Notes under the pieces: model-generated | The model's input: only the letters and a program-made list of their open reading frames with translations | Databases searched by the model: none | Told to the model about the DNA's origin: nothing | Part shown: one piece after another, positions 1 to 64,000 of the stretch | Layout: each line of letters starts with the position of its first letter | Numbering within the stretch: position 1 is the first letter of the stretch | Assembly: GCA_034687125.1 (NCBI GenBank) | Contig: JAQGBZ010000138.1 | Span: 89,426 to 153,425, forward strand | Direction of reading: 5' to 3' | Origin: Neelides folsomi | Taxonomy: Eukaryota > Arthropoda > Collembola > Neelipleona > Neelidae | DNA length: 64,000 nt | Position numbers and translations under genes: made by a program

Positions 1-3000
1 TTTTCAATGATGCTACCAACTTCAAATTTAGATAAGAAGGAAAATAAAGAAAGTAAGAAACGAAGGGAATCTTATCTTCTTTTTCTTTCCTCATTTTAGC
101 TCAAAAATCCTTTATTTGTTCATTTTCAACTGTATATTGTATTACTGGTATTCAGTATATAATTTGTAATAATGTACCGTGTATAGTGAGTGACATGGAT
201 ATGCATGTATCTGTAAGTTGTGTAGGTATATTAAATAGTATAGTATGTACACACTAACACATCTTTGATTTTACTAACTCCTGTGCGCACTGAATATTAG
301 ATATAAACCGTTTGACAGTTTTCCTTACATAGAATCATCTCATAGTAATCTGAAAATATATTTATATAGACTAACATTATGTACGATATTTACTGATATT
401 TACTGATATTAACATTTACGATATACAAGAAGTATATTTTTTCTTCAATTCTGAGAAAGAGTAGCAAAGGATAATCTGGAAACGCATCAAGTTACAGGAT
501 TTAAGAATTCATTTTCATTAAGGGTGAGGTAAGATTGAGGGCTGAATAAACTGTTGGCCCGAGGATTCATTTCATCTACATAGTTGCTGAAACTAGGGGA
601 AAATTAAACTCACCGCAAGGCGCAAAGAGAAAGGGGAGAGAGAGCAATGAAAATGGAAATTCAGTCGTTAATACAGAAAAAGAGAAAAATCATATTCAAA
701 TGAGATTCTTTTTGTCGAATCCGTAGGTTCATTTTATAAATATAAATGTAGCCGTTCGTTTCCTACCATATGCTTATTTTTATGAATATGAATACACGTG
801 GATTTACATCTGCTTCGAGCAGAATATAAAATAAATACGACTCTTGGCACATACTTGAAAGTCTCAATTATGCTCTTCGTTTCTCCCCTCTTTCACTCTT
901 CCTCAACTCGAAATTCTGGGTCCATATTACATTTGTGTACATTTAAACCTCTCATGGATGTTGCGAGCCGATGGAGAAGACGCCTTCAACTCTCTTTTTT
1001 AAAAGAGTTCAAAGAAGACGAAAAGAAAAATTCTTCAGGCAGCAGGTATTGTAGCATCTCATAGAATTCCCTTATATTCTTCCCATTTCCATACTTGCAT
1101 ACTTTGAATTTATACTTGAGAAACGAACAATGTACAGAATGCCAAATGAGATGTCATGTCAATGTTATCCTTTCTGCGAGCCTGCTTTTTTTCCACTCTT
1201 TTTCAGAACTCCTTTTCTTAACCTTACGAGCCTGACTTCTCCACGCGATGTTAAATGAAAGTTAAGTGTTTTTATATCTACAAAAGAGGTTTTATCAAAA
1301 ACGAAATGTCTTTTTAAAATACCGTTTTAGGGCTTTGGGATGTCTCAACAAAATAACAAGGTAATCCACGTGCAAACTTTAATAAAAAATGGAATTAGGA
1401 TTTGAACGAATTTTACTGCTGTTTCTTTCTCCATTGTTCAAAGAAGTAAAGATGGCGTGTCGCGGAAGACAAGTTCCCATTAGGACAATTTGTGGATTCA
1501 AGGGCTTTAATAAAGTGGATGAATCAAGGTAATAATAGTACCTACCAGGGTTCAAACTACTTCTGCTGAGTGGAGAGGATGCAGGAAAAACCTCCTTCAC
1601 TAAATTATTTCCAGATAAATTACCTTCCATTATTACATTAGAGAGATGGAAAAGAGGAATTCTTTCTCTTATAAGGGGACCTGGAGAAAGCAAATCCTGT
1701 AGGTGTTGAAGAGTGGAACATTCCAACTCTCTCTAATTTCCTACATTTCCACTCTACTTCGGATGCATTTGTACCTCATCACCTCCTTAATGGGATCTTT
1801 ATTTCTTGCTAATGTTCAAAATTTAGAGATCTGAGAGCATCCCACTCTGAAATTCCAAGTTAGAGATGAAAACTTTCAAATACGATTCTTTAAAGTTTAA
1901 AAATTGCCAATCTTTAAATATGAATATTAAAAGAAATATGCAAACATTAAATCTTATGTGATTAAACCATAATATGTAATTATGCTGAATCTTAAACTAA
2001 CTAATAATTTATTGAATATTTTTACACAGAGGTAATTAAATGTGTAAAGACTAAATAAATATAATAAAACAATTAATATTCTAACTATGCTTATTCTGCA
2101 TACGATTGGACTTTTTAATACATGTTGGTATTGTATAATTTAATTAATTTACAATGTACTAATATACCTATTTTTGTAGTAACCATATATTTGATATTAT
2201 TGTATCATACTTACATACTTACCATAAATTTATTAATATGATACAAATGTGTACCATATATGTATTTATATGGTATACAATTACTAATACCAACCTTGGG
2301 TATGGTATGCGGGAAGTGCTACTACCTTTGATGACTCTTTATTAAAGTGTTTTTTCTTTTAGTAGACACATGAAAGAGTTACAATAAGCAAGTATTTACA
2401 TTCATTATGGATATGCCTTCTTGCGTGAACATTTTGTAGTCATCCTGCTTAATTTTCCTATAGGCATTCTGCACATCATGCATGGTTTATGATTTCATGA
2501 ATATCTACATTAATAATATTGAATGTGTGCGCAATGAAGTTCATCGCTCGTTTAATAATCATTCAATCTACAAGAAGAGGGATTACTCGGTTAACTTAAT
2601 TAGATTGGCAAACAGAATAAATATGAAAACTAATAAAGACTCTTTCTTTTGATATCATTACTATATATTGTATTGGTAGGTATTAACTATTTTCAAATAC
2701 AATCATTCATTGGTATAAGTAATAAGTATACATATCAGTTTTACTACCAATAATTCTGGATCAACTCAAACTAGCTACAGTTCTGTCTTCTGAGTATGTA
2801 AATTGGTTGGTACATAAGAAGTAATTTAAATAAAACAATCAAATCCAATTACACTTTCATGAAAATCATTGTAAAATTGAAAATGTTGTGGCAAATTGTT
2901 AATTTAATCAACTCTAATTAAAGTACAAAATTGGTTGAAAGGACAAAAGTTTGAGTTATATTTTAAAAGAGAACCCACATAATGCGTTGTTCGTGTGAAA

Positions 3001-6000
3001 GTATAAAAAGAATTGGTCCAGCAAGTTGTCTCGAACAACTTACCCATATAAAAGTACACAATTTCTAATTCTAACTTGGAAGATTGTGAATCTCTTGATG
3101 CTGAGGGAGTAACTTTCCTATCTTTTGGGAAAAAACTAAAGTCGATGCTCGACAGTTGTGTTCATCACAATTTCTCAGGCCATAGAACAAACCAAGTTTT
3201 TGGCCAAGCAGCAGAAATCTTGGTTCGTTTCTTTCACTTTACGATTCCTTGTGTATTTCCTCCCCCATGGATCTTTAGGAATCTAAAAAATGGGAAAGTG
3301 GAGAAAGAACTTTTAAGGGAAAAAGAAAGAAAAATCGGGAGCCGAGTTAAGCAAAGCAAATTCTGAAGAGAAGTCCCACTTACGAGATCAATTTACTTCC
3401 TACCTGATCAGCATCGCTAAAGACGGAAACCATTCTGTGTAAGACCACGAGTCAAACCCTTTTGAGAATAAATGCATGAAGGTATGTACTATATAAATGA
3501 ATAGATAAATCTCTTCATCTCTGCTGGATAAAAGTTCACACTTGAACTGAAGTTGAAAAAATATGTAGCATAATATTTACTATACATATAATCTTGTTAT
3601 CCAAGCTCGTCTAAATTTTATATTCCAATAAACAATAATACTTGGAATAAGACATCCAAATCAAGATGTTTAATTTAGTCATTAAATAACAAATAATTAT
3701 CAAATTATATTATAAACTTTAATTCTATTGTATTAATAACTTCTCTATTTCAGTATTGATAATAGAAAAGCAAGTACAGATAGTAAATGAATTAGCTCAA
3801 GAGGATCGACCCTCCAAAATCAACTTGGAAATTCATGAAATTTTGATTAGGCGAGGAGAATGGTAGAAGTAAGAGTTAAATACTATGAATTCAGGTATCA
3901 AAATGCCTAACAGGGTATGTGGACTTTGCAAAAGATAAATTTTGCTCAATTTTTTTTAAAAATTTGCTTAATCTTCATTTGATTTTTAGAATTTGAAATC
4001 ACTATAATTGATAAAATTAATAATAATTTCACTGTAGAATTCAATTTTATTTTTAGCTTACTTTAGTGTAGAAGAACATATTATACTTGCTATATTTATG
4101 TATAAATATGGTAAAGGGAGAGTAATGGGTTTCAAAAGTAATATGAAACAGAAACATGTCCATACCTCCATGAATTTACATATTCATCCAACGGCGGATA
4201 GACCAAATGAAGACATGATGACGGTGGAAGTCCGTCAATTTTCCCCTCTTCACAAACCACTTTGTGTCCCAGGGGAAAATTATGCGGGTAGGGAATGGGA
4301 GAAACTAGAGAAGGGATTGATAATTTCGCAGAAGAACAATGTCCACAAACTGTCAGTTTCCACAATCAACCATGTGGATCCCTTCCATGTGCGTCCCTCG
4401 AATCTCTTAACTGAACTCCCACTTTCCCCTCAACCCTTGCAACTGCAACTGTAAACTCCAACTGTGTAAATGTAAAGTCGAGATTTGTAATTTGTGTAGT
4501 TTGACTTTTAAAGTTTTAATCCAACAAGGGATGAAAAAACAGAGAATGTAATTGATTGAGGTAAAGGTTGATTCACTTTCATGTTTCCCTTCGCAGGGGT
4601 GTCTGATGTGAGAGTCGAGGAAAGTCCTATTGGACTGCCACGAACCATCTCACCACGACGAAGGAAATCCTTCAGTACACGTTAGTGAGTGAGTGAAAAG
4701 AGTACGGCTTTCATGCGCAATGCTTTCTCCCCAACTTCGTCCCTTCCTTTTGACCCAAGTTGTGTGTGTGTGGATGTGTGTGGATGTGTTACTTTCCTAT
4801 TATTCCCCTCACCGGTGGCCCATAATGAAAAATATGAAATTGAGTAGGAGAAACTCATTGGGAGTCGTTCTTTAACACTTTTTTTGCCCTGGTTCTATTC
4901 CTCCAAGGCATGTATTATGGATGAAAAAGAAGAGTCTAGGAATTTTTATCTCACTCGATTGATCCCAAAAGTATTTGCAACTGGACAAGATTGCGCCTTC
5001 AAATACATTTTCCACCAAATTATTTAGAATATGAGACAATTTTGTTCAATGCCAAATCAACCTTGATGAATCATGGATTAATATATCATTTGCATTCCGA
5101 AACTTCCTTTAGTTGACCTTCATCCAATTTTCGCAAAACTTTATCAAGCATGGATCTTTGAACGAATCGTACATTAAATGTATGTACTATGTAGGCATAC
5201 ATAAATATGCTTTAATTCATATCATACATACACATAAGTAATATGTATCCTATTACATACAACGTCGACACTTGGTGTTAATTTCACTCTCGAGTGTAAT
5301 TTAGAATTTAACTTTACTAACTCAGAAACCCGATAAAGTTTTTACGTTGGTCTTAATCAATTTTGTCACAAAATTGTATTGATTTGAACTTATTATATTA
5401 AGGTATACTATAATACAAACTTTTTATAAAATTAATGTTTTATTGTAAGAATGAAAAGTAATTGAAAAGTATAGAAAAGAATATTTTGAAAGAAAAGAAC
5501 AAAATAATTAATACATAAAACAATGATTTAAGTTAATTGCAATTAGGTAATATAAAATAAGTAAACCAATTAAATACAGCTATTTAATTCAAAACTTAAT
5601 GTAATAAATATTTTTATATTTAATGTATGAAATTGTTTATGTAAACGGAGAAAGATTCCATTTCGTTGATACGCATTCTATTCATTTAAGATGCAGAATC
5701 TCATTTGATCTGAGAAAAAGTGAATTATTCAATACGAGACTGAATCTATAGTATTGATCGCATTTCCAGGAAGTCTCGTTGGAACAAATTAGATTACCTT
5801 TGTCACCCTAGTCTTGATTAGATTGTTTAGAAAAGTGGGAAACATAAGTCCAAAGAAATGCTAATGTAGATCATTCCATTTTATCACTTTCTCCTTTCTC
5901 ATCACTTTTCTTTTATTCTTAATTTCTAATTTATTAAAATGTTAAAGAATGCTAATTTGTAAAATTTGCATTCGCATCATGATTATTAAATAATATAAAA

Positions 6001-6067
6001 CTTTATAAATTAAAGCAACATATCAGCATTGGTCAATAATTAAATGGGTGTATCACCTTGAGATGCG
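1..6067. other. Gene-poor AT-rich stretch
   Basis: No open frame here shows a recognisable domain, signal peptide plus splice structure, or protein-like composition. It holds short low-complexity AT tracts, small duplications (for example a repeated 'tttactgata' near 388-410) and a GT-rich microsatellite with GGATGTGT units at about 4759-4789. GC-richer blocks at about 1380-1740, 3070-3440 and 4100-4900 contain frames of 90-118 codons. None resembles a known family, so I left them uncalled. RNA genes were looked for by eye only and none was seen. Confidence 0.5.
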
Positions 6068-6161
6068 TACTCCCCAACGGCGAATGAATTGAGAAAATCC
6101 TTGGTTTGACTACCTTCCTTTCCTTCCTTAATTTTCTCAATTCATTCGCCGCGGAGGAGTA
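6068..6161. repeat. Short perfect hairpin element flanked by TA
   Basis: A perfect 21-bp inverted repeat (6078-6098 against 6131-6151, beginning CGGCGAATGAATTG) encloses a 32-base pyrimidine-rich loop. Outside it, a second inverted pair TACTCC (6068-6073) / GGAGTA (6156-6161) closes the structure. Read from the ends inward it is TA-CTCC...GGAG-TA, which is how a very small Stowaway-like MITE (Tc1/mariner class, TA target duplication) would look. A hairpin RNA precursor is an alternative. I see the structure directly; the class is inferred. Confidence 0.65.
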
Positions 6162-6721
6162 AACTACTAATATAAATTGTTGATATAATCCATAATGAAA
6201 TAATAAAGTTTCTTATACAAATTAATTAAATTGTTTCATTAAGATGCATAAATCACAATGAACTGAACAGTAGTTCATTTCATTAATATTATTTATGAAT
6301 GTTAAATATACTAATTTGGCGGGAAACTTTAAGTTTATTGTTTCCTCCTCAAAACACCGTAGATAGTCGAAACTCGAAACCATCCAGGATTTGATTATAA
6401 ACTTACTCTTAAATTAAATTGCGCTTTGCATGCGATGCGACTAATTATTACACATACTTGTATTGTACATTCTCAGCTAACTTTAAGAGTTTAAAGGAGA
6501 AATATGTAAGAGAAAGCAATCAATTTGGTTTAAGATTACAATCTAATGTTTTACAATGGTCTATGCCAGCAATTAAAATCGTAAAGGAAATCAGATATTT
6601 GTAATGTATTTAGTCGATAAATTATATATTAAAAGTAAATAACATTAAATAGGATTATAGGATACATTAGAAACACATTGTAAACACACAAATAAACTCG
6701 CTATTGATAGCGAGTAAAGAA
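6162..6721. other. Noncoding AT-rich spacer
   Basis: No supported gene. Just before the next element lies a small palindrome, ACTCGCTAT..ATAGCGAGT, at about 6696-6715. A 61-codon frame at 6419-6604 has no ATG start and no family resemblance. Confidence 0.45.
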
Positions 6722-6929
6722 ATTGTCCGCGCAGCATACCATCATTGGCTGACCTTTTTTTATTTCCAAAATTTACAATGTTTCCTCGAAGATAAAAATT
6801 GTAATTAACTATTAGTTCTATAGAAATCTATAGAGATTAATATTGTTTTCTAATTGCTTCATAAAGGAGAAAACATGGTAAAATGTTGATTTTTAAAAAG
6901 GTCAGCTAATGTTATGGTGCTCAGACAAT
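6722..6929. mobile_element. MITE, 208 bp, TIR ATTGTCYG
   Basis: The left end starts ATTGTCCGCGCAGCATACC and the inverted right end reads ATTGTCTGAGCACCATAAC. Both run on to a shared ATTRGCTGACCTTTTT, giving imperfect terminal inverted repeats of about 37 bp. The interior is AT-rich and noncoding. No clear target duplication is visible, so the outer boundary may be off by a few bases. The first six bases match those of the element at 29567, which hints at a related mobilising transposase. This is a nonautonomous element and carries no gene. Confidence 0.6.
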
Positions 6930-7683
6930 AAATAGGCGAGAGATAGACTGGAAAGGGCCACTAGGCTTACCCGGCTGTGATGGTAACATCACAATCTCAC
7001 CAATATAAATACTGGTATATTCTGATTGAGTTTATACTGAATGAATTATTTAAATAATTTAGGACTCCTATTTTATTATGACTCAATAAAATTTTTTATC
7101 ATAATATATGTGCAGAAGAATACTATATTTCATTTGTTGTATCTTTTATGTTTGTAAATATCGCCTTCTGGTTTAACAAAATATTTTATTCTCTAGTGTC
7201 CGTGTAAGAAAAGTAGCTTAAAGTGAATGAGTCCGTCATGCAAAGAGAAGGGAGGCCACGCAATGGCCTTTCTTAAAGTATTTCTCTATGTACATTTCAT
7301 GCTATGTCAATGTCATGTCATGTCAATCAAATGCAACCCAAACAGCAGCCAACGTTTTAATGTGTCTGACAGAAAGGTCATTTTCTTCCGACTTTCCTCT
7401 CCATTCATAATCATAAAGGGGAATAATAGCCTACTTCAGTCCACTCCATTTTCTTTAAACTAACGATAAGATGAAATCGATTTTAGAACATAACTCTTTA
7501 TTCTCTTTCAGAGCACGAAGTGTCTTTAAAGGATTCCTTCACCCTTTCACACTAACTAAATTCCATACCCATTTCCGATAATACCAATGGCTAAACCTCA
7601 AGAGCTTCTTTATTACTCAAGGCGATTTCTTGTCTGTATGATTTTTACAAATATTTATTATATTACATAAAAAATATACACTT
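6930..7683. other. Noncoding spacer
   Basis: No supported gene. It contains a short imperfect tandem of TGTCA/ATGTCA units at about 7302-7325. A 78-codon frame at 7227-7463 looks like chance. Confidence 0.4.
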
Positions 7684-8093
7684 GTCATTGGCCGAAAGAT
7701 ATCCCGGGACATATTTAAATTTTTCGACCCTTACCCCCGGATATCTTTCGGGTCCCGGATATCTTAAAATAAATTTACAAAAATGGAATAAAAATTCCCT
7801 TTTCTCCTCCGGAAGTACCAAGCTTTTTGCCCTTGTTAATTAAAATGATATGCAATTCGATTTAAACGACATTTTTAAACATTTTATTTTTAATTTTAAT
7901 ATAAAATCAACAGTAAATTCCTTTTTGGGCATTTTAAATATAAATATTTAAAGGAAAATGTGATAAAAACGTGTACTATACGTTGTATATTATGCGCTTT
8001 TGCTATTAACATACAATATGTACCCGGGTACATGGACATCTTTTGGGACCCGGATATCTGCTTCACCCCCCGTATATTTTTCGGCCAATGACG
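7684..8093. mobile_element. MITE, about 410 bp, TIR GTCATTGGCCGAAA, CCGGG-rich subterminal repeats
   Basis: The ends are the inverted repeats GTCATTGGCCGAAA (7684 onward and, inverted, up to 8093). Just inside each end are clusters of short GC-rich units such as CCCGGGACAT, ACCCCCGGATATCTTT and GGGTCCCGGATATCTT on the left, and CCCGGGTACATGGACATC and GGACCCGGATATCTGC on the right. The AT-rich centre encodes nothing. Flanking TACA on the left (three bases out) and TACA on the right (two bases out) may be remnants of a target duplication, but this is not exact. The subterminal architecture matches the element at 29567-30104. Confidence 0.65.
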
Positions 8094-8134
8094 GTACATA
8101 AAATCAGGAAAATTATATATTTACATACATACTA

Positions 8135-9829
8135 TACCTCGTTTCATTTAGCAATGTCCCGCAGTTTTGAATTTCACAGAAAAATTTCCGTTATCAAAAT
8201 ATGATTATGTTACGTTTCATGGTAGTTTATTAATTAATTATTTATTAAAGCTTCTTTTATACAAATATTATATGCACTTTAAATTTATATTACTAATTGC
8301 AATAATATCAAAATTCGCACAATATGTGTAGTTAAGATATCAAGTATAGCAGTAATTATAATTATCAAAAGTAGATAATGTTCATTCTGACTTTGAATCT
8401 ATACTAGTGGACGAATCAGTGGAAAAATTAATGATATCTTCGAGCAAATTGTCAAGTTCCCAGTATGCAACATTTTTAAATTTTCCGATATCAATTCCAA
8501 TGAAATTTTGATCAATAGCATTTTTTCAGTCTTGAGCTGTAACGAGATCACATCCAAAATATTTAATTATCTCCGTAACCGTTTGTTTGAAATCCCGCTT
8601 GGCCACGTAACCTTTTACTTGTGCCCAAATGAGTTCGATTGAATTAAAAATACAGTGGTAAGGAGGGAATCTTAATATTGCATGTCCATTTTGTTCAGTA
8701 ATTTCATTAATTTCGTACCGAATATGGTGTTCTTTGTTAGCTTTGATAATCTTGTAAAGTTCTGGTTTAATTGCATTTTCCGGAAAGGCAATATTCTTCG
8801 AAGTTAACCAAGAAATCATATACATTTTTTGCAATTTGATGTGGAAATTTTGTTGATTCTAAAAAATATAAATAATTTTATTAAGCTATTAAAAATATGA
8901 AAGATATTTATTAAAACGTTTATGCTTTTTTAATAAATAATTAAATCTTAAAAAATTCAAATCACATAATTACCTTTTGAGAATGTTAAGGCCATAATAA
9001 TTAATACTGCCATAATAATGTTATTATCCATTATTATGGCAGTATTTAGTTTAAGCTTCGGCAAGAACTTTGTACCGAAATCCAAGTTTTCTCAGTATTC
9101 TCTAAAGTGAAAATCTTGAGCAATTCCTTTCTTGAAATTCTGGTATTTTTGTATTTATTTCGGGTAAGAGATTGTCAAGTGTGGGAAATATTTCTAAATC
9201 AAATGATTAATTTATATTTAATTAAAGAAATTGAATGCAAATATAATTACTTTGGCTGAATTTATCGTAGACAATTCGCCTAATCACATCAGCTGTGAAA
9301 GTGTCAATTTCTTTCCTTTCATTTCCGTTTTCCTTATTTTAATTTTTCTCTTGAACTCTTTTTTTGCATGGCACAGTACGCCGGTGAAATCCAGTGAGCA
9401 AAGCAGTTAGCTCGGTAAACTAAAATTCCAAACTATTTTTTGATCAATCTTCAAAGATTCGAGCACTTTGTATACATTGTCAATCATACAATCTTCTTCA
9501 TGTGTCAAATGAACTTTTCTTATTTTAACTATTAAATTATCTTAACATCTATATTTATTAATATTATAACTGAATTAACAACTGTATTAAAATTATATGT
9601 TCTGAATAATTAGAATATTCAATTTAATTAAGTAAAGAAATATGAAAATATTGAAAATTATTGAAAATTATTTAATTGTAAGAGATTATTGAATTTCAAA
9701 AATGTTTAAGTTTCAATTTCATTATTTAACGTTATGTTAAAATACTATAATAAAATGTAACATAATCATGTTTTGGAAATTTTTCTGCGAAATTCAAAGC
9801 TGAGGGACATTGCTAAATGAAACGAGGTA
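8135..9829 (-). mobile_element. Tc1/IS630-type DNA transposon, 1.7 kb, long TIRs, TA duplication
   Basis: The sequence TACCTCGTTTCATTTAGCAA begins at 8135 and recurs inverted, ending at 9829. The inverted repeat continues inward for roughly 80 bp with a few substitutions and a small indel. Both ends are flanked by TA (8133-8134 and 9830-9831), the target duplication typical of the Tc1/mariner/IS630 superfamily. Inside, on the minus strand, lies the C-terminal part of a DDE transposase (8382-8858). The remainder up to 9829 has no matching N-terminal transposase, so the copy looks internally deleted or decayed. It also carries an 18-bp perfect hairpin at 9003-9020/9029-9046. Confidence 0.85.
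8382..8858 (-). pseudogene. Transposase C-terminal block, DDE type, one in-frame stop
   Basis: An open block begins after a good acceptor (TTTTTTAG at about 8859-8866) and runs to a stop at 8382-8384, interrupted by a single TGA near 8526-8528. It encodes the C-terminal part of an IS630/Tc1-like DDE transposase. The segment with ILRFPPYHCIFNSIELIWAQ is the region that carries the third catalytic acidic residue (E in 'SIELIW'), and the tail is acidic and serine-rich. The upstream catalytic aspartates are not found in this copy, so it cannot encode an active enzyme. The first residues (MISWLTSKNIAF) line up with the last residues of the copy at 15753-17043 (MIEWLQSKYISF), which shows one family. 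Confidence 0.75.
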
Positions 9830-12800
9830 TAATATATGGACAACCGAAGGAAAAACGATTAATCTCAAAAACATTTTTAATTTAATCGTTACTAATGAAT
9901 TTAAATTAATCATAAACAGCACATATTTCTATTGTGAAGATAATCAAAGTAATATAACAAATAAGAGGGGCCATATGAGAGAATGCTATAAGGGTTGATT
10001 ATAAACGTCGCTAATTACTTTGTTCATCGTTCGTTGTTTAAAGTTGGATTTACTCAAATCCTCATTTTACAAATATTTTACTCTTTTCATATTAATACTT
10101 GGAATTGGAATACGAATTGGAACACTCATGTTGTACAAAACAATGGATTATCTTTCTTTGACATTGAACTACCAAGAATGTACAGTGAGAATTTAAAAGT
10201 TCCAGCTTCTCTCATTGCTAATTTGAAAAAGCTTTCTGATTTGATTCCCCACGAAAAGAGAGGATTTTGGAAAAATCTTGACCCTCAATTGAACGACGCG
10301 TTTAATAATTATAGTTAATTTGCACTGGGAACAAGCGCGAGTTTTAATCGAATTATTTAAAATGCTTAAGCGGGGCTTATATGGTAACGTGCACAAGCGT
10401 TACCTGAACCCCACATATGCATATTTAAGCGGTTAGTTCAAACTCACGCGTGTTCGGAGCTCGAATCTACTATAGTTAAAAACGTTCCTCCATACATAAC
10501 ATTATTATAATTTGAATTCATCACTTATAATTTCAAAATTAAAAATGACGTTACTAACGCTTAAACTAAAATTATTTTTTTTGAGATTAATCGTTTTTGC
10601 CCTCGCTGTTCCAATTTGTACATTTGTAGACTTTTATAAGCAAAGCATATTTTTAACTTAAATAGGTATGTATAATATGCCTAATTGGAAGTAATACATA
10701 CTAAAGATTAATATGAAATGTTTGTATGCTGAATTATCAAGTATTCATAAAAGAATGTTTACCGTAGTCCAAGAGGTATGCACTCTTTGGTATTTCAAAA
10801 ACTCCCATAGTATATATTTTGAGTAAAATGAAAAACAAATCATTATATTCCTCATTTCATTTTGATTTATATGCATGGGCTAAATGTAATAATGGAATGG
10901 GAGTTAATAATATAAATTATTGGATTAATGTCCATTTAATTATTTATATTAATTCATACTATAGAGTATTTCTATTCCACTAAACCTTTTTTCAACTTAA
11001 TAAAAGGATATTTGAATTTTCTCTAATAAGGTCTGACTGACGGTGAATTGAATTGGTTTTTTTTAAATTTGTAGGATTTTATGAAACGAATCGTGTATAA
11101 TTCAGGATGGAAACACCCAAATTACTAATTGACTCATTTGGAAGAGTAATCAAGCAATTAGGGGAATTCTTTTGATTTTTCACCCTCTACTCTATGTATT
11201 CCTGTGAGATGCTCAAGTTGATATCAAATTAAAGAGCTCGTGCTTAGTACATTTTCCCATGGGTAATTTCTTCAGACAAATCTCGTTCCTTGCATCATCA
11301 CTTAATTAATCTCACAGAATTGTGCCAAATGCTAATGAGAACAAAAGAGCCATAATTTGGCATGGACAAACTACTCTTTTAATTCGAAAATGTTATACTA
11401 TATTATGAGAAGGATTTGATTTATAGCATTTCTCCTCTAGTTCCGTTTTCTCGTCTATTAAATTGACAAAACATATTAATTTGACTGATGCCATAAAACG
11501 CTGATGGCTCGTAATTAGTAAGACTTACACGCTCACATTTCCTTGTATAAAATAGTGTTCAAATAAATTGTATTGCAGACATTTAAGTGTTATATTTCAT
11601 CACATACAAAATATAACTATTAAATATGTTAAAAAATTATACCTTATCAGTAATAAATAATTTTATATGCAATGTTTTATAACTTGTTATATTTTATTTA
11701 ATCAGAACTAAATATATTTACCAATTTACAATTACAAAAGCGGGGAAGACACAACAAAACAAAATTATATCATTTAATCACATGCCACATTTAAAAAATC
11801 GATATCACTAACATGGTTTTTTAAAACGCAGATTAAAAGGTTTTCAATAAATTTTAAAGAATAAATTATATAAATTAAAATTGAAGAGTGACAATCTTTT
11901 GGCTTTCATCCTCACCAAAAAATCTTTCATTGCAAATGAATGTTGTAAAGAAGGAAAGAGTCAAATTACTTGGCAATTAGTGAGACCGTTCAACCTTATG
12001 ATGAGATGCATTTGGGCAGGAAAAGCACTCATCCTCCCGTGTGTTTCGGTGAAAGAGGAAGTAGCTCAAACTTTTGTAGGTATTCGCTCATAGTGGATTA
12101 AAAGCTTTTAGATAATTTCATACCTTTTAGCTTCATTCAAAGAAAACAAACAATTTGGGAAGTGTTTGTGCCCCATTTGACTCGAACCATTAATTTGTTT
12201 GCATTTTAACGGAAATAAGCTAAACCTTTGGCTTTCAGTTTCACGACATAAATGTGTATACACGCTATCAAAATGAGGAATAGTCAATAATTTATATGCT
12301 GCATCACATGAATGTTAGTAGTCATTAAAACTGTTTAATTCTGACTTTACTATACACACCTAGATAATAAAATACTCTCAATAGTCTTCTTACTGTTATA
12401 TATGGTGATTATTTCTTATTGTATATAATAAGTTAATGAATAAGATACATATACTGACTAAGAATTGGTCAATCCTTATTTCGTTTGTTTAAGAAGATTG
12501 ATCAAAACTATTAAATGTAAAATTTCTAAGTGTAGGTCGGAGGTACATAAATACGTACAGATATTATATTTTATATTTATAATAAATTATTTGACACAAA
12601 TGTTGTAGGTAGATTATTTGTAACCACACATTCCTCTTTTAATTTCTTGCCCATAAAAGGAGACTTTATTAAGATAAAATATTAAATGTACTTATATTAG
12701 TTGACCTCAACGTCTAATGAGAAAATTTAAGACAGGGCTTGTAAAGTTTATTATACTTCCATTACTGGAATGCTATCTTATGGGTATCAACATTCGCTTA

Positions 12801-12951
12801 CTTTATGAAACACGCAGTTTGTCAAAATTCATGTTGATTCATATATTTGTTCGGAATGTAGGAGTCATGTAATTGAATATAGTGGCATGCCATCAATTCA
12901 TAGTACATTCGATGTTTATTTACTAAACAAAGTTCGGCCTGTCATGGGTTT
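9830..12951. other. Noncoding stretch with a weak ORF fragment and a foldback
   Basis: After the transposon comes a plus-strand frame at about 9995-10318 without an ATG start. Its C-terminal half (around SENLKVPASLIANLKKL and LIPHEKRGFWKNL) reads more like protein than noise and may be the tail of another transposon gene, but I cannot name a family. Next is the foldback at 10331-10455. From there to 12951 the DNA is AT-rich with no supported gene; a 70-codon frame at 11881-12093 is not convincing. Confidence 0.4.
10331..10455. repeat. Imperfect foldback hairpin
   Basis: Left arm ACAAGCGCGAGTTT (10331) is matched by an inverted right arm ending near 10455 (CTCACGCGTGTTC). Further in, TTAAGCGGGG.. 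and ..CCCC..TTAAGCGG pair imperfectly, and the apex is GGTAACG-8 bases-CGTTACC at 10383-10404. The arms differ by several indels. It could be an eroded small foldback element or a structured RNA; nothing else in the sequence decides this. Confidence 0.45.
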
Positions 12952-14617
12952 ATGTCAAGTTCATCAAATACAGGTGCGCATAAAATTGAATTGGCAATCA
13001 TAGAAATCACCAATAAATTGGCAGATTCAGTAAAGGTTGATCATGGGCCAGTCATCAATTTAGATATCAAGGATTTGCATTCGAAGTCCGCTGACTTTGG
13101 CATTGCATTGAATCATATGAAGGAAAACATGAAAAAGGCCAATCATGACGAAAAAAATTCAGATTCTTGCATTTCATCTTGGGGCATTAAAATGACTGAA
13201 TTTTTCAACATTACATCATGGAATGTTAGGTTAGCTTTTAAACTGAGTCGGAAAAATCATCTTACAGAGTATTAATATAGGCGTCCTTTAAATAACACAA
13301 TAAGGGAAATTGTTAGGAATTTTTATTGTTCCGAAGACACATCTTGGCAATTACCTGGAATGAATGATTGTGTAAGTGTTTATGAATGCGGAGTTAAAGT
13401 TCTTAAACCGAAAAGACTTTGCTCAAAAATCTTTCGGTCTTGCACAAAGACTTCAAATTTCAACATCACGAATCTAGCGTGGGGCTTTCTAAATTTCTTG
13501 AATTTAGGCCAAGTACTGCGTCAGACAGATGTGAAACGCATGGGAATATGACATATTCTTCACTCTGCAAAGTTAAAAGGCAATATAAATGATTTAATTG
13601 CATTTGTAACATGCCAAGGCTTTAAAAATAAATGCATGTTAGGCGATTGTCATTGCATAAAAAACGCCGTTTTTAAAGATTTTCATCTTTAATTTTTAGA
13701 ATTGTGTGAAATACGAAAATCTTATTCACAGTGGCAAAAAGTTAACCAGCACCCACAGTTGGATGAAATTGTGGCTGACATTGAGCTTTATTCATCTTAT
13801 GTATTTCGAGCACTGAAATATTTCATTTCTCATGATTACATTGCAAAAATCCAGGCTTCTTATTTTAAAAAAATAAAAAGTTCTTTGGATAAAAATTGCA
13901 ATTGGGCTGTTCTTCATGTTGACTTTGCCGAAAATTACCAATTTATAGTGCAAAATTTGGTGCAGTCTTTTTATTGGGAAAACACAAGTTATATTGTATC
14001 TTTGCATTATTATTACGGCACTTCAGAGAATAAGGTTAAATGCATCTCAACTAGCTGTATTAGTAACGCATCTCGGCATTGAACAAAGGCAGTTTACGCA
14101 TTCAACACCATAGTTTTAAATTGGCTAAAGCCAATCCATTCAGACATTAAGCATATTGAATATTTTAGTGATGGCAATATTTTAGCGCAGGGCAATATAA
14201 AATTTACAAAAATTTTCATAATTTGGGCTTTCATCAAAATGACTTTTCGTTGACAGCATCATGGAATTTTTTGCAACATCTCATGGAAAGGGGACAGTGG
14301 ATGGTATTGGCGCCGCATTAAAATCAGCTGTTAGACGGCATAGCATCCAAAATCTATATACGGACCATATTTTATCAAGCCCATGAATTGTTTAATTTTT
14401 GTCATCACAGACATGTTGAAGGCACCAGTGTAAAGTGTTTTGGGTTCCAGAAGATGAAATTAATAAGATTTGTGAAAGCTTTGATTCCAGGTTTGCAAAA
14501 GTTAGGACAATCCCCGGCACGAGAATGGCGCATCGAGTGGAATATGATAGATCCAATCTCAAATTGTTCCGGATTGGTGAGGAATTGGAGGATTTCAACT
14601 TAAAAATGAAGGACTAA
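12952..14617 (+). pseudogene. Decayed transposon ORF with HGKG-VDGIG signature
   Basis: Successive open pieces in shifting plus-strand frames spell a protein type that is repeated in many invertebrate genomes. In order: an N-terminal part (12952-13272); a degenerate stretch with RPKYCV and a C-x(5)-C-x(4)-C-x-C cluster (about 13500-13660); HVDFAENYQFIVQNLVQSF (around 13916-13972); a block with KHIEYFSDG (about 14148-14172); ATSHGKGTVDGIGAALKSAV (about 14272-14331); and a C-terminal piece ending near 14617. Several stops and frameshifts separate the pieces, so it is dead. The VDFAENY, YFSDG and SHGKG blocks are familiar from uncharacterised transposon proteins. I do not assign a superfamily and found no terminal repeats. 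Confidence 0.7.
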
Positions 14618-15752
14618 AAATTTCTGCAATTTTATCTTTATTTACTCTTTATTTAGATAAGATACAGGAAATTTTTATAAAAGAACAAATACTATACTGG
14701 CTAGTATTGAGGCATAGGTGTGGCTAGCGAGGAAGGATTTTTTTTTTTCAGTAATATCGTTTTATTTTTATTTATCTCTGTATATATTCGGTTATTCAGT
14801 TTTTTATTCAGTTTATCTATTAGAAAAGCGACAAGCCAATTATATTTAAGCAATTCGGCGGCTGAATGCCTCATTTCCAATTGATTCTAATCATTTTTTT
14901 AATAAATGCAGGTGGTGTGTTCGTGGATGGATGTTGGGCGGGAGGGCGGGATTATAATTTTGTATATTTGTTCAATATTAAATCAAAGATTCATTTCTGT
15001 TTATTTAAACCTTGGACCAAAATATTCCTTAATTTTTACCAACAAATAAGCCACCCTGTTATTTTTCACAATAATGTCAATTAATATTCTTTCAGCTGAA
15101 TTTGCCAAACCAATTCCAATATTAAGGTTAAGCGTGAGACATTGTTGCGAAGTTCAAAGGTGTCTCCATATCATTTGAATTTTATCTTCAGACCGGTTTG
15201 CAAGCTTTCCCATTTGTTTTCTAATAAATAAATAAACTTGAATGAAATCTTAAAAAAATTGTAAATCACTTACTCATAAGCTGGACAGAGAACAATGAAT
15301 TTACTGTCACATTCCATCGCGACTTAGAAATGCTAATTTCTACACAGTAATCATTTTTGTTTATCATTTTAATGTTATAAATCTCTTTGTTTACCCACAT
15401 ACTCTTTTATCGCGTTGTAATTATTTTTATTTTTAGTGTCATTTGGTCAATTTTTATCATTCATCATAACCATGAAATAAGATATTGTTGTTTTTTATAT
15501 TTGATGTGGATGCAATATCTGCTCGATTCTTAAACACAGTAGTCAGTACACCTTACACGGTCGACTAATAGATATTCTTGCAAGAAAAGCTCGCATAATA
15601 TAGGGATTTGATTTTAATTAATTTAAGAAGTTTATGTTTATTTGTTTAATTTAGCCATTTCAGCTATTGTACAGTTTAGTTAATTAATTCAGTTTAGTAT
15701 ATTAATGCAGTTTAGTTTAGTTCATTTTGCTAAAGTTCATAAATTTTAAGTT
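14618..15752. other. AT-rich spacer between two transposon remnants
   Basis: No supported gene. It contains a poly-T run at about 14741-14750 and AT-rich text. Repeated 'cagtttagt' units at about 15675-15720 form a short irregular tandem just upstream of the next transposase remnant. Confidence 0.4.
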
Positions 15753-17043
15753 ATGGCAGTAATATTTAAGAAACAAAAGTTACATTGCATTAAAAGTGAC
15801 GAAGAAGAAATGGTGACTGTTTACACAAATCTAAAGCTGCTCTGTATGGTCAAGAACAACAAATTCATTTCATTCAAAGGACAAAGACCAAAAGTAAGAT
15901 TTACAATAATTCAAATTAAATTATTATCGGTTATTTAAATATATTTCAACATTTTAATTATATAACGGAATCTTGTTTTATAAATAGTTGAAAGAGTTGA
16001 CTGCATTGTTAACTGGAGTCTCAAAAAGGACAGTTATAAATATTTTCAATCGCGACAATGAAGAAGATCGAGAGAATGAATATCCTCAATTTGGAATCAC
16101 AAAAAGAGCACGAGAGGATGCTATTGGCAATTTCGACCAAGAAGGAATTAAGCAAATTGTCTATGAGATGTTTTTAAAAATTATACTTATATTGTCTTTT
16201 ATAATACTTATATAAAACCATTACTTAATTTTTAATTAATTTGTCAGAGGGTATTTCCAACATTTGACAACCTGTTGCCAGAAATAAACACACGGATTCT
16301 TTCATTTGTAGAAAAGAATGTTGGGAGAACGACTCTTTGGCAAATATTGAGGAAAATAGGATTTCGTTTTAAAAAAGGAACAACCAGACTTACACAATAG
16401 AACAACCGTCAATCGTTGCAAAAAGGATGGAATATCTGAGGTTGAAATATTTACAAATCAAAAATTATAAAATTTTAAGGTAATATGCTAATGTGAATGT
16501 TTAAATTACAGAAAAAAACGCATATATGAAAGTGAGAATCGGATTTTTACCTTTTTAGATGAAACATGGTGCAATCAGATTGATGTCTTAGCTTATAACT
16601 GGACTGATGGAACAAAAGAATCAAATATTAAATTTATGACTGGCAAAGGTTCTCGTGTTATTGTGACCAACAATGGAACATTCCACAATGGAGGATTTCT
16701 GGAGGATTGCTTGAATATCTTCAAATCAATTTCAGGAAAATCTGACTATCATCAAGATATGGATAATGTCAAGTTTAAAGAATGGTACATATCAAAATTT
16801 CTTTCAAAGCTCAAGCCAAAAATAGTTGTGATAATGGATAACGCTCCTCATCATTCACAAAGGTAAATATAATTGTTTTAATTTTTTACTCAGTTGTCTC
16901 ATTATTTACAGTCATTTTAATGCTATTTTGTAATATGGTAATTTTAGAAAATAAAAATCCTAACCTCAAACTCAAGAAAAGATGCAATGATTGAGTGGTT
17001 ACAATCCAAATACATTTCTTTCCATGAAGATACTGATACTTAG
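15753..17043 (+). pseudogene. Tc1/IS630-type transposase, intron-containing, frameshifted copy
   Basis: The first exon starts at ATG 15753 and ends near 15892 (AAA|GTAAGA). The second opens after ATAG at 15987 and encodes an N-terminal helix-turn-helix region (LKELTALLTGVSKRTVINIF). A third piece from about 16250 (VFPTFDNLLPEINTRILSF, then TTLWQILRKIGFRFKKG) is followed by a frameshift near 16390-16400. An intron with GTAATATG..TTACAG lies before 16512. The next exon has the first two catalytic positions, 'FLDETWCN' (D) and 'VVIMDNAPHHS' (D), and ends at an AG|GTAAAT donor near 16862. A final block reads MIEWLQSKYISFHEDT up to 17043, and the rest of the C-terminus, with the third acidic residue, is missing. 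The gene is inactive and belongs to the same family as the copy in 8382-8858. Confidence 0.8.
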
Positions 17044-20000
17044 GATCACCAACATTTTTGTGAATTTTCTTTGATTTATATGTTATATATTAAGTGACTA
17101 GATTTTTAATTCAAGGAGGAAATAAAATAAAATTGGGGTTCCAAATGTTTGCATCATTCCTCTTAGATTATGAGATGCAGTTTTGTAAACTCATAATCTA
17201 TATTAGACATTAGAAGACTACTGAATACGGTATTAGTATACCAGCTAAATGTAAGTATGCAACTCACTGTTACATCTATGATATAATTGATATATGTTCT
17301 ATAGCAGTTGCGACATTGGGAGAAAGAAGGCTAGAAGAGTCCCATCTCAAATTGCTCGTGCCAGTTGTTCAACCGTTTTCCTCCTCTCTCATTTGAATTT
17401 AGACAAGAGAAACAAAAGGCGTGAAAGGGAGAAAGTTTTGGTGCAAATGGTGCTGGGTATCATCCGTCTTAGATTTGACTCCCTGTATAAAATACACACT
17501 TGAAGAGAATAGGCCTTATGAATCTATGCATGAAGGCATGAGTTTATCTCACGACGACTTCAATCTCCCAACTCATCATCTCTCAGAATCCATAATCTGA
17601 GAAGTCTGCGGTCGCCGTATGGCACAACTTGACCTCAACCATCTCTTTATGGCTTGCTAAATAAAGATGATTCATTGACAACTCACCACTAACGCAGATA
17701 AAACCAAGATTTTGTTATTTTCAGTCTTACTCAAACTCACATTGCCTTATTTATTCTGGCATAAATACTTATGCATTTGTATCACCATATGGTAAAAGAA
17801 CAAATGGGAGACAAGACTCCTCTTCCAAAAACTAATGAATTAAATTACATTCTCCTTATATACATAATATATAGGTAATAAACATTATACCTATATATAT
17901 TTTATAGTTGTAGTTAACATTTTTCTGTTTATGAAAATAGAATATTATATAAATTTTATTGTGGTTAGTATTTTCTTACTTATTTATATTTGAGAAATTG
18001 AGATTGGCTATGTTCATTCATTAATGTACCATATACTTAAGTATATCAACCATGAATATTATAATCTTTTGTCGTTTGCATCCAAACTTTTCGTAATAGA
18101 TCCCGTTATTGTGAAGAAAAGATCAAATCCGAATGTGAGGAAGAGAGTGAAAGGGAAACGAATTAAAAGTTGAGGAAATGAATGTTGTATTTTGTCTTAT
18201 GTTTCTCAAAGCCCATTATCTGCATGGGAGCTTTGAAAGTCTTGTAAACTTTGAATTCCTCCCCCCTCAGTTCAAGTCCAAAGTGAGTAATAATTCAAAA
18301 GAAGCACAGAGAGATCCTCGAATCCCGTTCTCATAAGTATATCGAGCATCAGAGTGGGAGGAAAAGAGGAAACGGTTGGAATTTCTCCGAGAGGAAGTCT
18401 CTTAATTGTGAAAATCTGATTTAGAATCCTGCGGAGGGTTGAGACAAAACTCAAAACTTGGATAAATTAGATCGCACAAAGGAAGAGGTGGTTAACTGCT
18501 AAATTCAAAAGATGATTCCTCCCAACTATTCGAATACAACGACTCTTTGATGTTCTCAATGGGAAATTTGTTTGCCAAACAGATTTAGGGGTATATTCGA
18601 CCAAACCACTTGACTTCCCCCCTTTGGACCTAATACGCCCAAATAAAAGAACAAACGTTGGCCCAATAAGTTTATTTGATTACAACAAATCCAAAGAATT
18701 TAACTTTTTCTTTGACATTACGACTAATGACAAGAATGAAAAAAGTTTTCAATGCTTCAAAGTTAAATAAATAACAGTTTAGTATATGCCTACTAAGCCT
18801 TATAGCTTCATTAATTGATTTTGAAATGAAAATGTTATTCAAAATCATGAATTTTCTATGTAAAACCATTTTATGAGCTATCAACAATCATAACTACAGA
18901 TCTGATCTGTAGATCTGTAGTAGGTATGTATAAAATATTGTTAATACATAATTTACGTGTATTTAAAAATTTACAAGTTTATACATTACCAAATAGAATA
19001 TTATTTATTACTGTTTATTTAAATAAATACCTAGATATTTCAATTATTTTAATTGTATCTATTTAAGAATTATTCTGCTAATATTTGGTCGTGCATAATT
19101 TAATACTTAAGAGTACTTTATGAATGTTTGTATCTTTGTATGTATTAGTGTATACCTATGAGAATTTTGGGGTTTGATATCGAGATGAGATGTAAAAAGT
19201 AAAGTCGTTCTCTTCTAACCAAGAGAGTAAGAACAGGTTACCCGCTAAAGAACTCGACCGGACGTAGATTTCCTACGAGAAGTGTTGTACTTATAATGTG
19301 GGTTAAGGATAGTATAAGAATCTGTATAGCTTCTTATCTCTCGGAAGGAGGGAAAGAGGAGGAGAAAACAATAATGTCTTCGGATGAGCCTACAATTTGC
19401 ATTCCATTTGCTTACTCTGCCAGAGCTCCATGAGCTCAATCCCTCTAAGAAGAGGAGAGGATAAATCCCGGGTGAAGTAATTGACTGAGGAAACTCATCT
19501 CATTTCGGCTCATTCTCTATTTCACTGAACCCACCTCCTTCCTTGCTCCAGCTCCCCATCATCCTCTTTATGTGAAAATATGACCAAAGTATGGATTCTC
19601 TCTGGATTTCCGCTAAGCTCTCTTCGCAATCCTTGCCTCTTTCCTTCTTTCAATGCCCGAATCATTTCATTTGCATTCCCTTTATATATAGGCATTTTTG
19701 TCAACTTACATTATGCAAATGCGGCGCACAAAAAACTCTATTACAAATTTCTCTAACGCCCTTAACCCATACACAATAACCTCAGCTGAATACTCAAAAT
19801 TAAATGAGTTTTTTAATAAAAATTAACGAGTTGAAAACCAATCATGTTTCAAGTCAAATTATATTACTCATTTCTTTAAAACTAATAATTGATTTAATAA
19901 TTACCAATATCGTTATACTGTTCATTATTCATATTACTCTCATATAAATGTTGAAATTAAAAAATTGTAATTTTCTGAAAGTAGTATTTTGAATAGGCAT

Positions 20001-23000
20001 ATGTGAAATCGAACTGGAATTTACGTCGATATGAACGAACGCATTCATAATTCTGCGAGATGTTCATTCACCTCGCGGTAGCAGTAGTGAAAATATTCAC
20101 TTTCCTCACACTCATCCTCAATATTAACATAGGTTGACAACTTCATTTAAAGGAAGGATTGATCAAGCATTTTCCCGTCTCACGTCAACCACAACTGTCA
20201 TGCTGCTCCTGCATTCTGCATTAGATTTCTCTCTACGCCTCCACTTCAATTGAAAGTCAAGGGATGTTACAATTCAATTATTTTCCTTCCTGCCTTTCCG
20301 TCCGAGTTATATAACCTGGATTCTTCCTATCAAATTCTAATCTTTTTAATTGACAGAATTTGACTGGCAGTCGGACATCCGTTTTTAATGAGAAAAAAGA
20401 TCCCCATTTTAAAAATATTATTTTAATTATGAATGCATAGAGGTAAATCAAAAACTTAAGTTTTAATTTCATTTTAAAGTGTATTAAAATTGGTTATAAT
20501 TTGATTGATTATAAATTTTATAAATGTGTTTAACATTGTTGAAAATGATCAAAAGTTACATACTTGTTCGATATCAAAAAATATTTCGATGAATCGATAG
20601 ATTTTTTGTATATTTGCGGTTATATACTCAAGTATACAAAAATATTTTTTTTATTTTCCATCCAAAGTTTATTTGAACTAAAAAAGTAAATCGTGAAACT
20701 GGAGCTAATAGGTACAACTACAAACAAATTGGACATAAAATAAATTGAGTCAACACTAACAGCGCACAACGATTCAAAGGTAAAGGGAAAAGGGAAAAAT
20801 TCGAATCGAAGCATGGGAATGAAGAACAAAGTCAAATTAGGTTTTCTCCACAATTGATTCTAATCTGAGTGAGAGGGGAGGTTATCAAAGTTAATGCCAC
20901 GTTCCTTTTACTCCCTGAGATGTGGAATGAGATTAGCATCGATTCTATAGGTGTGGTCTCGGCTTAATCCTTAAATAACTGCATATCTCTACTTCATTTT
21001 ATAACCTCATCTTTCATATTACTCTCGCTTTGCATCCTCGGCATTAAATAAACATTACTTTGGTTAGTCTTCTCGTCTCATTCAGCATTATACTTTAGTT
21101 ATGATGATGGAGCTTTCGAAAACCAGCTCTCAAGAATTAACAAATAAAAGTGATCTAAATTATAGATATCAAACACTCTCGTGAATTGGTTTGCTTTGAA
21201 GGCTCGTTAAGTACTCAGCAATCATGATGAGTTGGAAGAGTGGACGTAAATACCCGACCCTTACAATCCCTACCATTATCAAATTCGAATTGGAAGTAGC
21301 AGGGTATTTAATCAGTGGGAGTTAGAGGGATGAGGGTCATCAGATAGGCATCACTTTTTTAATGCATCGATCTTTTCTAGGAGCTTCACAATATGTGGCA
21401 TACCCCATCATTTCCATTCTAAAGATGATAAACAATATTTACATGCTATGCCTCCTAGTATGAATTTTAACACAGATACCAATCTCGAAGATTGAATATT
21501 TTACAATAAGTGAGGGTTCAGTTTTAAATAAATTCCAGCGACTGTTTATTAAATATAGTTTTTTAATTCCTTTTTTCCCACAATAATTTAAATGACTTTT
21601 TATTTTATCTAATAATAAATATTTATTAAATTATTTATGAGTAAAGTTATGTCAGGCTGACTTATCCGTATTTAAGGAAATATCGAGATATATATGATAC
21701 GTAATATGTATTAGTACATAAGTATTTAATAAATTATATTAGAATATCATATCAGTGAGCCAGATGGATAAATTATTAAGATGTAAACTTTCCTAGAATT
21801 TAGATTAAAGTGAGAAGTCAAGGCAAATGGGCGCCTGGATTGGATTCTGATGGATTTGATGGTAAGGAAGATAAAAGAGCTGGTAATGAAAGACAATGAG
21901 GTGAGGAAGTTTCATCTCATCCACACACAATCGGATTCTGGTTATGTATAAATCAAGTTATAATTAGGCTCTTGTTTTATATTCAACAGAAGTCCGACGC
22001 CTCTTCTGACATTGAGCTTCAGTCCGTCTTATCTTTGCCTAAATGAGCTCATCCTTTCAAACTTTCAAGCCGAAGGTTCTCCGAAAGGCTCTTCAGAACA
22101 GCGAGGATAAACTTTGTTCCTATTAGGGAATTTAACAGGCAGGAGCCGAAGAAAGCAGTAATTTTATTTTCCAGGTCTTCTCTACTCTACTTATAGAGAT
22201 ATTAGAGTTTGAAAGTATTGGACTAATAGAAATAATCTCTTTGGAAAGTTCATAAAGAAGTTCTCCGTAGACCGTCCAAATTAATGGGTCACTTTTGACA
22301 TCGACTTTGAAGGGAAGAAGCGGGGAAGTTGAGGAACTCCGAGCTCCGAGAGCACTCATTTTGACTCGGGGATGAAAAGGGGCTCCCAACGAGGGAGAGC
22401 AACCAGAGAGAAGGGCAGATCTTGACATACTGACAGTAACTCCTTTTAGGTCTTCACCAAAGACTTCAACAAAGAAGAAATCTTTTCTCAAACTTTTCTC
22501 ATTTGCATTTTAGGCACCCCCACCCTTCGACTCCAACTAAATTGGCCCTCAGTGGAAGAAGGCCGCAGAAAGTTGGAGACATAGAATATAGGGAAGGAAG
22601 TGAACATTGAATTCCTCAAGCCAGGCTCCAACAGACTTTTTACAAACCTTCAAAACTGTATCCATATTTTGAATAATTACAATTTTAATGAAGAGTCTCG
22701 CATTGTGGCAATGAAGAGGTTTTAATAATAATAAGAGCTTGCGTAGAGTCAGATGGGAAGAGCATCGCCAGTTGGTAAATAGATTAGCAAGAGGGGAGAG
22801 AAAATGATGTCGAAAAGTTGAAGGATCGGAAGGGGATGGAGATCATATACAGAAGCTTCAACTTGTGTGAGCAACCTTTCTTCATCTACGCACTTCTTGG
22901 TCGGGAAGGTTTTCTTTTATCGCCGCTCAGATGTCCTCATCATGCAAGCGGTGGTAATGAATGAACGAATTCAGAATTTTAAAACAAAAAGTTTGTGCGT

Positions 23001-23506
23001 GGAGTTTCTCCATTCTCCAATAGATTCTCAACACAGATATGCGCTTCCTCAAATTCCAGTCCAAACGAAGTTCAACCCCTAGCCCCGTTTTTGTCAATTA
23101 AACATGAAAGGTTATGGAGACACGCCCTACAACAACGTTGTTTTAATTCAATCGCTAATTGATATTCCCTTAATATGAAAATGATTCGAACTGGTCATTG
23201 CATGTTGGAGGCTCCTCCAGAGCTCCAGTCATTTCATTTAACTAAATGTAAATTAACTCGCAACTTCTCACTTTCTCTGTAATTCCTATATTAGAAATGA
23301 CGGATTTAAAGGAGGAGATCAGACAAATGAGAATTAAAATTCATTGGTCTCTCCATTTCTCTCTTTTAAAGTTCCATCCTAATCTCCAAATCTTAATTAG
23401 AAAGGCAGGAAGCGGAGGACAGGGGCATGTCGAGCACAGACAGACTCTTTAATGTGAAGTCATGAGACCAATTTGGATTTATGGCCGCGAGTAAATGAGA
23501 GCCTAC
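17044..23506. other. Noncoding stretch with small hairpins, possible first intron of the NtA gene
   Basis: No family-supported coding sequence. Small structures include an 11-bp hairpin (17164-17174/17190-17200) and a nested ACAGATCTGATCTGT palindrome near 18896. From about 21.8 to 23.5 kb the sequence is GC-richer and less repetitive. A 119-codon minus-strand frame at 22132-22491 lacks an ATG, splice context and any recognised domain. Because the NtA exon to the right ends in a splice donor and is on the minus strand, this region is probably intronic; that is inference. Confidence 0.4.
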
Positions 23507-24119
23507 CTGGAAAGAATCCGGTCCTGGGTGAGTTGAGCTCTTTCAAGTTGTCGAGAGTGAGAGGGAGCGGGTTAGAGGCCAGGAGAAGACCACCGTCAGT
23601 ATCAACATTCAACATGAATATCTTCGTATCCCGAACTCGGACACGACTCTTGCACAACTTTTGACTTCCTTGCCCAAAGCCATCGATTTGAATGAGAGTG
23701 CTCTCAAGGCCCCGGTCTCCTTTAATTACTCTTTTGACGCGGACGCGGGCGGCGAATCTCTCTCCGCTTTTTGCACCAAGACTATCATGTTTGTATCCAT
23801 CAATGTCTGTGTCGGCCTTGGTGCTCAAAATGCCCTGTGTGGGGTGGAAGTAGATCACAGAGTCGACGACGCCTGTGAGGACCATGCGAGCTTTGTCCTT
23901 TGCTGAACTGATGGTTTCAGACAGTTCAGAGCATGACCGCTTCATTACTCGTCTCCTACTTTTATATGTTCCTTCCCTCTCACCATTGCCAGAGCTGGGA
24001 TTTATGGTTCCACTGGACGTCGATTGAACAAAAATAGGGAAAATCCCGAATAGTAAAAATATAAAGAAGAGAGTTCGTCGTCGAACAGCACCACTCTCAC
24101 TTCGATCCTTCAATCTCAT
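23507..24119 (-). CDS. First coding exon with agrin-type NtA domain (partial gene)
   Basis: ATG at 24119 opens 204 codons plus one base, ending at a donor CCAG|GTAGGC (exon end 23507), so the intron is phase 1, as usual between extracellular modules. Residues 15-32 are a signal-peptide-like hydrophobic run after a basic start. Residues 60-196 match the N-terminal agrin (NtA) domain, an OB-like fold related to TIMPs that in vertebrate agrin binds laminin. Landmarks are Cys63, the strand MVLTGVVDSV, the strand FAARVRVKRVIKG (122-134), GFG (147-149), Cys156, RVRDTKIFML (161-170) and LPLTLDNLKEL (185-195). Both cysteines of the main NtA disulfide appear to be kept. Follistatin/Kazal, laminin-EGF and LamG exons expected in agrin were not found downstream, so the rest lies outside the window or was missed. 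Confidence 0.8.
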
Positions 24120-27100
24120 TTCTGCACTTCTTTATAGTATTAAATATTAAACTTGGGAGAAACTTGAGGAAACGATGAAAAGCAAATTGCTCTTTTGACT
24201 TTTCCAATTCAAATTCCTTAAACTATTAATGAGTTTCCTCGTAAGGGAATTGGCAGGAAAGGAGCTGGTGGGCATGAGAGTTTTGGAATAACTTTTAACT
24301 TCTGAAAATCTGCTAAGAGTTGGCAAAAGAAGCTATGAAGGAGGGTTCACAACAACGTTTGTGAAAGGCTCGAGCCCGTAATGAGGATTGACCGGTGTGA
24401 GGAAACAACCTGTTACCTTTATTCTCGAAACGAAAGCACGTCTCTTAAGAAGAGACTCTTTTTGACTCGCCCTCTCCCTACGCACAACTTGGGATATATA
24501 CCCCACAGAAGAAACCTTTTGTGGCTCCCAGGGAATCTTTTATATAGGCATTCTTATAACCTTACTGACTTCAAGGTACCTTTGGGAGGATGATGTTCTT
24601 CCTACATATTCGAATTTGTTAAGGGAACCCACCTCTGCTGATTTACTTGCTCCAAAGGATACCTCCTCTCCTAACTTATTATTATTACTCCTTCAAATGG
24701 CTAAGTACCCTCATCGGTATATGCTCAATACGAATCTTGTATAGATCACGACAGGGTACATAAAGGTCTTCTCCTAACAATCTTCCCTTCCTTAACCATT
24801 CGCTCCAGGTACCAAATATGAAAAGGACAGAGTTCTCTTTGCCTCCCACCTTCCTCTCTTTCCCTCCTAAAGATGTTCGACGTCAACCCGGCATGAAATA
24901 AGGAAAACGTCAATTTCAAATCCTACCGCACCCGACACTGATTTCTCACTGTCAAACCGATAATATGAGGAAAAGTCTCATCTTCATTGATCCATCTTTC
25001 ATCTCTCTCGGAGTCTGGGGAAGAGATAATAATATTCATATATTTATTTTTAAAACATTTCAAGTATGTGAACATTTCCAAACATTTCCATTTCATTTCA
25101 TTGACATCTTTAGATTTTTTTCAATAAAAGCAGTCGCCGAGTTATGACACATAAATTAAATATGCTATACTTGTACTAAAAGATACAGATATTATACACT
25201 TTTATTAGTATGTTTATATGAGTATATGCTTCGTATGTTTTTTCTATGAGAGTAAATACCATTTACTTACGTATCATAAGTATGTATGTATAAACCAGTA
25301 AGTACAATATAATATACCTTAATGGTATTACATTTACATATGAGTATTGTAATACAATGAAATTCCTACATTTTATGTAGTTTAAGAAGACTCAAATCAT
25401 ATTTTGATTTAACATGTTCGTGATTTTGGCTAGAGGTGTATTGAGTATCTATCTAATATTTGAAAATTCTTAAGTTCCTTAAAAGGAGATGAAGAACGAG
25501 CACATTCGTTGAGAGCATCATTGAGTAAAAATGGAGTAAGACACGTTTCGGGTTCACTTTGAGACGTGAGAATGAGGAAAAGTGAGAGGGGTTGAGGGAT
25601 AAATAAGTGAAATGGTTGAGTATTAGTCGAGGAAGGATGAAGAAAGGATTAAAGGTTGACAGTTCATGCATAATAATAGCTATCATAGCACATTATGATA
25701 ATGTGACAGACACTCACATATTATACCTCTATGAAAGTACACATTGTAATTCTAATATCTGCCAGCTTTAGCTCACATTAAAAATAAAAAAACATATTCT
25801 CCATTTTGGTAGACGGTATAAAGGTCGGGGAATGTTGTTACTTTTAAAAGTCAATTGTCGTATAAAGCTCTACAAAAATCTTCAAAATTCGAAATAAAGG
25901 TTGGAATGTTTCAAGCTCACTCTCACACACTACATGACCAACGGAATATTACTCTGATGCTGTGTATCTATCACTCAGCATCTCAGAAATTTCTTAAATA
26001 TTTAATTGATGCTTTACTTATGGTTTTTGGAGTAAACATTTAAGAAATTGACTACCAAGATATACTCTACAAACATACATAGGTGCATGTCTTAATTGAA
26101 AGTATAATATAGGTATAGTGACTACATTTTCATGACCTTTTTAACAACACTTGATACTTATTTTTAAAGTGCATATTTGTGGAAAATCATATAACTCGTG
26201 CCTGTTACTTATATATTAAATACTACAGTACATATACAAGGTCATGTACGTAAAATAAACAGTAATAGTAACTTTTGAAGAATTTCATTAACAAAAGTTG
26301 AAACATTACTTATATTCTCGTTTTTTTGTTATAATTTATAATGTATCCACAATGTACCATATCTACCTATATATAAATATTACAAACATGAAATTTCAAA
26401 GTTCATAATGATAATGCTATTACAGATACATATACAAATGTAATGCATATCAAAGATTTATTTTAGGGTCAACAACTAATGCTTTTTTACCTAAATTACA
26501 TTTGATATTGTATTTACTTTACCCTAAAATATTTTCATTACAAGTTCCCTTTTACACATTTCATGTTATGTGCTGACAATACACGTGAGAATATATGATC
26601 TCTAACACTTCAACACGATGAGCATTCCCGTATTCAGTTTGTAAGATCTAAAAAAAGATGTAGGGAAATTCTAAGAATGCGTGTATTAAGACAGGAGACA
26701 GTAAAATCTTCCTTATCTATTGCTTACTCCACCTTCTTTAAAAGCAAAATAAGTTAAGGCCTCCATGCGAGGTGATAAACTGATTGAGATATTTTACTGT
26801 CTATTGAAAGTTTCCTTGTAGAGGTATATAAAAAATTAACCTTTAGTTGAAAATAACTTTAGGTGGAACGTTGTACTTTTAGTTAGTCGGACATGAATAT
26901 TTCACTTTTTATGAGAAATAATGAAAAGACTTTTAAAAAGAATATTTCCTTGTCAAGAGAAATGAAACCATTGAGTGTCAGCATAGGACTTAAGTTGGTT
27001 TTTACCCTTTTACTAACGTTCCTCCACCTTTGCCTTCAATAGGGCATGAGATAAGAAGCTGGCGGGCGTCTTTTCTCGTTTTAAATCCTTTCCATGCTTT

Positions 27101-29566
27101 TACAACTAAACAATGTGACACATTTTTCTAATTAGTCTTTGTGTAAAATGTAAAGCAAGGCGGATCCTTTCACTTTATCTCAGGAACAAAAAATTAATTG
27201 GATAAATATTCTATTTCTCGTTTGTATCGACCTGTACATACGAGGACATACAGTAGAGTACTACTCGTATTTACATTGACAATTACTGATGGTGAGAAAA
27301 TAGTACTAAATGTGAGTGTGTAGTTACTCACATTTGTCAGTATTTTTAGGTTTCTAAAATTTATGCGTTTATGTTTATGAATACAAGTAATTTGTACAAA
27401 TTCAAGTAATATAAAAATATGTAATATTGTGTTTACAGTATAAGGGATAATTTTTAAGAACTTAAAATTGATAATTATATTCTAATTGTCTTCTTTGAGT
27501 TCTTTGAAAGGGTCTTCAAATGGTTTAAGCTAAAAGAGAGAATTGTTGAGATATGCGGGAGCCGTGGACAATGGGCAAGAGGAAATCCTTTGTGAAGACG
27601 GTATAAAGAGGCGTGAAGAAATGATCTTATCACTTAACCTTGTCTCTCCCATCTCTCATAGTTAGTTAGGGAGATGGAAGACACATGCGAGGGAAGTTAG
27701 TGTCAGCCACCGGAGACCCCATCCGAAGCATAACTCTGATTCTACAATGAGGTAACTGCAATGTAACCAAAAGGGTCCATCATCTCCCACATCGAAGAAT
27801 CCCCAAAAATTCCTTCAACGAGGTAAAAAGACTTTGGAGGGCCCTTTTAGAATCAAATATTTGTCAGAAGGTTTGGGAATTGATGACATGATGTTCGGAG
27901 CGCGGCGTATTCCAACGAATATCTTCCGACTTTCGGGTTTCTTTAACAGACAAGACTCTTCGCATAAATCTATCCTTTCATCTATAAACCCCCCGACTTT
28001 GAGCCGAGGAAATGAAATTGCCCTCCCCAAGAAATGGGTGACAAGGAAGGACAAAAGTTTAATTTTCACTTGAAAAAATTAGAAGGAACCTTGAAGGCGA
28101 TTTAGAAAAGAATTCTTACCCATATCTTCCCTTTTGTTCAATCCACAAATTCCTTTCCATTTTATCCTTTTCACTTTAAATCTCTGCATTTGGTTTAAAA
28201 ACTTCTTCCAAGAATTTCGTTTTCGAAAATTGTTTATATAACTAATTATCTTGGGTTAACCTCCAAAAACTTGAATCTAAATCCTACATTATATAAAATA
28301 CCTTGTTATCTCTATTTTTATCCTAGAAATCCCTTTTGTATGAAACTTAAATTTTGTATTTTTACTACAAATGAACCAAACTTCTTTCCAAATGACAATC
28401 CTTCGAGAGATTTTGTTTGTAATTCCACAAAGGCGTCCAATATTATCTTCAGACATTTTAACTTGTAAAACTGTCTCGTTAGGGATAGAGAATTTTAATG
28501 TAGAAATCATTGGAACAATACTTTTGACTCTGAGTCTGTCAGACTCAAAGAATCAGATATGGTATTGAGTATAAACAAAAAGCCTTTTATCCCTTTTATT
28601 ATATCAACTGACGCCCTATAATGTAGCGGGATGTAATGGAAGGTATTTTAACATATTTATGTATGCGACAGTCTTCGTCTTCAACGTCCCGACTTTACCG
28701 GTTGCCCTGTTATCCTTCAGGTTTCATATTAGAAGTATCAGATTTGGGATGGATCCGTTCGGAGAAGTGGAAAGAATAATAATCATGCATTATTCATGAA
28801 CTTCATGAGCTCACCTTTTTGTCTCCGTCTCATTCGTCTCGACTTCTGCCCCAAATAAAACTGCTCTATCGCTCGCTAACACTCTCATTCACTTTACTTG
28901 CTTTAAATGAGCTGAAGTCTATAAATGCCAGCTTCCTCGCACCCTCCTCGCTCCTTTTTATCTAATAAATTCGTCTTCTTTTAGTTGTAGTTTACTGCCC
29001 AGTACTTTCCTTTAAATTCTTCCAGTTTGCTTTGCCCATTTTTAAATCCATTTGATGAAAGATGTTTTTTATTGAGTGATATCATGGAATCCATTCTGCC
29101 ACGAGTGATAAATGGCTTTGTCGAGGAAAGAAGGTCAAAATAGGGTTAGACCCTTGTAATCAACGGCTTAACACGTACACCTCATCCCCATTTCATTAAA
29201 AACATTTAACACCTCAAATACCTTCATTTATCATTTTCTTTACCTTACACTGTTTCAGCTTACTGCAATATGAAATAATGCATAGATATCCATTATTTAT
29301 TACAGATGAATCAGATGATATACGAGAGAATATCATTTCTGTTAAAAGAAGAGCACATACAAATATTTGATGTAATTTGTATTATTCAAATCAAAAGTAA
29401 TCATTTTTCTTCATTATAAAGATATTGTTAGCGTCAATGTTTTAGTAGATAGTACAATAGATATAAATACTGTTTCACTAGTACATGTAACATAAAATTT
29501 TAATATCTACTTTGTTTGACATATGCAACACTCGGCTCATTGGTAAACGTTAACTTAAAAACAGCA
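24120..29566. other. Noncoding stretch upstream of the NtA exon
   Basis: No supported gene. 24.1-24.95 kb is GC-richer and may hold the promoter of the NtA exon, but no core element stands out. 25-27.5 kb is very AT-rich with many 'tatgta/tacata' repeats and small hairpins (for example AAATGTGAGT / ACTCACATTT around 27308-27335). Open frames at 27815-28073 on both strands and near 28271-28568 overlap each other and have no family resemblance. Confidence 0.45.
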
Positions 29567-30104
29567 TTGTCTCGAAATCTACTCCCGGGTACCTTTTAAA
29601 ATCCTACCCCTGACCCCCGGGTAACATATCGAACCCGGGTACATATCGAGTACCGGTTACCTTTAAAAATTTGAGGAAATGCCAATTGAAAATTATATTT
29701 TTTCCTTAAGTTTACAATAAATCTTCATAAGAAGTAACTTTAATATAATTATTTTAAATGTATATAATTCATGTTTACTCCATTTTCCATTGTTTGATAC
29801 ACTTTACGTCAACGGTAAAATGATGTGGAGCGCTTTTTCTACTATATTTTCAGCATATTTTACTTTTAAAGTTTAAATCCTATGTAAATTTCCTCTAAAT
29901 TGCTTAAACTTATTTAAGTTACAAATTCAATTTTAGGCTTAGGCTAAATTGATAGTTCTGTCAATTAAATATAACGTTTTCCAAGCTCATAAATTGAACT
30001 ATTAATGATTTAGACCCAGGCACCTTTCGAGACCCGGGTACCTTTTAAAATCTCATGTTAGATCCCCGGGTACATATCGAGTACCGGGCAGATATCGAGA
30101 CAAT
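29567..30104. mobile_element. MITE, 538 bp, TIR ATTGTCTCGAWATCT, CCGGGTAC-rich subterminal repeats
   Basis: The left end ATTGTCTCGAAATCT (29567) is repeated inverted at the right end (up to 30104). Inside each end is an array of units built on CCCGGGTAC and ATATCGAG. On the left these are CCCGGGTACCTTTTAAAATC, ACCCCCGGGTAACATATCGA, ACCCGGGTACATATCGAGTA. On the right they are the same units in matching order. The AT-rich core has no gene. No obvious target duplication is seen. The plan of TIR plus subterminal CCGGG array is shared with 7684-8093, so the two are probably distant members of one nonautonomous superfamily. Confidence 0.65.
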
Positions 30105-33100
30105 ACGGTACTCAACTCTATGGTTGTTTTCCCCTAAACCTTTTAAGTATTTATTTACAAGTTCACTTTGTTTGAAAAATAATCTATCCTGGAAGTTATT
30201 ACAAAAGAGTTATTTATCACTTTATAATATTCCAAAGGATTGTTCAAAAATGCTACCCGAAGATCTCAGAGATTTTACAATGCCCTAATTTAGTCAGTGG
30301 GCAGGCAATGTTTTAAAAGCTTTATATATAACCCTTTCTTCTCTTGGCATCATCTCTGGGCCCAATCGACTTTTCTTACTTAAAAGGAGAAAAGGGAAGG
30401 CCTTCACTTGTTTTTATCTCTCTTCTGTCATGATTGTTACTTCCCTCTTTCTATTGTTTTACTATTTTACAGTATTTATCATTTTATGTGAGGTCTTTTG
30501 ATTTATGAATTTATAGTTTTAATAATTCTTGAATTTCTTTATTATCCCATTGGCAGTTCTTTAATACTCTTTGAGATGTTTTAAACTAGAAGTTGTTTCA
30601 TTTCTCTTATCCAACGATAAGTAAAGAAAGATGTTAAAAAATTCAAGATGTTTCATATCTTCAATCATTTTTAACTTTTGTCTATATTAAAATGTAATAC
30701 ATTATTATCGCTATTATACATAATACTAATTACATAGTATTCATCTCATGTAATGTATAAATGCAATAAGGTAGTTTTGAGATTCGAATAGAGATGAAAT
30801 TCCTCCAACACGGTTGATTAGTTTATATACCTCGTAAAATGTTAATAAAGTGAGTAGGTGCCTACATAATTGAACCCAATCGAGTTGCTTTTAATAGACT
30901 AATAAATCGTTTAACAATAACTAATATGGTCTTATACATAACAAGAGTCTTAGTAAATTATTTGAGTCAATTAAGTTCCTAACGGTATGATCAAATTAAC
31001 ATCATCATATTTAATATTTGATAAGATAGTCGCTAAAAATACATAGTTATGTAAATATTTACATATTATTTATCATGCATCAAACTCCCACCATTTCTAT
31101 ACTAATAGTCTTCATTAAAATAATTCCATCTTATCAATATTTTCAATATTTTTACAAAACAACCTATGTATAAATGAGAAAATTTATAAATGAGTATTAA
31201 ATGAATACAATCACCAAAAAATCCTTTGTTGGCTGGTATCTTGGTAAAAATCTTATGTTCTCTATAGAAGAACTTTGACTTTAATATTGTAGAACTTTCT
31301 CGTGCAATGTAATCCAATGTAGGATAAGAAGTTAGTTATTGTAATAGCATTATATTATAAGTTATCTAGGTACGCTTACTACCATAGATATATATTGTAG
31401 ACCAAGTAGCTGAGGGTCTATTGATTGTATGGTTACTGGTAATAAGAACAATAAGAGCGACGAGTATTTAATAATCAAGATGAGGGATGAAACCCGAAGC
31501 TTTCTTTGATTGGGACAAGAGTTAAGCGGCCTAATTTACCAGGTTCGTATTGCATAAGAATGAGTTTCCCAGCGTGATTCTAAAGAGCATCCACCCAGTG
31601 AGCATATCTCCGTTTATTTGATGGGAGAAGGTCGGAGCCAACCGAGTTAGTCAAGACGACCCTTCATTTTTACCAATAAAGAATTCCGAGTCACTTTCTA
31701 TCTTCTTTACTGACCGTTCATCATCCAAGACGCTTAAAACCCCTGCATTGAAACAAACCGTCTTCACCTGTATGCACTTTTGCAGTCAAAAGTAACCGCC
31801 GGGCGCCTCCAATTCCAATTTAGTAACCGTAGGGTACCTCTTCGAAAATGTTTCCTTCGCACTTAATGAAGTCACGATGACCCGTTCATTTGCCATATAA
31901 AGCAATTTCAACAAGTTTTTGCAAATTTTATGATTCTACACTAATGAATCATATTTCCTTCGTCTACCTTTTACAAGCAGACTGATCATGTGACCACCCT
32001 TGACCATGAATAAATTTGTTTCGGACGCCACTTTGTGCTCACAAAAGTTAATATTGATTAAGGTCCAAATCCAAAGCAAAAACTTTGGAATTTCAAAATT
32101 ATTAAAGGTATGCATGAAATCGTAGATAAATAAAAGGTAGTTACCTACCTATATAATTATGATTATACTTGTCCAATTTACATCATTAATGGTACCTAAA
32201 CCCAACTATTTTATTGTTAGTTGCACGATTCATACTTACAATTAGGCATTTATGTATTCGTTGTTAAATATAAATACTTTTGTGGGATGTAAAGTGTACA
32301 CAAATTGAAGATTTTTAAAAGTGTTTAATTCGCGTAAGTCGGATAATTTAAATGGATCAGTATAAAAGAAATAGACCACCCAAAGTCTCTTGAGATGAAT
32401 TGAAATCTTAATGTGTTTTCAACCCATTCCACACCATAAAGGTAGAAGAATAGGCAATGATTATCTCGGATCAACGAAAAAACGAACGTGAAAACATGAA
32501 TCCATTCAAACGGACATTACAAAGTGAAGAGTCCCGCTGAATTATAAATTATTATTCCTTCATTTGGTTCATGAACAGACCCAGAGTTGCCTTTGGAAAA
32601 CCATATAAGGATTCATGGGACGAACCACGACTCCAATTCAATTTATGCACAAAATAGAGTCGAAGGTGAAGAGGGCTTTTAAACAACTGCCTCGCTATCT
32701 CTCTTGAAAAGCATTGTCCAATTCATAGCATTTCCTCAACAATATATTTACACACACTATGGGAAATGCTACACACGTGAAATGGAAAGTGAAAACAAAG
32801 GATTAGATTGGCATATTGAAGCTCATTTTCAAGGTATCATCACTCTTAAGTGATTCTCTTCACTTCAAATGTAGACTTTTAGTGAATCAATTTACGAACG
32901 TAAATAAAACCGTACAAAACATAGGGACAGTTGTACGTAAAATAATTAGGAGCGACTCTTGGTTTCACTATAGCAGTTTGATTTCATTGGATCAAAACCT
33001 CGCCCTAGTTTTATATTTATTGTTAAGAGATTGAATTCTTAGCTTCGAGTGAATCGAACGCCTTAAGAATATTATAAAAAACTCGGAAGAAGAAAAACTC

Positions 33101-36100
33101 TTACGCGCCCGTCTTAAACCATAAATATGTACATTGGGATCGGAGAGATTAGATAATATATGGCATCGAGGTCGGATGGGTTAATTGCATGTATCTTGTA
33201 TTCTCCACTGGTGAAAGCCTCGGCGTACCACCACGCTTATAAAAATCTCGCCTTACCAAAAGATTGGAGTTGATGCCTCAAGGAGCAGAGGAATTCTGTT
33301 TTTACACACTCGTGTAAGGGATATTATCGGCCCCATTACATTCGTTTGGAAGTGGAAATCGAAGAAGTATATTAAAGCTATTGACAGCATCTTCTCGCCA
33401 AGCTTTCCCTATCTCTTCCACTATTTAATACCAGTCGTTTCATATAAAGAGATATAGGTACAAGGATTTGTTTGGGGTTTGCAGGAGAAATGCCATTTCC
33501 TTACGTGGGCATCATGGACGGGGCAAGGGAATCAAAGTAGGTATGTGTCTGTCTGCCGAATGAAGTAAATTCTAATAGCTCTCCGGCCATAACGCAAGTT
33601 TTTCATTTGCTACTGAATTCATTTACATATTGAACAAATATCAAATTCAAATCAGTTTGTCACCCCGAAACCCACCTACTCTATATCCCTATTACATTCA
33701 CCAGTCACTTCGTATCATCTTCGTATCATTCCAACTTCTCTTCCTTGGGGCTTTAATGGGGAGAATGCTTCAAGTTCATCTTGGCACGTGTTTCTCTTAC
33801 TTCTCATTGTAGTTATGTACTCTCGATCCTTTTTCCATGTAAGGGTCGGAGAGTTTCAAAGTTTCGAGCCCCAGGAAGAAATTTAAAGGGACCCTCATGA
33901 GGAAACAATGAAGAAGAAAAAGGAAATGCTCTCGAAAAAATGTGAATAAATTAGGGGCCGAAGGGTCTATTAGTAAGTGTTAAGGCCTTGATTACATGGA
34001 TGGAGAGTGATAAGAGAATATGTCCCTATATTTTTAAAAAACTTTCCGTCATTCTAAATAGTATTTCTTAGGAAAGCGAATATGAGTACTCTATACCTAG
34101 TATATTTGTTAGTTATACCGAAACAATTCTTAAAGACTTGCATTTCGAGTTCTTTGAATATGAATTGCATTTAATGGCTAACGTGGTTTTGGAGATGCGG
34201 AAAGAAATTATGTTACTGGTTTAGTCGTACGGGGGAGGTTTAAGGGAAGATATGGGATCTTCCATCGGGCGACGACAACAACATTCACCACCATAGCTTG
34301 TAAAAGCTGGAGTGATAGGAGTGATAGCTCTCTAAGGAATCTCTCTCGATGGCGATGATGGCACAGGTAGAATGGAGATAAGAGAACCACATAGGTAGAC
34401 ACGATGTTCGTATTTCACTGTCTATGCAAAAGATCTGTGAATTTATATCTGCTCTTTTCCGTATGGGGAGACGCCCAAAATAGAGAGTAGTTTCTTATAA
34501 CGATAAACTCCGTTCTACGTGAGCCCCTGGATGGGGAAGAAAACATGAGAAATCTATATAATGGATTGCTCAAAAAAATACCATGTCTGGATATTTCTTA
34601 AATATGACCGGCTCTGCATGGAATACCTACATTGGATGGCGTGCACAAATTTCAACATCTAGATGTTGAAGTGAAGATGCATCTTCACAACACCAACACC
34701 CTATTTGTGATGATGAAAATAGGCGAGTGCTTTTTGTATTTATAACTACTCAAAGAATAAATTATATTAGAAGTTACAAATTATGAAAGCTGAAAGTGGG
34801 GAACATCTTTCCAGGCTGACCTTATAAAAAGATTCAAGTGTGAAATTATAATAACATAGTAGACATAATTTCCTTTTTAATCCAATATTGCTTTTAAAAT
34901 CTCATAACCAATATAAAAACTTGAGATATAATTGTAAATGATAGTAGTAATGCCAAATAGGAGTATATGAATGGTTTTAGGGGGCAGTTTTTGACCCAAA
35001 GATGCTTATCATTCATACAACATCGCAGCAATTCAAAATAATCCCATGGTTAGTTTGATATAGTGGAGTACTCAATAACTTAATAAGGAAATTTGTGTAG
35101 TAAAATAGATTACTCGAAACGAGTGTAGGGTCGGAATGACCGTTGAGTATTTAATGCACGTGTGAAGTTGATTTTCTCGATTTTACTCCAAAATTAGTAA
35201 AAGAATAAATTCTAGCTCCTTATTATTTCGTTTTATTATTGTACACACTCTTTCTTAAAGCTTAAATTTTATTTAAATTCGTACCAGTATATTAAATACA
35301 TTCCAAGTTATATTTTATTGTCAAGAACTGAATTACAGTAGTAATGTTGAACCTGTTACGTTATGTAGTACAAATACTAATACTTGAGCTGTGAGATCCG
35401 AGTGATAATTACATATATCCATTGATTTTAATGGAAAATTTATAGTAATAAATTTAAATTATTATAGACTCTCGTTATATGAGGATGAAAGGATTCACAC
35501 AAAAGAAAAATATTTGCTTCATTTAATCCTTTACAATATTTTAAATACGGATCAATTTTCAGAATGAAGTCTTTTGAATTGGTTTAAAAACGGCAACCGT
35601 CTTGATATAAATCAAAATTTATTACATAAGAATATCTTTTTCCCTTAGTCAAACTTAAAGATCCGTTCATTTGCATCTGTTCAATTCTTTCCCTTTGATC
35701 ATATCTTCGAAATCGTGATTTATAGAAATTTGGCACTGATTTTTTTAAACTGCCACAATGCTACTGGGGATGAAGCACATTAACTTGTCAGAATCAGAAG
35801 AAGGATGAAAAATTTCTACATATTATCCAAAAGGAATAAAAAAGCTTAATATATTACATATAAATATTTTTCATCATTTTCATCTCATCGTCCATTTGGG
35901 AAAACGTTTATTGTGATTTGATTATTTGTAATACACGAAAAAGTGTAGTATGTATGGTAGTATACCATAAAATTGAAGTGAAAGGAGCAACTCCTTAATG
36001 GGCTTAATTCAGCAGGAGAAAACTCAAAGGCTAATGGGATTGAGAAGAATAATGAGAATGGCAGTTAGGTGCCTTATTAGGCACATGAAAGTAAATGAAC

Positions 36101-39100
36101 AGAAAAGAATAAGGGGCCAGATACTGATAAGAAGATTCAAAATCTTCAAGAGTGAGTAATAATAGGAAGGAACGGTGACCAGGTTTGGTATAACTATAAT
36201 AACTAAACTCATGTATCAATTAGTTCACCTTCTCCTTGGGTGGTTGGTGCCGCGGACGGTGGGGATAAAACCACCCAGGCTCCTTCTAAGAAATTATGCT
36301 CACCACAATCGTCCGAAATGGATTCCACATCTCTTCTCCTGAATATGATCTTGGTTCATTACATACCTAAGTATGTACTATATATATAGGTATAGTACAT
36401 ATGTACTAGTAGTTAGGTTTCCTTAATTCGAGCGAGTAAACTTCTGAGTCCTCTCTCGACTTCCTCTCATTTACCTTGATTCATGGCATCCTCCCTCCCG
36501 CTTTAATGACCATAAACTTTGTAAAAAACCGTAAATAATTCTCTCCATCTCCAGAAAATGTTTTATGAAATTAGAGCAAGGCGGATTAATTAATATCCCA
36601 TGAATTTAAATTATTCAACTTATCCAAGCGTCTTCGAACCTCTTCGTTCTTCTATTCCTTTTCATAAAGTTTACATTTAATGTGTGCGTACATACATTAT
36701 TCCTACACTCCTTCAAGCTAGTAAATATCACGTAGTTATTATGTTGTTTCATTCGTCTAAAGCTTTAATGGAATAATCTTTCTATAAGAATAAGAAACAC
36801 CTCCAACAATCCATATATTATTTTCAGCGCGGACCCACGAACGTAAAATAAGTAAAACGTAATCTTTGACTTTTAAGTAAGACCGCTGAATGTGAAGATG
36901 TAATAAAGCATTGTTTAATTCTAATGCTCATTTCTCGTTACAAAGGGAGCGATCCATAAATACATGTATGGTTGTTTAGAAGGGCACATGGCCTGATGGT
37001 GAGGAATGAAGTACTAACCATTTAAGAGAAAAGAAATGATTTGAATGTGAGTATGAGGAATAAGAATAAGATTGAGGAAGGAGAGGAACTTGGTGAAGAA
37101 AGGCCCTTGAAATAGTGGTTCTGGCTCCAGTGAGCTTAATTAGTTTTTACTAGTGATTTATTCGAAGGAACTCTTTGGAATGTCACAGATTGGGCCTTCT
37201 GCTCATAAAATTTGGGACCCTCCCATAAATTATTTTACTCCTCTCCTGCTAATTGTTCTTTCAGTTACCTACTCACTCGTTATTCATGATCAGTTAAGTG
37301 ACGCATTCATTTTTTACACTATCAACTTTTCGGCTTCTTTCCTTATAGTTCAACAATTCGCCAAAAGCAATTAAGGTGAGCTCCACCAGTCACTCGATAA
37401 ATAACTCGTACGCTTTTTTGATTCAGAAGAGTACTTCACTTTACACATTCCAATGAAACTAACAAACATGGAATATCCGTTTAGGGTAAAAGCCGAATAT
37501 CAATCTTAAACTGGTTCAATAAAAATTGAGATTTATTAATTGATTAAAAAAATTTAAAAGCTTTCCATTTCAATTTATCTAATCAAGGCAAAAAATATTT
37601 TAGACGTCAAGATAGCATTTAGTTTTAATATAATTTTAATTTAATCCATTAAACATTTTGATTTGATATAACCCCTATTGAATTATTATACTTGTACATA
37701 CGAGTTTTCACTTCCAAATATTATGTATTACTAACTAAGCCAAGAATCTTCACTCCATAGTTTACAAAAAGTTGAACAGGGGCTCTTATTACAACTCCAT
37801 TGTCATCATTCAGAGTTGTTGGCCTCTCGGTTAATGTGAATTGTTTTATTTCGTATCTCGTGTTCGCTGGCCAGTCTCATCAACTATTTGCAAGCTTATC
37901 TTTTCATCTTAAATGACTTCACTGCCTTTTTCGGAAAAGAAAATGAGAGGCAGTCAAAGAGTTTTACACGACCTAAGTTTAAGCTCAACAATAAAATACG
38001 GCAACAATAATTCACTCATTTCATTTGCCAAGAATCATAAAATAATTTTGTTGAGAAAAAAATCAAAATTTTTAATCTTACGTACTATATATTATTGAGA
38101 AAAACTATGCTATTTATTATTTTTATCACAGAATTACCTTACTTACTATAATTAAATAATTAATATATTGTTATTCTGTAGTGTATAATATATATTATAC
38201 ATATTGTAAAAAGATGACATATATCATATCATACACACATAATATCTATACAAATGAACATACTTATCTTATCTTTTAAGGGTTATAAAGATAAAATCTT
38301 CAATTAATGTTTACCGTTACTTTTCTAAATTCAGGAAGCCATATTTTCCCCTCTTACCAGTATTTATGAGCTTTTATTATATTAAATAATGGTTTTAACA
38401 GGTAGGTTGTCCATTATTAATACATAATAAATAATTATGTGTGTATGTACAGAAATACATATAGTAGTATGTGCTTACTAGTGTGTAGGGAGTTAGGGAG
38501 GGTAAATAAACCTGTATGTTACCTACCTAAAATATTTATATACTCTCTATACATGTATACTTAAAATAAATATTATTTTATGAAATGAATGCATTCTATT
38601 TTATACTACCATACCCTGGTATACTCTTCACAACGGGTACCATGCTTATTGAATACATAAATATACACAAAGTTATGTGTAGTGTTACTTTGAGTTGCAT
38701 AAAAAATATTGTCATTTAGATACTTATCTCAACTTTTCTCCAAATAAATATTTATATACATAGATGTAAACGATAAAATTCTAAATACTTATGCTTGTGA
38801 TCATGTAAGTACCTATTTTACAAAGGATACTTACACTATACACACATACTTACATGAATATTACAGAATATTTAAATATACCAATAATACAGATAAGTAC
38901 TATTATTGATTATTGCCTATTATATATAAACAAAATACATATTATTATACTATAGTATATTTTCATACAGATAGCGCAAATTAATGTAAACGAAGAAAAC
39001 AATGTAAGTAAAATGGCGTAATTAATTCTTCAACTATTTACCGAGAAATTTGTTTATGTGTTTTTCCTAATGATTTCCGCTTACTTAACCCAGTGGATGC

Positions 39101-39862
39101 AGAAGCAGAAGTGCAGATATAGTTAGACAAATGAGATTCGCAAAAGAATTGGTAAACAACGAAAGGACTTGGGTATTGAAGCACACGTGTAGCAAATCTA
39201 TTCATTCGTTTAAACATTTTTTAGTTTCCCGTATGAGAGAAACAAACAAGAGGACTTGAAATGAAGAAAGATTCTGGAAAGTATTAAAAGATATAAACAT
39301 CGACTTCTCTCTCACAAGTCTTTTTTTCTTTCAACCCTCGACAAACTTCATGAAGTCGTCGTCGTGCCATTAAACTTTTAATGCCTAAACATGGGTTATA
39401 TCTCAACTAGGGCCTTTATGACAAAAGAAATAGGGCTGTAAGTTGGTGTAAAAGGGTGCAGTTTAAGACGCTTTTTACCCAGATTAGGGCAATGTTGAAC
39501 ATGAGAAATGAAGGAAAGAGGAAAGATACAAGAAAGCACGTTCCTCAACAGGAGAATTCCACTTTTGGCAACTCACAAATTTCTCACTTTGAACTACTTT
39601 TTCTTAGAGCCCATAAATTAGAGAAGCCTTTCAATGCAAAAACTTTATCTGTAATCTGAAATGTATCTAATATTGTTTAAATGGAGGTACTTTTTGTAGG
39701 TACATTAATTGTTGAATTGAAAAAATATTTTTGCATTAATATGATAAAAATTTTCGGGAATGCCGGTAATCGGCCAATGTAATTAATTTATATTTTGAGC
39801 ATTAAACTAAATTTCATCAACCTTCTTAAGCTTATTAAAACATAAAAATAAAAAAAACTGAC
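30105..39862. other. Long noncoding stretch between the two NtA exons
   Basis: Nearly 10 kb without a supported exon. GC-richer, non-repetitive blocks occur at about 31.4-32.0, 32.4-34.6 and 36.2-37.4 kb; frames of 60-75 codons there have no domain or splice support. An imperfect palindrome TATGTACTATA..TATAGTACATA lies near 36373-36400. 38.1-39.0 kb is dominated by degenerate 'tacata/tatgta' repeats. The stretch may be intronic or regulatory DNA for the agrin-like locus; the sequence alone does not decide. Confidence 0.4.
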
Positions 39863-40754
39863 TTTTGATGGCGGTTCTTAAAGCGTCGAACACGTAAAGC
39901 GTAGGAGAAAGAGGAGGATATGTTTGGATCCAGTTTTCATTCGAATCCTTAGTTGAAACTGGAACGTTGTCATTGTAAAAGAATATTCGGGTATCTTGAA
40001 CCCTAAGTCTTCTCAAACAACTCGTCAGGTTTGGGAAAGTGTAAGCTGAGCTATAAACATAAACCACGATAGCTTTCCCTTCCAGTTTCTTACTACCCTT
40101 AAAGACTGTCTTAATGAAAATTTTGGCTCGGAACTTGGGTTTAATAACAGAGGCTCTTAAAAGTGGAGGGTTTTCGGTCTGAGATAGCAATTCATTGTCG
40201 TTGGTGTGGCCGCGAGTGTGGAAGCTATGCCGTCTTCGTTTTGCTGTAAGATTGTAATAATAATAGAAATTCTCCCTGCTCGTCGTCGTCCTAAGCCTCT
40301 CATCTTCTCTCTTAATCTCGTCCAACTCAAGGATCTTTCCAGCGAATATAATTGAGGAATTGAAAACGGCTTTAGAGATTCCATTGGCGCTGAAACATCT
40401 CTTCTGACTTGTATTTAAGGAAGTTCTCTTGGATTTAGTGTGAGTTGCTGATCCAAGGGCTGCAGGCAGTGACCGAGTCGTTGTTGAAGTAATGGAGACT
40501 TCATTTCCATCGATGCAGTTGTGATTGTTTGGAAGGTTCGTGGCCCTCATTAGGCTTCCTTCACTCCTACTTTTGGCCAAGAAGTCAGGAGGTGATACAT
40601 CGTCCTCATTATTATTCCGGGCAGATTTGAAGGCTCCTGGAATCTCTCGCACACTCCCACGACCCTCACACCCATCGATGAGTCGAAGCATCATTATTGT
40701 AATGGGCAAAACCAGAAAAAGCTTTATTATTGTTCTTTGACCTAACGAGCCCAT
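39863..40754 (-). CDS. Second NtA-like first exon, diverged (partial gene)
   Basis: ATG at 40754 opens 297 codons plus one base, up to a donor AAAA|GTCAGT (exon end 39863), again phase 1. Residues 9-27 form a hydrophobic signal-peptide-like segment. A low-complexity linker runs to about residue 110. The NtA-like domain then spans 118-297: Cys120, SIIFAGKILEL (134-144), a long basic and Tyr-rich insertion (about 147-205), FRAKIFIKTVFKG (208-220), AIVVYVYS, Cys246, RVQDTRIFFY (251-260) and SPTLYVFDALRTAI. These match the landmarks of the exon at 24119, including both cysteines, though overall identity is low. It may be a paralogue or an alternative first exon of the same gene; no downstream exon was recognised. 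A run of tyrosines at 164-167 and the large insertion are unusual for NtA. Confidence 0.7.
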
Positions 40755-43700
40755 GTTGAGAATTTTGCAGACTCAATTAATATTTTACTAAATTCTCTAT
40801 GCTCAATATACACCTCGTTGAACAAATTTATGCTTAAATGAATTTCAAACCTTTGTTGGCATTTATGAAATTCATGCCCACAATATATAGATATTCAATC
40901 ACAATTGAGTTTAAAGGATATAAAAACTTCAAAAGTTAATTAATGAACCAAGTTTTCCATCAGATAAATTAAATTATGGTTTAAATGGCTTTGTAGGATC
41001 ATTATTTGAAGCCTTGAATCAAGTAGAGTTAATACGCCAGTATAATTTATTTGGGAACAGAATCATAGATGAGAAGAAAGCATCATATAAAGGATGGGGT
41101 TGAGCAGAGGACATCCAAAAGACGAACGTGCGATAGGATCACATGTTGAAGGGCATAATACTTATGCCCACACACAAGTTGAATAAAGCAAACGTCTCCG
41201 CAAGCCTCACTTCTTAACACTTCTTTGGTGCACTTTGAAGGTTTGTTGGAGTTTCGGACTTCTATAATATCATCACTGTAGTTGTCTCAAATGTGAGACG
41301 GAATCGTTGATTCAAAAAGAGTTCTCTTGATCTTTCAACCGCACTTTTAACTTTTTAGACCCTTACAACCATGGGCGTGGGCTCATGAATTTGTCAAAGT
41401 CAGGGGGAATAGGTTCCTCGACATCTTCCTTGTTTACCTTCTGTCTCAGTCGGCAGAGCCATTTACGTGAGAATGTCCAGCAGGAATAAGGGATATGTGT
41501 CTCTTGTAATAAACTACAATGGCTTTTATTTTGAGATTCAAGTTCGGCGGAGAGTTTGGGCGAAATGATAAGAGAACCAGGAGTGGGAATTGAAGAGAAC
41601 TCACGTCTTGGATATATTGTATTCTCGAGACACAACTTGATATTTGATTACTGGAGGAGTCGAGTGAACTCTGAACAGGACGAGATTTTGTCCACAACTG
41701 ACTGTGAGAGGACCCTGACTGTAAAGATCCTTCTTTTCTCTTAAGATTCTAACAAAGTTTGTGTAAAATAACAGGGTTGATTCACTACGGAATTCACCTG
41801 TTTGTGAGAACTCCTAAACCCGCAAGGTTGCTGGATTCAAGACGACCGATGGTGTTATTGGACGAAAGGACGACGGCGATGGATGGACCCATGATCCCTT
41901 TACCATGTAATCTTCCCCTCACTCACGCCTCTTGAGTGCAAAATAGCTATGAGGGATTCTTCATGACTTCTTTCCTCCATCGTCTTCGTAGGAGGAGAGT
42001 GAAAGGGAATGAGATGCTTCAAGAGCCAATCTAACAACTTGCTTGTCTCTATTTCTTTTTTCGGCTTCCCTAAACACACTTCTATAGATTTATTCCAACA
42101 CATTTCTGCTTCTTCCTCTTTTCAACGAGTATGTAAGCTCTGCGGTGTCACTCCTTGAATTGTGTCATTCAACACTGTTTTGGATTACGAATAAATCTTT
42201 GGTTCCATGAATGTTTAATATTTAATATAAAGGTTCACAATTATTATACGCCCTTTTTTATAATTATAAGCAAGTAGAAGCGTTAAATCAAATGGCGAGA
42301 TTATGTTAATTTTCTTCCAAAAGGCTCCAAACATTTTTAGCTAAGCATTTTGAGGAATTACAATGGCCACCACTGAGATGCTATTCGTTGTAATATCACA
42401 TGAGTAATGCAATATATGTTATTAATTATTAGTTCTATTATAATTATGCATACCTAACAGCTATTTTAAAGATTTTAAAAATTATAGATTTTCAGAGTTA
42501 GTGAATAATTTATTAAATCAAAAAATGAAAATATACCAACACAAAATATACCAAATTGTGATTTGTAATACAACAATTATGCATAATAAGGAATTATTCA
42601 ATTCTGTCACGTCAGATGCCTGTAAATATTATGAGATGTTAAATGATCCTATTCATTAAAAGTAAATCGCACTAAGGAATTAGCGATAATTGAGAAAGAT
42701 TGAGGAAGTGGAGATGATGACAGAAAGATGAGATATTTAATAATTGAACAGATATTTTCGGCAATAGGAAGATCCAATTTTAGATTATGCGGAAATCTAC
42801 TTAATGTTAGTGACCATCATCATTGCATTATGTAATTAGTATCTACAACTCTATATAAACTAAACATTTGATATTATCGTGAATGTTCATAATAAATTAC
42901 TCGAGTTCACTTTGTATAAGACGAACAAGATGTAAAATTTGTATCTGGACTTTTAAATCTCTAGTCCCACCTGTTCTTCTACACTAAGCTTTCAAGAATG
43001 AATGAAATGTTCTGGAAAGAGCAGAAGGTTGGTTATTTGGCATTATTAAATGATGTGTGTGTGGGACTCATTAATGGGAAAACCATATCGGAACCGGGAG
43101 CCTGTTCAGTACGCATACTTCTTCATGATGTTCGAACTTCTCGCTTCATCCCATCTTAAAGCAAAAAGGTATACATGCATAATGTACTTTGGGGTTTGAA
43201 GGAGCCATCCGTATTTAATGAACCAAGTAAGGAGAACTTAATTGCAATCCGTTGTGAGCAAGGTTTTTCATTGCTCAAAGGAATTCCTTCTCGCTTCCTT
43301 ACCCGACTCTGAACAGTAAGTAATGTTTTGGACCAGTTCCTCCAGACCAGGCTTTTCATCATTTCTTTGGCTAATTATTCGCCTTTTTAAGGAACTTCTT
43401 TCTCCTTCTTTTCACAACTCAAAAGTAGAACCTCGAGCTCATTATGCCTATATAGAAAGAATTTACATCATAAAACAACTTAGTTGCTCATAAATTCAAT
43501 TTTAAATACCTCTCTTGAGGTTTAAAAAAGGAGACTTTACAACACGATGTTTTGTATCCTCATCGACCTTATTACCCTTTAACTTCCCTGTACATTTTCA
43601 ATAAAAAACAAGATTTACTAAAAGTGAATCAGTAAAATTACATGTAAGGATTATAATAAACAATAAAAGGATTTGTCAATTTCTTAATAAAAAGTTGATG

Positions 43701-45084
43701 ATTAAATAGACGTGTTAACAATATTAAAACACAGATTATTCACTGTCTTACCTGATAAACTGATATATTTTTATGTTGTAAAAGGAGACATTTGGAGACA
43801 GCCAAATAGTTTGAACGCTTGATAATAAAAGTGTGATGATAGTAAAGATGAAAGGAAAGTTCCTGTAATTGACAAGAATATTTGTGATAGCATGCCATTT
43901 AGATGTGAATTAGATAAGCAGTTTCTTTTTATGGGTCGACATGAAGAGAGATTCATAAATCTGCAAATTGTAAGTGCATTGAGGAACTAGTGCCGAGAGT
44001 GAGAGAAAACCAGACATTCATCTTCCATTGAGTACACATCCAGTTCCTCGGAGAATCTTTTTTGAATGATTGTAAATGGTATTAACTTCGGCTGATCAAG
44101 TCAACGGGTTTATTACATCTTGCAGAATTTAAATGTTCTATAATATGCATAATATGAAAGACAGTCGAGCCAACCATTAATGGGCGTTTAATGGACCGCC
44201 AACCCAAGTTGAGCCAGAGAACGAGGAGAACGAAAAAGCTCAAAACTCCTTCGGTCACAAAAAGAGGCATGTGTACATATAATTACTATACCATAAAGAC
44301 TCATTGCCTGACCTTAACACGAGCCATGCATATAACTGACGCCCAGGTAATCTGTCACCATACACCGCCTCTATAATCATCTTCACCAAAAGAGCTAGTG
44401 GTTTGACTCTTGATGTACAAAACTCAATAATAAGCTAATCACCATTTCCAAACGTCTAATCCTTGAACATTATTTAGCAAGCGTTGGGTTACAAATAATC
44501 TTTCTCCTTTTCAATAATCTTGAATTTCTTGCTCTCATCTACAATAGGTAACAAAATTTAGCCGTTTGATGTTGAATTTTAACTACCACAATCGAATCCT
44601 TACTTGCTTTATTAGGTATAATATGTATGCATGAATTTGAGTTTTCAAATCTGAATGTGAGAGATTGATCCGATTCATAAGAAATCAACAAGTTTAGCCA
44701 TTTTAAATTTCCAGTGAGAATTTCTTACTCTCAAAAGAATTTATTTCTGAATCCACTCATTTTGACCAGAAATTATTTTGGTACATTTCCCCCTTTCAAA
44801 CTAAAAGAGAATTTGTTACTATTTATTTTTATATAATACTCATACTATACCGTACATACTAGAAAATTGTGTATTTAGTTTATCTAAACAATTTGAATGT
44901 AACATGTATTGAGTAAGTATTTAGTATTGGTAGATTGGTAATTGGTACTCACATTCGATGAGAATTTTTTATTCCAAGTTTTCTATATTATTTTGTGAAA
45001 CTCATTAAAAGTGCAAAGAATTTATTTACGCCTGTTTACAATTACAATAAATGATAGATTACTTAATGTTGGTAGGGGTAACCG
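40755..45084. other. Noncoding stretch
   Basis: Upstream of the second NtA exon. 41.0-42.1 kb is GC-richer and contains overlapping frames of 60-90 codons on both strands at 41363-41744, without ATG-plus-splice structure or family resemblance. The rest to 45.08 kb is AT-rich, with frames of about 60-70 codons that I consider chance. No RNA gene was seen. Confidence 0.4.
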
Positions 45085-45545
45085 TGTTGGGACAAAAAAC
45101 GGGCACATTGAACCCCAAAAGGGGCACATGTGCCTAAAAAAGGGTTGAGTTTACTTTTCCCTCCAGATTTTTTGGCAAATTTTGAAAATTGTCAAGTTGG
45201 CAATTGCCAATGCACGTAAATGATATGGATATTATTTGCCATGATGGCAATTTTTCAGTTGCCATGATGCATTTTATTCAATTTATTACATGTTAGGTTA
45301 GGTTAGGTTATTTGGCGAAAGACGTCATTCCCATTAATTTTAACCTAACCTAACATATCTAAAAACAATAGAATACAATCAACTATGAGTCAGAAAGCAA
45401 TTGCCAAATTTGTCAAAAAAGCTGGAGGGAAAAGTAAAACTCAGCCTAAAAAAAGGCACAATGGACCCCAAAAAGGGCACATAACTCTTGGACCCGAAGT
45501 GGGTAAATATGCCCACATAAGGGCATATTGAACCCAAACAAGATT
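45085..45545. mobile_element. Foldback element with inner TTAGG-like palindrome
   Basis: Arms pair over roughly 150 bp. TACTTTTCCCTCCAG near 45155 is matched inverted near 45440, followed inward by GGCAAATTT and TTGGCAATTGCC motifs. At the centre (TTAGG)3-like ATGTTAGGTTAGGTTAGG (about 45293-45315) faces the inverted TAACCTAACCTAACAT (about 45341-45356). Outside the strong arms are diverged units such as GGGCACATTGAACCCCAAAA, GGCACAATGGACCCC and GGGCATATTGAACCC in mirrored positions. No ORF. Outer limits are approximate and no target duplication was established. Confidence 0.6.
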
Positions 45546-45993
45546 AAATTTTTTAACTAATAATTAAATTTAAACGTGGAATTTTCTGTTTCCACAATTT
45601 TGGTCTTACAAATTGAGGGAAATTACAAAAGGACTTGTTTAGTGGTAAGCCACACCACCTTTGGCATACTCTATTTCAACCAACGTGTATTCAGATGTGC
45701 AAGGTTAGCTTAGGCTAGGTAAGCGATATTGTTCAAGCTTATTGTTAATATAAATTAAATGGATTTTAATGTTTTTCGATATTTTTAAAGTTGAATTGTC
45801 TGTTAACATTCATCGGTCAATTCGAGGAGAATGGCCTAGACATGGACGTTGTACAACAAATAATTATGGTATTATATAAAATAAATATTTTATTAATATG
45901 AGATTTTTATAGTAAATCATGTTTTTAGATTACTTTCAACCAGAAATTTCACATCAACCGACGAAACCTTTTGCAGTTTGTAAATCTGCTGAT

Positions 45994-46397
45994 CAGTGCT
46001 CGGCATCCGGCAGCGGGATTGGAAAATTCTTCGGGCATTGCCTGATACTTGCCGGATGCCGGGTTGCCGGAGAGGCAATTTGAGACTTACAAATTCCATA
46101 ATAAATAGTCTAACCCTCTTGGTGTCAAACCGACATAAATATTTTAACTAATTTGAATAATGCAATTATTATTATCTTAACGTTCTGAAGACATGCTTAT
46201 TTAAATTCAAGTGCTTTTACATGTTTCATAATTTAGCAAGATAGCTGAATTATGTCTCATTGAACTAGTCGCCTTGGCTCTTTTCTGTAAATTTTCCAAT
46301 CCGGCATCCGGCATTGCCTAATAGGCATTTGCTAAATGCCTAATAGGCACAATCCGGCATCCGGCAAAAGGCATCCGGCATGCCGGATCGAGCACTG
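45994..46397. mobile_element. hAT-type MITE, 404 bp, with perfect 8-bp target duplication
   Basis: The left end CAGTGCTCGGCATCCGGCA and inverted right end CAGTGCTCGATCCGGCA are terminal inverted repeats of the hAT kind (CAGTGCTC). They are flanked by an exact 8-bp duplication CTGCTGAT at 45986-45993 and 46398-46405, the target size of hAT elements. Subterminal regions carry many GGCATCCGGCA / TGCCGGATGCC units in both orientations, which may be transposase binding sites. There is no coding capacity. Exact flanks suggest a fairly recent insertion. Confidence 0.9.
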
Positions 46398-46405
46398 CTG
46401 CTGAT

Positions 46406-47411
46406 GAGTTGTAAGGTTTATTGTTATTATTATTATCATTTTATTCTTTTTTATTCATTTCAGTTGGTTAGTGAATCATTTTGGTTAGCCTGGTACACTT
46501 GGATTTTGCTATGTGTTAGATAAATAAAGTTGTTGAATTGTTTTTGGTGTATTTCGTTTGCACAAGGGGTGGTGGGTATTAAGGTGTTTGATTTTTAGGG
46601 GGTTTGATGGGGTTGATGTTAAGTTAATACATTAGCGGAGTTTAGATTTAGCATGGGGTCTATGTTAAAGCATTGTGAATTATGCGGTCCAGCCCTTCTT
46701 CCCTACTCTTCTTTACAAAATTTAAAATACGAGCATCGTATTTAAGATCACATTTTGACATTTTAAAAATGGATTGTGTATTAAAAATCAATTCACTGGC
46801 TGTATTATAATTGATATTTTTTACAAGGACTTAAAAAACCTTAAGGAAACAATTCCAAAATAAAAAAAAGTTTATTATTATAAAATAAATAATTACATAA
46901 AATCTCAACAATACAATTGTAATCTTAATGCTAAAATAATTTTAATGACAATGACAAATGAAATTGTAAACCAATATGATACATGTTTATCAGAATTTTA
47001 TCGATTTGCTTTACAATTTCATTCTAACCCTAAATTAAACAATTCCTATAAATACTAATATAAGTAATATTGATATACTATAAATCAGCAATTTATATTC
47101 ACTATTAAGTGTAATGAAATATTGATGATAAAATCTAATGAATAATACATACAATACAATAATTTTTATGCATAATACGATTCTCCAATTAGAAAACTAT
47201 TAGTTAAGACCAAATAAGATTTAACACTGATTAAGTATAATATGAGTTTGGTGGGTACATATAAGTTATTTAATAATTAATTACTACATAAATAGTTAAT
47301 TAGTATTTTTATAAAGACTACATTTTAAAAGGCAAGGAAAAACACTCGTTCGTAAAACTCTGAGATCTGTAACTACTCCTAGTTTAAGTGTATTAGTCAT
47401 AAAATTATTAA
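46406..47411. other. 3' flank of the membrane-protein gene
   Basis: No gene. The minus strand carries AATAAA at about 46871-46876, some 540 bases after the stop of the membrane-protein gene, a candidate polyadenylation signal but not a strong one. The region next to the stop (46860-47400) is very AT-rich, as expected of a 3' UTR. Confidence 0.35.
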
Positions 47412-50400
47412 CTAAACTTGATTAACATTTCCTTCGCCCGCACTTAAAATGTCTAATTTGAAGAGGAAGTAAATGCCTACGAGAATTAAAGGAAACCCAA
47501 GAAGAGCGCAGATAAGTTCACCAGTGAAAACCGGCATCCAGACGAGAATGTGGGTCCTCATCTGGAAGACCGACCACCAAACGCCCACGATTGGAAAGCC
47601 GAGAACGGCGAGAGAAATTGCGATCATGGGCGATCGGATGAGGAGAATCAAATATGTGAAGGCTTGTGAGAAAACAAAGATGGAGAGAATGAGGAACCAC
47701 GATGAAGGACCCGTCAGAGAATTGACAAAACCAGCAATCAGCACACTCGGCAAATTTCCCACGGTTGTGCCCTAGTATAAATGATAAAAACTCTTTAATT
47801 TTTTAGACAAGATAATACAATAAACCTAGTAAACTAATTTTGTTAAAGATTCCTACATTGGCACAAAAAGTTCAAACCAGTTTGACATTAAAAATATTTG
47901 CTTCAAAGATTCAATAGGTTAATGTGTTGTGATTCTTGTTAAATGTGTTAAAGTTCAATTGTAAAAATTCAATGTTTTTTTAATCAATCATTGATCATTT
48001 GGAAAAGGAGAAAATATGTAATTCTCAATTGAATTATTTTTATATCAGTATTTGTGTCAACATACTGTATACCTACTCTAGACACATTCATGTAGAGTAA
48101 TTATGACATTCACAATCAGTAAATAAAGTTAATTTTTATATTTTAGTAATACATACATAATTTAAACTCACTAAAGTTCAAATACACACATAACATATTG
48201 AAAATTATTTTACCTTTCCAAATCCTGGAACGAATTCAGTCCAAAAGAGACTCGCAATGAAAAGCCAACTTGTTATTTGAAACCAAAGAACAGCATTTGC
48301 AACATTAAGGAACGGCACTCTTGTGTAAGGATTCGCTCCATATCTTGATATAATTCTTTGATTTTGAAAGAGATCCGGCTCTGGACCAATGGGGTCTTCG
48401 GGTACGGACTCTGTCTGAGTTGTATTTGTATTGTCTGTAATTCGGATCACAGTCATTTTCACGGCATTGTACTGTTCGTAATAAACTCGAGAGTTTTGCC
48501 TTTTCTGTTGAGGAAATAAAATTGTCATTTACCGATTAACATAATAACGGCCATCAATTAAATTAAGATTTGGAGATTTCTTGTAATTTTTTCTAATTTT
48601 TCTCATATTGCATTACTTCAAGGCACACTGAAATTTAAATTTTACTATAGAAATAAAACAATGGTAGCAAATGTCAAACTCTGTGTCGTAGTCATGATTT
48701 TAAAAGGTTTTTAATTTTAATTCACCCCACTGTTGTAATAACAAGAGCTAAAAGTCGACGGATTACCGAAATACATACACTGATATTTTATAAACAATTC
48801 AAATTTTAGGAAAAAAAGAACTTCAAACATGTTACTATACCATCCGATCTTATATAATGATGAGATGGTAAATCTACCTAAACACAAAATTTAATTTAAA
48901 AGAACAAACATTGGAAAATAAACAACAAAGCGATTCACAAGACCCACAACCTGTGATTGTGATATTAGTGGTGATTATTGATATTATCGATGAAATGCTC
49001 GATCTTTAGATTTTAATCAAATATTAATAATGTATTTTATATTACTATATAATATATGTAGATATACCTAGTATTTATTATATTCTATATACTTAGAGTC
49101 GTTTAAAAATATTCTATATAATATCCGTAAAATGTACTTAAGATTTTAATAAAGAAATAAAGTATCGTGTACTTTATACATACCTAATATACATTACCAA
49201 CTTTGAAAGACGGGACTGTGCAATTTTGGAAGTGCTTACAGAGGGTTTCGTATAGAGATACGTTTGTCTTGTACCTTGTCAAATATCATATATTTAATAT
49301 CCTACACTTATATCATACTGAAATAAAAACTAAAGCCAAATTACACACTAGTTTTTTTTACTTCTGACCTTGCACGATGAATTTAACTGGAGTCCATATT
49401 TATACAAGTTTAATACTTATATTTGTATTATAACTTATAACTACTGTTAAATTTCGATAAGTTCGGCCGTTCGATTTTTCATAAATTATAATATTCTTAG
49501 TAACAACATAAAATTTTAACTCATTTGCCCTGACCTTGGTATTACTATTTATCCTGGATAACTTCGCATACCCTGCAATTCTCCAATTTAATAAACTAGT
49601 AGAAACGAATATAAAATTAACCTCATAGACATATCTTTAATTTAATAATTAAATTAATGTAAAAAACTAAAAGATAACTTGACTAATAATAATTAAAATG
49701 GATGCTAAATAAATATAACGTTTTTTTAACCTGAGGTATTAAATAAGGTTATAAAGCTATAATTATTATAAGGCTCTAATTAATAAAGTTCTAATTATTC
49801 AAAATTATTAAATTATTAATTAATACCAAGGACTGGGCAAAAGAGTTAAAATTTTATGTTGTTACTGAGAATATTTTAATTTATAAGAAATCGAACGGCC
49901 GAACTTATCGAAATTTAACAGTACCTACTGTTTCATTACTTACGCTAAAACGACCCTTGAAATTTTAAAAAAGGGCATTTCTATGAAAAAATTTCGGATT
50001 TTTAACCTTATAATTACGATATCACTTAATTATTCGTAATTAAATAAAAATATAGGTAATATACATAATATTAATACTCATTTTAGTAGTGAGAGTTTTG
50101 GAGTGGACGAACCAAGTGGAGTTGATTTGGTTTAAATGTTTAATTTTTCACTGTTAAGTGATTTTAATTAAATAATAAATATATTTATAATTTTAAAGTG
50201 ACTTAATTTATTTGCACACGTTGTCAATAGGTTAATTTTGAAAATAAACAACATTTTAAATTTCAAGGGTCGTTTTAGCTTAAGTAATGAAACAGTACCT
50301 ACATAAAAATTAGTATTTGCACACACATTTACCACATTCCTACATAGATTCATTTTAGCTGGTTCTATAGTATACTCTCCCACAAAAAAGCAATTAAATT

Positions 50401-51716
50401 TGAGAAAAGAGTTTGTAGTCATAAAATATAGTAGAGTACAATTTTAAAGCATTGACTTTCACAAAGAGCAATGTCAAAATTAAAATCAAAATATGTAACA
50501 TAGCTCTATGCACTAATTATATTATTACTAATATTCAAATGACGAATTCATAATTTATAACAATATAATAATTATTACCCAATAATGTATTATCTGTTAT
50601 ACATAGTTTATAGTTGTATACAATATTTATTCCGAACATAAGATAAAATTACTTATAACATTAACTTAAATACATACCTTTGGTAAAGGGATGGCAGTTT
50701 CTAAACAAAACATAGAAACTGTCCAAAGCCAAATGGACACAACGAAGGCCAAGGTCCAAACAAGATGAACTTTCCATGTCCATGGGTCTGGAGGCGGATG
50801 AGGATAATAAAACCCTCTGCATCTGTGATAATCTACAAGAGGGTAGTCGACACTCACAAATACTCCAACAGCAATGGTTGCAAGAGCAAAAGATCTTTTG
50901 AATCCAAGACCTAAAATAAAAATAATCAAGCATTTATATCATGAATGTAAAACATGTAAGTCGACTTTAATTATAAAGTTATGTGATCATACGATTCCAT
51001 TTGTTGATACAGTGGGTAATGATAGCAAAAATAACGACGAGTCCCAATAATGGATCTTGAAGATTACATTTAACTTTTTTATCTTCCCAGGAATAAAATA
51101 ATGTAAGAATGCTGAGGCCAACAGAAAATCCAATTTTAAAAATGTTGAGGGCTGAGAGACTGGGTTTGAATATCATTCGTTTCCAATAGAACAACTTAAG
51201 AATGGAGGACGAGAAGAGAAAAAGAGCTGTGGAAATTGTAGCTGCTGCTAAACAAGCTGAATATCCATCGGCGATTCCATCTGTCACATCTTCAAGATGC
51301 CTCGGGAAGAATATGAGACAACCAGATGATGAAGCTATGGTGAGAAATCCGCTGAGCAAGAGCCGCCAGTGAATCCGCCAAAGTTCTGCAAGACTTTTTC
51401 CAGCCGTGGGGATTCGAACAAAGAAGAAACTCTTTATTCTCATTTCAAGGTTACTGAGAGGTATCTTTGGAATCTGATTTGTCCCGCCAGCACCACTGTT
51501 TTGGGGTTGATTTTCAACATTGTTATATTGACCTGACCTTTTATTCGATCCAGTGTTTATTTGACTTTTATTTGACTTTTTATATTTTTGATTTTTATCA
51601 CAGTTGCTTCCATCTTCTTTGATTGCAAGTTCACAATCCAATTCATCTTCTGGGTTTGAATCTGATATCAAAACTTCTTTGTCTTCTCTCATTTTTTCAC
51701 TTTCCCTATTTCTCAT
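47412..51716 (-). CDS. Multi-pass membrane protein, 535 residues, family not recognised
   Basis: Four exons join in frame: 51716-50993, 50910-50678, 48504-48214 and 47771-47412. Donors are GTATGA, GTATGT and GTAAAA; acceptors are TTTTAG, CAACAG and ATACTAG. The lengths (724, 233, 291, 360 nt) give 535 codons plus stop, with phases 1, 0, 0. Residues 1-95 are hydrophilic, acidic then Asn/Lys/Ser-rich. About ten hydrophobic segments follow: 118-137, 152-176, 191-209, 223-237, 249-266, 290-312, 389-408, 440-461, 463-485 and 492-520. A loop rich in aromatic residues and prolines (CRGFYYPHPPPDPWTW, 272-287) and a 70-residue hydrophilic loop (317-386) are distinctive. It presumably acts in a membrane with a cytosolic N-terminus. 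It could be a carrier, receptor or TMEM-like protein; I found no motif to choose. Intron 2 (2.2 kb) hosts two MITEs. Confidence 0.8.
49444..49921. mobile_element. MITE, 478 bp, TIR CTGTTAAATTTCG, TA duplication
   Basis: A terminal inverted repeat of about 110 bp starts CTGTTAAATTTCGATAAGTT at 49444 and returns inverted to 49921. It is flanked by TA at 49442-49443 and 49922-49923, as in Tc1/mariner elements. Arms differ by only a few indels and substitutions. The centre is AT-rich and noncoding. It lies in the large intron of the membrane-protein gene, six bases from the next element. Confidence 0.85.
49928..50295. mobile_element. MITE, 368 bp, TIR CTGTTTCATTACTTA, TA duplication
   Basis: The left end CTGTTTCATTACTTACGCTA at 49928 returns inverted, ending at 50295, with about 40 bp of near-perfect repeat (through GACCCTTGAAATTT). 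TA flanks both sides (49926-49927 and 50296-50297). The interior is AT-rich with no gene; a minus-strand frame at 50168-50422 runs across the end of the element and is not a gene. It shares the CTGTT start and TA target with its neighbour at 49444-49921, although the rest of the TIR differs. Confidence 0.8.
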
Positions 51717-53872
51717 TCACAATTATTTAATTTAATTAATCCAATAAAAATTTCCTTCCATTTAAATATATTTTAAACCTGAGCCAAACAATAAACAACT
51801 TATTAATTCAATTTCTTTAAATTAAATATAAAACAAGCAAAGAAATCTGATACTAAATAGTGTAATATCTATTAAATATAGCTATGATATCAAATTCTCA
51901 TCAAATTAACTTGGTGAAACTCTTATAAATTAAAAAAATATTAAAATATTCGCACTCTTGCGAAACTTCGTGTTGTTTCATTGGAAGTGAATAAGTAACT
52001 GGAAGTAGTGAGAAGGAAGCGTGGTACACTCGGCACTTCATTTCACTATGGCCATAACGTTTACTCTTGCTTACTTTTAAAGTACGTAAGAAGTAAGAAG
52101 CCTCAGCTCAGGTACTCGAAGGGAGCGAGTGGGTTAAGACGAGATGGATAAAAAGATAGAAAATTGTACATGCCTACTCGTATATAAGAAATGCACAAGA
52201 GGTTTACAGTGAGATTCGTGTGACTGCTCTTGAGTATTAAAATGCTGTGGAGCATAGGAAAAGGTGGTCACAATGCATAACATGGTCATAGTAGACGAAC
52301 TATGGTAAGTAAAAACTCTCTTCGTTCTTCAACCACCTGAAGGAGAGGAAGTTCAAACGAGTTCAACGTGCATTTCATACTCTCTCTAAAGACGCTCACG
52401 TGGGCTCGGAAGTCTCTGAGACAACTTATCGTTAGAGGAGAGGTGAAAATACTCAAGAGGAGTTTTTATTGAAACAAACCCTTATTAGATCCAGCAATTA
52501 AAATATGAATCTAGTGCATTGACAGCATAACATCCTAATAAATATTCAGTGAATCTGACTGAAACAAGAATACTGATTTATTTAAATAGTAATATAAATA
52601 TAGTAGTGAATCATACAAATTCACTATAATTGGCTATCAAATAATTATTTTAAATATTCTTTTCATTAGAAATATATTATTGTGTAATCACCCAATGATA
52701 TTATTTTATATTTAAAGATTTAGAAATCTGTATACAAATTATTTATATAAATAACTATTTAAATATTTTATGAATGATCTCATATTGTAGTTAGAGTGTT
52801 AGACACTTGATCACTAGGTAGGTAATTGATAACATTGCATAATATACTAAATATGTAAATAAAATGTAATGTAATTGTATATTTTGTACATGAAACTTTA
52901 TTTTTATACTCTTATTTAAATTACAGAGTTGATTGGCAAATAGTTTATGAATTTATGAAATGGTATGTAGGTATTGTATTTCAAGAGACAAGACAAAAAA
53001 ATAGCAAAGAGTAGGGGTCTGTTGAAACTTTTGATGTAGTTCTTCTGAAATACACCAAAGGCATTGTGCCATCTATCGACTACTCATTGGCTCTTCAACG
53101 TTCTTTAAGACTCTATAAAGATCATAGAGAGCTTCCAACAATCAACAATGAGAACTTTAAGAGTAAATAAAGGTAAACGATAAAATGATGCTGACATAAC
53201 TTTATTCTATAACTATAAATTGTCTGTTCAAATTCTAATATTTATTGAATCTATATTTATTGTGTGTAAATGTATAAATGTGTAATAAAAATAATATAAT
53301 CTTAATTCGAACTATGCATAGTATTATATAAGATTATAAGCATAAGATTATGAACAGTTATGTTTATATTTATTTAAGGTTCAAATTCTACATCACCAAA
53401 ATGCATAAGATATTGAGAAATGCCCCATTATTTAATTTTAAACAAAAACACAAATACACATACATTATAAAATACTTAAAAATGCTGTTACGTGTGAAAT
53501 TTTTAATGTTTTAAAATCAATTTTTCCCCGTATTGAAACTATAAATCATTAAATTTTAGTTACGTTTAAAATAATATATTTTATTAAATAATAATAATAT
53601 GTTATATTAGATATGAAAAAATATCGATTATAAAATAATGAATAATTCCAAGATAAAAAAATTTTATTAGGGAAACTTCGAGGTTAGCGATATAAATCAA
53701 TATTGATATTGTAAAATTAAGAATGAAACATGGAGCAAAGTATTATAATATTTTTAAGGTTGAAGTTTGAACACTTAATTGTGAGACTTTTTTAGTGTGA
53801 TGATTTCGACACCTTATATTTACTATTACATAAAAGTAATAATTATTAATTATATTTACTTTGAGAATGTGC
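51717..53872. other. Intergenic region: 5' side of the membrane gene and 3' side of the cysteine-rich gene
   Basis: No supported gene. 51.95-52.5 kb is GC-richer and probably contains promoter DNA of the membrane-protein gene, though no core motif stands out. 52.5-53.6 kb is AT-rich. On the minus strand AATAAA occurs at about 53663-53668, some 205 bases after the stop of the cysteine-rich gene, a plausible polyadenylation signal. Confidence 0.4.
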
Positions 53873-54346
53873 TTAAAGGGACATTGTATTGTAAGAAAGA
53901 ATTACTAAAACAATCGATGATATTAAATGAAATGAATTTAAATTGATTTTTAAAGCACCATTAAGATGGCATCCGGACTTATCGTAATTAGGTTTGTACA
54001 ATGGATCACAAGTGCAATATTTTGAAGCTGGGTTGCAAAATGAGTATGGAGGACAATTATGTTGCCATTGTTCGTATGTCCCACCATAGTTCTCCTCACA
54101 AGCGTAGCCAACTCGGATCATGCAGCGTTTTTCATCGTAAATCCAAATATGTTCGGGTTCTTTACATCGGCAAAAAAATCGGTTCGTGTCACAAAATAAA
54201 TTGCTCCGATGGTCACAACTATTTGAAAGTCCAGGAAAAGGTGTGCAGCTCTCTCGAAAAGTCCTATAGCCTTCAGAGCTCCTTAATGATGAAATAATTC
54301 CAAGGAGGACGATAAAAATGATGGAATAATGGTCTATTTGTACCAT
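53873..54346 (-). CDS. Secreted or GPI-anchored protein with two six-cysteine modules
   Basis: A single coding exon of 157 codons. Residues 1-25 form a signal peptide (hydrophobic core 8-20). Twelve cysteines fall into two modules with the same order C-x-C-x-C-x-C-X-C-x-C: Cys34, 44, 52, 59, 61, 75, then Cys83, 98, 104, 111, 113, 126. The CRC/CTC pairs (59-61, 111-113) resemble EB modules and related arthropod cysteine-rich domains. Residues 136-152 are hydrophobic and reach almost to the end, which suits a GPI-anchor signal. Six bases before the ATG is an acceptor (ATTTTCAG), and a strong donor (AC|GTAAGT, exon end 54424) lies 71 bases further upstream, so a leader intron in the 5' UTR is likely. 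The ligand or role is unknown. Confidence 0.8.
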   Translation of the reverse strand: MVQIDHYSIIFIVLLGIISSLRSSEGYRTFRESCTPFPGLSNSCDHRSNLFCDTNRFFCRCKEPEHIWIYDEKRCMIRVGYACEENYGGTYEQWQHNCPPYSFCNPASKYCTCDPLYKPNYDKSGCHLNGALKINLNSFHLISSIVLVILSYNTMSL

Positions 54347-54424
54347 TTTAATCTGAAAATATAAAGATAGAACATTATTTTTAAACGTTTACTTTTTTAT
54401 GCGAAAAAGGTTAATCAACTTACG

Positions 54425-55261
54425 TTCCTTCTAAAAAGAATTATTCTGCTTAATATGAAGAATTGCCAAGAAAGAACTACATTTGAGTATATGTTTGTGA
54501 GGATGGGTGTGAGAGAAACTGAATGTGGAATGGCATTGAGATCGCAATTAGTAGGAGAGAAGACGTAGAACGAAAGGAAATTACTTTAGAACTTCCATAC
54601 AAGTACAGCCCAGAGCATAAATAAACATTTCAGTTAATTTTGTTAGCTCTTTAATGCTAATGTGTGTAGTGTCACGAAAAGACCATATCCTTTAAAATGA
54701 GGACAATGTACATACTTAAACAGGTTTGAACTCCCTTACATCATTAAGGTATGCAGGGCACATTTGTGCTATGAACAATTATAAGAGGCAACAAAGCCTT
54801 TCCCCATCACCTACTCGAGGTGTAAATTCAATGAGTTAATATGCATAATGGTTCAAATACCATATACCTACCCCAAATCCACCATGTAGTTGTAATTTAA
54901 TAAGATCGTCTTGTACTTGCACTAAATTATTACATAGCATACTCTATATTTGATAATTTAATATTGTACTATAGTAGTACATATGATTTCCCTCATTTTT
55001 AACTTGTCAAAATAATAAAAAAAATAACAAAAAAAGATGGAAATTGAAACAAACACTTAAAGAATATAATATACCATATCTGTATAAATATAATCAATTA
55101 ATTACAACACCGCTAAAGTAGTTAAAGTTCATGTCAAGTTCACACTTTTATTGTTGTCGTTTTCCTAATACAATTTCTGATTAATTCATTCTAGTGAAGA
55201 ATAATTACGAGTATGATACACAGTTTACACAAGATACACAATGACATTCATATAATAATTT
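54425..55261. other. Intergenic: 5' side of the cysteine-rich gene and 3' UTR of the coiled-coil gene
   Basis: The first part probably holds the leader exon and promoter of the cysteine-rich gene. No other gene is seen. The last 120 bases are the likely 3' UTR of the coiled-coil gene. Confidence 0.45.
55147..55152 (-). terminator. Candidate polyadenylation signal AATAAA
   Basis: The minus strand reads AATAAA about 110 bases downstream of the stop codon of the CCDC13-like gene, a normal place for a poly(A) signal in a compact gene. It is a sequence match only. Confidence 0.45.
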
Positions 55262-58095
55262 TCACGGATTTGCTATCTTGAGAAATTCGACTCTTGACTT
55301 TCCAGCTAATTGAGAATAATTTCTAAGATCTTGCATCCTCTCTGCCAACGAGCGGTTTAAGTGAATTTTCAAAACGGCGTTTTGTTGACTCAGGACATTT
55401 ACCCTTTTAAAGTTTTTAATTTAGTGAATTAAGTCAATTAAGAGAATTTATTAAATTAATAAAACAATGAATTAATTCTTACTTAGTTCTTAACTTGAGC
55501 AGATTATCTCCTGTCCTAGAGTGATCTAACGAGTAAAGTTCGCCCATTTTGAGTTCTCTCATTAAACCACGCGTTGTCTCAACCTCTTCAAGGAGTCTTT
55601 TGTCTGTTACTCTCGCCACTTCGAGACATTCAGTGATGCATAAATCTGCTTTTTGAACAACGGCAAACGCCTTCACCAAGTTCCTCTCAGTGCTTACATG
55701 TCTTTGCCTTTCTTCTTCAACTTTAATCTTGGAATCTTCAAGCAATTTGATCAAACTTCGCCTTTCATCCTCTGTTGCTACAATGATTCTGTCTGCCTGA
55801 TTCAGCTTTTAAATATATAAGGCAATTATTTTTTGAATTTCATTATCATTTCCTAAACTTTGTCAAGTGTTAGATTATCTTACTTTACACTCCAAACTTC
55901 CTATCTTTTCTAATGGATTTTCCTTTGACTCTTGAGAAAACTTCAAGGAAGTTCTCAAACAGTTTATTTTACTTTCCAATTTTTTAACCTCTGCTTCCTT
56001 TTCTCCGAGTAATTTTGCAAGTTTTTCTTTGTTCATTTTTTCCTTTAAATAAAATAATATTACTTCGATTTTAATATATAAAAAGATATATGTACCTATT
56101 TGTATGTATAGTTATAGTTATATTATATCATAAAATGTTAAATAGTATGTAGGTATGTATTTATTAGTATTTTGATATATTTAAGTATTTGTATTAGGAT
56201 AGATTTAAGATCATTTAATTAAATATTAAGTTTACTAGATTAAAGAGCTCTTGAATATTTAGTATGTCTACTTCTTTTGACGCAATGACAGCTTGCTCTC
56301 TTCCTCTTAAACTTGCGGCTTCGTGTCTCATGCTGATGAGTTCATCTTCGTTGCTTTCAATTAATGTTAATTTCTCCTTCAATTTCATTTCCAAGCAATC
56401 AATTTGAATTCGGAGACTTCTTAGTTGTTTCTCAAGCGTTTGATTCCGAGATTTGGAACTTTTGAGTTCCTCCTGATAACTCTTCAATTCAGCTTGTGTC
56501 TCTTTGAGGCGAATGGCAAGATTCTCTGCCTTTTCATTCCTGCAAGAAATATTTCAGTCAATTGAAGGAAAACAGAGAGTTTATGGGAAAGTTTACTTTT
56601 TCTTTTCTTTCAAACTGAGCTCGATGAGTGTCCTTTGAGAGACTGTAGAATTGGAGTATACAGGGAACAACGCTGACTTATCATTCAAGTATTTGTTCAC
56701 TGACAACCCACTTGAGTTGTCGATTTCAGTGGTGTCTTGAGAAGTCCTTGTCTGATTCTGCCCTTCACCTCCTCCTCCTATGGGATGAAAACTCTCGGTT
56801 TGGTGGTTCATCCGTTGGTCCATCATATTGAGTTTGGCTTGAAGCTCCAAAACTTTATTTTGATAACCAAGAATTTGCTGCTGTCTGCCCCTCCAAGAGG
56901 AACAAGCAGTCATTGCTAGTACAGTTTGTGGGGTCGCACCTTCTCCCACCTCTTGACATAACGCCTTCAAGAAAAGTTTGTTACGATTAATTTTACAACT
57001 TAATCGTGATAAATATTGAATATCTGTATAACAAGATATTGTATTACTCTTAGGGCAGAACGAAGTTCCATTCTGAGCTGTTGACTTTGTCTTCTATACT
57101 CCATTAGTTTGCTCGTTGTTCGATTTAAATGAATGACCGAATCAACGATTTCCGCATTTGATTTCCCCGATACGTCAATTTTAAATTTTTCATTGGATTT
57201 TTCACTTTTAAATTCTAATTGATTCATAAATAATAATTTTTGATAAAATGTTGATTCATTTGGCAAATTCTAACTGGAAAATACATAACGAATTATTTGT
57301 ACTATACGATTTACAATTAAACAAATTAATAATATACCAGTATTATGATTAGAATTTAGAGTTGATGAACTTGCTGATTGTGAGACTGTTTGAGCAATTT
57401 CAAGACTTTTCTTAAGGTTCCTATTCTCTTTGTAAACGTGTTTAAGTTGGGTTTTCATTTTTTCCAATTGAGCCGTCAAATCGCGTTTGCATTTAAACAA
57501 TTCAGAAACTTTAGAACATAATAAAGGATACGTATTGTGTTTGTTGTGATTCAGCGATTCATTCTACAAGAAGAATCCTTATCATTCTTAAGTTCAGATT
57601 AATTGTATAAAATATACTGTTTACATAATTATATTTAGATACTCATTGTTAGATTGTTGATTTTATTTCATCTTACAATTAAAGATTCCAAGTTTAAAAC
57701 GGGCTTTTCAACAGCGGTTTTAAACTTTCGAAGGTTTGTAATTTCCAACTCCTGGTTTGAAATAACTTTTCTTAAATGCCAATTCTCCTCAACAATTGAC
57801 TAAAGAGTGAAAACAAGTTGATTAGTAAGATGTTGGTGGCATATTTTGAATAGGTAGTAGGCTAGTATACAAATACTAATATGCAATTTTTAATTAAAAA
57901 AATAATCCATAATAAATATGTAATACATTAATATAGTGTATTATGGTCACTTACATGTAGTTTGTCTCGCAAATGCGAATTCAACTCTAAAGGAAATTGA
58001 ACTTCGAAGGGAAGAATGAGGGGCTCCTCCAATTGAGTTGTTTTCTTTACTTTTAATGCAGCTTTCACTTCCATCATTTCTTGTGATAACGTCAT
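55262..58095 (-). CDS. CCDC13: CCDC13-like coiled-coil protein, 650 residues
   Basis: Nine exons join in frame: 58095-57955, 57799-57677, 57563-57338, 57214-57048, 56964-56597, 56539-56236, 56042-55884, 55805-55483 and 55403-55262 (1953 nt, 650 codons plus stop; introns 57-193 bp). Most of the protein is predicted coiled coil, rich in Leu, Lys, Glu and Gln. The segment across exons 4-5, with ELRSAL followed by LCQEVGE and SSWRGRQQQILGYQNKVLEL (W at about 243), matches the conserved 'REVGE...WRGRAQQIL.LQ.KV.ELE' block of vertebrate CCDC13. The C-terminal end (QNAVLKIHLNRSLAERMQDL) fits the family's last heptads; human CCDC13 is about 715 residues. CCDC13 is a centriolar-satellite protein needed for cilium formation, so a centrosome or cilium role is inferred. 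The exon 3/4 junction is the least certain: a 45-bp intron with donor ATT|GTAAAT is an alternative. Confidence 0.85.
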
Positions 58096-59276
58096 TGTTT
58101 AGAGTTAAAATTTTAAGACGTAAGTATTCAAATAAAAGTTTTCATTGTTCAAATAAATAATCATTTATCCGGGTGCTTTTACAGGGAATAAAAAAATGAT
58201 CTACTAAAATATTGAATTAACTTCTATGCCAATTACTAATTGCAATATTGTATGTCTACAGATACACTATGTGTGATAATGATATGTAACCGATACATAG
58301 TTTTTTACAAAATAATATATATAAATGATTAATAAATGCATAATAAATACACCGATTAAAGTAGAATTGATAGAGATACCTAGATAAAAAATACGGCTGG
58401 ATAATATTTGTGAAGTAAAAGCAATTTCTTCGAAGATGAAGCTAATTGTAAATGTAGAAGCTTACGTTGTAAATGTAGAAGCTATTGTATGTATGTTACA
58501 ATATTAAAAGAAAAATCCATTATCTTACATTACATCTTGTATATATTTGTGTGGTACATGTAAAATACATTTATCTGTATACACTTACACTTCCAACATT
58601 TTTTCTGTTTTTTCTTTTGTAAACAGTTGCCTATTAATAATATCCAATTCGTATATTCTGGTGTATTATTAAAATTTTGTAAGTACTATATTAGTGTGGG
58701 AGTATGTACTTACTTAATTTAAGCCTTCATAGTTCGTAACATACCTTAAGTTAGCTAATACGTGGGTGTATTGAAATTTTATGTAATCACTCGTTCCCCA
58801 AATTACAAATGCCGATGATATAAGGTAAATTAATATATAATTAAACTAATTAGAAATATCTTTATTTAACACAAATAATCCAAGGTAAAATTACTTCGTA
58901 GATGAAATCAAATAAATGTATTTTTTGATCCTACACTCAATCAAAGTTAATTTGAAACACCCAAATGAACAATCAGGGACAATTAATTTAAGCTCAAAAA
59001 CCCATTCATCTTTTTATGGCTAAAAGAATTCCTATTAAGTTTTAATCTACAATATTATTACAAGTTATGATTGGAATTTGTCCAATTGAAAGCAAGATTT
59101 TTTTGTTATATATAAAAGAACTTCATCCCAAACCATCATTCGATTAAGAGATGTTTAATCAAACAGATAGCACGGCATGAGATATCCAAATCCAGAGTCA
59201 TCATTAATTACATATTTTCAAAATCTCGTCAAGGTCATTTAACATTTATTGAAAACTTAAAACATTAAAAGTAAAA
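58096..59276. other. Divergent intergenic region
   Basis: Lies between the start of the minus-strand coiled-coil gene and the plus-strand small secreted gene, so it should hold both promoters. It is AT-rich with no gene. A direct repeat TTGTAAATGTAGAAGCT occurs twice, at about 58447 and 58470. Confidence 0.45.
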
Positions 59277-59838
59277 ATGATATCCCTTTTAGTCATTAAA
59301 CTTTCAATAGTTAAGACATTCGTCGTAATTTGGATTCTTGCTATACCAGAATTTACAACTTCTTCAATGGTTAATTTTTTGGAAAACTCGAAATTAAGGT
59401 AAAACACTATAAATAATTCCTCCATTTAAGAATATTGGACAAATCTAGTCTAGTATGAAGACTATGATAAATAAAATTTTTCTTTACAGCAGTGAGGTTA
59501 TGAAGACCAATTATCAAGTACAAAATCAAAATGAAGAACACGGAGATTCGCGTGAACAGTATTGGTCGTTCTCCAGAACAAAGAAGAACAATAAAGTATC
59601 GTATCTTTCTACACTACAAGATGATTTTGATTGGAAAACAAATTTTATTATCAAGATGCGAGTGCAGAAAGTAATAAAAAATGGGCGAGTGGTAATTAAA
59701 ATTTATCAGAGTAATTCCTCTTATCTCCCAAGAGGCGAAGACATGTGGGTGAGTTCTGAAATTCTGAGAAAGCTGAAAGTTATTAATGACAAAGGTTGGA
59801 TTAAAGGACCTCAACATCTTTTTCAACCAACTCTCTGA
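59277..59838 (+). CDS. Small secreted protein, 156 residues, possibly NtA/netrin-like fold
   Basis: Two exons: 59277-59398 (ATG to AAG|GTAAAA, phase 2) and 59490-59838 (acceptor TTTACAG), with a 91-bp intron. The joined frame gives 156 residues. Residues 1-29 are a signal peptide or hydrophobic anchor. A hydrophilic stretch follows, then IIKMRVQKVIKNGRVVIKIY, which resembles the strand pair FAARVRVKRVIKG of the NtA exon at 24119, and a block YLPRGEDMWVSSEILRKLKV with GWIKGP near the end. The short exon 2 and its good intron borders support a real gene. There are no cysteines in the mature part, unlike the NtA domains, so the family link is only a suggestion. It could equally be an unrelated lineage-specific secreted protein. 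Confidence 0.6.
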
Positions 59839-62800
59839 AAGTTGAAAAGACGAAAAACTTTCATATAATTAAATAAGTAAAATGATTATAAATAATATAT
59901 GTAGATTTATTATACAGAAGTAGAGAGGTCTATAGAAGCTTCTATAAATCCAAATCTAACAATATAACATATACATACACTAATTTAAAATTTACATAGG
60001 CTTAAGAAACTGTCATTAACTTTTCCTGAATAGTTAAAAGTAGAGTACACAAAGTAAGGCTAAGTATTCGCTAAAGTGAATGAGTTGTAGAATTTATTGT
60101 ATTGATAGTAATTAAGTTATAGAAATTTAATTGACAATATAATTCACCCAATTGTTATCAATTTTGACTCGGATTATTCAAGCAGCGATGATTCCGATAT
60201 TGACTAAAAATATTACTTTAGAATCGTTATAATTTACACAAAATCCTTTAATTGTTTTTATCATAATTGATTCAGTGTTTTAATTATAATAAAATATATT
60301 ACATATATGCTATACTACAACTATGATTAACATATATTCTAACACGTAACGGTGGAAATATTTAGGCTCCACTTTCGGTTTGGCGATTTTATTCAGAGTG
60401 AATGGACTTTAGTTAGTATAGTAGGTAATTTGTTTGTGATCATTTTATCATTAATCCAATTGTATGATTGGGTATTTAGTCTTTAGCATCATACATAGCA
60501 AAACTTGTATACCTACCTAACTTGTACGTAAAAAGCTATCTGTATTTAGGGATTTGAATTTTGTTGAGCAAAAGGAGAATTATCGAATTATGGGAGAGAG
60601 TTTAAACGAGAATCTGGTAACAGATTCTAAAATGGATGAAGAGAAAAACATGCAAAGGGCGGCAATTGTATCAGAATGACGATGGGAGGAAACGGAGAGG
60701 AAATCGATTAAAGATGTGTTTGTCAGTTGAGAATGTCAGGTAGATTTGATAGATGAACCGAGGTCCTTGATTTTGATTGATCTCCTATTGAGCCTCTTTC
60801 TTAAGCAGTCTCCTCACGTTGAATAGACAGCCACCGAGCAAAATTAAATCTTTTTCCAATGAGCTTTTCTTCATTCACCTCTCCTGTTTGTGTCACATTT
60901 CCTAGCTTCAACTCAACAAACTTAATAACATTTCACCTGGGAAGAGAATTTACAAAACAACAAACCTCCATTGAACTCAAATCTGATATGATTCTCAGCC
61001 CAACACATTGTCCCACGCTATTGGACTTTCAGGTGATGCTCACAACCAACTCAGATTTCAATATATTTTATTCTTCCATTAATATTTTGTTTGGTCTATT
61101 TATCAAGCTTAATAAACAAGATGTATTAATGACAAATGTTCAGTTTTTAATAAACATAATTTTTAATTTTTAAGTTCATGGCATACATGGATGCATAATA
61201 AATATGATAGTAAGTATTATTCAATTAAAATTAAACTTTGGGTATGGAATATTTTGTGGTTTTTGGTTTTAGTGGAGCATCGTTCTATTGTGAAGCTTAT
61301 ATCCGAACTAAATACCAAAGCTCCGGAACTAAAAATACATACATATAAGGGACACTTGGCATATGAGATATCTGGGAAATCTAAAGTCTGTTGACACTCG
61401 GTTTTCATCTTCGTAACATTGTCATTAATCAGAGTGTCTCGTCCTGGTTTCGAATTCCAAACTGAATAGGATTTCCTTAGACAGAATGGATTAGGATTTG
61501 AAGTTGTCGGCCAGTCACAATAAGCTCTGGGAAACGGATCCATTTTACTCCACTACATATAGTCTAGCTTCGTTGGCAGATGAGGTGAGTCTGTCCATCC
61601 TTATAGTATTTCTGATCCGGCTTGTCTGCCGGGTGTCTCATTCTCCTCACCAACACAATTCTCCTTTTGTTCGCAATTCTTTTAAATCCTAACCTAGCTC
61701 AACGTCCTTCCCATCACTTCACATTTTAGCCCAATGAATCAAGATCAAATTCTAACAATTATTTTATAAAAGCAAAATATACAACACACATGCTTTTGCA
61801 TTTAAATACTATACATATGTTATAAAATTTTATTTTCATCCGTAAGCGTATGGCCTCCATAATTTAATTTTCAGTAATTATATACATGTAAATAATGTAA
61901 TTTATAGGGAAAGGCTTAATAAATAGGCATTATTAAAATAGCATAATTTATAAGACTATAACTTTCTAAACTACAATAATTTGTAACTACAAATAGAAAT
62001 TGTTAAAATATTCTTATCGGCATATAGTTCAGCTGATAATAGTATTGTTTTTCACTGAAGAATTCTTTTGACCGTGAATACAGAATGAAGGGGTGCGGTC
62101 GAGAGGCGAGAAAATACGAGGGAACTAGGAAATTTGAAAGGAGCTCCACAGGATCTCATAATGAAGCGTAGCTCAATTTGATACGTTCTATTTGTCCATT
62201 CGAGTTCCTTTTGCAGCCCGCTGACAATGACAGTCCGATTCGAAAGGAAAGAAATTCTAAAGGGGGCCTAGCTCCTCTCTATTCTGAAATTATATACAAA
62301 TCCAGTGAAATAATAACTTTGCCCATTTAAATACATACATACGGATTTCTCCAGTGCAAACACATGGGATGGGAGACTTGAACATGTGATGCTGAAATGG
62401 GGACAAAGGCCATTCATTTGCAAATGGAACTCATTGTCACCCAATGAGTCAAATCCACTCTACATGTTAATGCCCTACCATGCTAATAACGTTGAATGGA
62501 ACAGGACCGAGAAATGGTACTTGAAGCTTAATTACAATTTTGTGAACCCTTCAATCTCGGCCTTTGAGCCCGTTTAGACTTGCGACTCATCTCATACAAC
62601 TAATATCATCATATATGAGAGTAGTGTAAGGATTGTTGAACATTTCATAGATTATAAAAAGAACATATAGTCTGAAATTTCATCTGGCGGACTCTCGGTT
62701 AGTTACGGCGACCTTTGGCTTTCCTACTTGTATTTATAGAGGGGAAATATAATAAATGAGGATTGTAATTAAGAATGCAGAGGAGAGGAGGATAGGACTC

Positions 62801-64000
62801 ACGCCCACCTATTCACCCACTGTAAATAAGGACATAAATCAAAATCATCATACAGTATCTCTATTCTTCGATGAGATAATGACAAAAAGAAAGAGGAAAA
62901 GAAGTTGGGAGATTTAAGTCTACCATCTGCTGCCCTTTCAATAATAATAAAAGTTTAACCTCAGTCCCTCAATGGCACAATGATCATCTCCCCATTGTCC
63001 ACTTCTATTCAAATACTCGACTTGGGAAACTTCACTTCGTGAAGAGTAACTGACTCAAAAGGCCCTCTCAGATCTAAGCTTTGATGGAACAGGCCCGAGA
63101 GAGATAACGATGATAGCAATATTAGGAATGGGATGTTCCCATCCATAACAGTCACTTATACCAAAAGTATACCTGTAGTATACAATAATTTTTTAAAATA
63201 GGTAATTTTAAGTAATATGTATGTAGTAAATGAACTAATTTTGAACAAAAGGTAATTATTGATAGTAATTCATCTAAAATTGATTTATTAACTCGTATTA
63301 ATTAATCATAGTTTAATTAGTTACATTTATAGTTTTATCTTATGTGGATAGATTTCGATTGGTACACTATTGAAAATGCGTCGTATCAAAACGGCCAAAG
63401 GGCCGGAAAAGGATGTGCCGAGATGGCGAGCCCTTACGAAATAATTTGAGAGCAAATGAATACTATAGAAGTAACGCGTGGTCAGTAAGGCGCTATCATT
63501 ATTCATTATTATTCAGCCGCTGCCAAGCTCTTTGTCAAAAGGCTGCTTGGGCCAAGGTATGGAGGGGAGGAGAACGTCGTTATCTAACTCAGCTAACTAC
63601 ATAATACGATATAATACCCACGTAATGCTACGTTGAGGAAGATCAAGATCAAGGGTAATCTGCGCTCACGTTGGAGATTTCCTCCTCCCTGCTTGCGCCC
63701 CTTGCTCCAACGTCCTATATAAAATGCATTTATATGGCTCATGGCGATGGATGAGGGAGAGTATAATAAGAGAAATATCTCGCACAACATCACTCTCTCG
63801 GATTGCCAGAAGCAGTGGGCTTTCAAGGAGGAACCTCTAATTTAAAAAAAAAGTTGTTCACTTTCGTTCGTAATAGCAGGAGCAGAGGAGCAACATCTCA
63901 TTACACTTTATTGTACCTACTACTCATGAGCACGGGAGTTGTCAAAATCCCTTTTACGACTACCTTGCATTCTTTTCTCAAATTATTCAGTATATCACAT
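59839..64000. other. Noncoding stretch to window end
   Basis: No supported gene. A perfect 16-base palindrome TATAGAAGCTTCTATA lies at about 59931-59946. 60.85-61.7 kb and 62.0-63.1 kb are GC-richer and contain open frames (for example 60859-61173 and 62386-62577) without an ATG start, domain or convincing splice sites. The last kilobase (63.36-63.95 kb) is also GC-richer, with no recognisable RNA or protein. These may be exon-free regulatory blocks or parts of a gene continuing past the edge. Confidence 0.4.

Follow-up and report, generated by a model that had tools for sequence, protein, structure and literature searches.

Two NtA-type exons in the window

The window, which is the whole 64,000-nucleotide stretch of Neelides folsomi DNA that was analysed, contains two exons on the minus strand that encode an agrin N-terminal (NtA) domain or a diverged relative of it. 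Exon A (23507..24119, 613 nt) extends from an ATG at 24119 to the donor CAG/GTAGGC after 23507, and exon B (39863..40754, 892 nt) extends from an ATG at 40754 to the donor AAA/GTCAGT after 39863; both end in phase 1. These positions agree with those given by a sequence-only reading of the window, which also described correctly that each exon has its own ATG, an N-terminal hydrophobic stretch, a shared pair of cysteines, and a DTxIF strand.

Exon A, read as a first coding exon, has a hydrophobic signal region at residues 16-34 and cysteines at positions 63 and 156. Its Pfam NtA (PF03146) match, at 23544..23765, covers profile positions 31-115 of 115 with 42.4 bits for the whole exon and 44.2 bits after trimming, passing the curated cut-off of 25.1, and is the only match to this family found in the genome by profile search. 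A PDB search with trimmed exon A alone returned four matches, all of them agrin (best E 0.036). Exon A is a clear agrin NtA domain. The NtA head of agrin anchors the protein to laminin, and exon A would be an orthodox laminin-binding head of this kind.

Exon B, the other of the pair, is a first coding exon of a diverged NtA-like type. It has a hydrophobic signal region at residues 8-26, cysteines at positions 29, 80, 120, and 246, and four N-glycosylation sequons. The core that aligns with exon A (39864..40412) contains the cysteines at 120 and 246, which correspond to C6 and C132 in the numbering of the trimmed exon. The spacing between the shared cysteines is 126 in B and 93 in A, and most of the extra length is found in a loop at residues 144-205 (40140..40325). 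The earlier description of a 60-residue basic, Tyr-rich insertion is overstated, as B is only 33 residues longer between these cysteines and the 62-residue loop contains 4 Tyr, 15 Lys/Arg/His, and 9 Asp/Glu. The longer loops, extra cysteines, and four sequons suggest that the exon B head probably binds laminin in another mode or recognizes another partner.

The best Pfam family for exon B is also NtA (39969..40136, profile positions 33-96 of 115), with 14.9 bits (E=0.024) for the whole exon, 16.8 bits (E=0.0064) after trimming, and 15.7 bits for the core, all of which fail the curated cut-off of 25.1 bits. PDB searches with exon B alone did not return agrin, either for the whole exon (E<=1, five matches) or for the trimmed exon (E<=10, one match). 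The assignment to NtA stands on the profile for A, and for B on homology to A. A second exon without an NtA profile match had been named in advance as grounds for abandoning the assignment, and this objection half applies because B scores below the curated cut-off.

Coding potential was assessed by frame length and by a codon model. The stop-to-stop frame of B (321 codons) is the longest in the window and that of A (223 codons) the third longest, and an open reading frame of at least 223 codons occurred in none of 100 dinucleotide-shuffled windows (longest 220). The codon model was trained on laminin-G loci: 30 loci less 2 on the agrin contig and 9 with stops gave 19, of which a further 2 (L020 and L028) were skipped for stops, leaving 3564 codons. 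Each exon's own frame outscores the five others: A reaches 0.135 (next best frame 0.059) and B 0.056 (next best -0.130). The own frame also scores best in follistatin exons 2-4 of the agrin body described below, but follistatin exon 1, which is accepted as coding, scores lower in its own frame (0.120) than in another (0.193), so the model is weak evidence.

The agrin body and splice phase

The agrin body that had been predicted to lie to the left of the window is present on the same contig (C138) and strand. The NtA exons are followed on this strand by Kazal/follistatin, laminin-EGF, EGF, and laminin-G exons, which is the architecture of an agrin gene. The body accounts for nine of the 41 Kazal_2 matches listed for the genome and for four of the 44 laminin-G matches listed. 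The genome also has laminin N-domain exons, with 14 matches, 13 of them above the cut-off. No SEA match was found on C138 at E<=1, where an SEA domain split between exons could escape, and two were found elsewhere in the genome.

Follistatin exon 1 (C138:69410-69201, minus strand) has a phase-1 acceptor and lies 59.9 kb from exon B. A phase-1 AG is located just before the domain in all eight follistatin exons inspected, with a Kazal match near 53.2 kb left out and five further scored exons excluded from this count, and exons 1 and 3 have a better-scoring AG inside the domain. Acceptor phase was read from codon position (one third past the codon being phase 1); by itself, matching phase would arise by chance in one of three cases for each exon. 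Both A and B read openly into follistatin exon 1, with or without a 33-nt mini-exon. Splice sites were scored with consensus frequencies that were not trained on the Neelides folsomi genome. On this scale the two donors are unequal: exon A scores 6.72 and exon B 0.62, a weak value within the top 8% of GTs, although none of the other GTs among the 12 at 40040-39800 scores above 0.

Homology of exons A and B

The strong divergence originally noted for exon B is borne out by its alignment with exon A, which shows 29% identity over 80 amino acids (E=1e-6). None of 3000 shuffled versions of B attained the Smith-Waterman score of 76 (the highest was 65), and the strand R(V/L)RV(R/Q)DT(K/R)IF is common to both exons. 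A six-frame search of the 75-Mb genome with trimmed exon A (E<=10) gave two matches, exon A itself and exon B, which lies on the same contig and strand and aligns at E=0.40 with 35% identity across 52 residues; a genome search with exon B at E<=1 returned exon B only. No third NtA copy was found in the genome by the profile and six-frame searches.

Combining the two exons in one profile gave five PDB matches, all agrin (best E 0.0015). Control profiles returned no agrin, either from exon A with shuffled B (11 matches) or from exon A with reversed B (one match). Compared with exon A alone, the addition of B therefore provides a modest gain. Position 74 of the matched chain aligns with a cysteine both in A and in the A+B profile, and the pair in chicken NtA is Cys2-Cys74; Cys2 falls outside the printed alignments. 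AlphaFold2 models built from two-row alignments were too poor to use for judging the OB-like NtA fold (mean pLDDT 34.9 for A and 33.6 for B). Both models contain a C-terminal helix, which at this pLDDT carries no evidential weight.

A likely transmembrane head

Between exon A and follistatin exon 1, outside the window, hydropathy and reading frame point to a further exon on the minus strand (C138:85084-84328) that ends in a phase-1 donor. It encodes a long N-terminus of about 226 residues followed by one transmembrane helix (residues 227-245, hydropathy 3.06), and in the codon model its own frame scores 0.107 and the next best 0.036. A direct join from this exon to follistatin exon 1 runs into a stop, while the join is open through the 33-nt mini-exon that follows it. 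This is likely a third, membrane-anchoring first exon of the agrin gene, and its use would give a membrane-anchored form of agrin.

Proposed gene model and alternatives

The sequence-only reading offered alternative first exons or a tandem duplication as explanations for the two NtA exons. Both fit, since A and B are homologous, neighbouring, in the same phase, and without a third copy found; splicing to the body is the inferred part. The exons and their phases, the A/B homology, the agrin body, and the frames that stay open across the joins are all shown by the sequence analysis, and we estimate a probability of roughly 60% that A and B serve as alternative NtA-bearing first exons of a single agrin gene and arose by an old tandem duplication. 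Because no direct repeat of at least 30 nt links the two exons within 21000-43000, the duplication, if any, is old. Under this model, A and B would each be transcribed from their own promoter, would each supply their own signal peptide and NtA-type head to a presumably secreted protein, and would splice in phase 1 to follistatin exon 1, either directly or through the 33-nt mini-exon. An extended model, in which one agrin gene can use any of three heads (NtA-B, NtA-A, and transmembrane, in that order), is about evenly balanced between true and false. It would give two secreted forms with different matrix-binding heads and one membrane-anchored form, so that a single matrix protein could be made with different anchors.

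Duplication of the agrin head could instead have made exon B a separate gene, encoding a secreted NtA-like protein either from a single exon or with small exons of its own that escaped detection. This is unlikely, though the weak donor of B would be explained, and the unspliced frame continues past the donor for 18 codons until it meets a stop at 39807, with an ATTAAA 424 nt further on. However, these 18 codons score -0.359 per codon, a value as low as that of only 8 of 280 same-length stretches inside B (in what is a weak model), and the donor of B, like that of A, falls where the NtA-like domain ends. Strong coding sequence was also not seen between B and A: none of the 267 open reading frames of at least 30 codons (longest 105) reaches half of the total codon score of B (7.9 against 16.6), although short exons would escape this search. 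The weak donor and strong divergence of B would equally suit a disused pseudo-exon left by the duplication, but this is very improbable given that the frame is stop-free and the longest in 64 kb, with a length unreached in 100 shuffles, and that the two domain cysteines are retained along with the DTxIF strand at 24-29% identity to A.

It is very improbable that B is spliced into A to give a single agrin with two tandem NtA domains. A TGCAG just upstream of the ATG of exon A would, by hand inspection, keep the frame from a phase-1 donor, but it is a poor acceptor (-2.84, equalled or bettered by a third of all AGs) and the signal peptide of A would become internal. That B resembles NtA by chance, without homology, is scarcely credible: its score below the Pfam cut-off and the absence of agrin from its own PDB matches are outweighed by the E=1e-6 alignment to A, by NtA being its best Pfam family, and by its position as the sole second match to A genome-wide.

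Comparison with known agrins

The preferred reading, a single agrin gene with alternative first exons, has a precedent in vertebrates. There such exons give a secreted NtA form (LN) and a type II transmembrane form (SN) (PMC2874008 and PMC1939731), and whether agrin goes to the matrix or the membrane depends on which first exon is used (PMC2874008). The Neelides folsomi gene resembles vertebrate agrin in its NtA head, its body of a follistatin array, laminin-EGF, EGF, and laminin-G domains, its proposed first-exon choice, and its likely transmembrane head, which is encoded on the same strand. In contrast to the single NtA described there, two NtA-type heads are present here, one of them diverged with long loops, and there is no SEA match on the contig. 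The long N-terminus before the helix also sets the transmembrane head apart, its likeness to the SN form being one of architecture and not of sequence comparison.

Among invertebrates, C. elegans AGR-1 shares the follistatin array and laminin-G end, but 5' RACE yielded a single isoform, which has a signal sequence, and an NtA exon was not found (PMC1939731), unlike the two NtA-type exons here. The record conflicts on this point: an NtA domain from C. elegans is listed in the legend to Fig. S1 of PMC2874008. That legend, to the NtA alignment, lists eight sequences, with no arthropod among them. The same paper describes Apis and Tribolium orthologues that, like the present gene, have the agrin body, and states that practically nothing is known of agrin function in invertebrates. 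Literature titles and abstract openings yielded no report of two NtA exons or of a transmembrane agrin in an invertebrate. A pattern search of viral and prokaryote contigs matched 29 and 98 stretches, respectively, none of which was confirmed; given the composition of these collections, this absence is uninformative on animals.

If this gene does have both NtA-type heads together with the likely transmembrane one, the choice of head would not be limited to vertebrates, and the two NtA-type heads would provide a natural pair for testing what the domain binds. Use of the transmembrane head would extend the secreted/membrane agrin switch of vertebrates to an invertebrate, and the switch would then have been either inherited from a common ancestor or evolved twice.

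A mitochondrial fragment (C742) was also observed, in which COX1 is open under the invertebrate code and nad2, cox1, cox2, and part of atp6 can be recognized by eye, in the arthropod gene order.

Identity and Homology of the Two NtA-Type Exons

Coordinates in the window (bases 89426-153425 of the 153,425-base contig JAQGBZ010000138.1, hereafter C138) convert to contig coordinates upon addition of 89,425; the assembly searched comprises 75.1 Mb in 840 contigs. The sequence-only reading described two NtA (agrin N-terminal) exons on one strand, an observation that is confirmed here. Exon A (window 23507-24119, minus strand; 204 full codons plus one base) scores 42.4 bits against Pfam NtA, above the cut-off of 25.1, and the stop-free frames around A and B (223 and 321 codons, respectively) are longer than any in shuffled sequence, as a frame of at least 223 codons occurred in 0 of 100 shuffled windows. 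The Pfam search proposed for both exons succeeded for A and fell short for exon B (window 39863-40754, minus strand; 297 full codons plus one base), which scores 14.9 bits (E = 0.024), under the same cut-off. Trimming of B to its core gives 16.8 bits (E = 0.0064) in Pfam, with NtA as the top family.

The homology between A and B has also been probed directly. BLASTP aligns the two exons with E = 1e-6 (29% identity across 80 residues), and their Smith-Waterman score was matched by none of 3000 shuffles of B. A six-frame genome search with trimmed A at E ≤ 10 returned two matches, A itself and B; the latter (E = 0.40, 35% over 52 residues) is not significant by E-value alone, but it lies on the same contig and strand as A, 16 kb away. 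The genome search with B as query found nothing besides B itself at E ≤ 1, and A was the sole genome match to the NtA family profile. All five PDB entries retrieved by a profile of A and B are agrin (best E = 0.0015), while four of four entries were agrin for both whole A (best E = 0.11) and trimmed A (best E = 0.036). Since A alone already finds agrin, the profile signal is mostly that of A, with a modest gain from B. No agrin was among the PDB matches of B alone or of control profiles combining A with shuffled or reversed B. The shuffled-B control reached E = 0.015 with a ribosomal protein, indicating that chance gives E-values near 0.015 in this test.

Both exons encode a hydrophobic stretch close to the N-terminal start, a strand with DTxIF at its end, and two common cysteines (63 and 156 in A, equivalent to 120 and 246 in B). 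The first of these is preceded by 119 residues in B versus 62 in A, and their spacing is 33 residues longer in B, which also carries two additional cysteines and four N-glycosylation sequons (none in A). Leu117 and Val124 of chicken agrin NtA are laminin contacts; a literature search on these contacts found no paper. In the PDB alignment of A, chain position 117 pairs with a Leu in A, while the B residue there varies by alignment. This comparison is a lead on laminin binding rather than a test of it.

The Agrin Body and Predicted Splicing of the Heads

The exons of an agrin body lie on C138 on the minus strand, as do A and B. Nine of the 41 Kazal_2 genome matches listed (69.3-48.0 kb) and four of the 44 laminin-G matches listed (46.8-43.1 kb) fall here. 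Laminin-EGF modules at ~50 kb are interspersed with the follistatin exons, and EGF modules with the laminin-G exons; an EB module lies near 47.5 kb. This arrangement agrees with the agrin architecture of PMC2874008, except that a SEA profile search of C138 gave no match. A Lustrin-type cysteine-rich module (L007:1625-1903; C138:51403-51125, minus strand; 22.6 bits, cut-off 27) sits between the follistatin and laminin-EGF exons, where agrins are not known to carry one.

A phase-1 AG directly precedes the domain in 8 of 8 follistatin exons inspected (phase taken from codon position); an AG with a higher score sits within the domain of follistatin exons 1 and 3. Splice sites were scored with general consensus weights, giving donor scores of 6.72 (A), 0.62 (B), and 1.99 (first follistatin exon). 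The weak B donor falls, by eye, inside the spread of likely donors of the agrin gene; of the 12 GTs in the terminal region of B, it alone scores above 0, and its GTCAGT recurs at the donor of the fourth follistatin exon.

The best-supported reading, with a probability of roughly 0.6, is that A and B are alternative first exons derived from an old tandem duplication. The two options of the earlier proposal, alternative first exons and tandem duplication, do not conflict, and both agree with the data; splicing of the heads to the body is inferred from phase and open frame. B could instead encode a separate secreted protein, as its unspliced frame continues for 18 codons to a stop; these codons score low in a codon-usage test (-0.359 per codon, a level seen in just 8 of 280 stretches within B). 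This test is weak because its top-scoring frame for follistatin exon 1, which is accepted as coding, is not the exon's own. By the same test, the own frames of A, B, and the transmembrane exon described below rank top of six, and none of 267 ORFs of at least 30 codons between A and B attains half of the B total. It is unlikely that B is spliced into A to give a tandem of NtA heads: the candidate acceptor directly ahead of the A ATG is poor (-2.84), which counts against this arrangement. A choice of head is already known for agrin; two NtA-type heads in one gene were not among the results listed for searches of openly licensed papers.

A Candidate Transmembrane Head

A further frame, downstream of A and ahead of the first follistatin exon (C138:85084-84328, minus strand; ATG start, 252 codons plus one base), is likely a third agrin head. 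Residues 227-245, at its end, form a predicted transmembrane helix (hydropathy 3.06), and the frame stops at a phase-1 donor, T|GTAAGC (score 2.83). In Pfam, the frame has a weak CCDC28 match alone (16.1 bits, cut-off 25.6), and no second genome copy was found at E ≤ 1. Direct joining to the first follistatin exon creates a TAA at the junction, while passage through a 33-nt mini-exon (C138:84162-84130, minus strand; good splice sites by the same weights, donor 7.49) keeps the frame open. For A and B, the frame into the first follistatin exon is open with or without the mini-exon. In vertebrates, too, the transmembrane exon lies between the NtA exons and the agrin body. The candidate head resembles vertebrate transmembrane agrin as presented in PMC2874008 and PMC1939731.

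Other Features of the Window

Several frames lie upstream of B on the minus strand. Those at 55479-57093 are coiled-coil frames of a gene, ELKS/Bruchpilot-like by eye; all Pfam matches of the three frames scanned are under cut-offs (top ATG16, 25.2 bits). A cysteine-rich frame at 53873-54388 (minus strand) starts, by eye, like a signal peptide and is hydrophobic at the C-terminus; it matches no Pfam family at E ≤ 1 and is perhaps a GPI-anchored surface protein. Hydrophobic stretches were noted by eye at 50979-51716, in a frame that matches 7tm_3 weakly (16.5 bits, cut-off 33.5), and at 47412-48528, where two frames gave no Pfam match. DDE_3 transposase-like fragments at 8526-8858 (minus strand, 21.6 bits) and 16492-16866 (plus strand, 18.6 bits), neither of which reaches the cut-off of 28.6, are presumably remnants of mariner-type elements. 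Finally, 29584-30072 contains two copies of a 40-nt unit that starts and finishes with CCCGGGTA, their starts lying 449 nt apart.
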